Shown piece by piece: positions 1 through 64,000 of a DNA stretch of 64,000 nucleotides; positions within the stretch are counted from its first letter, which is position 1, and the number at the start of each line of letters is the position of its first letter. Source of the DNA: Pseudoscleropodium purum (lineage: Eukaryota > Streptophyta > Bryopsida > Hypnales > Brachytheciaceae); NCBI GenBank assembly GCA_963969395.1, contig OZ017796.1, forward strand, positions 13,456,501 to 13,520,500, given 5' to 3'. The notes under the pieces are model-generated. The model saw only the letters and a list, made by a program, of their open reading frames with translations, was not told the origin of the DNA and made no database searches. The translations under genes and the position numbers were made by a program.

Positions 1-358
1 AAGTTATATGGTAAAAGATATGGTACTCAAAGTATGAGGGTGTAAAATTGTTCCGAAATTGAGAGAATCAACTTCAGAATACTATAAAAGATGGACAATA
101 TCTTATTTTAAGTTGAATTTTGAAGAGATTGTAGATATCTGTGTTAGCTTTTCAAAAAGCTATTACATGCTCAATTTGAAGTTATATAGTAAGAAATATG
201 GATTTGGAAGTACAATAGTGTCAAGTTGCCTTTGATTTAAGAAAAAGAAACTTTGAACGGTCATAAAAGATAGAAAGTATCTTATTTTAACTTGAATTTT
301 GGAGAAGTTGTAGATATTTGTGTCAGCTTTCCAAAAAAGGCTATAACACTTTTCATTT
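1..358. repeat. Diverged tandem repeat, two units of about 179 bp
   Basis: Bases 1-178 and 179-358 align along their length. Both begin with AAGTTATAT, contain TATCTTATTTTAA in the middle and end with a TGTAGATAT / AGCTTT-CAAAAA block. Many point differences show the duplication is old. The first unit starts exactly at the window edge, so the array may extend upstream. I see no coding potential. Confidence 0.6.
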
Positions 359-1670
359 GGAGTTTTGAAGTGATCATGGCACTTACTTGAGTGTTAGGTA
401 CTTCTTTGAAGCATTTTACAAGTTTATTTTTCAAGACATTCAACTTCTTTACAACTTTTGGTAGTATATTTGGATTATACTATCTTCTACGGAGCATGTA
501 CAATATCTATACGACTTGGAGCATTATATGAGCATTTATATGAATATTTGTACAAATATTTATACAAATATTTATACAACTTGGAGAATTCTACGAGTAT
601 TTATATGACTTCAAATATTATACAAGTATGTATATCAATACATGTATTGTTTATATATATTTTATTTGTATAGAGACGCCGTATTTGACATATAATGTAT
701 GAATTTTACTTCTATTTGATTATGGGTTCCTTCATGTCTTAGACCAATTCTAGTTGCAGTTAAAAACTATGTGTTTTTCTAAGCCAAATTCTCTCTCTAC
801 GACACCATTTGACTATATATCCTAAAGATATCATATAGCTTTTGGATATTGATCATACTTACTAGAATCTAAGAAAAATTCAGAGTTGTCAATGTAAATT
901 CAAAAAAATTCTTCACCCCACAAATTGTTATCAATCTTTTAAAAAAATCAGAATTGTTGATGTTCATTAAACAAATAATCTTGGTTGTCCAAATATAAAT
1001 ACAAAATACAATTGTAGAATATGATTACAAAGTACAAATATAGAGTATATATATAATATGGATCTGCATACAAGTACAAATTTCAAAATACAAAATACAA
1101 ATATAGTAGTAGAATTCAAAATACAACTGAAATATCCCATATCGAATGCACTAGGAACTAATTCATCAAAATTACAAATATAGGGGTGAGAATGTAGGCA
1201 GTGTAAATTAATTGAATTTGAATTGAGCCCAGAATAGGCATTGTCACTCAAAGTTATACTATCAAAGTTTCAAAGACTGCAACTATGAACCAAAATTATG
1301 TCAGTTTGTGTGATGTGTAACATCACATAAAATACATTGGCGTAATTCTTGGCACAACCTAGACATCTGAAATGCATGTAAATAATTGAAATTTTGTAGC
1401 ATTGTTACAATATGATGTTGCAAGTAAAAGTGACATTAAAAAAAAATATTTGTTGCTGCTAGCCACAAAAAGATGGTCTGAAAGTGAGTAAGGTAGTCTG
1501 CTCATAAAGCTACCATTTAAGAGCTTATTGCCTTTGGGGGTAAGCTAAACTCAAGATAATTCTCAACAAATTTTCAGAGAAAGAAAAATCGATAAACATA
1601 TTCTGGTGCCCAGGGGGCAGGAACTAGGCGGGTAGCGGGTTGAAATACCCGGATCTTCACTAGGTAGAGG
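359..1670. other. AT-rich intergenic DNA, no gene seen
   Basis: This is low-complexity AT-rich sequence with short internal repeats, such as TATTTATACAAA around 545-590 and TACAAATA-type repeats at 1000-1180. The open frames here are short, lack codon structure and match nothing I recognise. The composition becomes GC-richer at about 1610, leading into the ribosomal-protein gene. Confidence 0.6.
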
Positions 1671-1784
1671 AGTTCAGGGTATGTATTTCCCAGGGTTTGG
1701 GGCTTCAGGGGAGCGACTGCATCTCGAGCACCCTCTTTCCCTCCCCAGCGTTGAGCTTGCAGCGTCGTCCCTCAGGCAGCAACC

Positions 1785-3392
1785 ATGGTCTCCGGTTCTG
1801 GCCTTTGCGCCAAAGTGGTGGTCGTCGATGCACGCCACCACATGCTCGGCCGCTTGGCCTCCATCCTGGCGAAGGAGCTCCTTAACGGACAGAAAGTTGT
1901 ACGTCCCGGCATTAGTTCTGAGATAAACACCTCCAAAAATGCTCATTTCCAGGGTTTGCAAAATCATTGGTGTTTTTAGGGTTTGCAAGATCAATCCTTT
2001 TTTTAGGATTTTTTCATCAATGTGGGTTTGATCGAATCGGATATGCTGATTGCAGCGATTGAGGATTGTCTATTAGGTCAATTGAGGGGTTTTAGGGGTT
2101 TTGTGACTTTTAGTTGGAGTGTGTATGAGTTCGTATGATGTTCTGAACTGGAATTCACATTGAATGATGTAATTTGATGTGCTCTGCTGATTTTTAATAC
2201 AACAGGTGGTAGTTCGATGTGAGGAGATTTGCCTTTCAGGTGGACTTGTCCGACAGAAAATGAAATATTTGCGATTTTTGAGGAAGAGAATGAACACCAA
2301 GCCTAGCAAGGGACCGATCCACTTCCGCGCACCTGCTCGCATTCTTTGGAGGACCATTCGTGGGTGAGGCACTCTCTTTACATCTCACCAACCTGTTTGA
2401 ATGGATTTATTTTGTATTGTGTGAGGGAAGGTCTAGAGCTTCTCTCATATAGGGTTTTAGGTGCTAGCAACTGGGATCATCGAAAGACCTGAGTTGAAGT
2501 TTCGATGACTAACCCTGAACTTAATTTCACGCCTCATTAGTTACCGGTTAATTAGAAGCATGCGGCGCTCATTTTATCCTGCCGAAGTTGAAACTTAGAG
2601 GGATTACCGAGCAAACTTGAATGCAAGTTCCTTTTTGCAGAATGATCCCACACAAGACCAAGAGAGGAGCTGCTGCACTTGAGCGCTTGAAGGCGTTCGA
2701 GGGTGTACCTGCACCTTATGACAAGATTAAGAGGATGGTGATTCCTGATGCTCTCAAGTATGTCCTCGGTTCTCCTTCTCTTCTAAACTCAAAGCAGGTG
2801 GTATTATGAACGGACAGAGGATGATTTTGCGAAACCGAAGCTAAGTTGTGTGTCTCTTCTAAACCCTAAACTCTAAATCGCTTTCATTAAGAACCTCTTC
2901 ATCTTACTGTATGCAGGGTCTTGAGGTTGCAACCTGGACACAAGTTCTGCTTGTTGGGTCGCTTATCCGAGGAGGTCGGATGGCACCATTACGACACTAT
3001 TAAGGTGTGGATTCCTCTCGTGGTTCTTTTCAAATATTGTCGAGACCAACTGATTCAATTTGACAGCAATTCTGAAAGTAGCTTTCATGTTTCACAGCAT
3101 TCTTAAATTAGATTTTCTTTGTACCTGCGATGGATACATCTGATTTTATTTCTATTCCGGGTGAGACTTAGCGGGTAACCGTCTGAAGTCCTGGAGATTT
3201 TGTATTTGAGATTACTCAAACTGCTGTCAAATGAATTTGTAGGAATTGGAGGAGAAGCGTAAAGCCAAGTCTAAGGTCTTTTATGAGCGCAAGAAGCAGC
3301 TCATTCAGCTTCGTCTGAAGGCCACGAAGCGTGTTGAGGAGCAGCTCAGTTCTCTACAAGAGACCTTGGCACCCATTACTTACACTTCGTAG
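1785..3392 (+). CDS. RPL13A: 60S ribosomal protein L13a (uL13), 5 exons
   Basis: This is a structural protein of the cytosolic large ribosomal subunit. Exons: 1785-1898, 2206-2363, 2641-2757, 2917-3004 and 3243-3392. All four introns have GT/AG ends, and the joined frame is 208 aa, the usual plant length. Exon 1 gives [20 protein letters not shown]; exon 2 continues with [13 protein letters not shown] and ends in [14 protein letters not shown]; exon 3 gives [17 protein letters not shown] and [15 protein letters not shown]; exon 4 gives [16 protein letters not shown]; exon 5 is the lysine-rich C-terminal helix ending in APITYTS. These match the uL13 family from end to end. The start was chosen from the plant MVSGSG N terminus and the context aaccATGG. 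No inactivating change is seen. The neighbouring RPS3a gene is convergent, about 5 kb downstream. Confidence 0.96.
1976..1984 (-). promoter_or_regulatory. Telo-box (AAACCCTAA on minus strand) in RPL13a intron 1
   Basis: A perfect nine-base telo-box reads TTAGGGTTT on the plus strand, about 80 bp inside intron 1. A shorter AGGGTTT copy lies upstream of the ATG at 1692-1698. Telo-boxes near the 5' end are typical of plant ribosomal-protein genes and help coordinate their transcription. Its use here is inferred from position and motif only. Confidence 0.5.
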
Positions 3393-6300
3393 ATTCTTCA
3401 GAACTGGATTTTGTTGGCCGGCCTTGGTTTATTCATACTGCAGGATGCATTGCTAGGGAAATGAAAAATGGGGTTCGTTTACTGATGTAAATGTTAATTT
3501 ATCCCTTGCATCCCAAGTCAAAATGCTTTTCTTGTTCAGTTATTTTTATTGGCTCCCACATTTATGTGTCCCCTCTTCTAGTGGTTTTACAAATTTCAGA
3601 ACGGTTGCTTCTTCCACGGTATTGAAAGTCTTCAGATATAAGAACCTTTACTGAGTTCAAATTGAGTCTTTACTGAGTTCAAATTGGAACCAAAGTACAA
3701 ATCATACAGTTAAGCACTCAAATTTTGAAAACGAATCCTTCACTGACTCAGTTTTGGCCCTAGGAGTCTGAGCACTCGAAAATGGGTCCACTTGTCCTTC
3801 GCAGCGTATGGAAGTCTTTGTGGCATACTCTCATAGAGCTTCCTACTCTTTGTAGAAGTGATAGAATGGAACGTCTGAAATGCACATTCCCATAATTGTA
3901 TAATACCTTTGGAAGGTGTGAGGATAATTGATGAGCCTCCATTATGGTGTGCCCATAATTGTTCTATAGGATTTAAGTCGGGGCATTATCCAAGCTTAGA
4001 CATTGAAAGGTTGCTTTGGTAGCCGCTCTTTCATTTTTATCGTTGTGTGCAATGTGAACTAGCGTATGACAGGCAGAATGCCTGGTTTGCCTTGTTGCCA
4101 TTTTTGAAAAAATTAAGTTTTTTTTTCATATTAAAACAAGCATGAGAAATGGAGAGAGCAATTGAGATTTTATTTTTTTGACAAAGTATATATTTGTTAT
4201 GAATTTTTAAAGTGTGCTGCCCGATTGGTCCATGACAGTCTCTAGTCTATCCCCAAATCACCCAAAAGTGTACTTGTAATGGTCATCTTATCCCTTAAAG
4301 TAGGCACAATAGTTTCTAACCTAACCATGATATAAAGGGGGCAAAAAATAGATTTTGTAATGAATTTACACTAATAGGTAGAAGTTCTTAAAGCAATCAC
4401 TAATAACCCCATCACTATCACCCAAAGCATTGATTTTAGCCACTAACCAACCTAATGAAGTCCTAATCTCATTTATTAGCAAAAGTCTATCATGGGTTGA
4501 TGTAAGATTGTAATGGGTTGTTTTCTAGGTATTTACATTGGGCGGTTTGCTTGTCATGAGCTAGTTTACCTTATATGATCATTGTCTTGTTGAAATGTGA
4601 CCATGGATAGATTTAACTGCAATTTTGCAAATGTCTTCTAGAGATTCATTCTACCTTCTATTTTGCAAATTAAACTAGATCCTATTACATTCATACATCT
4701 CCAAACCATTATCAAGCCTTTACCATATTTCATTGTTTCTTCATTGTTTGTAATGTGAAACCTTCTCCATTCCAAGCCCAACACCATTATTGATCATTTA
4801 AAGAAAAATGATTGGTTTTAGTCTCATCTACAAAATCACTTATCTCCAATTTGCAATGGTCCAATTTTAATGAGATTTGGCAAAATCTAAAGGAGCTTGT
4901 ATTTTTTGTTTACAAAGGTGATTTTTTTTTGTTGCATGTAAGCCTCCAAACCTTCCAAGTTTAATACTCATCACTATTTGGTGAAAAGATGTGACTAAAC
5001 TCTAAGGTTCTCCCACCCATGATTGGAAAATCCCTATTATTAGATCAAATTAAAAAAACCTAACCCCTTCCTTATCGTCGATTATAATGTTGAAAACAAA
5101 ATGGAAACCGTTGATCAAAGTTGTTAATCTGGGATATAAATACAATATGCATATAGAAGACAAATATGGCAATATGAAAAATATCCCATATCAATTGCAT
5201 ATCTCATATGAATTTGAAATTACAAATAGGTAGTTAGTTGTTTAGGATTAGGGTTGAAGTTAGAGGTAGTGGTTTGGGTTTGTTTTGGGGATTGTAGAGA
5301 TTTTAAAAAGTATTTAAATTGATTTGAAGCACTTGTGTAAACTTTGCCTCACTATGCATTCTAAATACAAGCCTAATCACATTGTCTAAATACAAATTTC
5401 AATTGTCTAGAAAATTATTGTCTAACATTTTTGCAAGCAACTATAGCAATGTCAAACCTTCTAATTGTAACTGTTTTCAAATATACCCACTTTAAAGACT
5501 TTAAGATCATAAAATGGTCTTCTTCATATAGATAGTTTGGCATTAAAAAGGCACTTACTAACTCTCTCAACAATGAATTGATCAACTAAGCCATTTGGCT
5601 ACCTTACATGTATTCCATCCCTTTTGAAGCAACAATACTACGTACATTATATTACATAGATTCTCAAAAAGCAATGGATATGTCATATTATGAAACAAAA
5701 TGAAATATTGAAGACAACTTGTGAATATGAAACAAAATAAAATATTGTAGACAACTTGTAAATATAAAACAATACAAAATATTGTAGACACTAGACAACT
5801 TGTGAATATGAAACAACATTCTTACTTAACTAACTACACTCAATACTAATTGAAACTTGTTGATTACACCCTCACAACATAGAACAATTGAACTTGTAGA
5901 CACTTAAGTCAAAAAATGAGTCATGTGATTCTTTTTCAAAATTCAATTGTTAATCACATGTGAAGATTTTTCATTATTTTTTATTATATAGCAAGACAAG
6001 TAGATACCTATTATCTTCCTTAGAATGATAGTACTACTTAGTCCTTATTAATGCACCAAATTTGCTAACTCAATTTAGTAAGTGACTATCTTTAACTACA
6101 TTCCATGCAAGGTAGGAACACCCCATACTCTACTTTTTCTAGTCCCATGGTATTAGGTAGTTATTTTTCTAAAATATGATATAGAAAGGACTACAAAAAA
6201 AATAAAAATTCAAATCAAGTTGTTTCATAATATTTTGATATGCAAAAAATATTTTTTTGAAATTTCAATATTAAAAGCATAGGTATCATATACATCCCAT

Positions 6301-8366
6301 ATGACTCCAAATAGAAAGTAGCACCAATGAGTGCCTTCTCCTTACCATGGCCTGAATCCTATATATATTTGAATTGTTTTTTATATTTCCAACTAATGCA
6401 ATGGAGTTACAATATTTGTTATGGCAATACATAAAGAACTTGATGGAAGAATCTATCAAGATTTGCCCCTTTGTTCTTGGATAATATATTTTGAGCAAGA
6501 AACTTGTAGATGTTAGTTTTACAATAAGTTGTGGTTACCATAAAGGCTTAGACCCTAATGATAAAGATGAATGATATACAAAGATATAAATAAGAGGGTA
6601 TAAAAATTCAAAAAATGAAATTGGGTGGTAAAAGATTGTTTTTTATAAATAAATAAATGTAAGGGAATTGTGCATTAAAATTTTGAATTGTAATCCTTTC
6701 AATTAATAAAAATTCTCTTCTTTTTTGTAAAAAAGAAGTCAAACAATGGTTCAAATGTTAGAAAGTTAGGGTGTTTGATGAATTCAAGATGAAGTTTATA
6801 AACTCTACAATTCAATGCTAATGTGAATAGAAAATGTCTTTTTGAGAGAACAAAAATAATCCTCAATTTTGGACTTTCATCCATTTTTTATGTACAACTT
6901 TGTTTTTGCAATATCTACATAATTGAGTTTAATTCTACCACTCTAATTATGATATTTATTTTATATTTTAAGGTAACTCATTTAAAATAAACCATTATAA
7001 AAAGGTTGAGCATACTTCTTATTAAATTGCATAATTTTCTAATAGTAGGAAAAATTATTAAAACAAATAAACAATTGAACATTGTTCCCATCATTTAAAT
7101 TGCTTAGTTTCTAATGAATCTTATTGGAAGTCAAAAAAGAATTTTCATTTCTTTACTTATGCATTTTTTGAATCCCATATAAAAATCCTCTAAATTTTCA
7201 AAGTATTGAAAATAGATGTATCTAAAGAAACCCTAGGCTCTCATGAATAAAAATAGTTTAGGCAAGAATCCATAGAATTTATTTTAGAAAAGTCACAATT
7301 AACTGCACTACATATTTTATATGGAATATTGTCTCAAAAAACAAAATATCTATGGACTAAAATGTAAGACTTGTGACTTTCTATACTTTGAAAATTTACT
7401 TCAAAATTCAAAAGAATCATTCTTATTTTTAGCTACAACTAACAAAATGAACAAATGAAGATTTCTAGTTCTAAATTCTAATCTACTAAAAAAATCCTAA
7501 AAATAAGTAATTTATTGCAATTTAACCTTGTAACACTGCCATGGACATTAAATGCTTAATAAATGACAAAGAATTCTTACATACAACAAAGGTGCAACTA
7601 TTCATCCTTGGAGTTTTGTTGTGAAAAGGGAATATCTTCTACAATAGTTTGACTTCCAATGAATACTTTTCGTTCTTTTAAGCAATTGATTTCCACAGTA
7701 TTTAAAAATGATGATTTCTTTCAAGAACACCCCGTCCTTCCAGGGTTAAAGGTCAAGAGCATATCACCACTGGTGTCTAATAAGTTCAATAAAGCAATGC
7801 ATTTTATTGCAATCTATTTATTTGCCAATAAACGTGTGAGAATTCAAGTGCTCCACTTCGATCTTGGAGTAAACAACCCCTTACATTAAACATTTGAAAA
7901 CATGGTTTCAAACATTTCAAACGCTGGACAATGAAAAGCGTAGGCGAGGGAGTAAAAAAGAAGGTGCTAAAACCCAAGAAAACGCTCAAAATCCTGTGAC
8001 TAGTTTAGGGTTCAGGAAATGACAGCCTTTAAGAAATAGCAAACAAAGTTCCTATTAACCTCGGTTCAACGAATGAATCAATCCACAACGAAAAGCAATC
8101 GTATCATTGTCCACATGAGAAACTCTACCCTAGGCACCAGAGTCCGAAGCTTCAAGGCCTAGAAGTGGGCACGAGCGCAGACCCGTTTTTTTAAGGGCCA
8201 ACTACCTATCCAGACAGTCACAAAGCAGGTAAATGCACAATTCTAGTTCTTGATGGACAAATTTGACGTGAAATCCAGTGCAGACTTTTGATTTTAAAAA
8301 ACACCACGGGCGAGCAAAAAGTCATTCATCACGTGTTTTGAATTCAATGAGGTACAAGAATACAGC
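3393..8366. other. AT-rich spacer between the convergent ribosomal-protein genes
   Basis: About 5 kb holds the 3' ends of RPL13a and RPS3a and otherwise no gene I can support. Open frames are short, AT-rich and unlike any protein I know. The only clear structure is a 37-bp tandem repeat at 5689-5821. Confidence 0.6.
5689..5821. repeat. Tandem repeat, 37-bp unit, about 3.5 copies
   Basis: Units start at 5689, 5726, 5763 and 5807. Each begins TATGAAACAA or TATAAAACAA and carries AAATATTG-AGACA and ACTTGTGAA or ACTTGTAAA. The first two spacings are exactly 37 bp; the third is 44 bp because of a 7-bp insertion (ACTAGAC type). Confidence 0.75.
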
Positions 8367-10223
8367 TTAAGCCCCAGGAACAGGGACAGCCTCAGCAGCT
8401 TCTGTTTCAGTATCACCACCAGCAGGCCTCTCAATTTTGGCACCGACTTCCTCACTGTAATCTCCATGGACCTATGTAATCACAATAATCAACAACATGA
8501 GTGAAGCCAAGGTCAGAACCTCTTAGTGTAAAGGGATTATTAAACCACGGAAACCACGCCTTAAGAAATCAAGAGGCAGAGAAATCATTATTGAATATTT
8601 AGCACATCAATCAACTCACCTCCATGAGCTTCATCAGATCAAACTTGGGGGCCTTGAGAATTTTCACTTTCCTAATAACAGTGTTCTGAAGAGGGTAAAT
8701 TCCTTGAGTAGCCTTTTCAATTTCCTTTCCAATAACCTCAGGAATGAACTTGGCAACCAATTCCTTCAAATCAACAGTCGAGGCTTCACGAACCATGATT
8801 TCCCTCATCTTGCGCCTAATCTGCATGAACAAAGGCACGACAGCTTGCTCAGTAATAGTTCATCGAGCATCTTTCATGTCATTAAACCAACATAAATCCT
8901 GTTGAACACACCAAATTCAATTAACCCCTGCAGGTCTCGGATTCTTGATTAGAAATTGAGAAATTCACCTGATCATATTGTGAAAAATATAATCTAGTTG
9001 GGGCAAAATCAATGAAGAACAGTGCATTCGTTGGTTGAAAAGCAAACCAAAAAAATTGAACCCGAAAATAGCCTTCATATAATCTACTCGAAAACTCTAA
9101 AAGAAACAGGAGGACAGTTCGCAACACTTTGTCCTCCAGGAGAAGGGTATAACAAAAAACCTGACGAATTTGGCTGCTCTGAGCGTAGCAGGTCTTCTTG
9201 ATCTGATTGGGCCTCTTCTTGGTAAATGCAATACAGAAAAGCCGCAACTGATAGTTGTCCGTGGTTTTCACATCCACATGAGCTTCAATCAGGCTCTGCC
9301 ACTTGCGCACAAGTGAACGAAGCTTGTCGGTGGTGAAGTCCATGCCCTAATTTTCAAAACAAATCAAATCCAATTCAGTATCCACGATTGTCAAAAAAAC
9401 ATTGCACGGTCGAAAATTAGTCATTCAAAGTACTCCCGCTAAGACCCAGTCACACATGCTTAACATGCACTTCATCCCATTGCGAATTTCTCTCAGCTCA
9501 ACATACTAGTACCCTAATGAGTGTTAGGGTTACCTCCCAATGGACTGAGGTTGTAAAATGACCAATTCGATAAATCGTGTTGCGAAAAATATAATTCAGT
9601 CGAGACGAACTCTTATGTATCCAGAATCAACGACGACCGCCAAAATAATAAAACATATAATAAAGAAAAGAAAGTTCCCATGAGGCGGAATTGGTCGTTT
9701 CGGGATTAAACTCACCCAGAAGTGGGTGAGAACATTCTTGCCCTGCACGTCCTCGGCCCGAAGCTTGATCTTGCGGTAAGCCTGGTCCTCATCCTGTTGC
9801 AAGTCCGCCAAGGAGACCTCGAACACTCGACCCTTCAAACCATCCGAGGCAATCTGCAAAATCACCAAGCAGAAAACGCATGTCAGCAATCGAATTCGCA
9901 AAGCCCCCAAACACCACCAAAATAGAATTCCAGGAGCACCAATTTCCTCACCTTGGTACCCTGAGTCCTGGTGACAAGGGTCTTTCCCAGCGACCTTTGC
10001 GTGAAGATGGTGGGAGCCTTGATATCGTACCAGTCCTTCTTCGAGAAAGGGTCGACACTGCACAGAATTCAAAGACCTTTTTTCCTGTTAGCTCAAGCCC
10101 ACGGGTGACCTAAAAGATGCAAGAAGAAGGGAGGAGACGATTACAACAATCATGAGTGCGTTACATTTTTTTCTTGCCACCCTTCTTGCCCTTGGAAATA
10201 CGCTTGTTCTTGCCGACCGCCAT
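8367..10223 (-). CDS. RPS3A: 40S ribosomal protein S3a (eS1), 6 exons
   Basis: This is a structural protein of the cytosolic small ribosomal subunit. Minus-strand exons: 10223-10165, 10057-9952, 9853-9716, 9346-9161, 8820-8620 and 8471-8367. All introns have GT/AG ends, and the joined frame is 264 aa, close to the plant family length. Exon 1 encodes the basic [19 protein letters not shown] start. Later exons give [74 protein letters not shown] and [20 protein letters not shown]. The tail is acidic and alanine-rich, ending in AVPVPGA. No frameshift or internal stop is present. A telo-box lies about 100 bp upstream of the ATG. The gene is convergent with RPL13a. Confidence 0.96.
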
Positions 10224-10323
10224 GGTTGCGGAGCGGAGCAGCGACGACAGGGGACGGCAAGGGCGTGAGTCGAAAGAGAACGATTGTTTCGAAGTTCCTC
10301 GGTTTTGCTCAGGGTCACAGGCC

Positions 10324-10332
10324 AAACCCTAA
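10324..10332 (+). promoter_or_regulatory. Telo-box AAACCCTAA upstream of RPS3a
   Basis: A perfect AAACCCTAA lies about 100 bp upstream of the RPS3a start codon. This is the position expected for the telo-box element of plant ribosomal-protein promoters. Function is inferred from family knowledge. Confidence 0.55.
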
Positions 10333-13300
10333 TTCCATGTGCCCTAACATAGTGAGCCGCTTTCACACTTCACTCGAATCCCCGACTACTATGACAGAGA
10401 ATCATCAATGCAACACTCTGCACAACTCACTAAATTGTCTTACTATCTTTTGCTTGCTGTAAAATTAGAACTTGATGTTTCTATAATTGGAAGTGCATTG
10501 AAAATCTCTTTGAACAGACACAATAGAAATTGGATTTGAAAATTGGACAACAAATTCAATGTGCCATGGCTAATCATGCTCAAGAAGGCCAATGGTACTT
10601 CAAATTTCTAAATGTTGTGATTCTAGAGCATGATTTGTTGTGATACATTAAAATTGTTGTCTTTAAACTTTCTTTTAATGAGCTACATTTCACTTGTCCA
10701 ATATTCAAATCCACATTGTGCCTATTGTGCTTATTCAAAAAGATTTTTTTAACACTTTCAATAATAGTGATCACATTTTCTAATTTTAAACCAAGCAAAA
10801 GATATGATGATAATTTAATGGGCCATTAAGAGAATTGGGTTGATGATGCTCTTAAGGAACAAGTTCTCGTAGCTAACAAGCATTTCCATCATTTTGTTTA
10901 CAATATTAGGATGTAGTGAAGTAACCGCAAAAGGCTAAAAATATTTAAACCTTAAAAGTCTTTGGTAGGAAGGTGGATGTATATTTTGAGGTATTTTGGC
11001 AAAATAAATTATGGTATAAATAGAATCTACACATCACATCTTCATTTTTGCAAGTTTTTTCTCTTTCCATCCCTATATGAACCGATTGAGAACCTTATAC
11101 AAGAATTATGAAGCCTTGAGTAATCAAACTTGTGGCATCATTGAAGAATAGACAAAAATAACTTATTTCAACATACTCTCGGGAAGGACATTGGTGAAAA
11201 ACATAAGAATTATGTGCGATAAAATATAGGGTCTAATATATTTATTATAGGTAAATTTTGTAAGCAAATTACATATATTATTGAATGCTTTAAAAGTGTG
11301 AAACATGATTATATGTAATATAAAGTTGGATATAATACCATAAAATTATGTAAACAATACATGTAAAACAACATATACTAAATGGGATAGTAGGTTATAT
11401 AGACTCTAAAATTGTAACTAGAAATGAAAAATTTGCTTTCTATTAAGTTATAGATGTATTTTAGATCTTATACTTTACCAAACGACCTAAATTTCAGTCC
11501 AAGGTATGTATCTAATGTAGTTTTTAAAATAAAGTATTCCAAGTGCATTATTGAATGTATGGATTTGAATTTCCATTGACAAGTTGTAGGAGGGAAAATG
11601 CAATAAGCTCATTGGCTTGTTTAGAATTGATCTAGGATTCTTGTTCATTGGAATGGTCTGCACCAATCTTGATTCACTTTGAGATGTTAGGAAGTTGCAA
11701 CTTCTTGTGCAATTTTGTATAGTATATAGAAGTGTTGAATTAGTTTATCATAGAACTTCTAATGACTTTCTTATACTCCATTGTGTCCTTGAACATAAAC
11801 TCAATGTATTTGTTTGTTGTTTGTTTCTATTTTCACACAATACATCCATGCTTATGTTGCCCTTTCTTTGCATTTGGTTTACTCTTTTATTCTTCATGTT
11901 ATTTCAACATGGCTCATAGTATTGCACACTTTCACAACTATAGGATACAATGAAAAAAATCACTAGAAGAAAAACATGTCCAACACAGCCGACTACTATG
12001 CAACTAGTGTTCTATCCAAACTATCATGCAACTAGTTTCTTCTCTAATAGCACCAAATCTAATGTAATTGTTTTATGTTGTTGTATTACTATATTCATAC
12101 ATTGTTTTAGTTGTAAAGCAGTCATTCTATAGTTGCAAAAAACGACTTAAAAACTACTAGTGTCCTATACAACTATCATGCAACTAGAAAATGACCATTG
12201 ATAGTTGTTTGCTAGTTGTTTTTTAGTTGCGCACTAGTTGTTTCCTAATTGCTTTCGAAGTTCATTTCCATTTGTCTTATATCAATTGTCCAATATCAAT
12301 TGTAAAGAGTACCATTAGATTGGACATATAAGACTTATAAATTGTTGTAATTCGATTCAAAGAATTTTTTTGATAGAATTCTAAGATTTCTACAATTTGT
12401 AAAAATAAAAATAATAATTAAAATTCAAGAAATTTAAAATCTATGAAATTGAATTTTTGAAATCTAAGAAAAAAGTAGATCTAAAATTTTGAAATCTAAA
12501 AGAAGATAGATTTGAAATTGAAAAATCTAAAAAAAAAATAGTTATAAAATCCTAAAATCTAGGAAGGAGGTAGATATGAAATTTTGAAATCTACAAATCA
12601 TTAAGATTGATATTTTAAAATTTACAAATCTACAAGTTGCAAATAAGTTACAAACATCGATGAAGTTCTTTGTGTGAATGCGTGCTATTAGATGACAAAA
12701 AAGTTGCAACTAGATTGCAACTCATTCATTGCAATTACAAGCTCTATATTGTTACCTAAGGTAGAGGCATCCAATGGCATCTTTGTACCTAGTGGCATCT
12801 CTTTCTAGAAAAGGAATCATTTTGAAATGCAAATCTAGGTGAATCATACATGACTTATCATGTTGATCAACAATTAATAAGCTCTATTTGGTATGTCTAC
12901 ATTTATGTTCAAAAATGACTCCCCTTCCTTGAAAGGGATGCCATTGGGTACAAATGCTTTCAAGTGCCTATACATTAGTTGCAAACATTCTATGCAACTA
13001 CAAAACGAATTGCACACTATATTTATGCCACAAATAATTACTTTTGGACATTTGAAAGTCCAAAATTAATAATAGTGACCATGAGGAAAAAAAATGTTCA
13101 TTAGGAGATAATTCAAAACATCAAGAGATCAGTCTAAAACATTCGGAGATCTATACAATCATTGGGAGATTTCCTGATGATAACATTAGAAGATTTGTTG
13201 ATGTATAGTCCATAATTCATTGAATAGTCCAAAAGTAGTTAAATGTGGCATAGTTGCAAAATCCCTCATTTTCTTCTATTAAAATATTTCAAATTTTATG

Positions 13301-13647
13301 TTGAATTTTCAACTTGGAATGCTAAGAAAATTTCAAATTCTTTTTTTATATATTTTTAATTCCATGTCAAAAACAATCAAATTTCAATGTATTGAAAATG
13401 AATTTATCGAAATGATTGCCTTTAGGTCCTCATGAATAGAGATTGTACAATTAATGTATATAAAATTTCCATTTAAAAAAATAGAATTAATATTCTTCAA
13501 ATATTTTAAGTTTATTCAAGATTATTTTTATTTCAAACATGTAACTTACAATCCCTTCCAAAATACCTATTGGATATTTCTAGTTATAATGCCCCTCTAC
13601 TAAAGTTGATTCTACATTAGAAAAATTATTTTCCCTCCATCAGGTAC
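10333..13647. other. AT-rich intergenic DNA without a recognisable gene
   Basis: Open frames are short and AT-driven. Around 11960-12250 a CAACTA/CTAGTTG motif recurs several times on both strands (ATCATGCAACTAG is seen at least three times), which suggests a decayed repeat whose ends I could not define. A purine-rich degenerate repeat occupies about 12400-12630. Confidence 0.5.
12400..12630. repeat. Degenerate purine-rich repeat (GAAATCTA motif)
   Basis: GAAATCTA-like words recur every 25-50 bp, often as TTTGAAATCTA or AAAATCTA and separated by A-rich runs. The period is imperfect, so this is an eroded simple or tandem repeat rather than a defined array. Confidence 0.5.
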
Positions 13648-16600
13648 TGTTGCACGCATAGTTTAGGCGTTAGTATCTTTACACACAAAAATGTGGTAAG
13701 ATGACATGAATTATTGTCCTAGAGAATTTTAGATGCCTTTCCAAACTCCAATATTTGGATGATCGATTTCTCCTCTTCTGACTACTCTCTTTCACTTTTT
13801 TTTTCCGGAATTACTACTATCCGGATTCCTATCCGGATTCGGTATGATTTGGTTTTCCGGTTTCGTCTCTTAACAAATTTGTTTTCAATTCTTCTATTTT
13901 ACCATCAGAGGATCCGCTATTGATCTTTCAAGGGGTAGGGACTTCGCCACTCTTGTCTATTTACTATACAAACAAAAACAAACAAACAATAAACACCCAA
14001 GTACTCAAAATGTTGTAGTGTACAAGGTAGATTTGGATCCTCACAACATCCTGGATGGCCAATCTAGAATGTAGGTCATTCAGGACTGAGTTTACTCCTC
14101 CTTATTACAATGATAGATCTCAAACACCCAGAATTGACAAAGGAGGTAATCTTTCTAGGTGTATGACAGATGCCAAAGTTGGCAAACCTCTCGATGAGTG
14201 GAAGTTTCCTCTAACAATTGCTAATCTCCGTATATAATTGTTTCCAATTCTGGATTTGCACTCACACCACTCTTCACTAAAAACTGGATTACTGTTCCAG
14301 TAGTTCAAAGGCACTACGCGCAGCTCCCTTGTTTCGTATCTAACAACATTACGATAGTACTCTTTCAATCTAATCCAGCTATACAAAATCCAGATTCCTC
14401 CTCATTCGTCTTTCTTACATCTCAATACTCGAACAACAAACCAACACAATCTGGATACACGTTGGAGCCAGAATGTTTACCAAGTGACTCAAAGTAAAGA
14501 AGGGAATGGAATACAACAAAATAATTGCTAGGATAGAATGAGAGGGCAAGAAACTTGTTTGCCCTTAAAAATTAAAATCAAAACCAAAGTCAATGCCTAA
14601 AAAGCCAAAAATGCATTCCGAAAATCAGGGCAACCAACTAGTGAACAACCCATGATATTTAGAACATCCATAGTCCAACTACCTCCACAAAACTGAAACC
14701 TCTAAAACGATCTAAAATCTGGACCCATACTTGGAAATCTTGTTCCAGATAAAAATCCTACCTAACTACTTGTGCTCTATTTACTCCGCCGTGCCTTCTT
14801 AGAGCTACTCCTGTTTTGATTGCTCAGAGTCTTCACCGAAGCCTTTAGTGGTGTACTCTTTGCTAATGATCGAGTTTGGGGCTTCTGTGAAACCTTAGAA
14901 GGTGAGTCTTCCGATTCCATCTCTTCCTCGAATCCAGATTTCAATACTTTTTCTTCCAACTCTTGAATCTTTAGATCCTTGGCTTACGGTGATTCACTTA
15001 ATTCAATATCAATATGATCCCATTTTAGGGTTGATTGTTGCATATAGGAGAAATCTTGCAGATGAGATCGAGTTGGGTTGATCATTATTCCAATCCGTGC
15101 ATCGAGGTTGTCGCAAACCGTCAATTCGAGTACCAAAAACTTTTTGGCCGTGACTTTCCTAGTTGGGAGGAAAATTAGGATGGAAATCGCTTGTTCTACC
15201 GGAATAGGCTTTTCACTTGTCTCTTTCTCCAGCTTAGGTACCGCTAGTCTTGATGGAGTTCATGTTTGGCTATTTGAGGGTCCTGCAACTAGAATGAGGA
15301 TAGACTTCAGTCTCTCCGATTGGGGTTGGACCGGACCACTCAAAGCCTACTGGATTGGATTTTGTCGAATTGGAGTATCCCGGAATATGCTCTTAAAGAC
15401 TTTCGGAAATCCCTCTAAATCAATGGCCTGTTCCAAATCCAAGTACCCTAGTAACTTCCGCATGTCCTTCAAAACAATTTCCATCCGGACTTCGAAGTCG
15501 ACCAGTATCTTTACCATCTTGGATCCGATCATGTGCCCTTCCTTTGCCAACCAAGCGGTGTAGAGGTTAGCTTGAATCACTGTATGTTCTGGAACCATGA
15601 CAAGTTCCTTGAGGTTGTGGACGAGTTGGAGAGCCTCTGTCTCCTTTTGTCTTGCCGCGTTCAACTCCCCCTTTGTCCACTCGAGTTGGGACTTGAAACT
15701 ATCCCTTTCCTCCTCCAACTTCCGGATTTGTTCCTCCTTTTGTCGGAACTCCTCCGGATCCGGACATTTCTGGATTTCTTCAAAAATTTGATCCAACTCT
15801 ACCATGAGTTTGTTTGCAATAAGAAGCACGTGATCCTCTAAGTTGCCATACATCTGTTTGGCCTATTGCATCTACTAGATATTGGCTTCGAAGAACTCGA
15901 GCTCTTGAGGAGGTTTCGAACCTGGTATTGGTTCCTCCCGTTCCTATGTTGGCGCCTTCCCCCATGTCGCCGGATCTATGGACTTCCTTCGTTTCCGATC
16001 CACTACTTCTTCTTCCTCTTCCGATTGATCTTCTTCGGATTCCTTCTCCTCTTTCTCCAGTTCTTCCATGAGGCTGTACTTCAAGATCTTGACTTCGATG
16101 TTGTACTCAATTGTCTCCTTGGCACTCAAGACCTCCTTGTAGTGATAGAGATGGAACAAATACGATGTGATAAGGTTGTGCTTTGCTTGGCCCACGTACT
16201 TTGCCAGCTTGCCTATGACTCCTTGAATCACTCCCTTCCAATGGACGATCCGGTCCTCGAAATCCCCGAAAATGGTATTGGCCACCATGATCGTAATGTG
16301 GGTAGGCTTTTTTGGATACAAGATTGGAATTAGGAAGTACCTATCTATGCCTCTTGTTCTTATAGTCACTAATGGCAAAACCCTCCTTTGAGTGGGCTTA
16401 ACTCTGAAACTTTCCAGCCACGTACTTGTCTACTCTTCCAGCTAATTTGAGCCCATTCTTTTTAAATGAATAGACATCTAGATGTCTTCCGTCCAAGCTA
16501 CGGGTTGACCTCTCATTGTCAACTTGCACTTATTCGGAACTTCATAAATGAGTTCTTGAATCATCTCCTTGTTCTTCATGCTCCACGACTTATCTAACAA

Positions 16601-17204
16601 TCCGACACACCCGATATAGATGAGGTCCTCCTTTAACTATGCTCAGTGACCCGGATTGGAAGGGATAACCGGACAAACTATTTGGGCTACAACTTCAGAC
16701 TTTCGTGCAACCGGGTCAGCAGCCACCGCCATGAATCACCGACAATTAGTAAACCTAATCCGATACTACCCCTTCCATTTTCTTCCTATCTCGGTTGCTA
16801 ATTCACCACTCTTTCTCTCAACTATACGTTCATCAAGTTCATCAAGTAGAAAGGGAGAGAAAGAGAAGTGGTGGTGGGTTTAAGTATCCGGTGTGCAGTT
16901 GATAGTTCCTAGTGGAGAACAGGTAAATGACCATTCCCATAATGGTTTCCTAGTTTCTTAGATTGGAGTCTAAAACGTAGGTTTGGGAAATCCGGTACTT
17001 TTTCGGATCCCGGATCCGTATCGGATTTGTTTCCGTAACGTTACTAATGGTTTTAGTAACCCAAAAACTTACTATAAGACTATTTCTATTATAGTCGTAG
17101 TGTACTGGAAATCTCTAGAGATTACCAAAAAAATTGAAATTTGCAGGTCTATCTAATCCTAATTCTAGACTCACTTATCCGGTTTGAGTTTTTGTGCTCC
17201 CACA
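13648..17204 (-). mobile_element. Old solo LTR (copy I), a distinct family carrying the same LTR-ORF
   Basis: Read on the minus strand, the unit starts TGTGGGAGCACAAAAACTC at 17204 and ends CGTGCAACA at 13648, giving TGT...ACA termini and 3,557 bp. The flanking pentamers are GGTAC (13643-13647) and AGTAC (17205-17209), a 4/5 target-site duplication. No gag or pol lies beside it, so it is a solo LTR. Its non-coding DNA barely resembles the younger LTRs, but copy J (49518-51180) matches it from the TGTGGGAG start through the promoter and ORF. It carries a decayed LTR-ORF at 14777-16732. Confidence 0.75.
14777..16732 (-). pseudogene. LTR-ORF pseudogene, old family (copy I)
   Basis: The frame starts ATG at 16732 (MAVAADPVARKSEVV) and ends in a basic SSSKKARRSK tail at 14777, with several stops and at least one frameshift. 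Homology to copy A is clear along the length. CPVIPS parallels IPVIPS; EDLIYIGCVGLLDKSW parallels DDLKSMGCVGFAEKPW; RGQPVAWTED parallels RGTPVSWNEG. PKKPTHITIMVANTIFG parallels PEKPTRVTITLGNTIFG, SYLFHLYHYKEVLS parallels PYLFHLYRENQVLT, and IGSKMVKILVDF parallels SGSRMVRILADF. It also keeps the acidic run, a basic RKRRK patch and the coiled coil. The function is unknown. The conserved layout argues that the ORF belonged to the ancestral LTR. Confidence 0.8.
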
Positions 17205-19986
17205 AGTACTACATTTGATTATTTGGTTGACTAGTAGCCATACAAAAGTGAAGTGGAAATTCATATTTGAAACCAAACTATCAAATTTGCGTATATTCTT
17301 TGTTGAAGTAACTATAAAGTATTCAAGTTATTTCAATAAGTATAATTGTAACAATAGCTTGTAATAATTTTGAAAATTATGCCAATTTAACTATGATGTT
17401 TATTAACTAATATGGAAGTTTAGAATTTAGGGTAGGGAGCCCAACCATTGTACATTTAAGGTTCATTACTAAATATTTAGAATTTTAGACCACCAATCTA
17501 GCTAAAATTGAAAATCCACCAAGCCAATTAAATTAACTTTACATTGCAATTTAAAGATTTCAATTTCAGAATTCCATTTCAATAAAAACTATGCAATAAT
17601 AGAGAAGTGTATTTTGGGCCTCTAATTTGTCCTAGACCCATTCATTGTACACCCTATTGTATAGAAGACCCCATTGCTACGCACCTTGACTGCTCATTGC
17701 ATAATATTCATTGGTAGTAGAGCCTTAGTACATGACACACATTTGAACCTAGAACAATTCTAACTACATTATATATGTATATATATATCATGTACATATA
17801 GTTATATATAGTTATATATAGTTATTTTTCCTATTTCCAAAAGTTCTCAGTTGTCTTTAATTCATTTGATTTTCTATAGCAAGGGCAAAGTACGTGATTA
17901 GTGCGAATGATTCCACACAAGTTTGGAATTGATAGTCATCAAAGTGAGAATTTAAAGTTATATCTTTAAAAAAGGATCGTCACATAAGATTCAAATGGTG
18001 CACAAAACATTTTGAAATTAGGAGCATACCAAATGAAAATAATATCCTTGTACTCATCTTGCAACATGACTTGTATTTTAAACAAACTGGAAACGCCTTT
18101 CTTCCCAAAAATTGTTCTGCTGGTCTTTTGAATCTTGTTGCGTGAGGTCCATTCACTTGCAAGCCACTTTACTCATGAAAGTTCCCTCCATCTGTTGGAG
18201 AGGTCCTCACGACATAGCGTAATGAGACTAAAAGAGATCTGATTTGTCTTCTTTATAATTTGAGAACATTTAGAAGTTTGAGCTTGTAACTAGAATGTTT
18301 GTAAAACTAGAATTTTGTCCATGTGCCTTCTCTACATACAACATTATTTGATCTAAACAAACATTAAACCATAGGGATCACTACAAGGGAATGCTATCAT
18401 TTTCTATCAATTCGGACACTTTTTCTGTCAATTCTATGTTAATTCAAACATTTTTTTTGTTAATTTGGACATTGTAAAGCAATTAGGACATGTTAATGTG
18501 GATGCCATTTTCTTGTAGTGGATGAAACTTTATCTCTGAATATGACAATCTTATCTCACAATAACACACAATAAGACACAAAACTTCTTAATAGAGACAA
18601 CTACACACAAAAAATGTTGAAAATCAAGGCGGAATGCAATAAAAATAAAAAAGGCACAACCTTCAACCTCCTAATGCCAACATACATGATTATTATCGCA
18701 CCTCATCTACCAAAACCAAATGCCAATACGAGACCCCCTCCCACATTGCCAATGCTCAATATCAGTTGCAATGATTTTGAAACTTCACGTTCAGATTGTT
18801 GTGAGCCAACAACTAGGTCTGCAAGGAAGGTTGCAGGAATGGCGTTCTTAAATGTTTGAAATATATCCTTGGCACAAAAGAAAAGATAGTAGAATGGAAA
18901 AGTGTAGGATCAATGAGAGCTAGAGGATGAAGTTTGTACATTATGATTGTAGAGCCAAATTCACCAAGGTTTAAAGAAACCAAGGGAATTAGATAGTGGG
19001 AGTTTTTGAATGGAGAGAGTCGGATTGGTCGTAGTTGAGCAATTATGGTTACAATTAGAAGTATAAAAGACAAGAAACAAGCATTTAGATCATTTTAGTA
19101 TCTTTATCTATTTGTTTTGCATTCCACAATGAATTACAATTTATTCCAACTTTCCAAGTATTATTTGGACAATTGCCAATGTTAATTCAACTCAATGTTT
19201 ATAATTCCACCTAGTCTATAGTCTCATGTTTCAAACCAACCAAGGCATAATTATCAAGTTGTTTGTCTATCAATGATTGTAATGAGGTCTATAGTCCAAT
19301 TTTCCACTTCAAAAGTTCTTAAGCTCATTCAATTCCACAATTATTATTGTGCAAAGTCGATAGTCTTCTTTCACAATTGATTCCAAGCATTCACAGCTTA
19401 TAGTCCAATTTATTATTTATTTCAATTCAATTTAATTCCAAGTTATATTTATACAATAGTGTTGTAAAAACAACAATATTAAATTATTAAAAAATAAGAA
19501 ACAAAAGATCACTTAAAATTATAGATACACATTCTTCTTCATGTATTGAAGGAAGAAATGAGCCTTTTTCCTCTACTTATAAGTTAAAATTTGTATTCTA
19601 CCCTTTCACATGTTTATGCCTTTTTACTTAATTCTCTATTTATCTCTATTTGCTTTCACAATCATGCATGATTGTCTAAAATAAATACCTTTACACTTTA
19701 TTTACAACAAAATAGAAGAATGGAACAAAAATTGGAAAAAGAGAGTGATGACAACGATTCGTGCACAAAGATAGAAGCCTACTAGTGTATAGTGATAGGA
19801 TTCTGTGCACCAATAGGGCTCTATACCCTAATAGATGAATTTAATAAAATGTGGTTTATACAATTTTTATAATATTTCAAATAATATCATAATCAGCCAA
19901 CTTCACACTATACAAAGATTTATTCAAAATATTAATTTTTTTCTAATAAAATTGGTCAAAAAATTTAAAAGTATTGAAAGTGAACT
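17205..19986. other. AT-rich DNA with one MITE, otherwise no gene seen
   Basis: This holds TA-rich simple repeats (17770-17825), a CACTA-type MITE at 18379-18520, and open frames at 18614-19073 that overlap on opposite strands and match nothing I know. The stretch ends where the first LTR sequence begins. Confidence 0.55.
18379..18520. mobile_element. CACTA-type MITE, 142 bp
   Basis: It begins CACTACAAG and ends CTTGTAGTG, a perfect 9-bp terminal inverted repeat of the CACTACAAGAAA class used by plant CACTA (En/Spm) transposons. It is flanked on both sides by GAT (18376-18378 and 18521-18523), the 3-bp target duplication expected for CACTA elements. The interior is AT-rich and non-coding, with repeated AATTCGGACA / AATTTGGACA-like words. 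Confidence 0.85.
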
Positions 19987-20071
19987 TGTCGCAGCACAGG
20001 GTAGGTCAATTCTCCATTATACTCACAAAAATCGCTCTAGAGTATAACTAAGTGACTCTAAAGATCGAACC
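19987..20071 (-). mobile_element. 85-bp end fragment of the young LTR family
   Basis: On the plus strand this starts TGTCGCAGCACAGGG and runs through the same sequence as the first 85 bp of the adjacent 3' LTR, ending CGAACC, where the next LTR begins with TGTCGCAGC at 20072. It is the terminus of another, slightly different LTR copy, truncated by the arrival of the full element or by rearrangement. Confidence 0.8.
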
Positions 20072-21093
20072 TGTCGCAGCACAGGGCACGTCAATTCCCC
20101 ATTATACTCACAAAAATCGCTCTAGAGTATAACTAAGTGACTCTAAAGATCGAACCCACGAGATCCTGTGAAGTATCTAGCTCTATTAAGCAGTTAAGCT
20201 AAGTCAGTATCCCAATCTTACTTTCCGGTCCTAGATCTAGAACCAGAAATACCACCACACCGGATAACTACAGACCGGATTACTCCTTCTTCCGGTCCTA
20301 CTAACTATCCGGTCTGTACAAATACCCAAATCCCAGGATCTCACAACTTCCGATCCTAGAAATCCGTTCTGACCAATCCGGTCCGGATGGTCATCCTGTA
20401 CCCGTAATCCTATCCGGTTTAGTTTTGCCTCTGTTTCACCATCAGAGGGGTCGCCGCTTAATTTTGAGAGTGGTAGGCCCACCACTCCTTCCGTGACTTA
20501 TAGTGGCTGAAGACCCACTGTCCTACCTTCTAAACTCCTAAGCTAATCCGGATCCGGTTTGGTCCTTCACAACAACCCAGATAGCAATCCGGGTCGTAGG
20601 TCACACAAAGACCCCACACTCGACCCTCTCGTACTACAACGACCTTGATGCTACTTCCGATCCATGCGAAGACAGGTGGTTACAAGTGCACCCGTCCGTT
20701 CCAACATCAACTAAAGTTCTTCCGTTACCCATACGGGTGGTGAGACCTCACAGGAGATCGGACACTCGACCGGATTTCCCACCCGGGAGTTCTAGCGCAG
20801 CTAAGGAATCCCTCCCTACCCGCCTAGCCTAACAACGGCTTTCTCACCCGGAATCTCAAACTCTAGACGTGCTGAGGAACTAAGTTCACTCCCAACTCTT
20901 CTGTACCTACTCCCATGCACCTAGGATCGGAAAATAAACACCAAGGGGAGAAATCACTTACAAACCAACTCGTACTATCCTAACTCCACATCATACAATC
21001 CTGTCGCGCTGGAGAGAGATACACAATGAGGAGAAAAGAAAGGTACAACAAGTTTGCAAAATGGACAACTCCCAATTCCCATCTTAGGAACCG

Positions 21094-21102
21094 ATTTATA
21101 TA
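21094..21102 (-). promoter_or_regulatory. Second TATA box in the LTR, downstream of the LTR-ORF
   Basis: TATATAAAT in sense orientation lies about 145 bp after the LTR-ORF stop. The same word in the same context (GTATATAAATCGGTT) occurs in copies B, C, D, E, F and H, while surrounding bases vary. It could be the promoter of the genomic gag-pol RNA, which would place the whole LTR-ORF in U3. Transcription start not verified. Confidence 0.45.
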
Positions 21103-21246
21103 CAAAGGGTCAAAACCCTAAAAGCACAAAAGGAGCGGAAAACCCGTGGGGGTCCGCCGCCACCCTAATCTAATTTCCGGTCTAACCTAATACTGTTGAG
21201 CCGGATCCGGATCCGCTCCTACTCCTAACTGAAATTAAAATCCTAT

Positions 21247-22905
21247 CTACCCTACAACTCTAGATCCTATCGTCGGGCTTCCGGTCTCCGGGACTAGCTC
21301 CTCGAAAACTTCACTCAAATTCCGGACCCGTTCCCCCTCCGCAGGATTCGGTCCGGGTGGAGACTCCAAGTCGATGGTGATATCCGGTCTCGTGCCCGGA
21401 GTCCCAGTCCGTGCAGACTTCTTGGACTCAGGAGTCCAATCCTTCCTATCCTTCGCCATAGTCGCGTCCGGAAAGAGGTCCGGTAGCGAGATGTCCGAAA
21501 GATGAATACCTTTGTCGCACGTCGCTCCCGTCAGCTTCCGGCTGCTCTCCTCAATCCGGTCCGCAGCCTTCCGGCCCTCCACCATTGCCGTCTCCACCTG
21601 CTCAGCGAAGTCGGCGAGAATCCGGACCATCCGGGAACCGGATAGTTTCTTCTCTTCGTGGATCTTCTCGTCGAAGAGCTTCGCTTTGGCGGCGGCCGTT
21701 CCGGTCTCTCCCAGGACCGCCTTGATCTGCTCGGCCACCTTCCGAGTCTCCTCCGCCATCTCCCGAGCGGCCGTCACGTCTTCCTGATAGGCAAAAAGTG
21801 TTGCCTTCAGTTTATCTACCTCCTCCTGCAACCGGCGGATCTCTGCGTCCTGCTTCCGGGTCTCTTCCGGATTCGTGATGCACTCCGCCACTTGTTCCGC
21901 CAATTTGCTGTTTGGTGCCGCACCCACCAACTTGCCGATCGCCTCAAGCGTCTTGTACTTGACCTCCCAATCCGCCCTGATGTTGCAGAGGACGTTGATC
22001 AGACCGTTGAACGGATCTTGCATATCCGGATCTCCCCCGGAATTGGTCTTCTCGGCTTCCGGTTTCTCCTCCGGGGCCGGTTTGTCTTGACTGGGAGGCG
22101 TCCCGCGCTTGTGTGGAGGCGTCAGCTTCTGTCGCTTGATCGGCGGCATCGGCTCCTCCTCTTCCTCGTTGGACTCCCGGTCTGACCCGGAATCGGATTC
22201 CGCCTCGTCATCCGTCTCCGACTCCCCATACTTCAGGAGCACTTCCTGCGTCTTCCACGCCCTCTCCTCCGTATCGGTGAGGACTTGGTTCTCCCGATAG
22301 AGGTGGAAGAGATAAGGGCACACTGAAGTGGCCCTTTTCTTCCCAACCCTACTAACGAGCTGGGCCACGAGATCGGAAATGATCCGTGCCCAATCCACTT
22401 TTCGGGTACCACTGAGGGCACCGAAAATGGTGTTGCCGAGGGTGATCGTCACCCTGGTCGGCTTTTCCGGGTGAAGAACCGGAACCAGGAATTGCAGGAG
22501 CCGACGGTGTCGGTCATCCAAGCAATCCTCGACCGCGTATCCGTCCTTCGGGTTGACGGCTCCCTTGAACTTCCCTCGGACAAACTCATCCTTCCGGCTC
22601 GCCATCCCCAAACCTCCTGCCCGTAAACCGTAAACCGCTCTCCACATCCCCTCGTTCCAGCTGACGGGAGTTCCTCTCACGGTGTTGTCAAACTGGTTGG
22701 ACAACTTTCCGAGGAGCTCCTTGACCATTCTCTCCTCCCTAAATCCCCAGGGTTTTTCGGCAAACCCTACGCAACCCATGGATTTGAGATCATCCATGAG
22801 TTGAGACTTTTCCGGCTCTGTGGAGGGAATAACCGGAATGACTTTCTGGAGCTTCACCTCGCCTCCAGAGGGACTCGCTTGTCTCGACCTACGTAGCGGA
22901 GGCAT
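21247..22905 (-). CDS. LTR-encoded protein, intact copy A (552 aa), function unknown
   Basis: This is the only complete stop-free copy in the window. The ATG at 22905 is the first usable start, because an in-frame TAG lies just upstream. Layout by residue: basic N terminus 1-20; conserved globular region about 20-215, with RGTPVSWNEG near 78, PEKPTRVTITLGNTIFG near 147 and YLFHLYRENQVLT near 200; acidic run 228-251; basic IKRQK patch about 256-260, a possible nuclear signal; proline/lysine-rich linker 261-286; helical region and long charged coiled coil about 300-457; conserved SGSRMVRILADF at 422-433; C terminus rich in Ser/Pro/Glu. I see no signal peptide, membrane segment, catalytic motif or zinc knuckle. 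The N-terminal region loosely recalls the 'putative plant transposon protein' domain found next to plant retroelements; that is a weak resemblance only. It sits in U3 of the LTR behind its own TATA box. Confidence 0.85.
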   Translation of the reverse strand: MPPLRRSRQASPSGGEVKLQKVIPVIPSTEPEKSQLMDDLKSMGCVGFAEKPWGFREERMVKELLGKLSNQFDNTVRGTPVSWNEGMWRAVYGLRAGGLGMASRKDEFVRGKFKGAVNPKDGYAVEDCLDDRHRRLLQFLVPVLHPEKPTRVTITLGNTIFGALSGTRKVDWARIISDLVAQLVSRVGKKRATSVCPYLFHLYRENQVLTDTEERAWKTQEVLLKYGESETDDEAESDSGSDRESNEEEEEPMPPIKRQKLTPPHKRGTPPSQDKPAPEEKPEAEKTNSGGDPDMQDPFNGLINVLCNIRADWEVKYKTLEAIGKLVGAAPNSKLAEQVAECITNPEETRKQDAEIRRLQEEVDKLKATLFAYQEDVTAAREMAEETRKVAEQIKAVLGETGTAAAKAKLFDEKIHEEKKLSGSRMVRILADFAEQVETAMVEGRKAADRIEESSRKLTGATCDKGIHLSDISLPDLFPDATMAKDRKDWTPESKKSARTGTPGTRPDITIDLESPPGPNPAEGERVRNLSEVFEELVPETGSPTIGSRVVG

Positions 22906-23086
22906 TCCCACTCGAAACTACCTCACTCTCTCCTAGCCGCACGTCCCGTTCCTCACTTCCTCTCTCCGATCTCAACCGGAAGCAAAACAGACAAAACACA
23001 AACGTCCAGACGCACAAACTCCAAAAACTCAACCGCGCGCTCTCAAGGTCGAGTTTCTAAAAGGGGGTGCAACAGTGAAAGCTCCT

Positions 23087-23095
23087 CCTTATATA
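23087..23095 (-). promoter_or_regulatory. First TATA box in the LTR, upstream of the LTR-ORF
   Basis: TATATAAGG in sense orientation lies about 275 bp into the LTR and about 180 bp before the LTR-ORF ATG. It is followed by a conserved leader containing TTGCACCCCCTTTTAGAAAC. Copies B, E and F have the same TATATAAGG; C, D and G have TATAAAAG at the same place. It is the likely promoter of the LTR-ORF mRNA. Confidence 0.6.
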
Positions 23096-23368
23096 GTCCC
23101 TGGACCCTTTCCGGTTTGTCATCATGAATCCGGTTTACCATCATTATTCGGTTCATCATCATAATCCGGTCCTAGACCTAATCCGTGTTGCATTCCGTTT
23201 CCGTCGTTAGTTACTCCTGACCGGATTAGATCCAAGAGGCCTACTACTTCACGTTCCGTGCTAATTCTGAGTTTTCCTTCCCCACCTAATCGGATCCGGT
23301 TAGCTAATGACTAGTTTCCGTTCCTATTTTGGTGTATACTAAGAAAATCAAAATTCTAAGCTGCGACA

Positions 23369-23383
23369 TTACCCCTTCCTCAT
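23369..23383 (-). other. Polypurine tract
   Basis: In sense orientation ATGAGGAAGGGGTAA ends exactly where the 3' LTR begins with TGTCGCAGC. It lies 21 bp after the pol stop codon. This is the plus-strand primer site and fixes the 3' LTR boundary upstream of the LTR-ORF. Confidence 0.85.
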
Positions 23384-23404
23384 CTGTGAGCGTCCCCGCG
23401 AACA

Positions 23405-26400
23405 TCATTGGCCTTCAGTCGAAGAAGTAGCCGCCGAATATTTTTTTGCCCTTGATCCGTTCACACGAGTGTCAAGCCACTGGCCCTGTAAATTCGCAAG
23501 TTGCAAGCACCCATTTTGAAAGATTTGAATGACTCGGAAAGGTCCCATCCATCGGGTATGCAATTTTCCTGGAAACTCTTTGTGACGGTTGTCATAAATT
23601 AGCACAAGACCGCCTTCCTGGATTCCATGATCAACTGGAAGTTTCCGGTCATAATCTTTCTTGCGTTTGAATTGCACTTCCATGGTTCTCTCAAGAGTTG
23701 CAATCCGGGTTTCCTCCAGTTCTTCAATCGCGAGGAGACGCGGAAGTATATCCATTCTGGTCTCCGCATTCCGGGCTGCCATGACTCGGAAAGTCTCCAC
23801 TTCTAATTCCACCCCATGAACTGTGTTTTGGCCAAAGACCAAAAAGTAGGGCGTTTTTCCGGTTGTGCTTTTCTCCGCCGTATTGTACGCATGCACGGCC
23901 GAAGGTAGTTTCCGGTCCCAATCCGTCTTGTGAGCGGAAACCATCTTGTTCAAGATCTTCCCAATAATTCCGTTCGCCCGCTCGGTTAATCCATTCGCCT
24001 TTGGATTATAAGGAGTCGTCTTCCGGTGCTTGATAAGATACCTGTTAGTTAGGTCGGAGATGACGTCATTGAGGAAATGGGTTCCTCTATCACTGACCAA
24101 CTCCAGTGGGTGACCAAATCGCATGAGGATTTCTTCAAACAAAAAGGTCGCGGAAGTCTCGGCATCGTTTTTCCGGGTTGCTCTGGCCTCCACCCACTTG
24201 GTCGCATAATCCGTGGCTAGGATTATGTACCTCTTCTTCCTAGCACTGACCGGAAAAATGGGTCCAATAAAGTCGATCCCCCATTTTTCAAACGGTGCTA
24301 AGGGAATTATGGGAGTGAGTGGCCAATGGTTCCGGAAAGATGGTGCTCCTGTCCGCTGACACTGATCGCAACTCCGAACAAAATTCCTCACATCCCTGTG
24401 TACATACGGCCACCAGTATCCGGCGGATCGGATCCGGTTCACCGTAGTAACAAAGGCAAAATGTCCTCCGGAACTCCCGCAATGGAGTGCCCGGATGACT
24501 TTCTTCCGGTCCGAAAGTTCCAAGCATCACCTAAGGACGTCATCTGCCCCTAACTTGAAAAGGACTCCCCTAATCATGGTATAAGGAGCCGCTTTTCTCT
24601 GAAAGATTTCTTTCTCCTCTAGACTCATCTGTTCCGGATATTTGGAATTCACTAAATAACTAATGATATCCCGGAACTCCGAAACAGACTCGTTGCTTAG
24701 GTGAAAAACTTCTATCAAGGGAAAATCCGGTTTCTCCATTTCAACCGGAATCTCCAGAGAATCCGGAAACTCATCCGGAAACTCAGCGGAAATATCCGCC
24801 ACGGATTCCTGTCCTCTTTGTCTCGAGAGGTAATCCGCGTTCGAGTTTGCTTTTCCGGGTTTCACTACGACCTCGTAATTAAACTCTTGTAAAAGCAAAA
24901 TCCATCTAGCAATCCGACCTGACAAATCCGGTTTGTTCACGAGGTATTTCAAGGAATCATGATCTGTGTGAAAAATTACCTTGTACCCTAGCAAATAATG
25001 TCGGAACTTCTTACAAGAATACACGACCGCCAGAGCTTCTCGTTCTGTGGTGGTGTAATTTCGTTCCGCCAAACTCATTTGCCTGCTCGCATAGTAAATC
25101 GGATTCTCACGCTTCTCCGTGTCGAACTGCCAAAGAATGGATCCGAGACACCAACCGGATGCGTCGATGGTGACATGGAACTCTTTGGTCCAATCCGGAA
25201 CGGAAAGGATCGGAGCTCTAGCAAGCTGAGTCTTCAGATCATCGAAGGCCTGCTGTCGCTTTCCGGTCCACACAAATTCTGTATCCTGTTTGAGTAGTTC
25301 CGTGAGAGGGATGGCCCTCTTGGCGTATCCGTCAATGAATCGACGGTAGTAGCCCACACACCCTAGAAACCCACGGATCTCCCTTACGCTCGTCGGAGGC
25401 AGCAAGGATAGAACCGCTCTCACCTTTTCCAAGTCCGCTTGTAATCCGGCTTGGCTCACCACGTGCCCCAGCAAAATTCCGGAACTCATTCCGAAAAAAC
25501 ACTTTCTGGGGTGTAATTTCAGATTGGTTTCCCGGCACCTTTGAAACGTCTTCCGCAAACATTCGAGATGAAGTTTCCGGTCGCTAAAAATTGCAAAGTC
25601 ATCAATGAAGACCTCAATGAAATGGCGGAGAAAATCCTTGAAAATGTCCATCATCAGCCGCTGGAAAGTTCCGGGTGCGTTGCACAGGCCAAACGGCATC
25701 CGGGTAAATGCGAAAGTTCCCCATTCTGTCGTGAACGTGGTCTTCAACTGATCCCTCCGCCGGATGAACACTTGGTTGTAACCAGAAAATCCGTCCAAAA
25801 AGCTGTAACATTCGTGTCCGGCCACGTGGTCCAAAATGATGTCAGTAAATGGAAGGGGAAAGTAATCCTTCTTTGTGGCTGTGTTCAATTTCCGGAAATC
25901 TTGACACACCCGGATCTTAACTTTCCCATCTGTTCCCAACTTCTTGGGAACCACCACAATAGGGGAAACCCACTCGGAATTGTTGACCGGATAGATGAAT
26001 CCGGTTTCCAATAACCGGTCGATTTCTTCCTTCACCATTAACGAGTACCTCGGGTTGAGTCGGTACTGTCGCTGACGGACCAGAATAGATCCTTCCGTCA
26101 AATCAATGTGATGCTCTCCTAAGTGAGGGGGGATTCCCTTTAGATCAGATGGCTCCCATGCAAAAATATCGAGATAATCCTGGAGAAGGTGAACGTAACC
26201 GGATTTCTCCATGCTTTGCATGAGCTTGCTCAAGTAAAAGCACTTGCCTGGTTCAACCTCCTCCTACTCATAATCGATGGGCGAGACGATCGGTTTGATC
26301 TTCTCTTCGTGAACCTCTTCCGGAACGGAAACAAAGTTTCCCCATTCCGGTCTCATCGTTTCCTCACTTACACCCGCGGGAAGGTTTCCATCTTGGATTT

Positions 26401-29134
26401 GTCGAGTGATCCACTCGGCTGTGAGCGGAACGCTTGACTCTCCTAAGGATCTATCTTCCACCATGGTACTGCTAGGCTTTTCCGGATCATGTTCCAACAC
26501 AGCATTGGAGAACCCAAAACTTTTCTCAGTTTTGTGTTCGAATGGATCCACATAATAGCTTGGAATCGACTCTTCCGAATCCGTCCAATCCGATGTGTAA
26601 CCATCCGAGTCGCTGGTTTCTCCTAAATGCTTTTCCGTGGACCAAGGTATCCGGATGGAAGGTTTTCCGACCACCAGTTCCTTGGTTCCCCAATCCACGA
26701 GTACTTGAGCAGAGTATAACCAAGGTCTACCCAGTAACATAGGAAAAGGTCTTCCTTTGTGCACACGGATGATGACATAGTTGAGTAGATAATCCGTTCC
26801 TCCAATCCGGGTTGGAACTTGCGAAAGTTTGCCAACCGGATGTACTCGAGATTGATCCGCCATCCGAAGGACTTGATCCATCGCTTCGATCGTGGTGAAT
26901 CCTAACTCAAATGCCGTGTCTTCCAACATCAAGTTGACTCCAGATCCGCCATCGATGGGAACCTTTGGAATCAGGCATCTTTCTATCTCTACACGGATCT
27001 CTGGAGCCCCAGAATCTTCCGGTTGGGAGAAGTTAACTGCCACCGCTGGGAGTTTCACCCTCTTCTTCCGTTTCCGTGTCCAGCTATCTCGGATCAGCTT
27101 CTGGTACATCACGTTGTCGTGCAGGAGCTGTCCAATCGTAACATTCGCCCGTTGATCTCGGATGTCCTGGATGATGTCATATTCATGCGTACGGATATCC
27201 GGATTGATAACCACTGGGGTGTTACTGAAACGAACCTGCTTCTTACTCGTCACCACATCCGGTCCAGAGATTTCCGTCCGAATCTCTGCACTGATGTCGA
27301 TCGGAATCCGGTTCCGGTCCACCCCTTCCTCAAAGTGAACTTCTTCCGGTTCTGGACTCCGCCTCTGAAAAACAGGATCAGAATCACTACTCGATTTCTG
27401 TCTCCTCCTCTACTTTTTCTTCGTCCCCCTTACAGCTCGTTCGGGTTGATTCCTGGTAGAACTGCGGGTCGATATCCGGTTTACCAAGCTCTCCGTCTCT
27501 GCCGGCAGTTCCACCTCGCATCGTCACTTGTTCGGATTCTCCGTTAAGGTTGAGTGGCCATAGTTGAGCGCGGTCTGCTCCCTTGGAAGAATTTGAACTT
27601 GTTTGTAAACCGGTCTTGGCTGTATGGGCTTCGCACACTGCTCCTCCTGATGCCCATACTCCTGGCAATTCTGGCACGGAAGAGTACGAGGAGCACCCTG
27701 CCCTGGTCCCCTGTTAGGACACGAGTTGGCATAATGTCCCGGTTCTCCACAGCCATAACAAATCACCACTTGTCTATCCGGGTAACCAGGGGCTCGCACG
27801 GGCTGCTGCATTACCAACCCCTGACTCGGTCCCGGTAAAAAGTTCCGGTTCAACATGTTGGACCGGGAAGGAATCGTGATCCCTTTTCCTCTACCATAGG
27901 TCGGCTGCACTTGGTAGATCTCCTCCTCTTCCTCGTTTGCTACGGTGTAGTAGATCTCTTCTTCTGGATACACATAGTGAACTTGCTTCTGGGCAGCTCG
28001 CTGGCATTCACTTGGATAGTGACCCGGTTCTCCACATCTTCCGCACCAGACATTGGATCGAGAAGTCGGAACGATCCGTCTCGGTTTCCGGTTCTCAGCC
28101 ATGTTGACCTTGATAGCCTCCAAAGACTCTTAGATGTTCTTCATCATCTTCTTGGAATCCGTGTCCTCCGTCTTCACTTTCACAACCCGTTTCTCTCTAG
28201 GACCCTTTGACTTGTGCGAACGTCGGGGAGGTGAAACACTCTGTTCATCATCCGAGCTCGATGAATCCGGATCGGAAACTTCCGTTCCAGAACTCTCGGA
28301 ACTGCTGTCCGAATCGGAAACCTTCTTACGATGCTTCAACTTCCGGTCGCCTTTCTTATTCTTCCCCTTTTCTTGCTTCTCGCTCCTTCTCAAGGACTTC
28401 TGGAGTGACTGAGCGGAATTCTCGTAATTAGCCGCAGCATCCATGGCATCTCTAAGTGTCCTAGGTCGCGTCTGACGAATCAGAAATCCCATAGACTCAG
28501 GTAATCCGGCAACGTACCATTCCACCTGCAGACTAGGAGCAATCTCCGTGGTCAGCTTCTAGATCAGCGCCTTCACCCTCTGGCCATACTTCCGCACGGA
28601 TTCGGATGATTTCATCGTTAGTGTACTGAGCCGTCCCAAGGCTCTGGCTTCTCCTCCTACCTCCCGGAAAGCTTGCAGGAAATCCGTTCTCAATTGATCC
28701 CAGTTATTCCGGATCGGATCGGAAATATCCTGATACCATTTAAGAGCTTCTCCCTTGAGCAATCCTTGGAAGATTCTTCGCTGGGCCGCCTCATTCTCCT
28801 GGTTGGCGAGTGCAGTAGACTCAAACTCGCACAGCCAGTCATCCGCATCTTGGCTTCCTTCACCTTTAAAACGCTTGTATCTCAATCGAGTCATGACGTC
28901 TTCGTCCTCTCGGAACGGATCTTCTCTGTCCGGTTCCGGATCTAGATCGGAGACTGTAGGCGTATGACCAGATCTCGGATTCTCGCTTTCTCCCGCGGAT
29001 GCAGGCACAAGAATCGGACGGTTAACCGGATCTTGCAGATCCGGTTCACTATGATCCGGTTCAGGCGATTCTTCCATTCGTTCTCTTCTTCTCAATCGCT
29101 CGGACGTTCTCGTATTCCTTGTTCCGCTTCTCAT
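23405..29134 (-). pseudogene. gag-pol polyprotein, one frame with six stops
   Basis: A single 1,910-codon frame runs from ATG 29134 to the stop at 23405 without a frameshift. In order: retrotransposon Gag (EALKWYQDISDP), three CCHC knuckles (CGRCGEPGHYPSEC, CYGCGEPGHYANSC, CQNCQEYGHQEEQC), aspartic protease (IDGGSGVNLM), reverse transcriptase with FIDD at the catalytic site, RNase H (TIDAS, TEREAL, HTDHDSL), and integrase with an HHCC zinc finger ending in CDQCQ and a DDE triad (GIDFIGP, VSDRGTHF, LTERANG). No chromodomain follows. In-frame stops: TAG 28561-28559, TAA 28132-28130, TGA 27526-27524, TAG 27412-27410, TAG 26266-26264, TGA 24529-24527. Each is one C-to-T change from CAG, CAA or CGA, consistent with cytosine deamination. 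Confidence 0.93.
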
Positions 29135-29250
29135 GAGTTAGTTTCCAGATTCAGCCGGAAAACAAAACCCAATCCGAGAAATGAAAAACACGGAAAAGAC
29201 GAACTACTGACTCCGCTTTTTCTGTACCGCAATAAAGCCGATAGCTTTAG

Positions 29251-29270
29251 GATCCCCGGCAACGGCGCCA
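29251..29270 (-). other. Primer binding site for tRNA-Asp
   Basis: In sense orientation TGGCGCCGTTGCCGGGGATC is complementary to the last 20 bases of plant tRNA-Asp(GUC), including CCA. It lies 11 bp after the 5' LTR end, a spacing seen in Athila/Tat-type elements. Confidence 0.88.
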
Positions 29271-29281
29271 GATTTTTGTCA

Positions 29282-29637
29282 TGTCGCAGCACAGGGCAAG
29301 TCAATTCCCCATTATACTCACAAAAATCGCTCTAGAGTATAACTAAGTGACTCTAAAGATCGAACCCACGAGATCCTGTGAAGTATCTTGTTCTATTAAG
29401 TAGTTAAGCTCAGTCAGTATGCCAATCTTACTTTCCGGTCCTAGATCTAATCCGTGTTGCATTCCGTTTCCGTCGTTAGTTACTCCTGACCGGATTAGAT
29501 CCAAGAGGCCCACTACTTCACGTTCCGTGCTAATTCTGAGTTTTCCTTCCCCACCTAATCGGATCCGGTTAGCTAATGATTAGTTTCCGTTCCTATTTTG
29601 GTGTATACTAAGAAAATCAAAATTCTAAGCTGCGATA
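29282..29637 (-). repeat. 5' LTR of element A, internally deleted to 356 bp
   Basis: It keeps both LTR ends but lacks exactly 2,941 bp relative to the 3' LTR. The junction (29435-29449) is one copy of the 15-bp direct repeat that flanks the coding block in the full LTR, so the loss is explained by recombination or slippage between those repeats. Both TATA boxes and the LTR-ORF are gone. The last base pair step reads GCGATA instead of GCGACA. The remaining sequence differs from the 3' LTR at only a few positions. Confidence 0.9.
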
Positions 29638-29750
29638 GGGGGACAGGCGGATGCTGCGTCCGCCAGGACGCAAATGTCAGCGGACGCTGCGGACACAACG
29701 TTCGCGTCCAGACGTCCGCGTCTGGACGTCCGGACGTCTTGACAATCCTG
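29638..29750 (-). mobile_element. hAT-family terminal fragment
   Basis: The right edge reads CGTCCGGACGTCTTGACAA then TCCTG, which is the inverted form of the left end of the hAT MITE at 49199 with two mismatches. It also shares the GGGGGACAGGCGGA sub-terminal block. It is cut off abruptly where element A begins. Confidence 0.7.
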
Positions 29751-29876
29751 ATCATCTAGAGATCCTTAGGTTTATTATTTATTGTAATTGCTCTATCCCA
29801 AGGCATGTTGATGAAGTCCACTTCATCCTCAAAGTTTGAAAACAAGTTGACAAATACAAAGTCATCTACTCCATTC

Positions 29877-30049
29877 TTGGAGTTTGAAGAGGAGTCGGAT
29901 AGGTTGATGGAATCCATTTCATCCTCAATTTAGGAGGAGGATTCATTACCAGAGTTTGAAGAGGAGTTGGATAGGTTGATGAAGTTCACTTCATCTACAA
30001 CTTTAGAAGATGATTTATTTCTAGAGTTTGAAGAAGAATTGGATAGATT
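29877..30049 (+). repeat. 72-bp tandem repeat with coding-like periodicity
   Basis: Units start at 29877, 29949 and 30021. In one frame each encodes a 24-residue motif of the form (L/P)EFEEE-DRLM...TSS, with one TAG in the first unit. A degenerate earlier unit may precede it (29800-29876). A period that is a multiple of three plus a conserved acidic motif suggests a fragment of a repeat-containing gene or transposon protein. No start codon or continuation is seen; the CACTA fragment follows at once. Confidence 0.6.
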
Positions 30050-30162
30050 CACTACAAGAAACCTATTTTTGAACTGACAAATTGTAGGTGACATTTAATG
30101 CAACCACCCATATTTTTATATCAAGAATAATGTTAGCCATTACATTTTGATGTTATGGTGGA
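30050..30162 (+). mobile_element. CACTA terminal fragment
   Basis: It begins CACTACAAGAAACC, the canonical CACTA terminus, and is cut at 30163 by solo LTR B. The opposite end is not found beyond B (36756 onward), so the other half has been lost. Confidence 0.6.
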
Positions 30163-30615
30163 TGTCGCAGCTTAAAATTTTGATTTTCTTAGTATACACC
30201 AAAATAGGAACGGAAACTAGTCATTAGGGAACCGGATCCGATTAGGTGGGGAAGAAAAACTCAAAATTAGCACGGAACGTGAAGCAGTGGGCCTCTTGGA
30301 TCTAATCCGGTCAGGAGTAACTAACGACGGAAACGGAATGCAACACGGATTAGGTCTAGGACCGGATTATGATGATGAACCGAATAATGATGGTAAACCG
30401 GATTCATGATGACAAACCGGAAAGGGTCCAGGGACTATATAAGGAGGAGCTTTCACTGTTGCACCCCCTTTTAGAAACTCAACCTTGAGAGCGCGCGGTT
30501 GAGTTTTTGCGTTGTGCATTTGTATTCTGCTTGTTTTGATTCCGGTTGAGATCGGAGAGAGAACGTGAAGAACGGGACGTGCGGCTAGGAGAGAGTGAGG
30601 TAGATTGGAGTGGGA

Positions 30616-32274
30616 ATGCCTCCACTACATAGGTCTAGACCAGCGAGTCCCTCTGAAGGTGAGGTGAAGCTCCGGAAAGTTATTCCGTTTATTCCCTCCA
30701 CAGAGCCGGAAAAGTCTCAACTCATGGATGATCTCAAATCCATGGGTTGCCTCGGGTTTGCCAAAAAACCCTGGGGTTTTAGGGAGGAAAGAATGGTCAA
30801 GGAGCTCCTCGGAAAGCTGTCCAACCAGTTTGACAACACCGTGAGAGGAACTCTCGTCCGCTGGAACGAGGGAATGTGGAGAGCGGTTTACGGTTTACGG
30901 GCAGGAGGTTTAGGGATGGCGAATCGGAAGGATGAGTTTGTCCGAGGGAAGTTCCAGGGAACCGTCAACCCGAAGGACGGATACGCGGTCGAGGATTGCA
31001 TGGATGACCGACACCGTCGGCTCCTGCAATTCCTGGTTCCGGTGCTTCACCCGGAAAAGCCGACCAGGGTGACGATCACCCTCGGCAACACCATTTTCGG
31101 TGCCCTCAGTGGTACCCGGAAAGTGGACTGGGCACGGATCATTTCCGATCTCGTGGCCCAGCTAGTTAGTAGGGTTGGGAAGAAGAGGGCCACTCCAGTG
31201 TGCCCTTACCTCTTCCACCTCTATCGAGAACACCAAGTCCTCACCGACGCATAGGAGAAGGTGTGGAGGACTCAAGAAGTCCTCCTGAAGTATGGGGAGT
31301 CGGAAACGGATGACGAGGCCGAATCCGATTCCGGGTCAGACCGGGAGTCGAGCGAGGAAGAGGAGGAGCCGATGCCGCCGATCAAGCAACAGAAGTTGAT
31401 GCCTCCACACAAGCACGGGACGCCTCCCGGTCAAGACAGACCGGCCCCGGAAGAGAAACCGGAAGCCGAGAAGACCGTTTCCGGGGAAGACCCGGAAATG
31501 CAAGATCCGTTCAACGGTCTTATCAACGTCCTCTGCAACATCAGGGCGGATTGGGAGGTCAAGCACAGGACGCTTTCGGCGATCGGAAAGTTGGTAGGTG
31601 CGCCACCGGACAGTAAGTTGGCGGAACAGGTGGCGGAGTGCATCACCAATCCGGAAGAGACCCGGAAATAGGAAGCGGAGATCCGTCAGTTACAGGAGGA
31701 GGTGGACACCCTGAAGGCAACTCTTTTTGCCTATCGGGAAGACGTGACGGCCACCCGGGAGATGGCGGAGGAGACTCGGAAGATAGCCGAGCGAATCAAG
31801 GCGACCCTAGAAGAAACCGGAACGGCCGCCGCCAAAGCGAAGCTCTTCGACGAGAAGATCCACGAAGAGAAGAAACTATCCGGTTCCCGGATGGTCCGGA
31901 TTCTCACCGACTTCGTTGAGCAGGTGGAGACGGCAATGGTAGAGGGGCGGAAGGCTGTGGACCGGATTGAGGAAAGCAGCCGGAAGCTGACTGGAGCGAC
32001 GTGCTCCAAGGGGATACATCTTTCGGATATCTCGTTACCGGATATCTTTCCAGAGGCAACCATTCAGAAGGATAGGAAGGTTTGGACTCCTGAGTCCAAG
32101 AAGTCTGCACGGGCTGAGACTCCGGGCACGAGACCGGATATCACAATCGACCTGGAGTCTTCACCCGAATCTAATCCTGCGGAGGGGGAACGGATCCGGA
32201 ATTTGAGTGAAGTCTTTGAGGAGCTAGTTCCAGAAATCGGAAGCCCGACAATAGGATCTAGAGTTGTAGAGTAG
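30616..32274 (+). pseudogene. LTR-ORF copy B, two stops
   Basis: The full-length frame, collinear with copy A, is interrupted by TAG at codon 213 (31252-31254; Glu in A) and TAG at codon 352 (31669-31671; Gln in A, CAG to TAG). No frameshift. Subfamily-2 residues are present, for example CSKGIHLSDISLPDIF where copy A has CDKGIHLSDISLPDLF. The acidic run, KQQK patch and coiled coil are preserved. Confidence 0.9.
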
Positions 32275-32948
32275 ATAGGATTTTGGATTTCAGTTAGGAG
32301 TAGGAGCGGATCCGGATCCGGCTCAACAGTATTAGGTTCGACCGGAAGTTAGATTAGGGTGGCGGCGGACCCCCACGGGTTTTCCGCTCCTTTTTGTGCT
32401 TTTAGGGTTTTTTCCCTTTGTATATAAATCGGTTTCCGCGATGGGAATTGGGAGTTGTTCATTTTGCAAACTTCTTGTACCTTTCTATTCTCTTCATTGT
32501 GTGTCTTTCTCCAGCGCGACAGGATTGTATGATGTGGAGTTAGGATAGTACGAGTAGGTTTGCGAGTGATTTCTCCCCTTGGTGTTTATTTTCCGATCCT
32601 AGCTGCATGTGAGTAGGTATCGAAGAGTTGGGAGTGAACTTAGTTCCTCAGCACGTCTAGAGTTTGAGATTCCGGGTGAGAAAGCCGTTGTTAGGCTAGG
32701 CGGGTAGGGAGGGATTCCTTAGCTGCGCTAGAACTCCCGGGTGGGAAATCCGGTCGAGTGTCCGATCTCCTGTGAGGTCTCACCACCCATATGGGTAACG
32801 GAAGAACTTTAGTTGATGTTGGAATGGACGGGTGCACTTGTAACCACCTGTCTTCGCACGGATTGGAAGTAGCATCAAAGTCGTTGTAGTACGAGAGGAT
32901 CGAGTGTGGGGTCTTTGTGTGACCTACAACCCGGATTGCTATCTGGGT

Positions 32949-35900
32949 TGTCGCAGCTTAGAATTTTGATTTTCTTAGTATACACCAAAATAGGAACGGA
33001 AACTAGTCATTAGCTAACCGGATCCGATTAGGTGGGGGAGGAAAACTCAGAATTAGCACGGAACGTGAAGTAGTGGGCTTCTTGGATCTAATCCGGTCAG
33101 GAGTAACTAACGACGGACACGGAATGTAACACGGATTAGGTCTAGGACCGGATGATGATGATGAACCGGATTATGATGGTAAACCGGATTCATGATGACA
33201 AACCGGAAAGGGTCCAGGGACTATAAAAGGAGGAGCTTTCACTGTTGCACCCCCTTTTAGAAACTCGACCTTGAGCGTGCGCGGTTGAGTTTTTGTCGTT
33301 TGTGCGTCTGAGCGTTTGTGTTTTGTCTGTTCTGCTTCCGGTTGAGATCGGAGAGAGGAAGTGAGGAACGGGACGTGCGGCTAGGAGAGAGTGAGGTAGA
33401 TGTGAGTGGGAATGCCTCAGCTACGTAGGTCGAGGCAAGCGAGTCCCTCTGGAGGCGAGGTGAAGCTCCGGAAAGTCATTCCGGTTATTCCCTCCACAGA
33501 GCCGGAAAAGGCTGAACTCATGGATGATCTCAGATCCATGGGTTGCGTAGGGTTTGCCGAGAAACCTTGGGGTTTTAGGGAGGAGAGAATGGTCAAGGAG
33601 CTCCTCGGAAAGTTGTCCAACCAGTTTGACAACACCGTGAGGGGAGCTCCCGTCAGCTGGAACGAGGGGATGTGGAGAGCGGTTTACGGTTTCCGGGCAG
33701 GAGGTTTGGGAATGGCGAGCCGGAAGGATGAGTTTGTCCGAGGGAAGTTCAAGGGAGCCGTCAACCCGAAGGACGGATACGCGGTCGAGGATTGCTTGGA
33801 CGACCGACACCGTCGGCTCCTGCAATTCCTGGTTCCGGTTCTTCACCCGGAAAAGCCGACCAGGGTGACGATCACCCTGGGCAACACCATTTTCGGTGCC
33901 CTCAGTGGTACCCGGAAAGTGGATTGGGCACGGATCATTTCCGATCTCGTGGCCCAGCTTGTTAGTAGGGTTGGGAAGAAAAGGGCCACTCCAGTGTGCC
34001 CTTACCTCTTCCACCTCTATCGGGAGAACCAAGTCCTCACCAACATAGAGGAGAAGGCGTGGAAGACGTAGGAAGTGCTCCTGAAGTATGGGGAGTCGGA
34101 GACGGATGACGAAGCGGAATCCGATTCCGACTCAGACCGGGAGTCCAGCGAGGAAGAGGAGGAGCCGATGCCGCCGATCAAGCGACAGAAGCTGACGCCT
34201 CCACACAAGCGCGGGACGCCTCCCGGTCAAGACAAACCGGCCCCGGAGGAGAAACCGGAAGCCGAGAAGACCAATTCCGGGGGAGATCCGGATATGCAAG
34301 ATCCGTTCAACGGTCTGATCAACGTCCTCTGCAACATCAGGGCGGATTGGGAGGTCAAGCACAGGACGCTTGCGGCAATCGGCAAGTTGGTGGGTGCTGC
34401 ACCGGACAGCAACTTGGCGGAACAAGTGGCGCAATGCATCACGAATCCGGAAGAGACCCGGAAGCAGGAAGCCGAGATCCGCCGGTTGCAGGAGGAGGTA
34501 GATAAACTGAAGGCAACACTTTTCGCCTATCAGGAAGACGTGACGGCCGCTCGGGAGATGGCGGAGGAGACTCGGAAGGTGGCCGAGCAGATCAAGACGG
34601 TCCTGGGAGAGACCGGAACGGCAGCGGCCAAGGCGAAGCTCTTCGACGAGAAGATCCACGAAGAGAAGAAACTATCCGGTTCCCGGATGGTCCGGATTCT
34701 CGCGGACTTCGCCGAGCAGGTGGAGACGGCAATGGTGGAGGGGCGGAAGGCAGCGGACCGGATCGAGGAGAGCAGCCGGAAGCTGACGGGAGCGACGTGC
34801 GACAAAGGTATTCACCTTTCGGACATCTCTCTACCGGACCTCTTTCCGGATGCAACTATGGCGAAGGACAGGAAGGATTGGACTCCTGAGTCCAAGAAGT
34901 CTGCACGGACTGGGACTCCGGGCTCGAGACCGGATATTACCATCGACTTGGAGTCTCCACCCGGATCGAATCCTGCGGAGGGGGAACGGGTCCGGAATTT
35001 GAGTGAAGTTTTCGAGGAGCTAGTCCCGGAGGTCGGAAGCCCGACGATAGGATCTAGAGTTGTAGGGTAGATAGGATTTTAATTTCAGTAAGGAGTAGGA
35101 GCGGATCCGGATCCGGCTCAATAGTATTAGGTTAGACCGGAAGTTAGATTTAGGTGGCGGCGGACCCCCACGGGTTTTCCGCTCCTTTTTGTGCTTTTAG
35201 GGTTTTGACCCTTTGTATATAAATCGGTTCCTGAGATGGGAATTGGGAGTTGTTCATTTTGCAAACTTCTTGTACCTTTCTATTCTCTTCGTTGTGTATC
35301 TCTCTCCAGCGCGACAGGATTGTATGATGTGGAGTTAGGATAGTACGAGTTAGTTTGTAAGTGATTTCTCCCCTTGGTGTTTATTTTCCGATCCAAGGTG
35401 CATGTGAGTAGGTACCGAAGAGTTGGGAGTGAACTTAGTTCCTCAGCACGTCTAGAGTTTGAGATTCCGGGTGAGAAAGCCGTTGTTAGGCTAGGCGGGT
35501 AGGGAGGGATTCCTTAGCTGCGCTAGAACTCCCGGGTGGGAAATCCGGTCGAGTGTCCGATCTCCTGTGAGGTCTCACCACCCGTATGGGTAACGGAAGA
35601 ACTTTAGTTGATGTTGGAACGGACGGGTGCACTTGTAACCACCTGTCTTCGCACGGATCGGAAGTAGCATCAAGGTCGTTGTAGTACGAGAGGATCGAGT
35701 GTGGGGTCTTTGTGTGACCTACGACCCGGATTGCTATCTGGGTTGTTGTGAAGGACCAAACCGGATCCGGATTAGCTTAGGAGTCTAGAAGGTAGGACAG
35801 TGGGTCTTCAGCCACTATAAGTCACGGAAGGAGTGGTGGGCCTACCACTCTCAAAATTAAGCGGCGACCCCTCTGATGGTGAAACAGAGGCAAAACCAAA

Positions 35901-36246
35901 CCGGATAGGATTACGAGTACAGGATGACCATCCCGACCGGATTGGTCAGGACGGATTTCCAGGATCGGAAGTCGTGAGATCCTGGGATTTGGGTATTTGT
36001 ACGGACCGGATAGTTAGTAGGACCGGAAGAAGGAGTAATCCGATCTGTAGTTATCCGGTGTGGTAGTATTTCTGGTTCTAGATCTAGGACCGGAAAGTAA
36101 GATTGGGATACTGACTTAGCTTAACTGCTTAATAGAGCTAGATACTTCACAGGATCTCGTGGGTTCGATCTTTAGAGTCACTTAGTTATACTCTAGAGCG
36201 ATTTTTGTGAGTATAATGGGGAATTGACCTGCCCTGTGCTGCGACA
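32949..36246 (+). mobile_element. Solo LTR C (3,298 bp) nested in LTR B
   Basis: It runs from TGTCGCAGCTTAG to GTGCTGCGACA and is flanked by a perfect 5-bp duplication, TGGGT, at 32944-32948 and 36247-36251. No PBS, PPT or internal region is present, so it is a clean solo LTR. The TATA box at 33222-33229 is TATAAAAG. Confidence 0.93.
33412..35070 (+). pseudogene. LTR-ORF copy C, one stop at codon 220
   Basis: Complete 553-codon frame with one interruption, TAG at 34069-34071 (codon 220). The otherwise almost identical copy G has CAG here. Downstream coding sequence is intact to the normal GTAGGGTAG end. If the stop is fully effective, the product is a 219-residue N-terminal domain ending just before the acidic region. 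Copy D has the same stop. Confidence 0.9.
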
Positions 36247-39055
36247 TGGGTTGTTGTGAAGGACCAAACCGGATCCGGATTAGCTTAGGAGTTTAGGAAG
36301 TAGGACAGTGGGTCTTCAGCCACTATAAGTCACGGAAGGAGTGGTGGGCCTACCACTCTCAAAATTAAGCGGGGACCCCTCTGATGGTGAAACAGAGGCA
36401 AAACTAAACCGGATAGGATTACGAATACAGGATGACCATCCCGACCGGATTGGTCAGGACGGATTTCCAGGACCGGAAGTTGTGAGATCCTGGGATTTGG
36501 GGTATTTGTACAGACCGGATCGTTAGTAGGACCGGAAGAAGGAGTAATCCGGTCTATAGTTATCCGGTGTGGTGGTATTTTTGGTTCTAGATCTAGGACC
36601 GGAAAGTAAGATTGGGATACTGACTGAGCTTAACTGGTTAATAGAGCTAGATACTTCACAGGATCTCGTGGGTTCGATCTTTAGAGTCACTTAGTTATAC
36701 TCTAGAGCGATTTTTGTGAGTATAATGGGGAATTGACCTGCCCTGTGCTACGACAGTCTTCATGGCACTATATAGTTCAACTAACTTTTCATTCATTCAA
36801 TGTAAAATTTGAAATTAAAAAAGGTAGCCTTCCTATATGACCAAATTTATGAATTGTTGGTAAATGATATTTTTGTACAAAGATATAAGCTAAAATGTGC
36901 AAAAATTCACGAAAGGATTGTGACTTTTAATATATGTACCCAAATATTCACGTTGCATTGTATATAAAGCAATTGTAAGAAGGTAGTTGAATAAAAATTC
37001 TACTATTAAATTGAATTAGTTGACGTCTAATCACTTAGTAAACCGCTAAATGTCCAAGTCCTTGCAAGTGTGTTTTGGCTATTGAAAAAGAGCATGGACT
37101 TATAGTTATCCCCAATGAAGCAAATTGTTCTTTTTTCAAAATCTCATGGTATAGATGTTTAACTTCTAAAGTTCTTTTCACTAAAAACACTTCAAAATTA
37201 CTAGTAGTAGTGCAAATACCAAGTCTTGGAAGAAAAATCCTTTTGAGCATATGTAACCGTAGGATCTTGTAGTAAATTAGTTGGAAAAGATGTGGAAAAA
37301 ATTTTAGACAAATCCACCATTTGGATTGTAAGATATTAGATATTGAGTGTTTCATTTAAGGGGGCTACTCAATTATGTCTATTAATGAACAATTGGTAGG
37401 CTAACAAACCTAACTTAGCATGTATTTTAATATTTGTTGCAATTGTTTTAGGAATATTATAACATAATACTATTATAATATTCTTATAAATGATATAGTA
37501 CTAAATCATTTCAAAATCAACAACATTCAAATACAATCTGTCAATCTTGTCTTCCATACTCCTTTAATGATATATATATATAAATATATATACATATATA
37601 AAATATATTAGATAAATCAACATGAACAAATCAATGATTATATATTTCATAGATCTATTTTTCATCAATCAAATAAGAGTGCATGTGCAAATATAGACAA
37701 AGATGGTTTCTCCATTTGTTCCCAAAAATTAAATAAACAAATAGAGAAAGATATGAAGTGAATGTTACTTGGACAATTGAAGGGAAAGAAATTGAAGTAC
37801 TCAATTGCATTTTATTAAATTGAAAAATTGCATGTGGATGACATGAATTAATCTTCATAGATGCTAAACTCATACGAGTTGCATTTCAACATTTATGATT
37901 TATGCAATTGATTGAATTGAAAGCTCTTGTAATTACATTTTCAAATTTTCGATTCAATCATTCAAATTTGCAAGAGTGATTTATGATAGATTTATAACTT
38001 TAAATGTGAAAGCATTCAATGCCTTTATGCGTTTGTTCATTTTCTATATTAATTTTAAATAAATAATATTTTTTTTGTATAACATATGCGTAAACCATTG
38101 CATTAAAAAAAAAAAAACTAAGAGCCAAGCCAAATAGGCTAGTCAAATGAAGAAAACAAGAGAACAAGAGCCCTACGAGAAAGCAAATGAAAAAAAAGAA
38201 AATATCAAAAGGATTCAAAGGAAGAAACAAAATGCATTTTTGCAAGACCGTAGAATACATAATGTGATAATGATTTCAAAATCCAAACAGAAATATATTT
38301 TCTATTTCAATGAGAGTCAAAAATGAACTCCCCTACTCTCAAAGATTGTACAATGTACATGTTATACAAAACAAACAGATAACAGAAAGAGTAGAAGACA
38401 TCGTTTATCATGATTGAAAATTGAAATGATTTTTTCTTTCTATATAGAATATTTTATGAAATGTAACAATGTATTTAATTATCATAGTAATTGGTAGAAA
38501 TCTTTGTGCAATACATAGAAACATTTCATTCATGTGAAATTTTTTCATTTATTTAGGATTAAAATTAAAGTATTATATTCTACAAAGTACAAACCGAAAA
38601 CAATATCATATACCTAAGTTCAAAAGTTTGCAATTGTTTCGTAAATTCATTTTGAAAACTCAAACAAAGAAATATTTTATAATCAATATCTTGTTCATTT
38701 CAATCATTTCAAAATTCGAATTCCGAATTCAATTCCTATTTATAATAGAAATTATGTTTGTCAATTTTTTAGATCTTTAAACAATGAACCCTCTTTTTTA
38801 AAATTAATATTTAAAAACATCTGAAATAAGAATATTGGAATTACCCTTCAAAATAAATATAGCACATGTATAAGTGTATAATGTATTCTACTTAAGCAAC
38901 TCAAGTAACGAATTTTTCTATGTTTTAAAGGAAAAATATAGCCATATATAATTTGAAAGTTAAAACATTGATTCTTTTTCTTTGTTTTCAAATCTAATCA
39001 AAATTTCATTAAAAAATATGAAAGACTCAATGTTCATTTGAAGATCGTGATGCAC
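34728..39055. repeat. Left arm of a large inverted duplication
   Basis: This segment recurs as its reverse complement at 59673-64000. Paired positions always sum to 98,728 at every point I checked (LTR borders, small open frames, simple repeats), so there is no net indel over 4,328 bp. All stretches I compared are identical. The arm holds part of LTR C, the end of LTR B and 2.3 kb of AT-rich DNA. Its outer limit is hidden, because the right arm runs off the window. Confidence 0.92.
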
Positions 39056-40087
39056 CTTTAATGAGAAAACACAACCTTTCATTAAATATCATGAGGTTGA
39101 AATCCATTAAACTGTTATTCTAATTATGTATTGGGGCCTTTTTTTAAAATTTCATTTGCTTACAATGAAAATGGAATTGATTATTTTTGCAAAACATTTG
39201 ATTTCCTAATGAACTTTAAAAAAATCCCCACTATCTTCAGATCTTCTGAAAACTTATTTAGAAGGATAATATGAGTAAATAATCCAAACATATTCAACTT
39301 AACCACATTCCCCTCATTCGTAAAACAATTTAGGGGAGAAAAGAAAAGGTTTAGGGTAATTAGGGTATAGGGTTTAGGGTTTACATTTTTTTTAAAAATA
39401 AAATGATAAATCAATTACATTGATCCTCATTTAACAGTGATTATTAGGCTATTTTTTGTTTGAAATGTTACCGCTCTTTTTAAGTAATATCGACCTCTTA
39501 GGATGCTCCAATGGACAGCTGGGTGGACGTCGGCGGCGGTCAGTGTTTAAGTGGGGCGGTCAGCGTGTCCAAAGCGCGGACGGCGTCGGAAGGTGGACAA
39601 TCTCGTCCGACCGCCCCGTCCCCCACGTCCGACCGCCCGTCCGACTCGTTTGGCCTGTCCGCCCGCTCGTCCTGTCCGACCGCCCTGTCTGACCCATCCG
39701 ATCGGTCCGTCCGCCCGCCTCGTCCGCCCCGTCCGCCTGCCCTCGTCCGCCCGTCCGCTTCAGCCCCGTCCGGGCCGTTTCTTGTTTTTGAATGGAAACC
39801 CTAAAAATGAACCTTTAATTTTCTGGAGGGGACTATAAATGTTAGAAGAGAAGCTTTGGTATTCACTCTCGAAAAACCGAACGCTAAGATTTCCAAGGGC
39901 TATGAGCTTCAATTTATTGAGTCTCTTGCTTGGTAATGCATAGTTCAGTGGACGGGGGGGCTTTGATTTTCAAAGCTTTGTGTGACTAATTTCATTGATA
40001 TTGTATATATTGTCACGTTGTAGGTTTCAAATTGAAAACATTTTATTGGTTTTTTTTGAAATTGAGGTAAAACATACACTTGTCAAT
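36756..40087. other. AT-rich DNA, no supported gene
   Basis: This contains AT microsatellite (37570-37610), short open frames (for example 37035-37355 and 38000-38260 on the minus strand) without recognisable similarity, a telomere-like stretch at 39350, and a very GC-rich block at 39510-39770 built of GTCCGCCC and CCGTCCG words. The GC-rich block resembles the sub-terminal DNA of the hAT family and probably belongs to the hAT element that follows. Confidence 0.5.
39350..39383 (+). repeat. Short interstitial telomere-like repeat
   Basis: The stretch contains TTTAGGG units, two of them perfect, mixed with TAGGGTA variants. It matches the plant-type telomere repeat but is only about five degenerate units long. 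Confidence 0.5.
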
Positions 40088-40349
40088 ATGGTGGCCAAAC
40101 CAACGGGGGATTTTTCTCCTTGGTTTAGTATGCAAGAGGGTGGTAAAGTAAAATGTAGGCTTTGCAAGGCAGTTATGGCAAGGAAGCTTAGCCGTATGTT
40201 CAACCACATAGGCTATTCTGGGCCCAGAGGTGTACGTGATAAAAGGGTGAGCCTTTATTCATGATTATCAATGGCAGTTCGAGATTTATTTCGGCATTAC
40301 GAAGGACTTTTTCCAAAACGCGTTGTAATGGACAATGTGGATGGAAACC

Positions 40350-43300
40350 TGTCGCAGCACAGGGCAGGTCAATTCCCCATTATACTCACAAAAATCGCTC
40401 TAGAGTATAACTAAGTGACTCTAAAGATCGAACCCACGAGATCCTGTGAAGTATCTAGCTCTATTAACCAGTTAAGCTCAGTCAGTATGCCAATCTTACT
40501 TTCCGGTCCTAGATCTAGAACCAGAAATACTACCACACCGGGTAACTACACACCGGATTACTCCTTCTTCCGGTCCTACTAACTATCCGGTCCGTACAAA
40601 CACCCAAATCCCAGGATCTCACAACTTCCGATCCTGGAAATCCGTCCTGACCAATCCGGTCGGGATGGTCATCCTGTACTCGTAATCCTATCCGGTTTGG
40701 TTTTGCCTCTGTTTCACCATCAGAGGGGTCGCTGCTTAATTTTGAGAGTGGTAGGCCGACCACTCCTTCCGTGACTTATAGTGGCTGAAGACCCACTGTC
40801 CTACCTTCTAAACTCCTAAGCTAATCCGGATCCGGTTTGGTCCTTCACAACAACCCAGATAGCAATCCGGGTCGTAGGTCACACAAAGACCCCACACTCG
40901 ACCCTCTCGTACTACAACGACCTTGATGCTACTTCCGATCCATGCGAAGACAGGTGGTTACAAGTGCACCCGTCCGTTCCAACATCAACTAAAGTTCTTC
41001 CGTTACCCATACGGGTGGTGAGACCTCACAGGAGATCGGACACTCGACCGGATTTCCCACCCGGGAGTTCTAGCGCAGCTAAGGAATCCCTCCCTACCCG
41101 CCTAGCCTAACAACGGCTTTCTCACCCGGAATCTCAAACTCTAGACGTGCTGAGGAACTAAGTTCACTCCCAACTCTTCGGTACCTACTCACATGCACCT
41201 TGGATCGGAAAATAAACACCAAGGGGAGAAATCACTTACAAACCAACTCGTACTATCCTAACTCCACATCATACAATCCTGTCGCGCTGGAGAGAGATAC
41301 ACAATGAGGAGAAAAGAAAGGTACAACAAGTTTGCAAAATGGACAACTCCCAATTCCCATCTTAGGAACCGATTTATATACAAAGGGTCAAAACCCTAAA
41401 AGCACAAAAAGGAGCGGAAAACCCGTGGGGGTCCGCCGCCACCTAAATCTAACTTCCGGTCTAACCTAATACTATTGAGCCGGATCCGGATCCGCTCCTA
41501 CTCCTAACTGAAATTAAAATCCTATCTACCCTACAACTCTAGATCCTATCGTCGGGCTTCCGACCTCCGGGACTAGCTCCTCGAAGACTTCGCTCAAATT
41601 CCGGACCCGTTCCCCCTCCGCAGGATTCGGTCCGGGTGGAGACTCCAGGTCGATGGTGATATCCGGTCTCGTGCCCGGAGTCCCAGTCCGTGCAGACTTC
41701 TTGGACTCAGGAGTCCAATCCTTCCTGTCCTTCGCCATAGTTGCATCCGGAAAGAGGTCCGGTAGAGAGATGTCCGAAAGGTGAATACCTTTGTCGCACG
41801 TCGCTCCCGTCAGCTTCCGGCTGCTCTCCTCGATCCGGTCCGCTGCCTTCCGCCCCTCCACCATTGCCGTCTCCACCTGCTCGGCGAAGTCCGCGAGAAT
41901 CCGGACCATCCGGGAACCGGATAGTTTCTTCTCTTCGTGGATCTTCTCGTCGAAGAGCTTCGCCTTGGCCGCTGCCGTTCCGGTCTCTCCCAGGACCGTC
42001 TTGATCTGCTCGGCCACCTTCCGAGTCTCCTCCGCCATCTCCCGAGCGGCCGTCACGTCTTCCTGATAGGCGAAAAGTGTTGCCTTCAGTTTATCTACCT
42101 CCTCCTGCAACCGGCGGATCTCGGCTTCCTGCTTCCGGGTCTCTTCCGGATTCGTGATGCATTGCGCCACTTGTTCCGCCAAGTTGCTGTCCGGTGCAGC
42201 ACCCACCAACTTGCCGATTGCCGCAAGCGTCCTGTGCTTGACCTCCCAATCCGCCCTGATGTTGCAGAGGACGTTGATCAGACCGTTGAACGGATCTTGC
42301 ATATCCGGATCTCCCCCGGAATTGGTCTTCTCGGCTTCCGGTTTCTCCTCCGGGGCCGGTTTGTCTTGACCGGGAGGCGTCCCGCGCTTGTGTGGAGGCG
42401 TCAGCTTCTGTCGCTTGATCGGCGGCATCGGCTCCTCCTCTTCCTCGCTGGACTCCCGGTCTGAGTCGGAATCGGATTCCGCTTCGTCATCCGTCTCCGA
42501 CTCCCCATACTTCAGGAGCACTTCCTACGTCTTCCACGCCTTCTCCTCTATGTTGGTGAGGACTTGGTTCTCCCGATAGAGGTGGAAGAGGTAAGGGCAC
42601 ACTGAAGTGGCCCTTTTCTTCCCAACCCTACTAACAAGCTGGGCCACGAGATCGGAAATGATCCGTGCCCAGTCCACTTTCCGGGTACCACTGAGGGCAC
42701 CGAAAATGGTGTTGCCCAGGGTGATCGTCACCCTGGTCGGCTTTTCCGGGTGAAGAACCGGAACCAGGAATTGCAGGAGCCGACGGTGTCGGTCGTCCAA
42801 GCAATCCTCGACCGCGTATCCGTCCTTCGGGTTGACGGCTCCCTTGAACTTCCCTCGGACAAACTCATCCTTCCGGCTCGCCATTCCCAAACCTCCTGCC
42901 CGGAAACCGTAAACCGCTCTCCACATCCCCTCGTTCCAGCTGACGGGAGCTCCCCTCACGGTGTTGTCAAACTGGTTGGACAACTTTCCGAGGAGCTCCT
43001 TGACCATTCTCTCCTCCCTAAAACCCCAAGGTTTCTCGGCAAACCCTACGCAACCCATGGATCTGAGATCATCCATGAGTTCAGCCTTTTCCGGCTCTGT
43101 GGAGGGAATAACCGGAATGACTTTCCGGAGCTTCACCTCGCCTCCAGAGGGACTCGCTTGCCTCGACCTACGTAGCTGAGGCATTCCCACTCACATCTAC
43201 CTCACTCTCTCCTAGCCGCACGTCCCGTTCCTCACTTCCTCTCTCCGATCTCAACCGGAAGCAGAACAGACAAAACACAAACGCTCAGACGCACAAACGA

Positions 43301-43647
43301 CAAAAACTCAACCGCGCACGCTCAAGGTCGAGTTTCTAAAAGGGGGTGCAACAGTGAAAGCTCCTCCTTTTATAGTCCCTGGACCCTTTCCGGTTTGTCA
43401 TCATGAATCCGGTTTACCATCATAATCCGGTTCATCATCATCATCCGGTCCTAGACCTAATCCGTGTTACATTCCGTGTCCGTCGTTAGTTACTCCTGAC
43501 CGGATTAGATCCAAGAAGCCCACTACTTCACGTTCCGTGCTAATTCTGAGTTTTCCTTCCCCACCTAATCGGATCCGGTTAGCTAATGACTAGTTTCCGT
43601 TCCTATTTTGGTGTATACTAAGAAAATCAAAATTCTAAGCTGCGACA
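40350..43647 (-). mobile_element. Solo LTR D (3,298 bp) inserted in the hAT transposase
   Basis: In plus coordinates it starts TGTCGCAGCACAGGG and ends AAGCTGCGACA, so it is in minus orientation. A perfect 5-bp duplication, AAACC, flanks it (40345-40349 and 43648-43652). It is very close to LTR C in sequence and length. Confidence 0.94.
41526..43184 (-). pseudogene. LTR-ORF copy D, same stop as copy C
   Basis: Complete frame, ATG at 43184, with TAG at codon 220 in exactly the context seen in C (AAGACG-TAG-GAAGTG). It differs from C at a handful of residues, for example TSVCPYLF instead of TPVCPYLF and LESPPGPNP instead of LESPPGSNP. D and C have different target duplications, so this allele inserted at least twice. 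Confidence 0.9.
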
Positions 43648-46600
43648 AAACCCTAGCCCTTCAGATGTTCAAGAGTTTTCGGCCGGAAAGGCTGTGTCGC
43701 ATTCTGACCACGAAGATTCTTGTCCAGCGTCCAAAGAATTGGTATCAATGGTATGTGCCACAACTGAAATGACTTTGAGTACGGAAGCTTCTAGTGAACG
43801 TGAAACCCCGAGGGCATCAAGTTCTAGGCCTCAGAGGCAAGGCAGCTTAGTGAATGGATTTGAAGAAGGTCATAGATGCAAATTACATTCAGTGTGGGCA
43901 AATTTTTTTAATTCGGCAAACATACCATTTTCCGTGGCTCAAAATCCAACTTTTAAAGAAGTAGTGAAGAAAACGGCTACGTTCGGTAGGCCATACATTC
44001 CTCCCTCATACCACGACCTTCGGTACAAATTGTTGAATGAGGCGAAGACCAACATTCAGACATAATTGAATGCACGGATTGAAGATAGCATTTGAAAATT
44101 TGGAGCAACATTGTCCATTGATGGATGGAGTTCAGTGACTAATCGACCTCTCATCAATGCTATGCTTGTATCATCCGTAGGTGAAGAATTTCTTGGATCT
44201 GTGCATATAAGTGGTTGTGAAAAAAATGCGGAGTACTTGGCAGCTGTGTTAGAAAAGTTCATTGAACAAGTGGGGTCCAAGAACGTCGTGTTAATAACTA
44301 CGGATAATGCTCCTGTGAATCCGTCCGCATGGGATGTAATATCTGCAAAATATCCTCATATTTTTTTACCAAGGGTGCGTGGTACATGCATTGAATTTGT
44401 TGTTGAAGGATTGGACTGCACAGAAATGGATTGCTTCCAAATTGGATAAAGGAGTTCTTGTAGCTAAATTTATCAGGAAGAGACATATGCCTCTAGCTCT
44501 ATTGCGAAAGTATTCGTCAAATCTTGGTCTCTTGATGCTTGGGGATACAAGGTTCGCCTCTAAATTTATCATGATGGAGCGTTTGACAAAATTGAGAGGA
44601 GCATTGGAACAAACGGTGGTAGATCCGCAATGAATTGAATATGTACATACTCTCAAGAAGAAACGTGGAGCCAAAGTCCTACCAAAAGACTTGGCCTTAG
44701 CGGTGAAGAAAATTGTTCTTGATGACCATTTTTGGAATCGGTCCATCAATTATGTAGAGATGGTTGAACCAATCATATGTACACTCCGCGATTTGGATTC
44801 AAAATCACCATGCATGGGGAAGGTGTTGCATATCATGAGGATGTTAGAGAAGCACGTGAACAGATCACAAAGTCTATCATGTTGTTTACTAAAAAAACTT
44901 GCAATTCCATTGGTACAGTCTTTTTCTGCCCAAAGAAGAATGGTGGACAACGATCTCCAATCAGCCGCAGCTCTTTTGAATCCATACCTTCTTCATGACA
45001 AAGAGCTAGCGGATGACGCAAATGCAATGTCAGGATGTAAAAAAATTCTGGAGAGAATATGTAAACCGGATGAATATGCAGTAGTGGTGAAGGAATTTGT
45101 AGCTTTTCGACACAAGGAACCTCCATTGCACAATATGTTGAATCCGGGAGATCAAATGTTGTCCGCACATGTTTGGTGGGATTTTGAAGGTGCATGTGGC
45201 AAGTTTATAGCTCCATTAGCGAAGAGGATATTGGCTCAACCGGTGTCATCATCTTCATGTGAACGGAATTGGAGCACCTATTCTTTTGTTCACAACAAAT
45301 CTCGAAATAAATTGAAGCCGGAGAGAGCAACGGATTTAATGTACGTGTATACCAATTCCAAAGTATTAAACGCATCGAAGGAAAAAGATGAAAAAAATGG
45401 TATAATGATAATGTGGATCCGATGGAATCAGAGGATTCAGATAGGCCGACGTTAGAAGACGATGATGACGATGATGACGAGGATTTGGAAAGGGTCCTTT
45501 CAATTGTAGATGGCGGAGATGACTTCAATCGTGCGACAGTATGGGGAGATGAAGATGTTATGCAAAACTTTCCCGATTTGGTGAATGATACGCATAATTA
45601 TCATCTAAACCGCAAGGATGTCGTTCCCGACAATGCAAACGATGCATATACCTTTTGTGAAGACGAGGACAATGTAGGAGGAGAGGAGAATCTACCTTCT
45701 TTAGCTGCATATTGCAATAGAACGGGATACTTGAATAGCGAAAACATTCTATCGGAAAAGGCAAACGTTATTGCCAAAGAAGTGAAAATCAATGACAATG
45801 CTATTGGTGATGATGGGAGAAATAAAGAAGTTTTAATTTCTTAATCTCCATCTGTGGCATTAAATGTAGTGCAAAGAAACGACAAAAGAGAAGATGCGAT
45901 CATGGAGGTGGACGTTCCAAAAGATGTGGGCAACAATAGTGGTGATGAGGGGGAACCAAATATTGCGGTACAAAAAAATAATGATTCACTTGGGATGGCA
46001 GTCATAAATTCGGCAATTGTAAAGAGTGATAAAGGAAAAGAAGCCAATGAAGTCAATTTTTGAAGTACCGAGATCTAGTGCTCTTCCACCAATACCGTTG
46101 AAGTCTGTTAGCACACAATTGAATGATTATCAGAGCTTTGGATATGGAAAACGCCTAATGAACATTTCCAAAGAAATTTCTACAGGCGGTAATCTTCGGA
46201 AAGTAGCGTCATCACCTACAAGCCTAAGTGATACGGATAGTGATCGGATGCCATTGGCATCTTTGCGTGATCGCATTTTAGGAAAAGGAATGGCACAAGA
46301 ATCCATCAAATCAACAAACGGCACTCTATTACTTCAAAAGAAAGCCAAAGTGGAGATAACCGTTCATGGACATGTCGACTCTACATCGAGATTGATGGTA
46401 CAAGAATCAAGTAACGTGAAAGCGAAAAGAGAAATGCAACCTTTTGCTATCTCTCTAGTGAAGAATAGGACCCCTTTTGATGAAAATGTTGCTACTTTGT
46501 CAAATAGAAAGAAAAGAAAGGTTCCTATTCAAAAAGCCTTTAATCGTTCTGTCAAAGTAAAAAAAAAGAAAAATTAAATTCGAAAGAAGGGAGTAAACCT

Positions 46601-47498
46601 ACTTCGAGAGAAGACTTGAAGGAGACAACGATACTTGATTCCAACAATGAAGATGACTCTGACAATGAAGATGACTTCGATAATGAAGATTTTGAACGTA
46701 GAGCTGCAGGAGAGAATAGCGGGGCTGAGGTTAGAGGAGATGTGGATTGGCGTCCATAAGAATTGTGGAGATGTGAATTTAGATGTTTGATTGTTTAGTT
46801 CCTCATGATATATGGAGCTCATGTTGACAAATGACAATGGTTTCTTCAATCATTTTATTATAAAATTGTTTGTTTATTGATGATATACATCTTGCTGGAT
46901 TTTAAAGTGATTTTGTTTCTAAATCAAAATGAAATTCAACAAAAGAAATTAAAAATATATTTCATATTTTAGCTTTTACATAAATAGTGATATACAACTC
47001 TATTGAATTGCAATTGCAATATAAGAAAAATCCAAATCCAAATGACTTCACTCTCAATCTCTCATTGGTGAAAACAATCAAAACAAAAAACCCAAAACGG
47101 GATTTCTAAGCCACCCCGCCGGACCCCGCGTGTCCGCCTTCCGACGACGGGAGGGACGCTGCGTCCGGACGTCCGGACATCCGGAAAACGGACGCTATTT
47201 TGGGGGGGACGTAGAGATTCGTCAACCCTGGTCTAAACAAGGAGGTGCACTAATGGTCTTTGTTTTGTGGCATTAGGACGTACAGCTTGTAAGATATTGA
47301 ACTTCAAAGTTTTTGTGAATTGAAACATTAAAAAATGACTATATTTTGGTTTTGATTGTGGCAACAGTACAAGACACACTAGTAAGTAGTACATAATTGG
47401 GCTTCAAATTAAATGTGTAGTTGTTCCCAAATGTGATGCTCTTGGGTTGTAGACAAGCATTGTTTTTGGGCCTCACCTCGTCTTCTGTGCTCCCTTCT

Positions 47499-48634
47499 TT
47501 AGATTTGTTGTGGCTTATATCGATGTTCTTCTTTACCGTTGAAAGATTGGGACATGAATCTAAAAGGATGTCTCAAAGGTAGATAACAACAATGGCCTTG
47601 AAATATGGTTTTTTTTAAACTCCTAAAGAATCTCAAATCTGTATGTGGTCTATACACAAGACATCCTTGATATCCCTTAGTAGCACATCCAAAAATTAGT
47701 CCATATTTAAGGTAGTCATGGATAGTCCATAGGAGGATACCCCTAATTATAAATTTGGTTGGTTGTGAATTTTTTGACATGTCTATTGCAGGAATTCCAT
47801 CCCAAAGAATAAGCAGTTCATCAACAAGAGGCTCTAAGTAGATATCTATGTTTGATGACTTCATTGACTCCTTTTTTGGAATAATCAATGAGAGTATGAC
47901 AAAAAAATGCTTCATAACCATCCAATCAGGTAAGTTGTAATTTAATAGGAAAACAAGCCACATTGAATGTTGGATTGACGTGTCCGCAAAAGGATTCATG
48001 CCGTCCAATGCCAAACCTAATGGAACATTTCTGGAGCTGTTGAAGAACTCTACATCAATTTCTTTTATTTTAGACCACGTTGGACTATCCAAAGGAGACT
48101 ACATCTTTCCATCTGTAAATGGTTTTTTCTCATGCCACCTCATGACCTCATCAAAAAAGCAATATCATGACAATGATACATTCGGAGTAATCTATTAATG
48201 AGAAGAAAATGACACATAACTTTAGTAGGAATGTTGCCACTTCCTTTGAGAATCCTGAAGGCTTTGCACTTCGGACATACTTGGAGCTCTGATTTATCTT
48301 TCTAGAAAAGAACACAACCATTTTTGTATGAGTGTATGGTTTTGAATGACAAACCAAGCTTGTCAATATATCTCCAAGCTCTATATCGAGTTCTCGGTAG
48401 TCTGTTTGGTATAGGAAGAACATCAAAAGTAAAAAATGACAACAAGTCATCTATGAAAGAATTGCTCACGTTGTGAAGGTGAGCTAGGTTTATGAGAACT
48501 AAGACATAAGCAAGGATAGAAATTTTGGCACCTACATGTAGGGGCTCTTGACTTTTCTGTAACCATTCCTCCATGTCATTGTCAAAAACTCCAGAGAATG
48601 TGTCCTCCTTGTTGCAGTCTAATTCATCCTCTTT
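47499..48634 (-). pseudogene. CACTA (En/Spm) TNP2-type transposase fragment
   Basis: Two collinear pieces are visible on the minus strand. The upstream piece (about 48634-48302) encodes EPLHVGAKISILAYVLVLIN, FIDDLLSFF, LPIPNRLP and LGLSFKTIHSYKNGCVLF. The downstream piece (48092-47499) encodes VPLGLALDGMNPFADTSIQH, YNLPDWMVMK, DIYLEPLVDELLILW and a TKGYQGC motif. These are the ordered signatures of the plant TNP2 transposase family. The two are out of register, the CPxC-containing middle is decayed and the C-terminal half is missing. No CACTA terminus is seen nearby. Confidence 0.85.
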
Positions 48635-49198
48635 TTGTCAAGTATTGTATAGTTCCTTCCTTCGTTTGTCCACTATATGGAACTACTCTACTGTAAGTCT
48701 TTAGAAATTCATGTCCACATCAAAGTCGTTTCTTGTGGTTCTATGTTTTCATCATGTGGAATTTTGTTGCTCCTAAGTAGTATTTGTTGTAAGAGGTCAT
48801 AGTTAGAGTCTTCTAGCTGTTAGCAGCATGTCGAAGACAATGTCAAACATGTACAACCTCATTGGCATTAGAGTTTGTAGTACAAGTTCTAACCTTAGAA
48901 AAACAAATGCATTGGTCTTTGAATGGCGTTAGACTTAGACAAATTTACACATGTTTTTAGCATTAGGGTTTTGTTAGAAACATTGAAATTGAATTGTGAA
49001 GTGAAGGAAATGTTGTTTTGAAATTGTGATTTTCTCATTGTGTATTAGTATGACAACCCTACACAATAGCACTTGTAGATGCAATGAAGTTTTGAGATGA
49101 ACTTAATGAGAAAGGTATCTTACAGTTTAAAAAAAAATGTGGGAATGAATATTTCTAAAAGGATTCTAGTTCACTGTCACTAAATGCACTATTGAATA
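48635..49198. other. AT-rich spacer, nothing recognised
   Basis: This is probably decayed upstream sequence of the CACTA remnant; no open frame or terminus can be supported. Confidence 0.45.
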
Positions 49199-49399
49199 CA
49201 GGGTTGTCAGGACGTCCGGACGTTTGGACGCGGATGTTGTGTTCGCAACGTCCGCCTGTCCCCCGTCCGCTTGTCCACCCGTCCGCCCCGCCCCGCTCGT
49301 CCACTTTCCGACAGCGGTCGGGACGCTGCGTCCACCAACGTCCGGACGTTCGGAAAACGGACGCTATTTTGGGGCGGACGTTGACATTCGTCAACCCTG
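49199..49399. mobile_element. hAT-type MITE, 201 bp
   Basis: It starts CAGGGTTGTCA and ends GTCAACCCTG, with inverted CAGGGTTG/CAACCCTG termini. The flanking octamers are ATTGAATA (49191-49198) and ATTGAGTA (49400-49407), an 8-bp duplication with one mismatch, as hAT elements make. The interior is GC-rich (CCGTCCGC words). Its right end is nearly the same as the right end of the hAT transposon finishing at 47230, so it is probably a non-autonomous derivative of that family. Confidence 0.88.
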
Positions 49400-49517
49400 A
49401 TTGAGTAGTAGAATTGATCAGAAAGTGGAGACAAATTTTGTAGACATAAAACTTTGCCTTTTTGTTGTATTAGATGAAATAATGAGCAGATTCTGAAATT
49501 AGGGTTTCATACAATTA

Positions 49518-51180
49518 TGTGGGAGTATAGAAACTCAAACTGGATAAAATTAGTCTAAAATAAGATTAGATAGATTTGCAATTTTTATTTTTTTTGTAAC
49601 TCATAGAGATTTTCACTACACTACAACTATGATAGAAATAGTTAGTTTTGGGATTACTAAAATTATTAGTAACATTATGAAAACAAATCCAAAATGGATC
49701 TGGAATTCGAAAAAATATCGAATTTGTTAAAACCTACATTCTAGACTTCTAGTTTAAGAAAATAGGAGATCGTTAGGGGAATGGTCTTCTACCCATTCTC
49801 CACCAGAAATTGTCAGCTACGTGCTGGGTACTTAAACCCATCGCCACTTCTTTTTCTCTCCCTTTTTGCTTGCTGAACTTTGTGAACATATAGCTAAGAG
49901 AAAGAGTGGTGAGTTAGCAATCAAGATAGAAAGAAGACGGAAAAATCAGTACCGTTTGTATCGGATTAGGTTATCGGTTGTCGATGATTCATGGTAGTTG
50001 GTGATCTGGCTGTATGAAAGTCTAGGGTTGTAGCTTGTATGGTTTGTTCGGTTATCCCTTCCAATTCGGCTCACCGAGCACAGTTAGAGGGAGACCTCAT
50101 GTATATCGGGTGTGCCAAATTGTTAGATAGGTTGTGGAACATGAAAAACGAGGAAATGATCCAGAAACTCAATTACAGAGTTCCAAACTAGTACGAGTTG
50201 ACGGTGAGAAGTCGACCTGTAGCTTAGACGGAAGACATCTAGGCGGATGTCTATTCGTTTAAAAAGAATGGGCTTGGACTAGTTGGAAGAGCAGATAAGT
50301 ACGTAGCCGAAAAGTTCTAGAATCAGGCCCATTCAAAGGAGGATTTTGCTATTAATGACTATAAAAATGAGAGGCATAGATTCGTACGGAATTTCCTAAT
50401 TTCAATCTTGTATCTGGAAAAGCCTACCTAGGTTACGATCACAGTGGCTAATTCTATTTTCGGAGGCTTTCGAGGATTGAATTATCCATTGGAGGAGAGT
50501 AATTCAAAGAATAGTGGGCAAATTGGTAGAGTATGTAGGCTAGGCGAAACAGAGCCCTATCACCCCGTATTTGTTCTACCTCTATTACTATAAGGAGGTC
50601 TTAAGTGTAGAGGAAACGATTGAATATAACTCTAGAGTCAAAATCCTAAGTACGGCTTTACAGATGAGTTGGAGAAAGAAAAGAAGGAATCTGAAGAAGA
50701 AAAGCAACCAGAAGACGAAGAAAAAGTAGTGGACTGGAAACAAAAAAAGTCCACAAATCCGGTTGTACAGAAGAAGGCGCCAACACCATAATGGGAGGAA
50801 TTGATTCAAGATCCGGAACATCCTCAAGTACTAAAGTTTTTTTAAGCCGGAATTCAGTGGATGCAATAGGCCAAACAAATGTATGGCAACCTGGAGGATC
50901 ACATGCTCCTTATTGCAGGTAAATTCAAGGTGGAGTCGGACCAAATTTTGGAAGAGATCCGGAAACATTTGAATCCAAAAGAATTTTGACAAAAGGAGGA
51001 ATAAATCTGGAAATTGAAGGAGGAAAAGGATAGCTTCAAGTTCCAATTGGAGTGGACGGAGGGGGAGCTGAACGCGGCGAGATGGAAGGGGACGGAGGCT
51101 CTCTAATTCATCCACAACCTCAGAGAACTCGCCATGGTTCCGAAATATACGGTGATCCAAGTTGACTTCTACACCGCCTA
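49518..51180 (+). mobile_element. Old-family LTR, truncated (copy J)
   Basis: It starts TGTGGGAGTATAGAAACTC and is homologous to copy I through the promoter region (CACTACA-TA-AATAGAAATAG, ACTTAAACCCA), leader and most of the ORF. It stops abruptly near 51180, where copia sequence begins, so the LTR 3' part is missing. It is heavily mutated. Confidence 0.75.
49991..51180 (+). pseudogene. LTR-ORF pseudogene, old family (copy J)
   Basis: ATG at 49991 followed by a frame with many stops. Still readable are RNFLISILYLEKPT and VTITVANSIFG, MYGNLEDHMLLIAGKFKVES, LEWTEGELNAAR and MVPKYTVIQVDFYTA, which match copy I almost residue for residue and copy A at family level. The coding end is lost at 51180. 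Confidence 0.75.
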
Positions 51181-51185
51181 GTTGG

Positions 51186-51909
51186 AAAATATATTGAGAT
51201 TACAAAGTTATGTATGAGAGAAAGGCTTTACTTAGATGGTAGAACAATACCAAGCCACATAAGTGGGCTCAACTTAAGCGAGAAGCCTTTCCTAGTTATC
51301 TACAAACCATGTGGGATAACTAACTACATTGGGCTACCTTTGACTACAAGCAATACCCATGGACTCTAACACTAACTAAGTGTCTAAAGCAACTTCTAAG
51401 GCTAACTGTACATGGTCTACGCTAGTATGTACAGAATCTCTAACACTCCCACTTTGAGAGTGGTCAAAAGGCACGAAACCCCATCTTCTCAATGAAGCTT
51501 TGGTGTTGTGGCTTCCCAAGGGCCTTGGTTAGCACATCAGCAACCATAGCTTTGGTAGGCACATACTTGAGCTCAATCACCTCATCCTCCACTCGTTCAC
51601 GAATGAAATGGTGGCGCACATCAATGTGCTTCATCCGAGAGTGATGGGTGGGATTCTTGGCCAAAGCAATGGCCCCTTGGTTGTCACACCAGATGGGTGT
51701 ACTCCCCTCTTGCACAAGACCAACATTAGCCAAGAGCTGCCTTAGCCAAATGGCCTCTTTCGAAACCCCTTCCTCACAAACATGCCATCAATATCTCAAT
51801 CCCAAACTCTCCCCGATTGCTTCAATCCGGGGAGTGCCTTCTTCAACTTGCACTTCAAATGCTTTTGGCCTTTTTGTACAAAGCCTTGGGACTGATCCAT
51901 GTAGATGAC
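51186..51909 (-). mobile_element. Ty1/copia remnant with internal deletion
   Basis: On the minus strand, 51900-51740 encodes the start of a copia reverse transcriptase (MDQSQGFVQKGQKHLKCKLK, KALPGLKQSGRVWD). This is joined directly to the C-terminal RNase H (WLRQLLANVGLVQEG, IWCDNQGAIALAKNPTHHSR, VADVLTKALGKPQH, stop at 51464), so the region between has been deleted. A PPT-like AAAGTGGGAG precedes TGTTAGAGATTC, the start of a copia LTR at 51445, which is truncated near 51186 at copy J. LTR K/F cuts it at 51910. Confidence 0.85.
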
Positions 51910-52068
51910 TGTCGCAGCTTAAAATTTTGATTTTCTTAGTATGCACCAAAATAGGAACGGAAACTAGCCATTAGGGAACCGGATCCGATTAGGTGGAGAA
52001 AGAAAACTCAAAATTAGCACAGAACATGAAATAGTGGGCCTCTTGGATATATCCCGGTCAGGAGTAAC

Positions 52069-55000
52069 TGTCGCAGCACAGGGCAGGTCAATTCTCCATT
52101 ATACTCACAAAAATCGCTCTAGAGTATAACTAAGTGACTCTAAAGATCGAACCCACGAGATCTTGTGAAGTATCTAGCTCTATTAAGCAGTTAAGCTCAG
52201 TCAGTATGCCAATCTTACTTTCCGGTCCTAGATCTAGAACCAGAAACACCACCACACCGGATAACTCTAGACCGGATTTCTCCTTCTACCGGTCCTACTA
52301 ACTATCCGGTCCTTACAAATACCCAAATCCCAAGATCTCACAACTTCCGATCCTAGAAATCCGTCCTGACCAATCCGGTCGGGATGGTCATCCTATACCC
52401 GTAATCCTATCCGGTTTAGTTTTGCCTCTATTTCACCATCAGAGGGGTCGCCGCTTAATTTTGAGAGTGGTAGGCCCACCACTCCTTTCGTGACTTATAG
52501 TGGCTGAAGACCCACTGTCCTACTTCCTAAACTCCTAAGCTAATCCGGATCCGGTTTGGTCCTCCACAACAATCCAGATAGCAATCCGGGTTGTAGGTCA
52601 CACAAAGACCCCACACTCGACCCTCTCGTACTACAACGACCTTGATGTTACTTCCGATCCGTGCGAAGACAGGTGGTTACAAGTGCACCCGTCCGTTCCA
52701 ACATCAACTAAAGTTCTTCCGTTACCCATACGGGTGGTGAGACCTCATAGGAGATCGGACACTCGACCGGATTTCCCACCCGGGAGTTCTAACGCAGCTA
52801 AGGAATCCCTCCCTACCCGCCTAGCCTAACAACGGTTTTCTCACCCGGAATCTCAAACTCTAGACGTGCTGAGGAACTAAGTTCACTCCCAACTCTTCGA
52901 TACCTACTCACATGCACCTAGGATCGGAAAATAAACACTAAGGGGAGAAATCACTCGCAAACCGGCTCGTACTATCCTAACTCCACATCATACAATCATG
53001 TCGCGCTGGAGAGAGACACACAATGAAGAGAATAGAAAGGTACAAGAAGTTTGCAAAATGAACAACTCCCAATTCCCATCGCGGGAACCGATTTATATAC
53101 AAAGGGAAAAAACCCTAAAAGCACAAAAAGGAGCGGAAAACCCGTGGGGGTCCGCCGCCACCCTAATCTAACTTCCGGTCTAACCTAATACTGTTGAGCC
53201 GGATCCGGATCCGGATCCGCTCCTACTCCTAACTGAAATCAAAATCCTATCTACTCTACAACTCTAGATTCTATTGTCGGGCTTCCGATCTCCGGAACCA
53301 GCGCCTCGAAGACTTCACTCAAGTTCCGGTTCCGTTCCCCCTCCGCAGGGTTAGATTCGGGTGAAGACTCCAGGTCGATTGTGATATCCGGTCTCATGCC
53401 CGGAGTCTCAGCCCGTGTAGACTTCTTGGACTCGGGAGTCCAATCCTTCCTATCCTTCGGATTGGTCGCGTTCGGAAAGATATCCGGCAGCGAGATGTCC
53501 GAAAGATGTATCCCCTTGGAGCATGTCGCTCCAGTCAGCTTCCGGCTGCTTTCCTCAATCCGGTCCGCAGCCTTCCGTCCTTCCACCATCGCCGTCTCCA
53601 CCTGCTCAGCGAAATCGGCTAGAATCCGGATCATCCGGGAACCGGATAGTTTCTTCTCTTCGTGGATCTTCTCATCGAAGAGCTTCGCTTTGGCGGCGGC
53701 CGTTCCGGTCTCTCCTAGGGTCGCCTTGATTCGCTCGGCTATCTTCCGAGTCTCCTCCGCCATCTCCCGGGTGGTCGTCACGTCTTCCCGATAGGCAAAA
53801 AGAATTGCCTTCAAGGTGTCCACCTCCTCTTGCAACCGGCGGATCTCCGCTTCCTGTTTCCGGGTCTCTTCCGGATTGGTGATGCACTCTGCCACCTGTT
53901 CCGCCAACTTGCTGTCCGGTGGCGCACCTACCAACTTTCCGATCGCCGAAAGCGTCCTATGTTTGACCTCCCAATCCGCCCTGATGTTGCAGAGGAGGTT
54001 GATCAGACCGTTGAACGGATCTTGCACTTCCGTGTCTTCCCCGAAAACGGTCTTCTCGGCTTCCGGTCTCTCCTCCGGGGCCGGTTTGTCGTGACCGGGA
54101 GGCGTCCCGCGCTTGTTTGGAGGCGTCAACTTTTGTCCCTTGATGGGCGGCATCGGCTCCTCCTCTTCTTCGCTCGACTCCCGGTCTAAACCGGAATCGG
54201 ACTCGGCCTCGTCATCCGTTTCCGACTCCCCATACTTCAGGAGGACTTCTTGAGTCCTCCACACCTTCTCCTCCACGTCGGTGAGGACTTGGTGTTTCCG
54301 ATAGAGGTGGAAGAGGTAAGGGCACACTGGAGTGGCCCTCTTCTTCCCAACTCTACTAACGAGCTAGGCCACGAGATCGGAAATGATCCGTGCCCAGTCC
54401 ACTTTCCAGGTACCACTGAGGGCACCGAAAATGGTGTTGCCGAAGGTGATCGTCACCCTGGTCGGCTTTTCCGGGTGAAGCACCGGAACCAGGAATTGCA
54501 GGAGCTGACGGTGTCGGTCATCTACGCAATTCTTGACCGTGTATCCGTCCTTCGGGTTGACGGCTCCTTGGAACTTGCCGCGGACAAACTCATCCTTCCG
54601 GTTTGCCATTCCTAACCCTCCTGCCTGGAAACTGTAAACACCTCTCCACATTCCCTTGTTCCAGCGGATGGGAGTTCCTCCCACAGTGTTGTCAAACTGG
54701 TTGGACAGCTTTCCGAGGAGCTCCTTGACCATTCTCTCCTCCCTAAAACCCCAGGGTTTCTCGGCAAACCCTAGGCAACCCATAGAGGTGAGATCTTCCA
54801 TGAGTTGAGACTTTTTCGGCTCTGTAGAGGGAATAACCGGAATGACTTTCCGGAGCTTCACCTCGCCTCCAGAGGGACTCGCTGGTCTAGACCTACGTAG
54901 CGGAGACATTTCCACTCCAATCTACCTCACTCTCTCCTAGCCGCACGTCCCGTTCCTCACGTTCTCTCTCCAATCTCAACCGGAATTGAAACAAACAGCA

Positions 55001-55338
55001 CACAAACGAAAAAACTCAACCGCGCGCTCTCAAGGTCAAGTTTCTAAAAGGGGGTGCAACAGTGAAAGCTCCTCCTTATATAGTCTCTGGACCCTTTCCG
55101 GTTTCGTCATCATGAATCCGGTTCATCATCATAATCCGGTCCTAGACCTTATCCGTGTTGTATTCCGTTTCCGTCGTTAGTTACTCTTGACCGGATTAGA
55201 TCCAAGGGGCCCACTACTTCACGTTCCGTACTAATTTCGAGTTTTCCGTCTCCACCTAATCGGATCCGGTTCCCTAATGACTAGTTTCCGTTCCTATTTT
55301 GGTGTATACTAAGAAAATCAAAATTTTAAGCTGCGACA
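52069..55338 (-). mobile_element. Solo LTR E (3,270 bp) nested in LTR K/F
   Basis: In plus coordinates it runs from TGTCGCAGCACAGGG to AAGCTGCGACA, opposite in orientation to its host LTR. It is flanked by a perfect 5-bp duplication, GTAAC (52064-52068 and 55339-55343). The host sequence resumes in register after it. Confidence 0.93.
53251..54909 (-). pseudogene. LTR-ORF copy E, one stop at codon 182
   Basis: ATG at 54909 (MSPLRRSRPASPSGGE). TAG at 54366-54364 replaces Gln182 (CAG to TAG) in the ISDLVAQLVSRVG segment. The rest is open to the normal end. Subfamily-2 residues are present (CSKGIHLSDISLPDIF, VFGEDTEVQDPF). Confidence 0.9.
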
Positions 55339-55611
55339 GTAACTATCGACGGAAACGGAGTGCAACACGGATTAGGTCTAGGACCGGATTATGGGTGAAC
55401 CGGATTCAAGATGACTAAACCGGAAATGGTCCAGAGACTATATAAGGAGGAGCCTTCACTGTTGCACCCCCTTTTAGAAACTCGACCTTGAGCGAGCGTG
55501 GTTGAGTTTTTGCATTTGTGTGCTGCAGGCTTTGATTCTGGTTGAGATCGGAGAGAGAACGTGAGGAAAGGGACGTGCGGCTAGGAGAGAGTGAGGTAGA
55601 TTGGAGTGGGA

Positions 55612-57293
55612 ATGCCGCCGCTACGTAGGGCGAGACCAGCGAGTCCCTCTGAAGGTGAGGTGAAGCTCCGGAAAGTCATTCTGGTTATTCCCTCCACAGA
55701 GCCGGAAAAGTCTCAACTCATGGAAGATCTCAAATCCATGGGTTGCCTAGGGTTTGCCGAGAAACCCTGGGGTTTTAGGGAGAAGAGAATGGTCAAGGAA
55801 CTCCTCGACAAACTGTCCAACCAGTTTGATAACACCGTGAGAAGATCCCCTAGCCGCTGGAACGAGGAACTATGGAGAGGTGTTTATCGTTTCCGGGCAG
55901 GAGGGTTAGGAATGGCAAACCGGAAGGATGAGTTCGTCCGGGGCAAATTCCAGGGGGCCGTCAATCCGAAGGACGGGTACGCGGTCGAGGATTGCGTGGA
56001 TGACCGACACCGTCGGCTTCTGCAGTTCTTGGTTCCGGTCCTTCACCCGGAAAAGCCGACCAGGGTGACGATCACCCTTGGCAACACCATTTTCGGTGCC
56101 CTAAGTGGTACCCGGAAAGTGGACTGGGCACGGATCATTTCCGATCTCGTGGCCCAGCTCATTAGTAGAGTTGGGAAGAAGAGGGCCAGTCCAGTGTGCC
56201 CTTACCTCTTCCACCTCTATCAGGAACACCAAGTCCTCACCAACGCGGAGGAGAAGGTGTGGAGGACTTAAGAAGTCCTCCTGAAGTATGGGGAGTCGAA
56301 AATGGATGACGAGGCCGAATCCGATTCCGGGTCAGACCGAGAGTCAAGCGAGGAAGAGGAGGAGCCGCCGATGCTGCCCATCAAGCGACAGAAGACGACG
56401 CCTCCCCACAAGCGCGGGACACCTCCCGGTCACGACAAACCGGCCCCGGAAGAAAGACCGGAAGTCGAGAAGACCGTTTCCGGGGAAGACACGGAAGTGC
56501 AAGATCCGTTCAACGGCCTCATCAACCTCCTCTGCAACATCAGGGCGGATTGGGAGGTCAAGCACAGGACGCTTTCGGCGATCGAAAAGTTGGTAGATGC
56601 GCCACTGGACAGTAAGTTGGCGGAACAGGTAGCGGAGTGCATCACCAATCCGGAAGAGACCTGGAAACAGGAAGCGGAGATTCACCGGCTGCAAAAGAAA
56701 GTGGACACCCTGAAGGCAACTCTCTTTGCTTATCGGGAAGATGTGACGGCCACCCGGGAGATGGCGGAGGAGACTCGGAAGATAGCCGAGCAAATCAAGG
56801 CCACCTTGGGAGCGACCGGAACGGCCGCCACCAAAGCGAAGCTCTTCGACGAGAAGATGCACGAGGAGAAGAAACTATCCGGTTCCCGGATGGTCCGGAT
56901 TCTCACCGACTTTGCTGAGCAGGTGGAGACAGTGATGATAGAAGGGAGGAAGGCTGTGGACCGGATTGAGGAAAGCAGCCGGAAGCTGACTGGAGCGACG
57001 TGCTCCAAGGGGATACATCTCTCGGACCTCTCGCTACCGGATATCTTTCTAGATGCGACCGTTCCGAAGGGTGGGAAGGATTGGACTCCCGAGTCCAAGA
57101 AGTCTGCATGGACTAAGACTCCGGGCACGAGACCGGGTAAAGCAATCGTCCTGGAGTCTTCACCCGAATCCAACTCAGGACCCCGGTTTGTAACCCTATG
57201 GAGGGGGAACGAAACCGGAACTTGAATGAAGTCTTCGAGCAGCTGGATCCGCAGAACAAAAGTCTGACAGTAGGATCTTGGGTTGTAGAGTAG
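55612..57293 (+). pseudogene. LTR-ORF copy F, stop at codon 220 and 3' frameshift
   Basis: ATG at 55612. TAA at 56269-56271 is codon 220, the same codon as the TAG in copies C and D but derived from CAA (copy B has ACT-CAA-GAA). One extra codon (GAGCCGCCG) lies in the acidic linker. A short insertion near 57175 shifts the frame, so the coiled-coil ORF ends at 57225 instead of the homologous stop at 57291-57293. Confidence 0.88.
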
Positions 57294-57562
57294 ATAGGAT
57301 TTTGATTTCAGTTAGGAGTAGGAGTGGATCCGGATCCGGATTTGGCTCAACATTATTAGGTTAGACCGGAAGTTAGATTAGGGTGGCGGCGGACCCCCAC
57401 GGGTTTTCCGCTCCTTTTTGTACTTTTAGGGTTTTTACATTTGGTATATAAATCGGTTCCTGCGATGGAAACTGGGAGTCTTCATTTTGCAAATCTCTTG
57501 TGCCTTCCCCTTCTCCTCATTGTGTGTCTCTCTCCAGCGCGACAGGATTGTATGATGTGGAG

Positions 57563-59674
57563 TGTCGCAGCTTAGAATTTTGATTTTCTTAGTATACACC
57601 CAAATAGGAACGGAAACTAGTCATTAGCTAACCGGATCCGATTAGGTGGGGAAGGAAAACTCAGAATTAGCACGGAACGTGAAGTAGTGGGCTTCTTGGA
57701 TCTAATCCGGTCAGGAGTAACTAACGACGGACACGGAATGTAACACGGATTAGGTCTAGGACCGGATGATGATGATGAACCGGATTATGATGGTAAACCG
57801 GATTCATGATGACAAACCGGAAAGGGTCCAGGGACTATAAAAGGAGGAGCTTTCACTGTTGCACCCCCTTTTAGAAACTCGACCTTGAGCATGCGCGGTT
57901 GAGTTTTTGTCGTTTGTGCGTCTGAGCGTTTGTGTTTTGTCTGTTCTGCTTCCGGTTGAGATCGGAGAGAGGAAGTGAGGAACGGGACGTGCGGCTAGGA
58001 GAGAGTGAGGTAGATGTGAGTGGGAATGCCTCAGCTACGTAGGTCGAGGCAAGCGAGTCCCTCTGGAGGCGAGGTGAAGCTCCGGAAAGTCATTCCGGTT
58101 ATTCCCTCCACAGAGCCGGAAAAGGCTGAACTCATGGATGATCTCAGATCCATGGGTTGCGTAGGGTTTGCCGAGAAACCTTGGGGTTTTAGGGAGGAGA
58201 GAATGGTCAAGGAGCTCCTCGGAAAGTTGTCCAACCAGTTTGACAACACCGTGAGGGGAGCTCCCGTCAGCTGGAACGAGGGGATGTGGAGAGCGGTTTA
58301 CGGTTTCCGGGCAGGAGGTTTGGGAATGGCGAGCCGGAAGGATGAGTTTGTCCGAGGGAAGTTCAAGGGAGCCGTCAACCCGAAGGACGGATACGCGGTC
58401 GAGGATTGCTTGGACGACCGACACCGTCGGCTCCTGCAATTCCTGGTTCCGGTTCTTCACCCGGAAAAGCCAACCAGGGTGACGATCACCCTGGGCAACA
58501 CCATTTTCGGTGCCCTCAGTGGTACCCGGAAAGTGGACTGGGCACGGATCATTTCCGATCTCGTGGCCCAGCTAGTTAGTAGGGTTGGGAAGAAGAGGGC
58601 CACTCCAGTGTGCCCTTACCTCTTCCACCTCTATCGGGAGAACCAAGTCCTCACCAACATAGAGGAGAAGGCGTGGAAGACGCAGGAAGTGCTCCTGAAG
58701 TATGGGGAGTCGGAGACGGATGACGAAGCGGAATCCGATTCCGACTCAGACCGGGAGTCCAGCGAGGAAGAGGAGGAGCCGATGCCGCCGATCAAGCGAC
58801 AGAAGCTGACGCCTCCACACAAGCGCGGGACGCCTCCCGGTCAAGACAAACCGGCCCCGGAGGAGAAACCGGAAGCCAAGAAGACCAATTCCGGGGGAGA
58901 TCCGGATATGCAAGATCCGTTCAACGGTCTGATCAACATCCTCTGCAACATCAGGGCGGATTGGGAGGTCAAGCACAGGACGCTTGCGGCAATCGGCAAG
59001 TTGGTGGGTGCTGCACCGGACAGCAACTTGGCGGAACAAGTGGCGCAATGCATCACGAATCCGGAAGAGACCCGGAAGCAGGAAGCCGAGATCCGCCGGT
59101 TGCAGGAGGAGGTAGATAAACTGAAGGCAACACTTTTCGCCTATCAGGAAGACGTGACGGCCGCTCGGGAGATGGCGGAGGAGACTCGGAAGGTGGCCGA
59201 GCAGATCAAGACGGTCCTGGGAGAGACCGGAACGGCAGCGGCCAAGGCGAAGCTCTTCGACGAGAAGATCCACGAAGAGAAGAAACTATCCGGTTCCCGG
59301 ATGGTCCGGATTCTCGCGGACTTCGCCGAGCAGGTGGAGACGGCAATGGTAGAGGGGCGGAAGGCAGCGGACCGGATCGAGGAGAGTAGCCGGAAGCTGA
59401 CGGGAGCGACGTGCGACAAAGGTATTCACCTTTCGGACATCTCTCTACCGGACCTCTTTCCGGATGCAACTATGGCGAAGGACAGGAAGGATTGGACTCC
59501 TGAGTCCAAGAAGTCTGCACGGACTGGGACTCCGGGCTCGAGACCGGATATTACCATCGACTTGGAGTCTCCACCCGGACCGAATCCTGCGGAGGGGGAA
59601 CGGGTCCGGAATTTGAGTGAAGTTTTCGAGGAGCTAGTCCCGGAGGTCGGAAGCCCGACGATAGGATCTAGAGT
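57563..59674 (+). mobile_element. LTR G, 3'-truncated at an inversion junction
   Basis: It begins TGTCGCAGCTTAG inside LTR K/F (preceded by TGGAG) and follows LTR C closely, including the TATAAAAG box, until AGGATCTAGAGT at 59674. There it joins the inverted copy of 39055 with a 2-bp GT overlap. The last about 1.2 kb of the LTR are missing. Confidence 0.88.
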
Positions 59675-59768
59675 GCATCACGATCTTCAAATGAACATTG
59701 AGTCTTTCATATTTTTTAATGAAATTTTGATTAGATTTGAAAACAAAGAAAAAGAATCAATGTTTTAA
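58026..59768 (+). CDS. LTR-ORF copy G, stop-free, with a chimeric C terminus
   Basis: This is the second stop-free copy: CAG is intact at codon 220. It is almost identical to copy C for about 549 codons, up to SPTIGSRV, where the LTR is broken. The frame then continues into the inverted AT-rich DNA for about 30 codons (HHDLQMNIESFIFFNEIL...) before TAA. The added tail is accidental. All recognised regions are present: N-terminal domain, acidic run, IKRQK patch and coiled coil. The TATAAAAG box is at 57836-57843. The polyadenylation region and second TATA box of the LTR are gone, so expression is uncertain. Confidence 0.75.
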   Translation: MPQLRRSRQASPSGGEVKLRKVIPVIPSTEPEKAELMDDLRSMGCVGFAEKPWGFREERMVKELLGKLSNQFDNTVRGAPVSWNEGMWRAVYGFRAGGLGMASRKDEFVRGKFKGAVNPKDGYAVEDCLDDRHRRLLQFLVPVLHPEKPTRVTITLGNTIFGALSGTRKVDWARIISDLVAQLVSRVGKKRATPVCPYLFHLYRENQVLTNIEEKAWKTQEVLLKYGESETDDEAESDSDSDRESSEEEEEPMPPIKRQKLTPPHKRGTPPGQDKPAPEEKPEAKKTNSGGDPDMQDPFNGLINILCNIRADWEVKHRTLAAIGKLVGAAPDSNLAEQVAQCITNPEETRKQEAEIRRLQEEVDKLKATLFAYQEDVTAAREMAEETRKVAEQIKTVLGETGTAAAKAKLFDEKIHEEKKLSGSRMVRILADFAEQVETAMVEGRKAADRIEESSRKLTGATCDKGIHLSDISLPDLFPDATMAKDRKDWTPESKKSARTGTPGSRPDITIDLESPPGPNPAEGERVRNLSEVFEELVPEVGSPTIGSRVHHDLQMNIESFIFFNEILIRFENKEKESMF

Positions 59769-61972
59769 CTTTCAAATTATATATGGCTATATTTTTCCTT
59801 TAAAACATAGAAAAATTCGTTACTTGAGTTGCTTAAGTAGAATACATTATACACTTATACATGTGCTATATTTATTTTGAAGGGTAATTCCAATATTCTT
59901 ATTTCAGATGTTTTTAAATATTAATTTTAAAAAAGAGGGTTCATTGTTTAAAGATCTAAAAAATTGACAAACATAATTTCTATTATAAATAGGAATTGAA
60001 TTCGGAATTCGAATTTTGAAATGATTGAAATGAACAAGATATTGATTATAAAATATTTCTTTGTTTGAGTTTTCAAAATGAATTTACGAAACAATTGCAA
60101 ACTTTTGAACTTAGGTATATGATATTGTTTTCGGTTTGTACTTTGTAGAATATAATACTTTAATTTTAATCCTAAATAAATGAAAAAATTTCACATGAAT
60201 GAAATGTTTCTATGTATTGCACAAAGATTTCTACCAATTACTATGATAATTAAATACATTGTTACATTTCATAAAATATTCTATATAGAAAGAAAAAATC
60301 ATTTCAATTTTCAATCATGATAAACGATGTCTTCTACTCTTTCTGTTATCTGTTTGTTTTGTATAACATGTACATTGTACAATCTTTGAGAGTAGGGGAG
60401 TTCATTTTTGACTCTCATTGAAATAGAAAATATATTTCTGTTTGGATTTTGAAATCATTATCACATTATGTATTCTACGGTCTTGCAAAAATGCATTTTG
60501 TTTCTTCCTTTGAATCCTTTTGATATTTTCTTTTTTTTCATTTGCTTTCTCGTAGGGCTCTTGTTCTCTTGTTTTCTTCATTTGACTAGCCTATTTGGCT
60601 TGGCTCTTAGTTTTTTTTTTTTTAATGCAATGGTTTACGCATATGTTATACAAAAAAAATATTATTTATTTAAAATTAATATAGAAAATGAACAAACGCA
60701 TAAAGGCATTGAATGCTTTCACATTTAAAGTTATAAATCTATCATAAATCACTCTTGCAAATTTGAATGATTGAATCGAAAATTTGAAAATGTAATTACA
60801 AGAGCTTTCAATTCAATCAATTGCATAAATCATAAATGTTGAAATGCAACTCGTATGAGTTTAGCATCTATGAAGATTAATTCATGTCATCCACATGCAA
60901 TTTTTCAATTTAATAAAATGCAATTGAGTACTTCAATTTCTTTCCCTTCAATTGTCCAAGTAACATTCACTTCATATCTTTCTCTATTTGTTTATTTAAT
61001 TTTTGGGAACAAATGGAGAAACCATCTTTGTCTATATTTGCACATGCACTCTTATTTGATTGATGAAAAATAGATCTATGAAATATATAATCATTGATTT
61101 GTTCATGTTGATTTATCTAATATATTTTATATATGTATATATATTTATATATATATATCATTAAAGGAGTATGGAAGACAAGATTGACAGATTGTATTTG
61201 AATGTTGTTGATTTTGAAATGATTTAGTACTATATCATTTATAAGAATATTATAATAGTATTATGTTATAATATTCCTAAAACAATTGCAACAAATATTA
61301 AAATACATGCTAAGTTAGGTTTGTTAGCCTACCAATTGTTCATTAATAGACATAATTGAGTAGCCCCCTTAAATGAAACACTCAATATCTAATATCTTAC
61401 AATCCAAATGGTGGATTTGTCTAAAATTTTTTCCACATCTTTTCCAACTAATTTACTACAAGATCCTACGGTTACATATGCTCAAAAGGATTTTTCTTCC
61501 AAGACTTGGTATTTGCACTACTACTAGTAATTTTGAAGTGTTTTTAGTGAAAAGAACTTTAGAAGTTAAACATCTATACCATGAGATTTTGAAAAAAGAA
61601 CAATTTGCTTCATTGGGGATAACTATAAGTCCATGCTCTTTTTCAATAGCCAAAACACACTTGCAAGGACTTGGACATTTAGCGGTTTACTAAGTGATTA
61701 GACGTCAACTAATTCAATTTAATAGTAGAATTTTTATTCAACTACCTTCTTACAATTGCTTTATATACAATGCAACGTGAATATTTGGGTACATATATTA
61801 AAAGTCACAATCCTTTCGTGAATTTTTGCACATTTTAGCTTATATCTTTGTACAAAAATATCATTTACCAACAATTCATAAATTTGGTCATATAGGAAGG
61901 CTACCTTTTTTAATTTCAAATTTTACATTGAATGAATGAAAAGTTAGTTGAACTATATAGTGCCATGAAGAC

Positions 61973-62481
61973 TGTCGTAGCACAGGGCAGGTCAATTCCC
62001 CATTATACTCACAAAAATCGCTCTAGAGTATAACTAAGTGACTCTAAAGATCGAACCCACGAGATCCTGTGAAGTATCTAGCTCTATTAACCAGTTAAGC
62101 TCAGTCAGTATCCCAATCTTACTTTCCGGTCCTAGATCTAGAACCAAAAATACCACCACACCGGATAACTATAGACCGGATTACTCCTTCTTCCGGTCCT
62201 ACTAACGATCCGGTCTGTACAAATACCCCAAATCCCAGGATCTCACAACTTCCGGTCCTGGAAATCCGTCCTGACCAATCCGGTCGGGATGGTCATCCTG
62301 TATTCGTAATCCTATCCGGTTTAGTTTTGCCTCTGTTTCACCATCAGAGGGGTCCCCGCTTAATTTTGAGAGTGGTAGGCCCACCACTCCTTCCGTGACT
62401 TATAGTGGCTGAAGACCCACTGTCCTACTTCCTAAACTCCTAAGCTAATCCGGATCCGGTTTGGTCCTTCACAACAACCCA
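61973..62481 (-). mobile_element. 3' part of LTR B, inverted duplicate
   Basis: This is the reverse complement of 36247-36755, including the diagnostic GTGCTACGACA end and the ACCCA (TGGGT) pentamer next to the nested LTR. It exists because the inverted duplication copied the nested B-C structure, not through a new insertion. Confidence 0.9.
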
Positions 62482-64000
62482 TGTCGCAGCACAGGGCAGG
62501 TCAATTCCCCATTATACTCACAAAAATCGCTCTAGAGTATAACTAAGTGACTCTAAAGATCGAACCCACGAGATCCTGTGAAGTATCTAGCTCTATTAAG
62601 CAGTTAAGCTAAGTCAGTATCCCAATCTTACTTTCCGGTCCTAGATCTAGAACCAGAAATACTACCACACCGGATAACTACAGACCGGATTACTCCTTCT
62701 TCCGGTCCTACTAACTATCCGGTCCGTACAAATACCCAAATCCCAGGATCTCACGACTTCCGATCCTGGAAATCCGTCCTGACCAATCCGGTCGGGATGG
62801 TCATCCTGTACTCGTAATCCTATCCGGTTTGGTTTTGCCTCTGTTTCACCATCAGAGGGGTCGCCGCTTAATTTTGAGAGTGGTAGGCCCACCACTCCTT
62901 CCGTGACTTATAGTGGCTGAAGACCCACTGTCCTACCTTCTAGACTCCTAAGCTAATCCGGATCCGGTTTGGTCCTTCACAACAACCCAGATAGCAATCC
63001 GGGTCGTAGGTCACACAAAGACCCCACACTCGATCCTCTCGTACTACAACGACCTTGATGCTACTTCCGATCCGTGCGAAGACAGGTGGTTACAAGTGCA
63101 CCCGTCCGTTCCAACATCAACTAAAGTTCTTCCGTTACCCATACGGGTGGTGAGACCTCACAGGAGATCGGACACTCGACCGGATTTCCCACCCGGGAGT
63201 TCTAGCGCAGCTAAGGAATCCCTCCCTACCCGCCTAGCCTAACAACGGCTTTCTCACCCGGAATCTCAAACTCTAGACGTGCTGAGGAACTAAGTTCACT
63301 CCCAACTCTTCGGTACCTACTCACATGCACCTTGGATCGGAAAATAAACACCAAGGGGAGAAATCACTTACAAACTAACTCGTACTATCCTAACTCCACA
63401 TCATACAATCCTGTCGCGCTGGAGAGAGATACACAACGAAGAGAATAGAAAGGTACAAGAAGTTTGCAAAATGAACAACTCCCAATTCCCATCTCAGGAA
63501 CCGATTTATATACAAAGGGTCAAAACCCTAAAAGCACAAAAAGGAGCGGAAAACCCGTGGGGGTCCGCCGCCACCTAAATCTAACTTCCGGTCTAACCTA
63601 ATACTATTGAGCCGGATCCGGATCCGCTCCTACTCCTTACTGAAATTAAAATCCTATCTACCCTACAACTCTAGATCCTATCGTCGGGCTTCCGACCTCC
63701 GGGACTAGCTCCTCGAAAACTTCACTCAAATTCCGGACCCGTTCCCCCTCCGCAGGATTCGATCCGGGTGGAGACTCCAAGTCGATGGTAATATCCGGTC
63801 TCGAGCCCGGAGTCCCAGTCCGTGCAGACTTCTTGGACTCAGGAGTCCAATCCTTCCTGTCCTTCGCCATAGTTGCATCCGGAAAGAGGTCCGGTAGAGA
63901 GATGTCCGAAAGGTGAATACCTTTGTCGCACGTCGCTCCCGTCAGCTTCCGGCTGCTCTCCTCGATCCGGTCCGCTGCCTTCCGCCCCTCCACCATTGCC
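62482..64000 (-). mobile_element. Solo LTR H (inverted duplicate of C), runs off the window
   Basis: It starts TGTCGCAGCACAGGG in plus coordinates and matches the reverse complement of 36246-34728. The second TATA box and the 3' end of the LTR-ORF are included; the rest lies beyond the window. Confidence 0.9.
63658..64000 (-). pseudogene. LTR-ORF copy H, 3' part only in the window
   Basis: The C-terminal 113 codons, open through the window edge, share the copy C residues GSRPDITIDLESPPGSNP. As a duplicate of C it should carry the codon-220 stop, but that position lies outside the window. Confidence 0.8.

Follow-up and report, generated by a model that had tools for sequence, protein, structure and literature searches.

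A long terminal repeat (LTR) of a Ty3/gypsy retrotransposon in the 64,000-nucleotide stretch of Pseudoscleropodium purum DNA analysed here (the window) contains an open reading frame (ORF) of 552 codons. This ORF is under purifying selection, and we have very little doubt that the LTR holds a self-contained gene. As a whole, the explanation that we modestly favour combines this LTR gene with a function like that of the VANC proteins.

The LTR gene and the element that carries it

The ORF occupies positions 22905 to 21250, followed by a stop codon at 21247-21249, and lies wholly inside the 3' LTR (20072-23368; 3,297 bp) in the orientation of gag-pol. The preliminary description had placed it there, and was also right that the polypurine tract (PPT) adjoins one end of this LTR. 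The LTR termini, TGTCGCAGC/GCTGCGACA, have 14 matches in the window against 0.15 expected. On the sense strand of this LTR the sequence TATAWA is found at two sites only, one on either side of the ORF, giving the order TATA box 1, ORF, TATA box 2 and then approximately 1 kb to the primer binding site (PBS). This arrangement of the two TATA boxes suggests a separate transcription unit in U3. The features of the element are as follows.

20072..23368, minus strand: 3' LTR of the Ty3/gypsy element, 3297 bp, ends TGTCGCAGC...GCTGCGACA
21097..21102, minus strand: TATA box 2, TGTATATAAAT, ~145 nt past the stop codon, in 48/51 copies; presumed promoter of the genomic RNA
21247..22905, minus strand: LTR ORF with stop codon, 552 aa; basic globular N-domain, acidic stretch, PPIKRQK patch, coiled coil
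23090..23095, minus strand: TATA box 1, CTATATAAGG, 190 nt upstream of the ATG, in 50/51 aligned copies
23369..23383, minus strand: PPT, adjoining the 3' LTR
23405..24523, minus strand: integrase frame, Pfam matches (H2C2, rve)
24527..26233, minus strand: reverse transcriptase (RT) and RNase H frame, Pfam matches
26264..27322, minus strand: presumed protease frame, from its position between nucleocapsid and RT; no Pfam match
27524..28123, minus strand: nucleocapsid frame with CCHC knuckles
28559..29134, minus strand: gag frame (Retrotrans_gag), broken off ahead of the knuckles
29253..29270, minus strand: PBS, TGGCGCCGTTGCCGGGGA, 11 nt off the LTR end
29282..29638, minus strand: 5' LTR, shortened by deletion to about 354 nt; ORF and both TATA boxes missing; decay at the outer end

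The gag, RT, RNase H and integrase regions lie between the LTRs, with RT preceding integrase. The PPT and PBS are located at the LTRs, the latter downstream of the 5' LTR end with an 11-nt spacer between, and 5-bp target-site duplications (TSDs) surround complete elements (two in the genome). We take the PBS, TGGCGCCGTTGCCGGGGA, to be of the tRNA-Asp type. The gag-pol frames of the window element are broken, and no TSD was found around it. Its integrase frame, that of one decayed copy, gave no match to a chromodomain, the criterion for plant chromoviruses. Among non-chromoviruses, the Tat clade is marked by an additional RNase H domain, aRH (PMC6317226); none was found in this one decayed copy, where all RNase H matches were to RT-linked families. 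The element is a young Ty3/gypsy retrotransposon, apparently outside the chromoviruses.

The expectation that both LTRs of the window element carry the ORF did not hold. Its 5' LTR, of about 354 nt, consists of the two LTR ends fused through an overlap of 16 bp. It is a deletion derivative without the ORF, so that the claim of an LTR gene cannot rest on the window element.

Copies in the window and in the genome

Seven further LTR copies in the window align to the ORF, namely C, D, E, F, the copy interrupted by F, G and H.

30163..32948, plus strand: LTR copy C, part 1; ORF with 2 stops; split by D, resuming at 36247-36755
32949..36246, plus strand: solo LTR D, inside C; TSD TGGGT; ORF stop at codon 220
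36247..36755, plus strand: LTR copy C, part 2
40350..43647, minus strand: solo LTR E; TSD AAACC; ORF stop at codon 220
51910..52068, plus strand: LTR copy interrupted by F, part 1, resuming at 55339-57562; stop at codon 220, 20-nt insertion
52069..55338, minus strand: solo LTR F; TSD GTAAC; ORF stop at codon 182
55339..57562, plus strand: LTR copy interrupted by F, part 2
57563..59674, plus strand: LTR copy G, ending 7 nt short of the ORF end; aligned part without in-frame stop
61973..62481, minus strand: LTR part receiving the H insertion
62482..64000, minus strand: LTR copy H, truncated at the window edge; ORF represented by its last fifth only

The ORF had been said to sit in every sufficiently complete copy; the sequence is present in all of these, but it is not open in all, with stops in C (codons 213 and 352), D, E, F and the interrupted copy. 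Five of the six copies that span the whole ORF (the 3' LTR, C, D, E, F and the interrupted copy) are free of indels in it. The interrupted copy has a 3-nt insertion and the 20-nt insertion, which shifts the frame. Programmed read-through of the stop at codon 220, common to D, E and the interrupted copy, was considered. It was rejected because CAG is retained at this codon in 45 of 51 copies, with CAA in two and TAG in four, and the shared stop is put down to CAG having changed to TAG recurrently.

In the 313-Mb host genome the best-scoring 78 of 2,684 candidates were scored, and 48 of those 78 were read. The ORF is free of stops in 68 of these best-scoring 78. All 48 copies read have a full-length LTR (L017 being 2 nt short), and 32 of the 48 are flanked by perfect TSDs and therefore look like solo LTRs. 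The proposal that solo LTRs keep a promoter together with a coding sequence stands insofar as TSD-flanked solo LTRs with both TATA boxes are common in this sample; the promoter role is put forward from the TATA boxes.

Since the majority of the copies read (32/48) are isolated and have 5-bp TSDs, the 3.3-kb unit might be taken for a DNA transposon in its own right, bounded by 9-bp inverted ends and situated beside gag-pol by chance. We give this practically no weight and regard it as already refuted. The LTR ends adjoin the PPT or PBS in L001, L038 and L052, and two complete elements of 12,520 bp have LTR ends on both sides and 5-bp TSDs, CATAT and CCTGT, on the outside only. Judged by this length, each should contain two 3.3-kb LTRs. 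In addition, three tandem pairs of pol are spaced 9,216-9,217 bp apart, the distance that an internal region and a single 3.3-kb LTR make up together. L052, a 3,304-bp LTR with a PPT on one side and a PBS on the other, has the 552-aa ORF intact, which upholds the idea that an extra ORF has become an LTR gene. In one genomic 5' LTR, an open ORF is followed by the PBS and gag. In the cases examined (L052 and the 12,520-bp pair, with room for two 3.3-kb LTRs), the alternative of full elements having short LTRs and the ORF outside them was not borne out.

Selection on the ORF and the CCGGA-type motif

All 27 computable pairs of unselected window copies gave dN/dS values of 0.13-0.35, and among variants common to at least three copies the N/S ratio is 0.20 of the neutral expectation; both contradict a dN/dS near 1. 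No indels were found in the ORF among 51 copies, chosen mostly by score. Conservation of the ORF extends across most copies (the best-scoring 78 of 2,684 candidates and the window copies). The protein has 146 relatives at E<=0.001, with identities of 32-71% among the 120 of these listed.

The element is rich in the motif [AT]CCGG[AT], which occurs 11-13 times per kb in the noncoding LTR, 8.4 in the ORF and 8.1 in the internal region. Elsewhere the density is 0.4 per kb at window positions 1-15000, 1.4 at 44001-51000 and 1.7 in the sequence flanking the copies retrieved. In coding sequence CCGGA was found 104 times versus 49.2 in synonymous shuffles (z 9.6), and AACCGGA 21 times versus 4.2 (z 9.8). 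Noncoding motif positions are largely common to the pairs compared (18/20 in W3-C and 18/19 in W3-F), and in these pairs motif columns change at a rate of 0.017, versus 0.087 and 0.103 in the remaining C/G columns.

We think it very improbable that the element carries the ORF as a passenger it could do without and that its mutational or codon-pair habits account for the excess of CCGGA. The stops in several copies, the frameshift in one, the loss of the ORF from two element-linked LTRs and the high CpG observed/expected ratio of the element (0.95-0.98 throughout) would be in keeping with this, but the dN/dS values largely refute it, and the divergence of the listed relatives also speaks against it. 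Moreover, palindromes of equal composition are rare: three such controls total 13 occurrences in four element parts, versus 81 for the motif.

The predicted protein and known systems

The protein comprises a basic globular N-domain, an acidic stretch beside it, an NLS-like PPIKRQK patch and a coiled coil. The best structural match of the predicted N-domain, and the sole notable structural match, is VANC21 (9lnj), a VANC protein in its DNA-bound form. Foldseek gave no match at E<=0.001, either for the full-length model against the PDB and viral structures or for the N-domain model against the PDB, and with VIA-align the 50 rows listed for the full-length model were coiled-coil matches throughout. 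A sequence search of solved structures returned weak matches, none within the N-domain. The DUF1985 signature, the sequence criterion for VANC/DUF1985 proteins, had no match in the window protein and is absent among the 25 listed of the 35 families weakly matched by its relatives. A scan of the genome for DUF1985 was silent, as were its controls. No relatives were confirmed in viral or in bacterial and archaeal contigs.

We propose that the LTR protein may be a VANC-like, sequence-specific DNA-binding factor. Its basic N-domain would read [AT]CCGG[AT], a motif found throughout the element. The coiled coil would permit multimerisation on clustered sites, and the acidic, NLS-like linker would recruit host factors, such that LTR copies stay unmethylated or active. 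Judging from the TATA boxes, TATA 2 would start the genomic RNA and the ORF would be transcribed separately from TATA 1. The ORF would therefore lie in U3. Since copying places U3 at either end, there would be two copies of the gene in a complete element, and one would be left in a solo LTR. Solo LTRs would then serve the family as scattered helper genes that recognise themselves. Tentatively, and with rather less conviction than for a VANC-like function at large, we suggest that an anti-silencing gene and its genome-wide binding-site array are built into the LTR, with CCGGA also written into the gag-pol codons. The solo LTR remaining after deletion would be helper gene and target together, and host clean-up would multiply the copies of the escape factor.

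A Tax-like activator of the element's own LTR promoters, binding DNA motifs and recruiting the transcription machinery while taking no part in chromatin silencing, would draw on the same DNA-binding and motif evidence and could make use of the acidic stretch beside the N-domain. We consider it unlikely, since the motifs are dispersed through the coding sequence without concentration at the two TATA boxes, and coverage of the whole element fits better than promoter activation. We also think it quite unlikely that the protein serves RNA or particles as an accessory factor (Rev/CERV-like export, a Gag co-factor or packaging), in which case the CCGGA repeats would be an RNA binding or packaging signal or a by-product of replication. 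There is precedent in Cer1, whose genomic RNA needs an extra protein encoded by the element to leave the nucleus (PMC10309623), and a coiled coil with a basic domain would suit an RNA-binding assembly factor as well. Against this, the only notable structural match is a DNA-bound protein, and the motif is found in both orientations and also upstream of TATA 2, thus fitting poorly to a strand-specific RNA signal. A VANC-like DNA-binding factor remains the reading that we prefer.

Solo LTRs are usually regarded as non-coding promoter remnants; many of those found here still carry an open, conserved gene. The superantigen gene of MMTV is likewise an ORF within the U3 of an LTR, but it belongs to an animal retrovirus and specifies a cell-surface protein, and we know of no relation between it and the LTR protein. 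The titles and abstract openings of open-licence PMC literature on LTR-borne ORFs, extra ORFs and anti-silencing name no plant protein encoded by an LTR. Additional ORFs of plant LTR retrotransposons are typically located in the internal region, whereas this one is inside the LTR. Grande gene23, Retand ORF4 and the RIRE2 ORFs resemble it as conserved extra ORFs, and gene23 is described as nuclear with its own promoter (PMC7264820). These, however, lie antisense between pol and the 3' LTR, while the window ORF is in sense orientation inside the LTR and is therefore, unlike them, duplicated and able to survive in solo LTRs.

The closest likeness is to VANC of the Arabidopsis VANDAL transposons, which are Mutator-like. 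Both proteins are transposon-encoded, VANC21 being the best match of the predicted N-domain, and both elements are rich in a short repeated motif; VANC target motifs accumulate in their own transposons (PMC5735166). The differences are that the gene here is carried by an LTR retrotransposon and resides in its LTR, that the window protein lacks the DUF1985 signature, and that the motif contains CpG and is dispersed, also through coding sequence. Should the protein prove to be a self-targeting anti-silencer, the retrotransposon could stay active after deletion by the host, the CpG in the motif would pose a direct question of methylation sensitivity, and the system would offer an independent test, outside Arabidopsis, of whether motif and protein evolve together, extending sequence-specific anti-silencing from the VANDAL DNA transposons to LTR retrotransposons.

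Window element and complete copies in the genome

The window, part of contig C40 in a 313-Mb genome, contains a minus-strand Ty3/gypsy element, with the order 5' LTR, PBS, gag, knuckles, RT, integrase, PPT and 3' LTR. Its two LTRs are:

20072-23368 (-), 3' LTR, holding the 552-codon ORF
29282-29638 (-), 5' LTR, only about 354 nt

The 5' LTR consists of the beginning and the end of the long LTR, fused at a 16-bp overlap, and is best read as the product of a deletion between short repeats. The element is decayed, with gag and pol split over separate frames and without a target-site duplication (TSD). The preliminary description had claimed an LTR gene from this element; the ORF does lie in the 3' LTR, but since the 5' LTR is short the window copy alone is no proof. 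Nearby, a 4.3-kb inverted duplication (34728-39055 and 59673-64000, 99.98% identity) carries LTR parts along and reflects either a segmental event that happened very recently or a feature of the assembly. A 254-aa ORF at 44691-45455 (+) resembles, by eye, the C-terminal portion of a hAT transposase, and two 62-nt direct repeats (47169-47230 and 49338-49399, 92%), rich in CCGGAC/CGGACG and flanking 2.1 kb, are possibly another element's ends.

A genome search with the LTR ORF yielded 2,684 first-look candidates; 78 were scored, and 68 of these have no stop. Of the 78 scored copies, the 48 that were read (eight loci, including the window's own, and 40 further loci) all align end to end with the LTR, L017 being 2 nt short; 32 have perfect 5-bp TSDs and look like solo LTRs, and internal element sequence adjoins two. 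With RT as query, 77 matches were scored out of 1,069 candidates, and 39 of these, by our own count of the listing, have a stop-free 1,372-aa frame around RT. Pol copies occur in three tandem pairs spaced 9,216 or 9,217 bp apart, a distance equal to the sum of an internal region and a 3.3-kb LTR. The LTR inside one tandem (L052; 3,304 bp) has a PPT before it and a PBS after it, and its intact 552-aa ORF matches the window's at 528 of 552 residues. In two complete elements, each 12,520 bp in total and bounded by a TSD (CATAT in one, CCTGT in the other), the LTR ends lie at the positions expected for an LTR of 3,304 bp; 181 bp were read per end, and the length suggests that all four LTRs carry the ORF. 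The ORF is thus seen directly in the element-linked LTR L052 and, judged by length, would be in both LTRs of the two complete elements. L038 is a 5' LTR with an open ORF, followed by PBS and gag. In the inverted element half beside it (L051, C49:10249256-10258255) the LTR lacks about 1.6 kb, including most of the ORF, so ORF loss also happens in element-linked LTRs, as in the window 5' LTR. The gene in the LTR is genuine and conserved, and is seen in element-linked and solo LTRs.

The small chromosome-sized contig C49 (12.7 Mb) holds 19 of the 78 scored ORF matches (3.2 expected) and eight of 63 near-full RT matches (2.6 expected); this contig may represent a sex chromosome or one rich in repeats.

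Selection, decay and relatives of the ORF

The eight window copies were taken irrespective of score; 27 of their 28 pairs show changes (D-H has none), reach dS 0.54 and all give dN/dS of 0.13-0.35 with stop codons skipped. Five of the six full-ORF window copies have no indel, and the sixth has 3-nt and 20-nt insertions. With one diverged copy and two near-duplicates set aside from the 51 aligned copies, the remaining 48 gave an N/S, scaled to the neutral expectation from noncoding LTR, of 0.36 for singletons, against 0.20 where a variant occurs in at least three copies; these ratios are biased downward because the sample was mostly picked by protein score. Both measures lie below the neutral value near 1 that would have spoken against the preliminary description. 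No ORF indels were seen in the 51 aligned copies; ten contain a stop, either TAG (codons 182, 220, 352, 374) or TGA (codon 110). The change of CAG to TAG at codon 220, seen in four of the 51, fits C-to-T decay of inserted copies.

The LTR protein has 146 relatives at E<=0.001 (7,996 scored candidates), with 32-71% identity among the 120 listed; over residues 1-228, identity is 47-79% in the 68 relatives that were aligned. A second, diverged family is represented in the window by two decayed relatives at 15455-16696 (-) and 50042 to about 51170 (+), which share 77% DNA identity and, by tblastn, match the LTR ORF at 29-39% aa identity, with profile matches too. The TGTCGCAGC LTR end nearest to them, at 51910, is part of another LTR copy.

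Candidate promoters and a repeated CCGG motif

Read in the sense direction, the 3.3-kb LTR has only two TATAWA sites:

Site 1, 190 nt before the ATG, kept in 50 of 51 copies
Site 2, roughly 145 nt past the stop codon, kept in 48 of 51 copies

On the simplest reading of these sequences, site 1 would drive the ORF and site 2 the genomic RNA, which would place the ORF in U3. No AATAAA signal was seen in the LTR scanned for TATAWA.

The search of the element for a repeated motif turned up [AT]CCGG[AT]. Noncoding LTR (1,638 nt) has 19 instances of it, the ORF 14 and the internal region 48; outside, there are six in window 1-15000 and ten in 44001-51000, a region that includes a decayed relative, and flanks of fetched copies have 1.7 per kb. 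Control palindromes of equal composition, with CGCG, GCGC or GGCC in place of CCGG between the two [AT] positions, add up to 13 over the four element parts, against 81 motifs. For either of the two noncoding parts, none of 1,000 shuffles matched the observed excess. In six coding frames CCGGA was found 104 times against 49.2 expected (synonymous-codon permutation, 300 shuffles), and the [AT]CCGG[AT] count was reached, per 1,000 shuffles, by 1 (LTR ORF), 0 (INT), 0 (RT), 1 (PR), 146 (NC) and 93 (GAG), a clear excess in four of the six.

Between LTR subfamilies, when the window 3' LTR is compared with copies C and F, motif columns change at 0.017 against 0.087 and 0.103, respectively, for other C/G columns (copy D: 0.025 against 0.051), a gap to which the motif's A/T positions contribute; 18 of 20 (C) and 18 of 19 (F) noncoding motif positions are common to both. 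Within the family, motif CHG sites are depleted in shared variants (p 0.003) and CpG sites are not (p 0.77), with p 0.065 for all C/G sites and 0.049 for all sites. Coding and noncoding parts of the element both carry a signal at the DNA level. Such a signal would be expected if an element-specific DNA-binding protein reads it, and the LTR protein may be that reader. A self-targeting role like that of VANC, the anti-silencing proteins of Arabidopsis VANDAL transposons, is the best-supported function, and we hold it with moderate confidence.

Placement among known elements

Neither a chromodomain nor an extra RNase H was matched in one decayed window copy, and on that test the element is neither a chromovirus nor Tat. 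We take the window PBS to be of the tRNA-Asp type. Such a PBS fits the primers reported for non-chromoviruses in PMC6317226. A plant LTR-encoded protein was not named in the open-licence PMC titles and abstract beginnings searched. The extra ORFs of plant elements described in PMC7264820 and PMC11963269 lie in the internal region, whereas here the ORF is inside the LTR.
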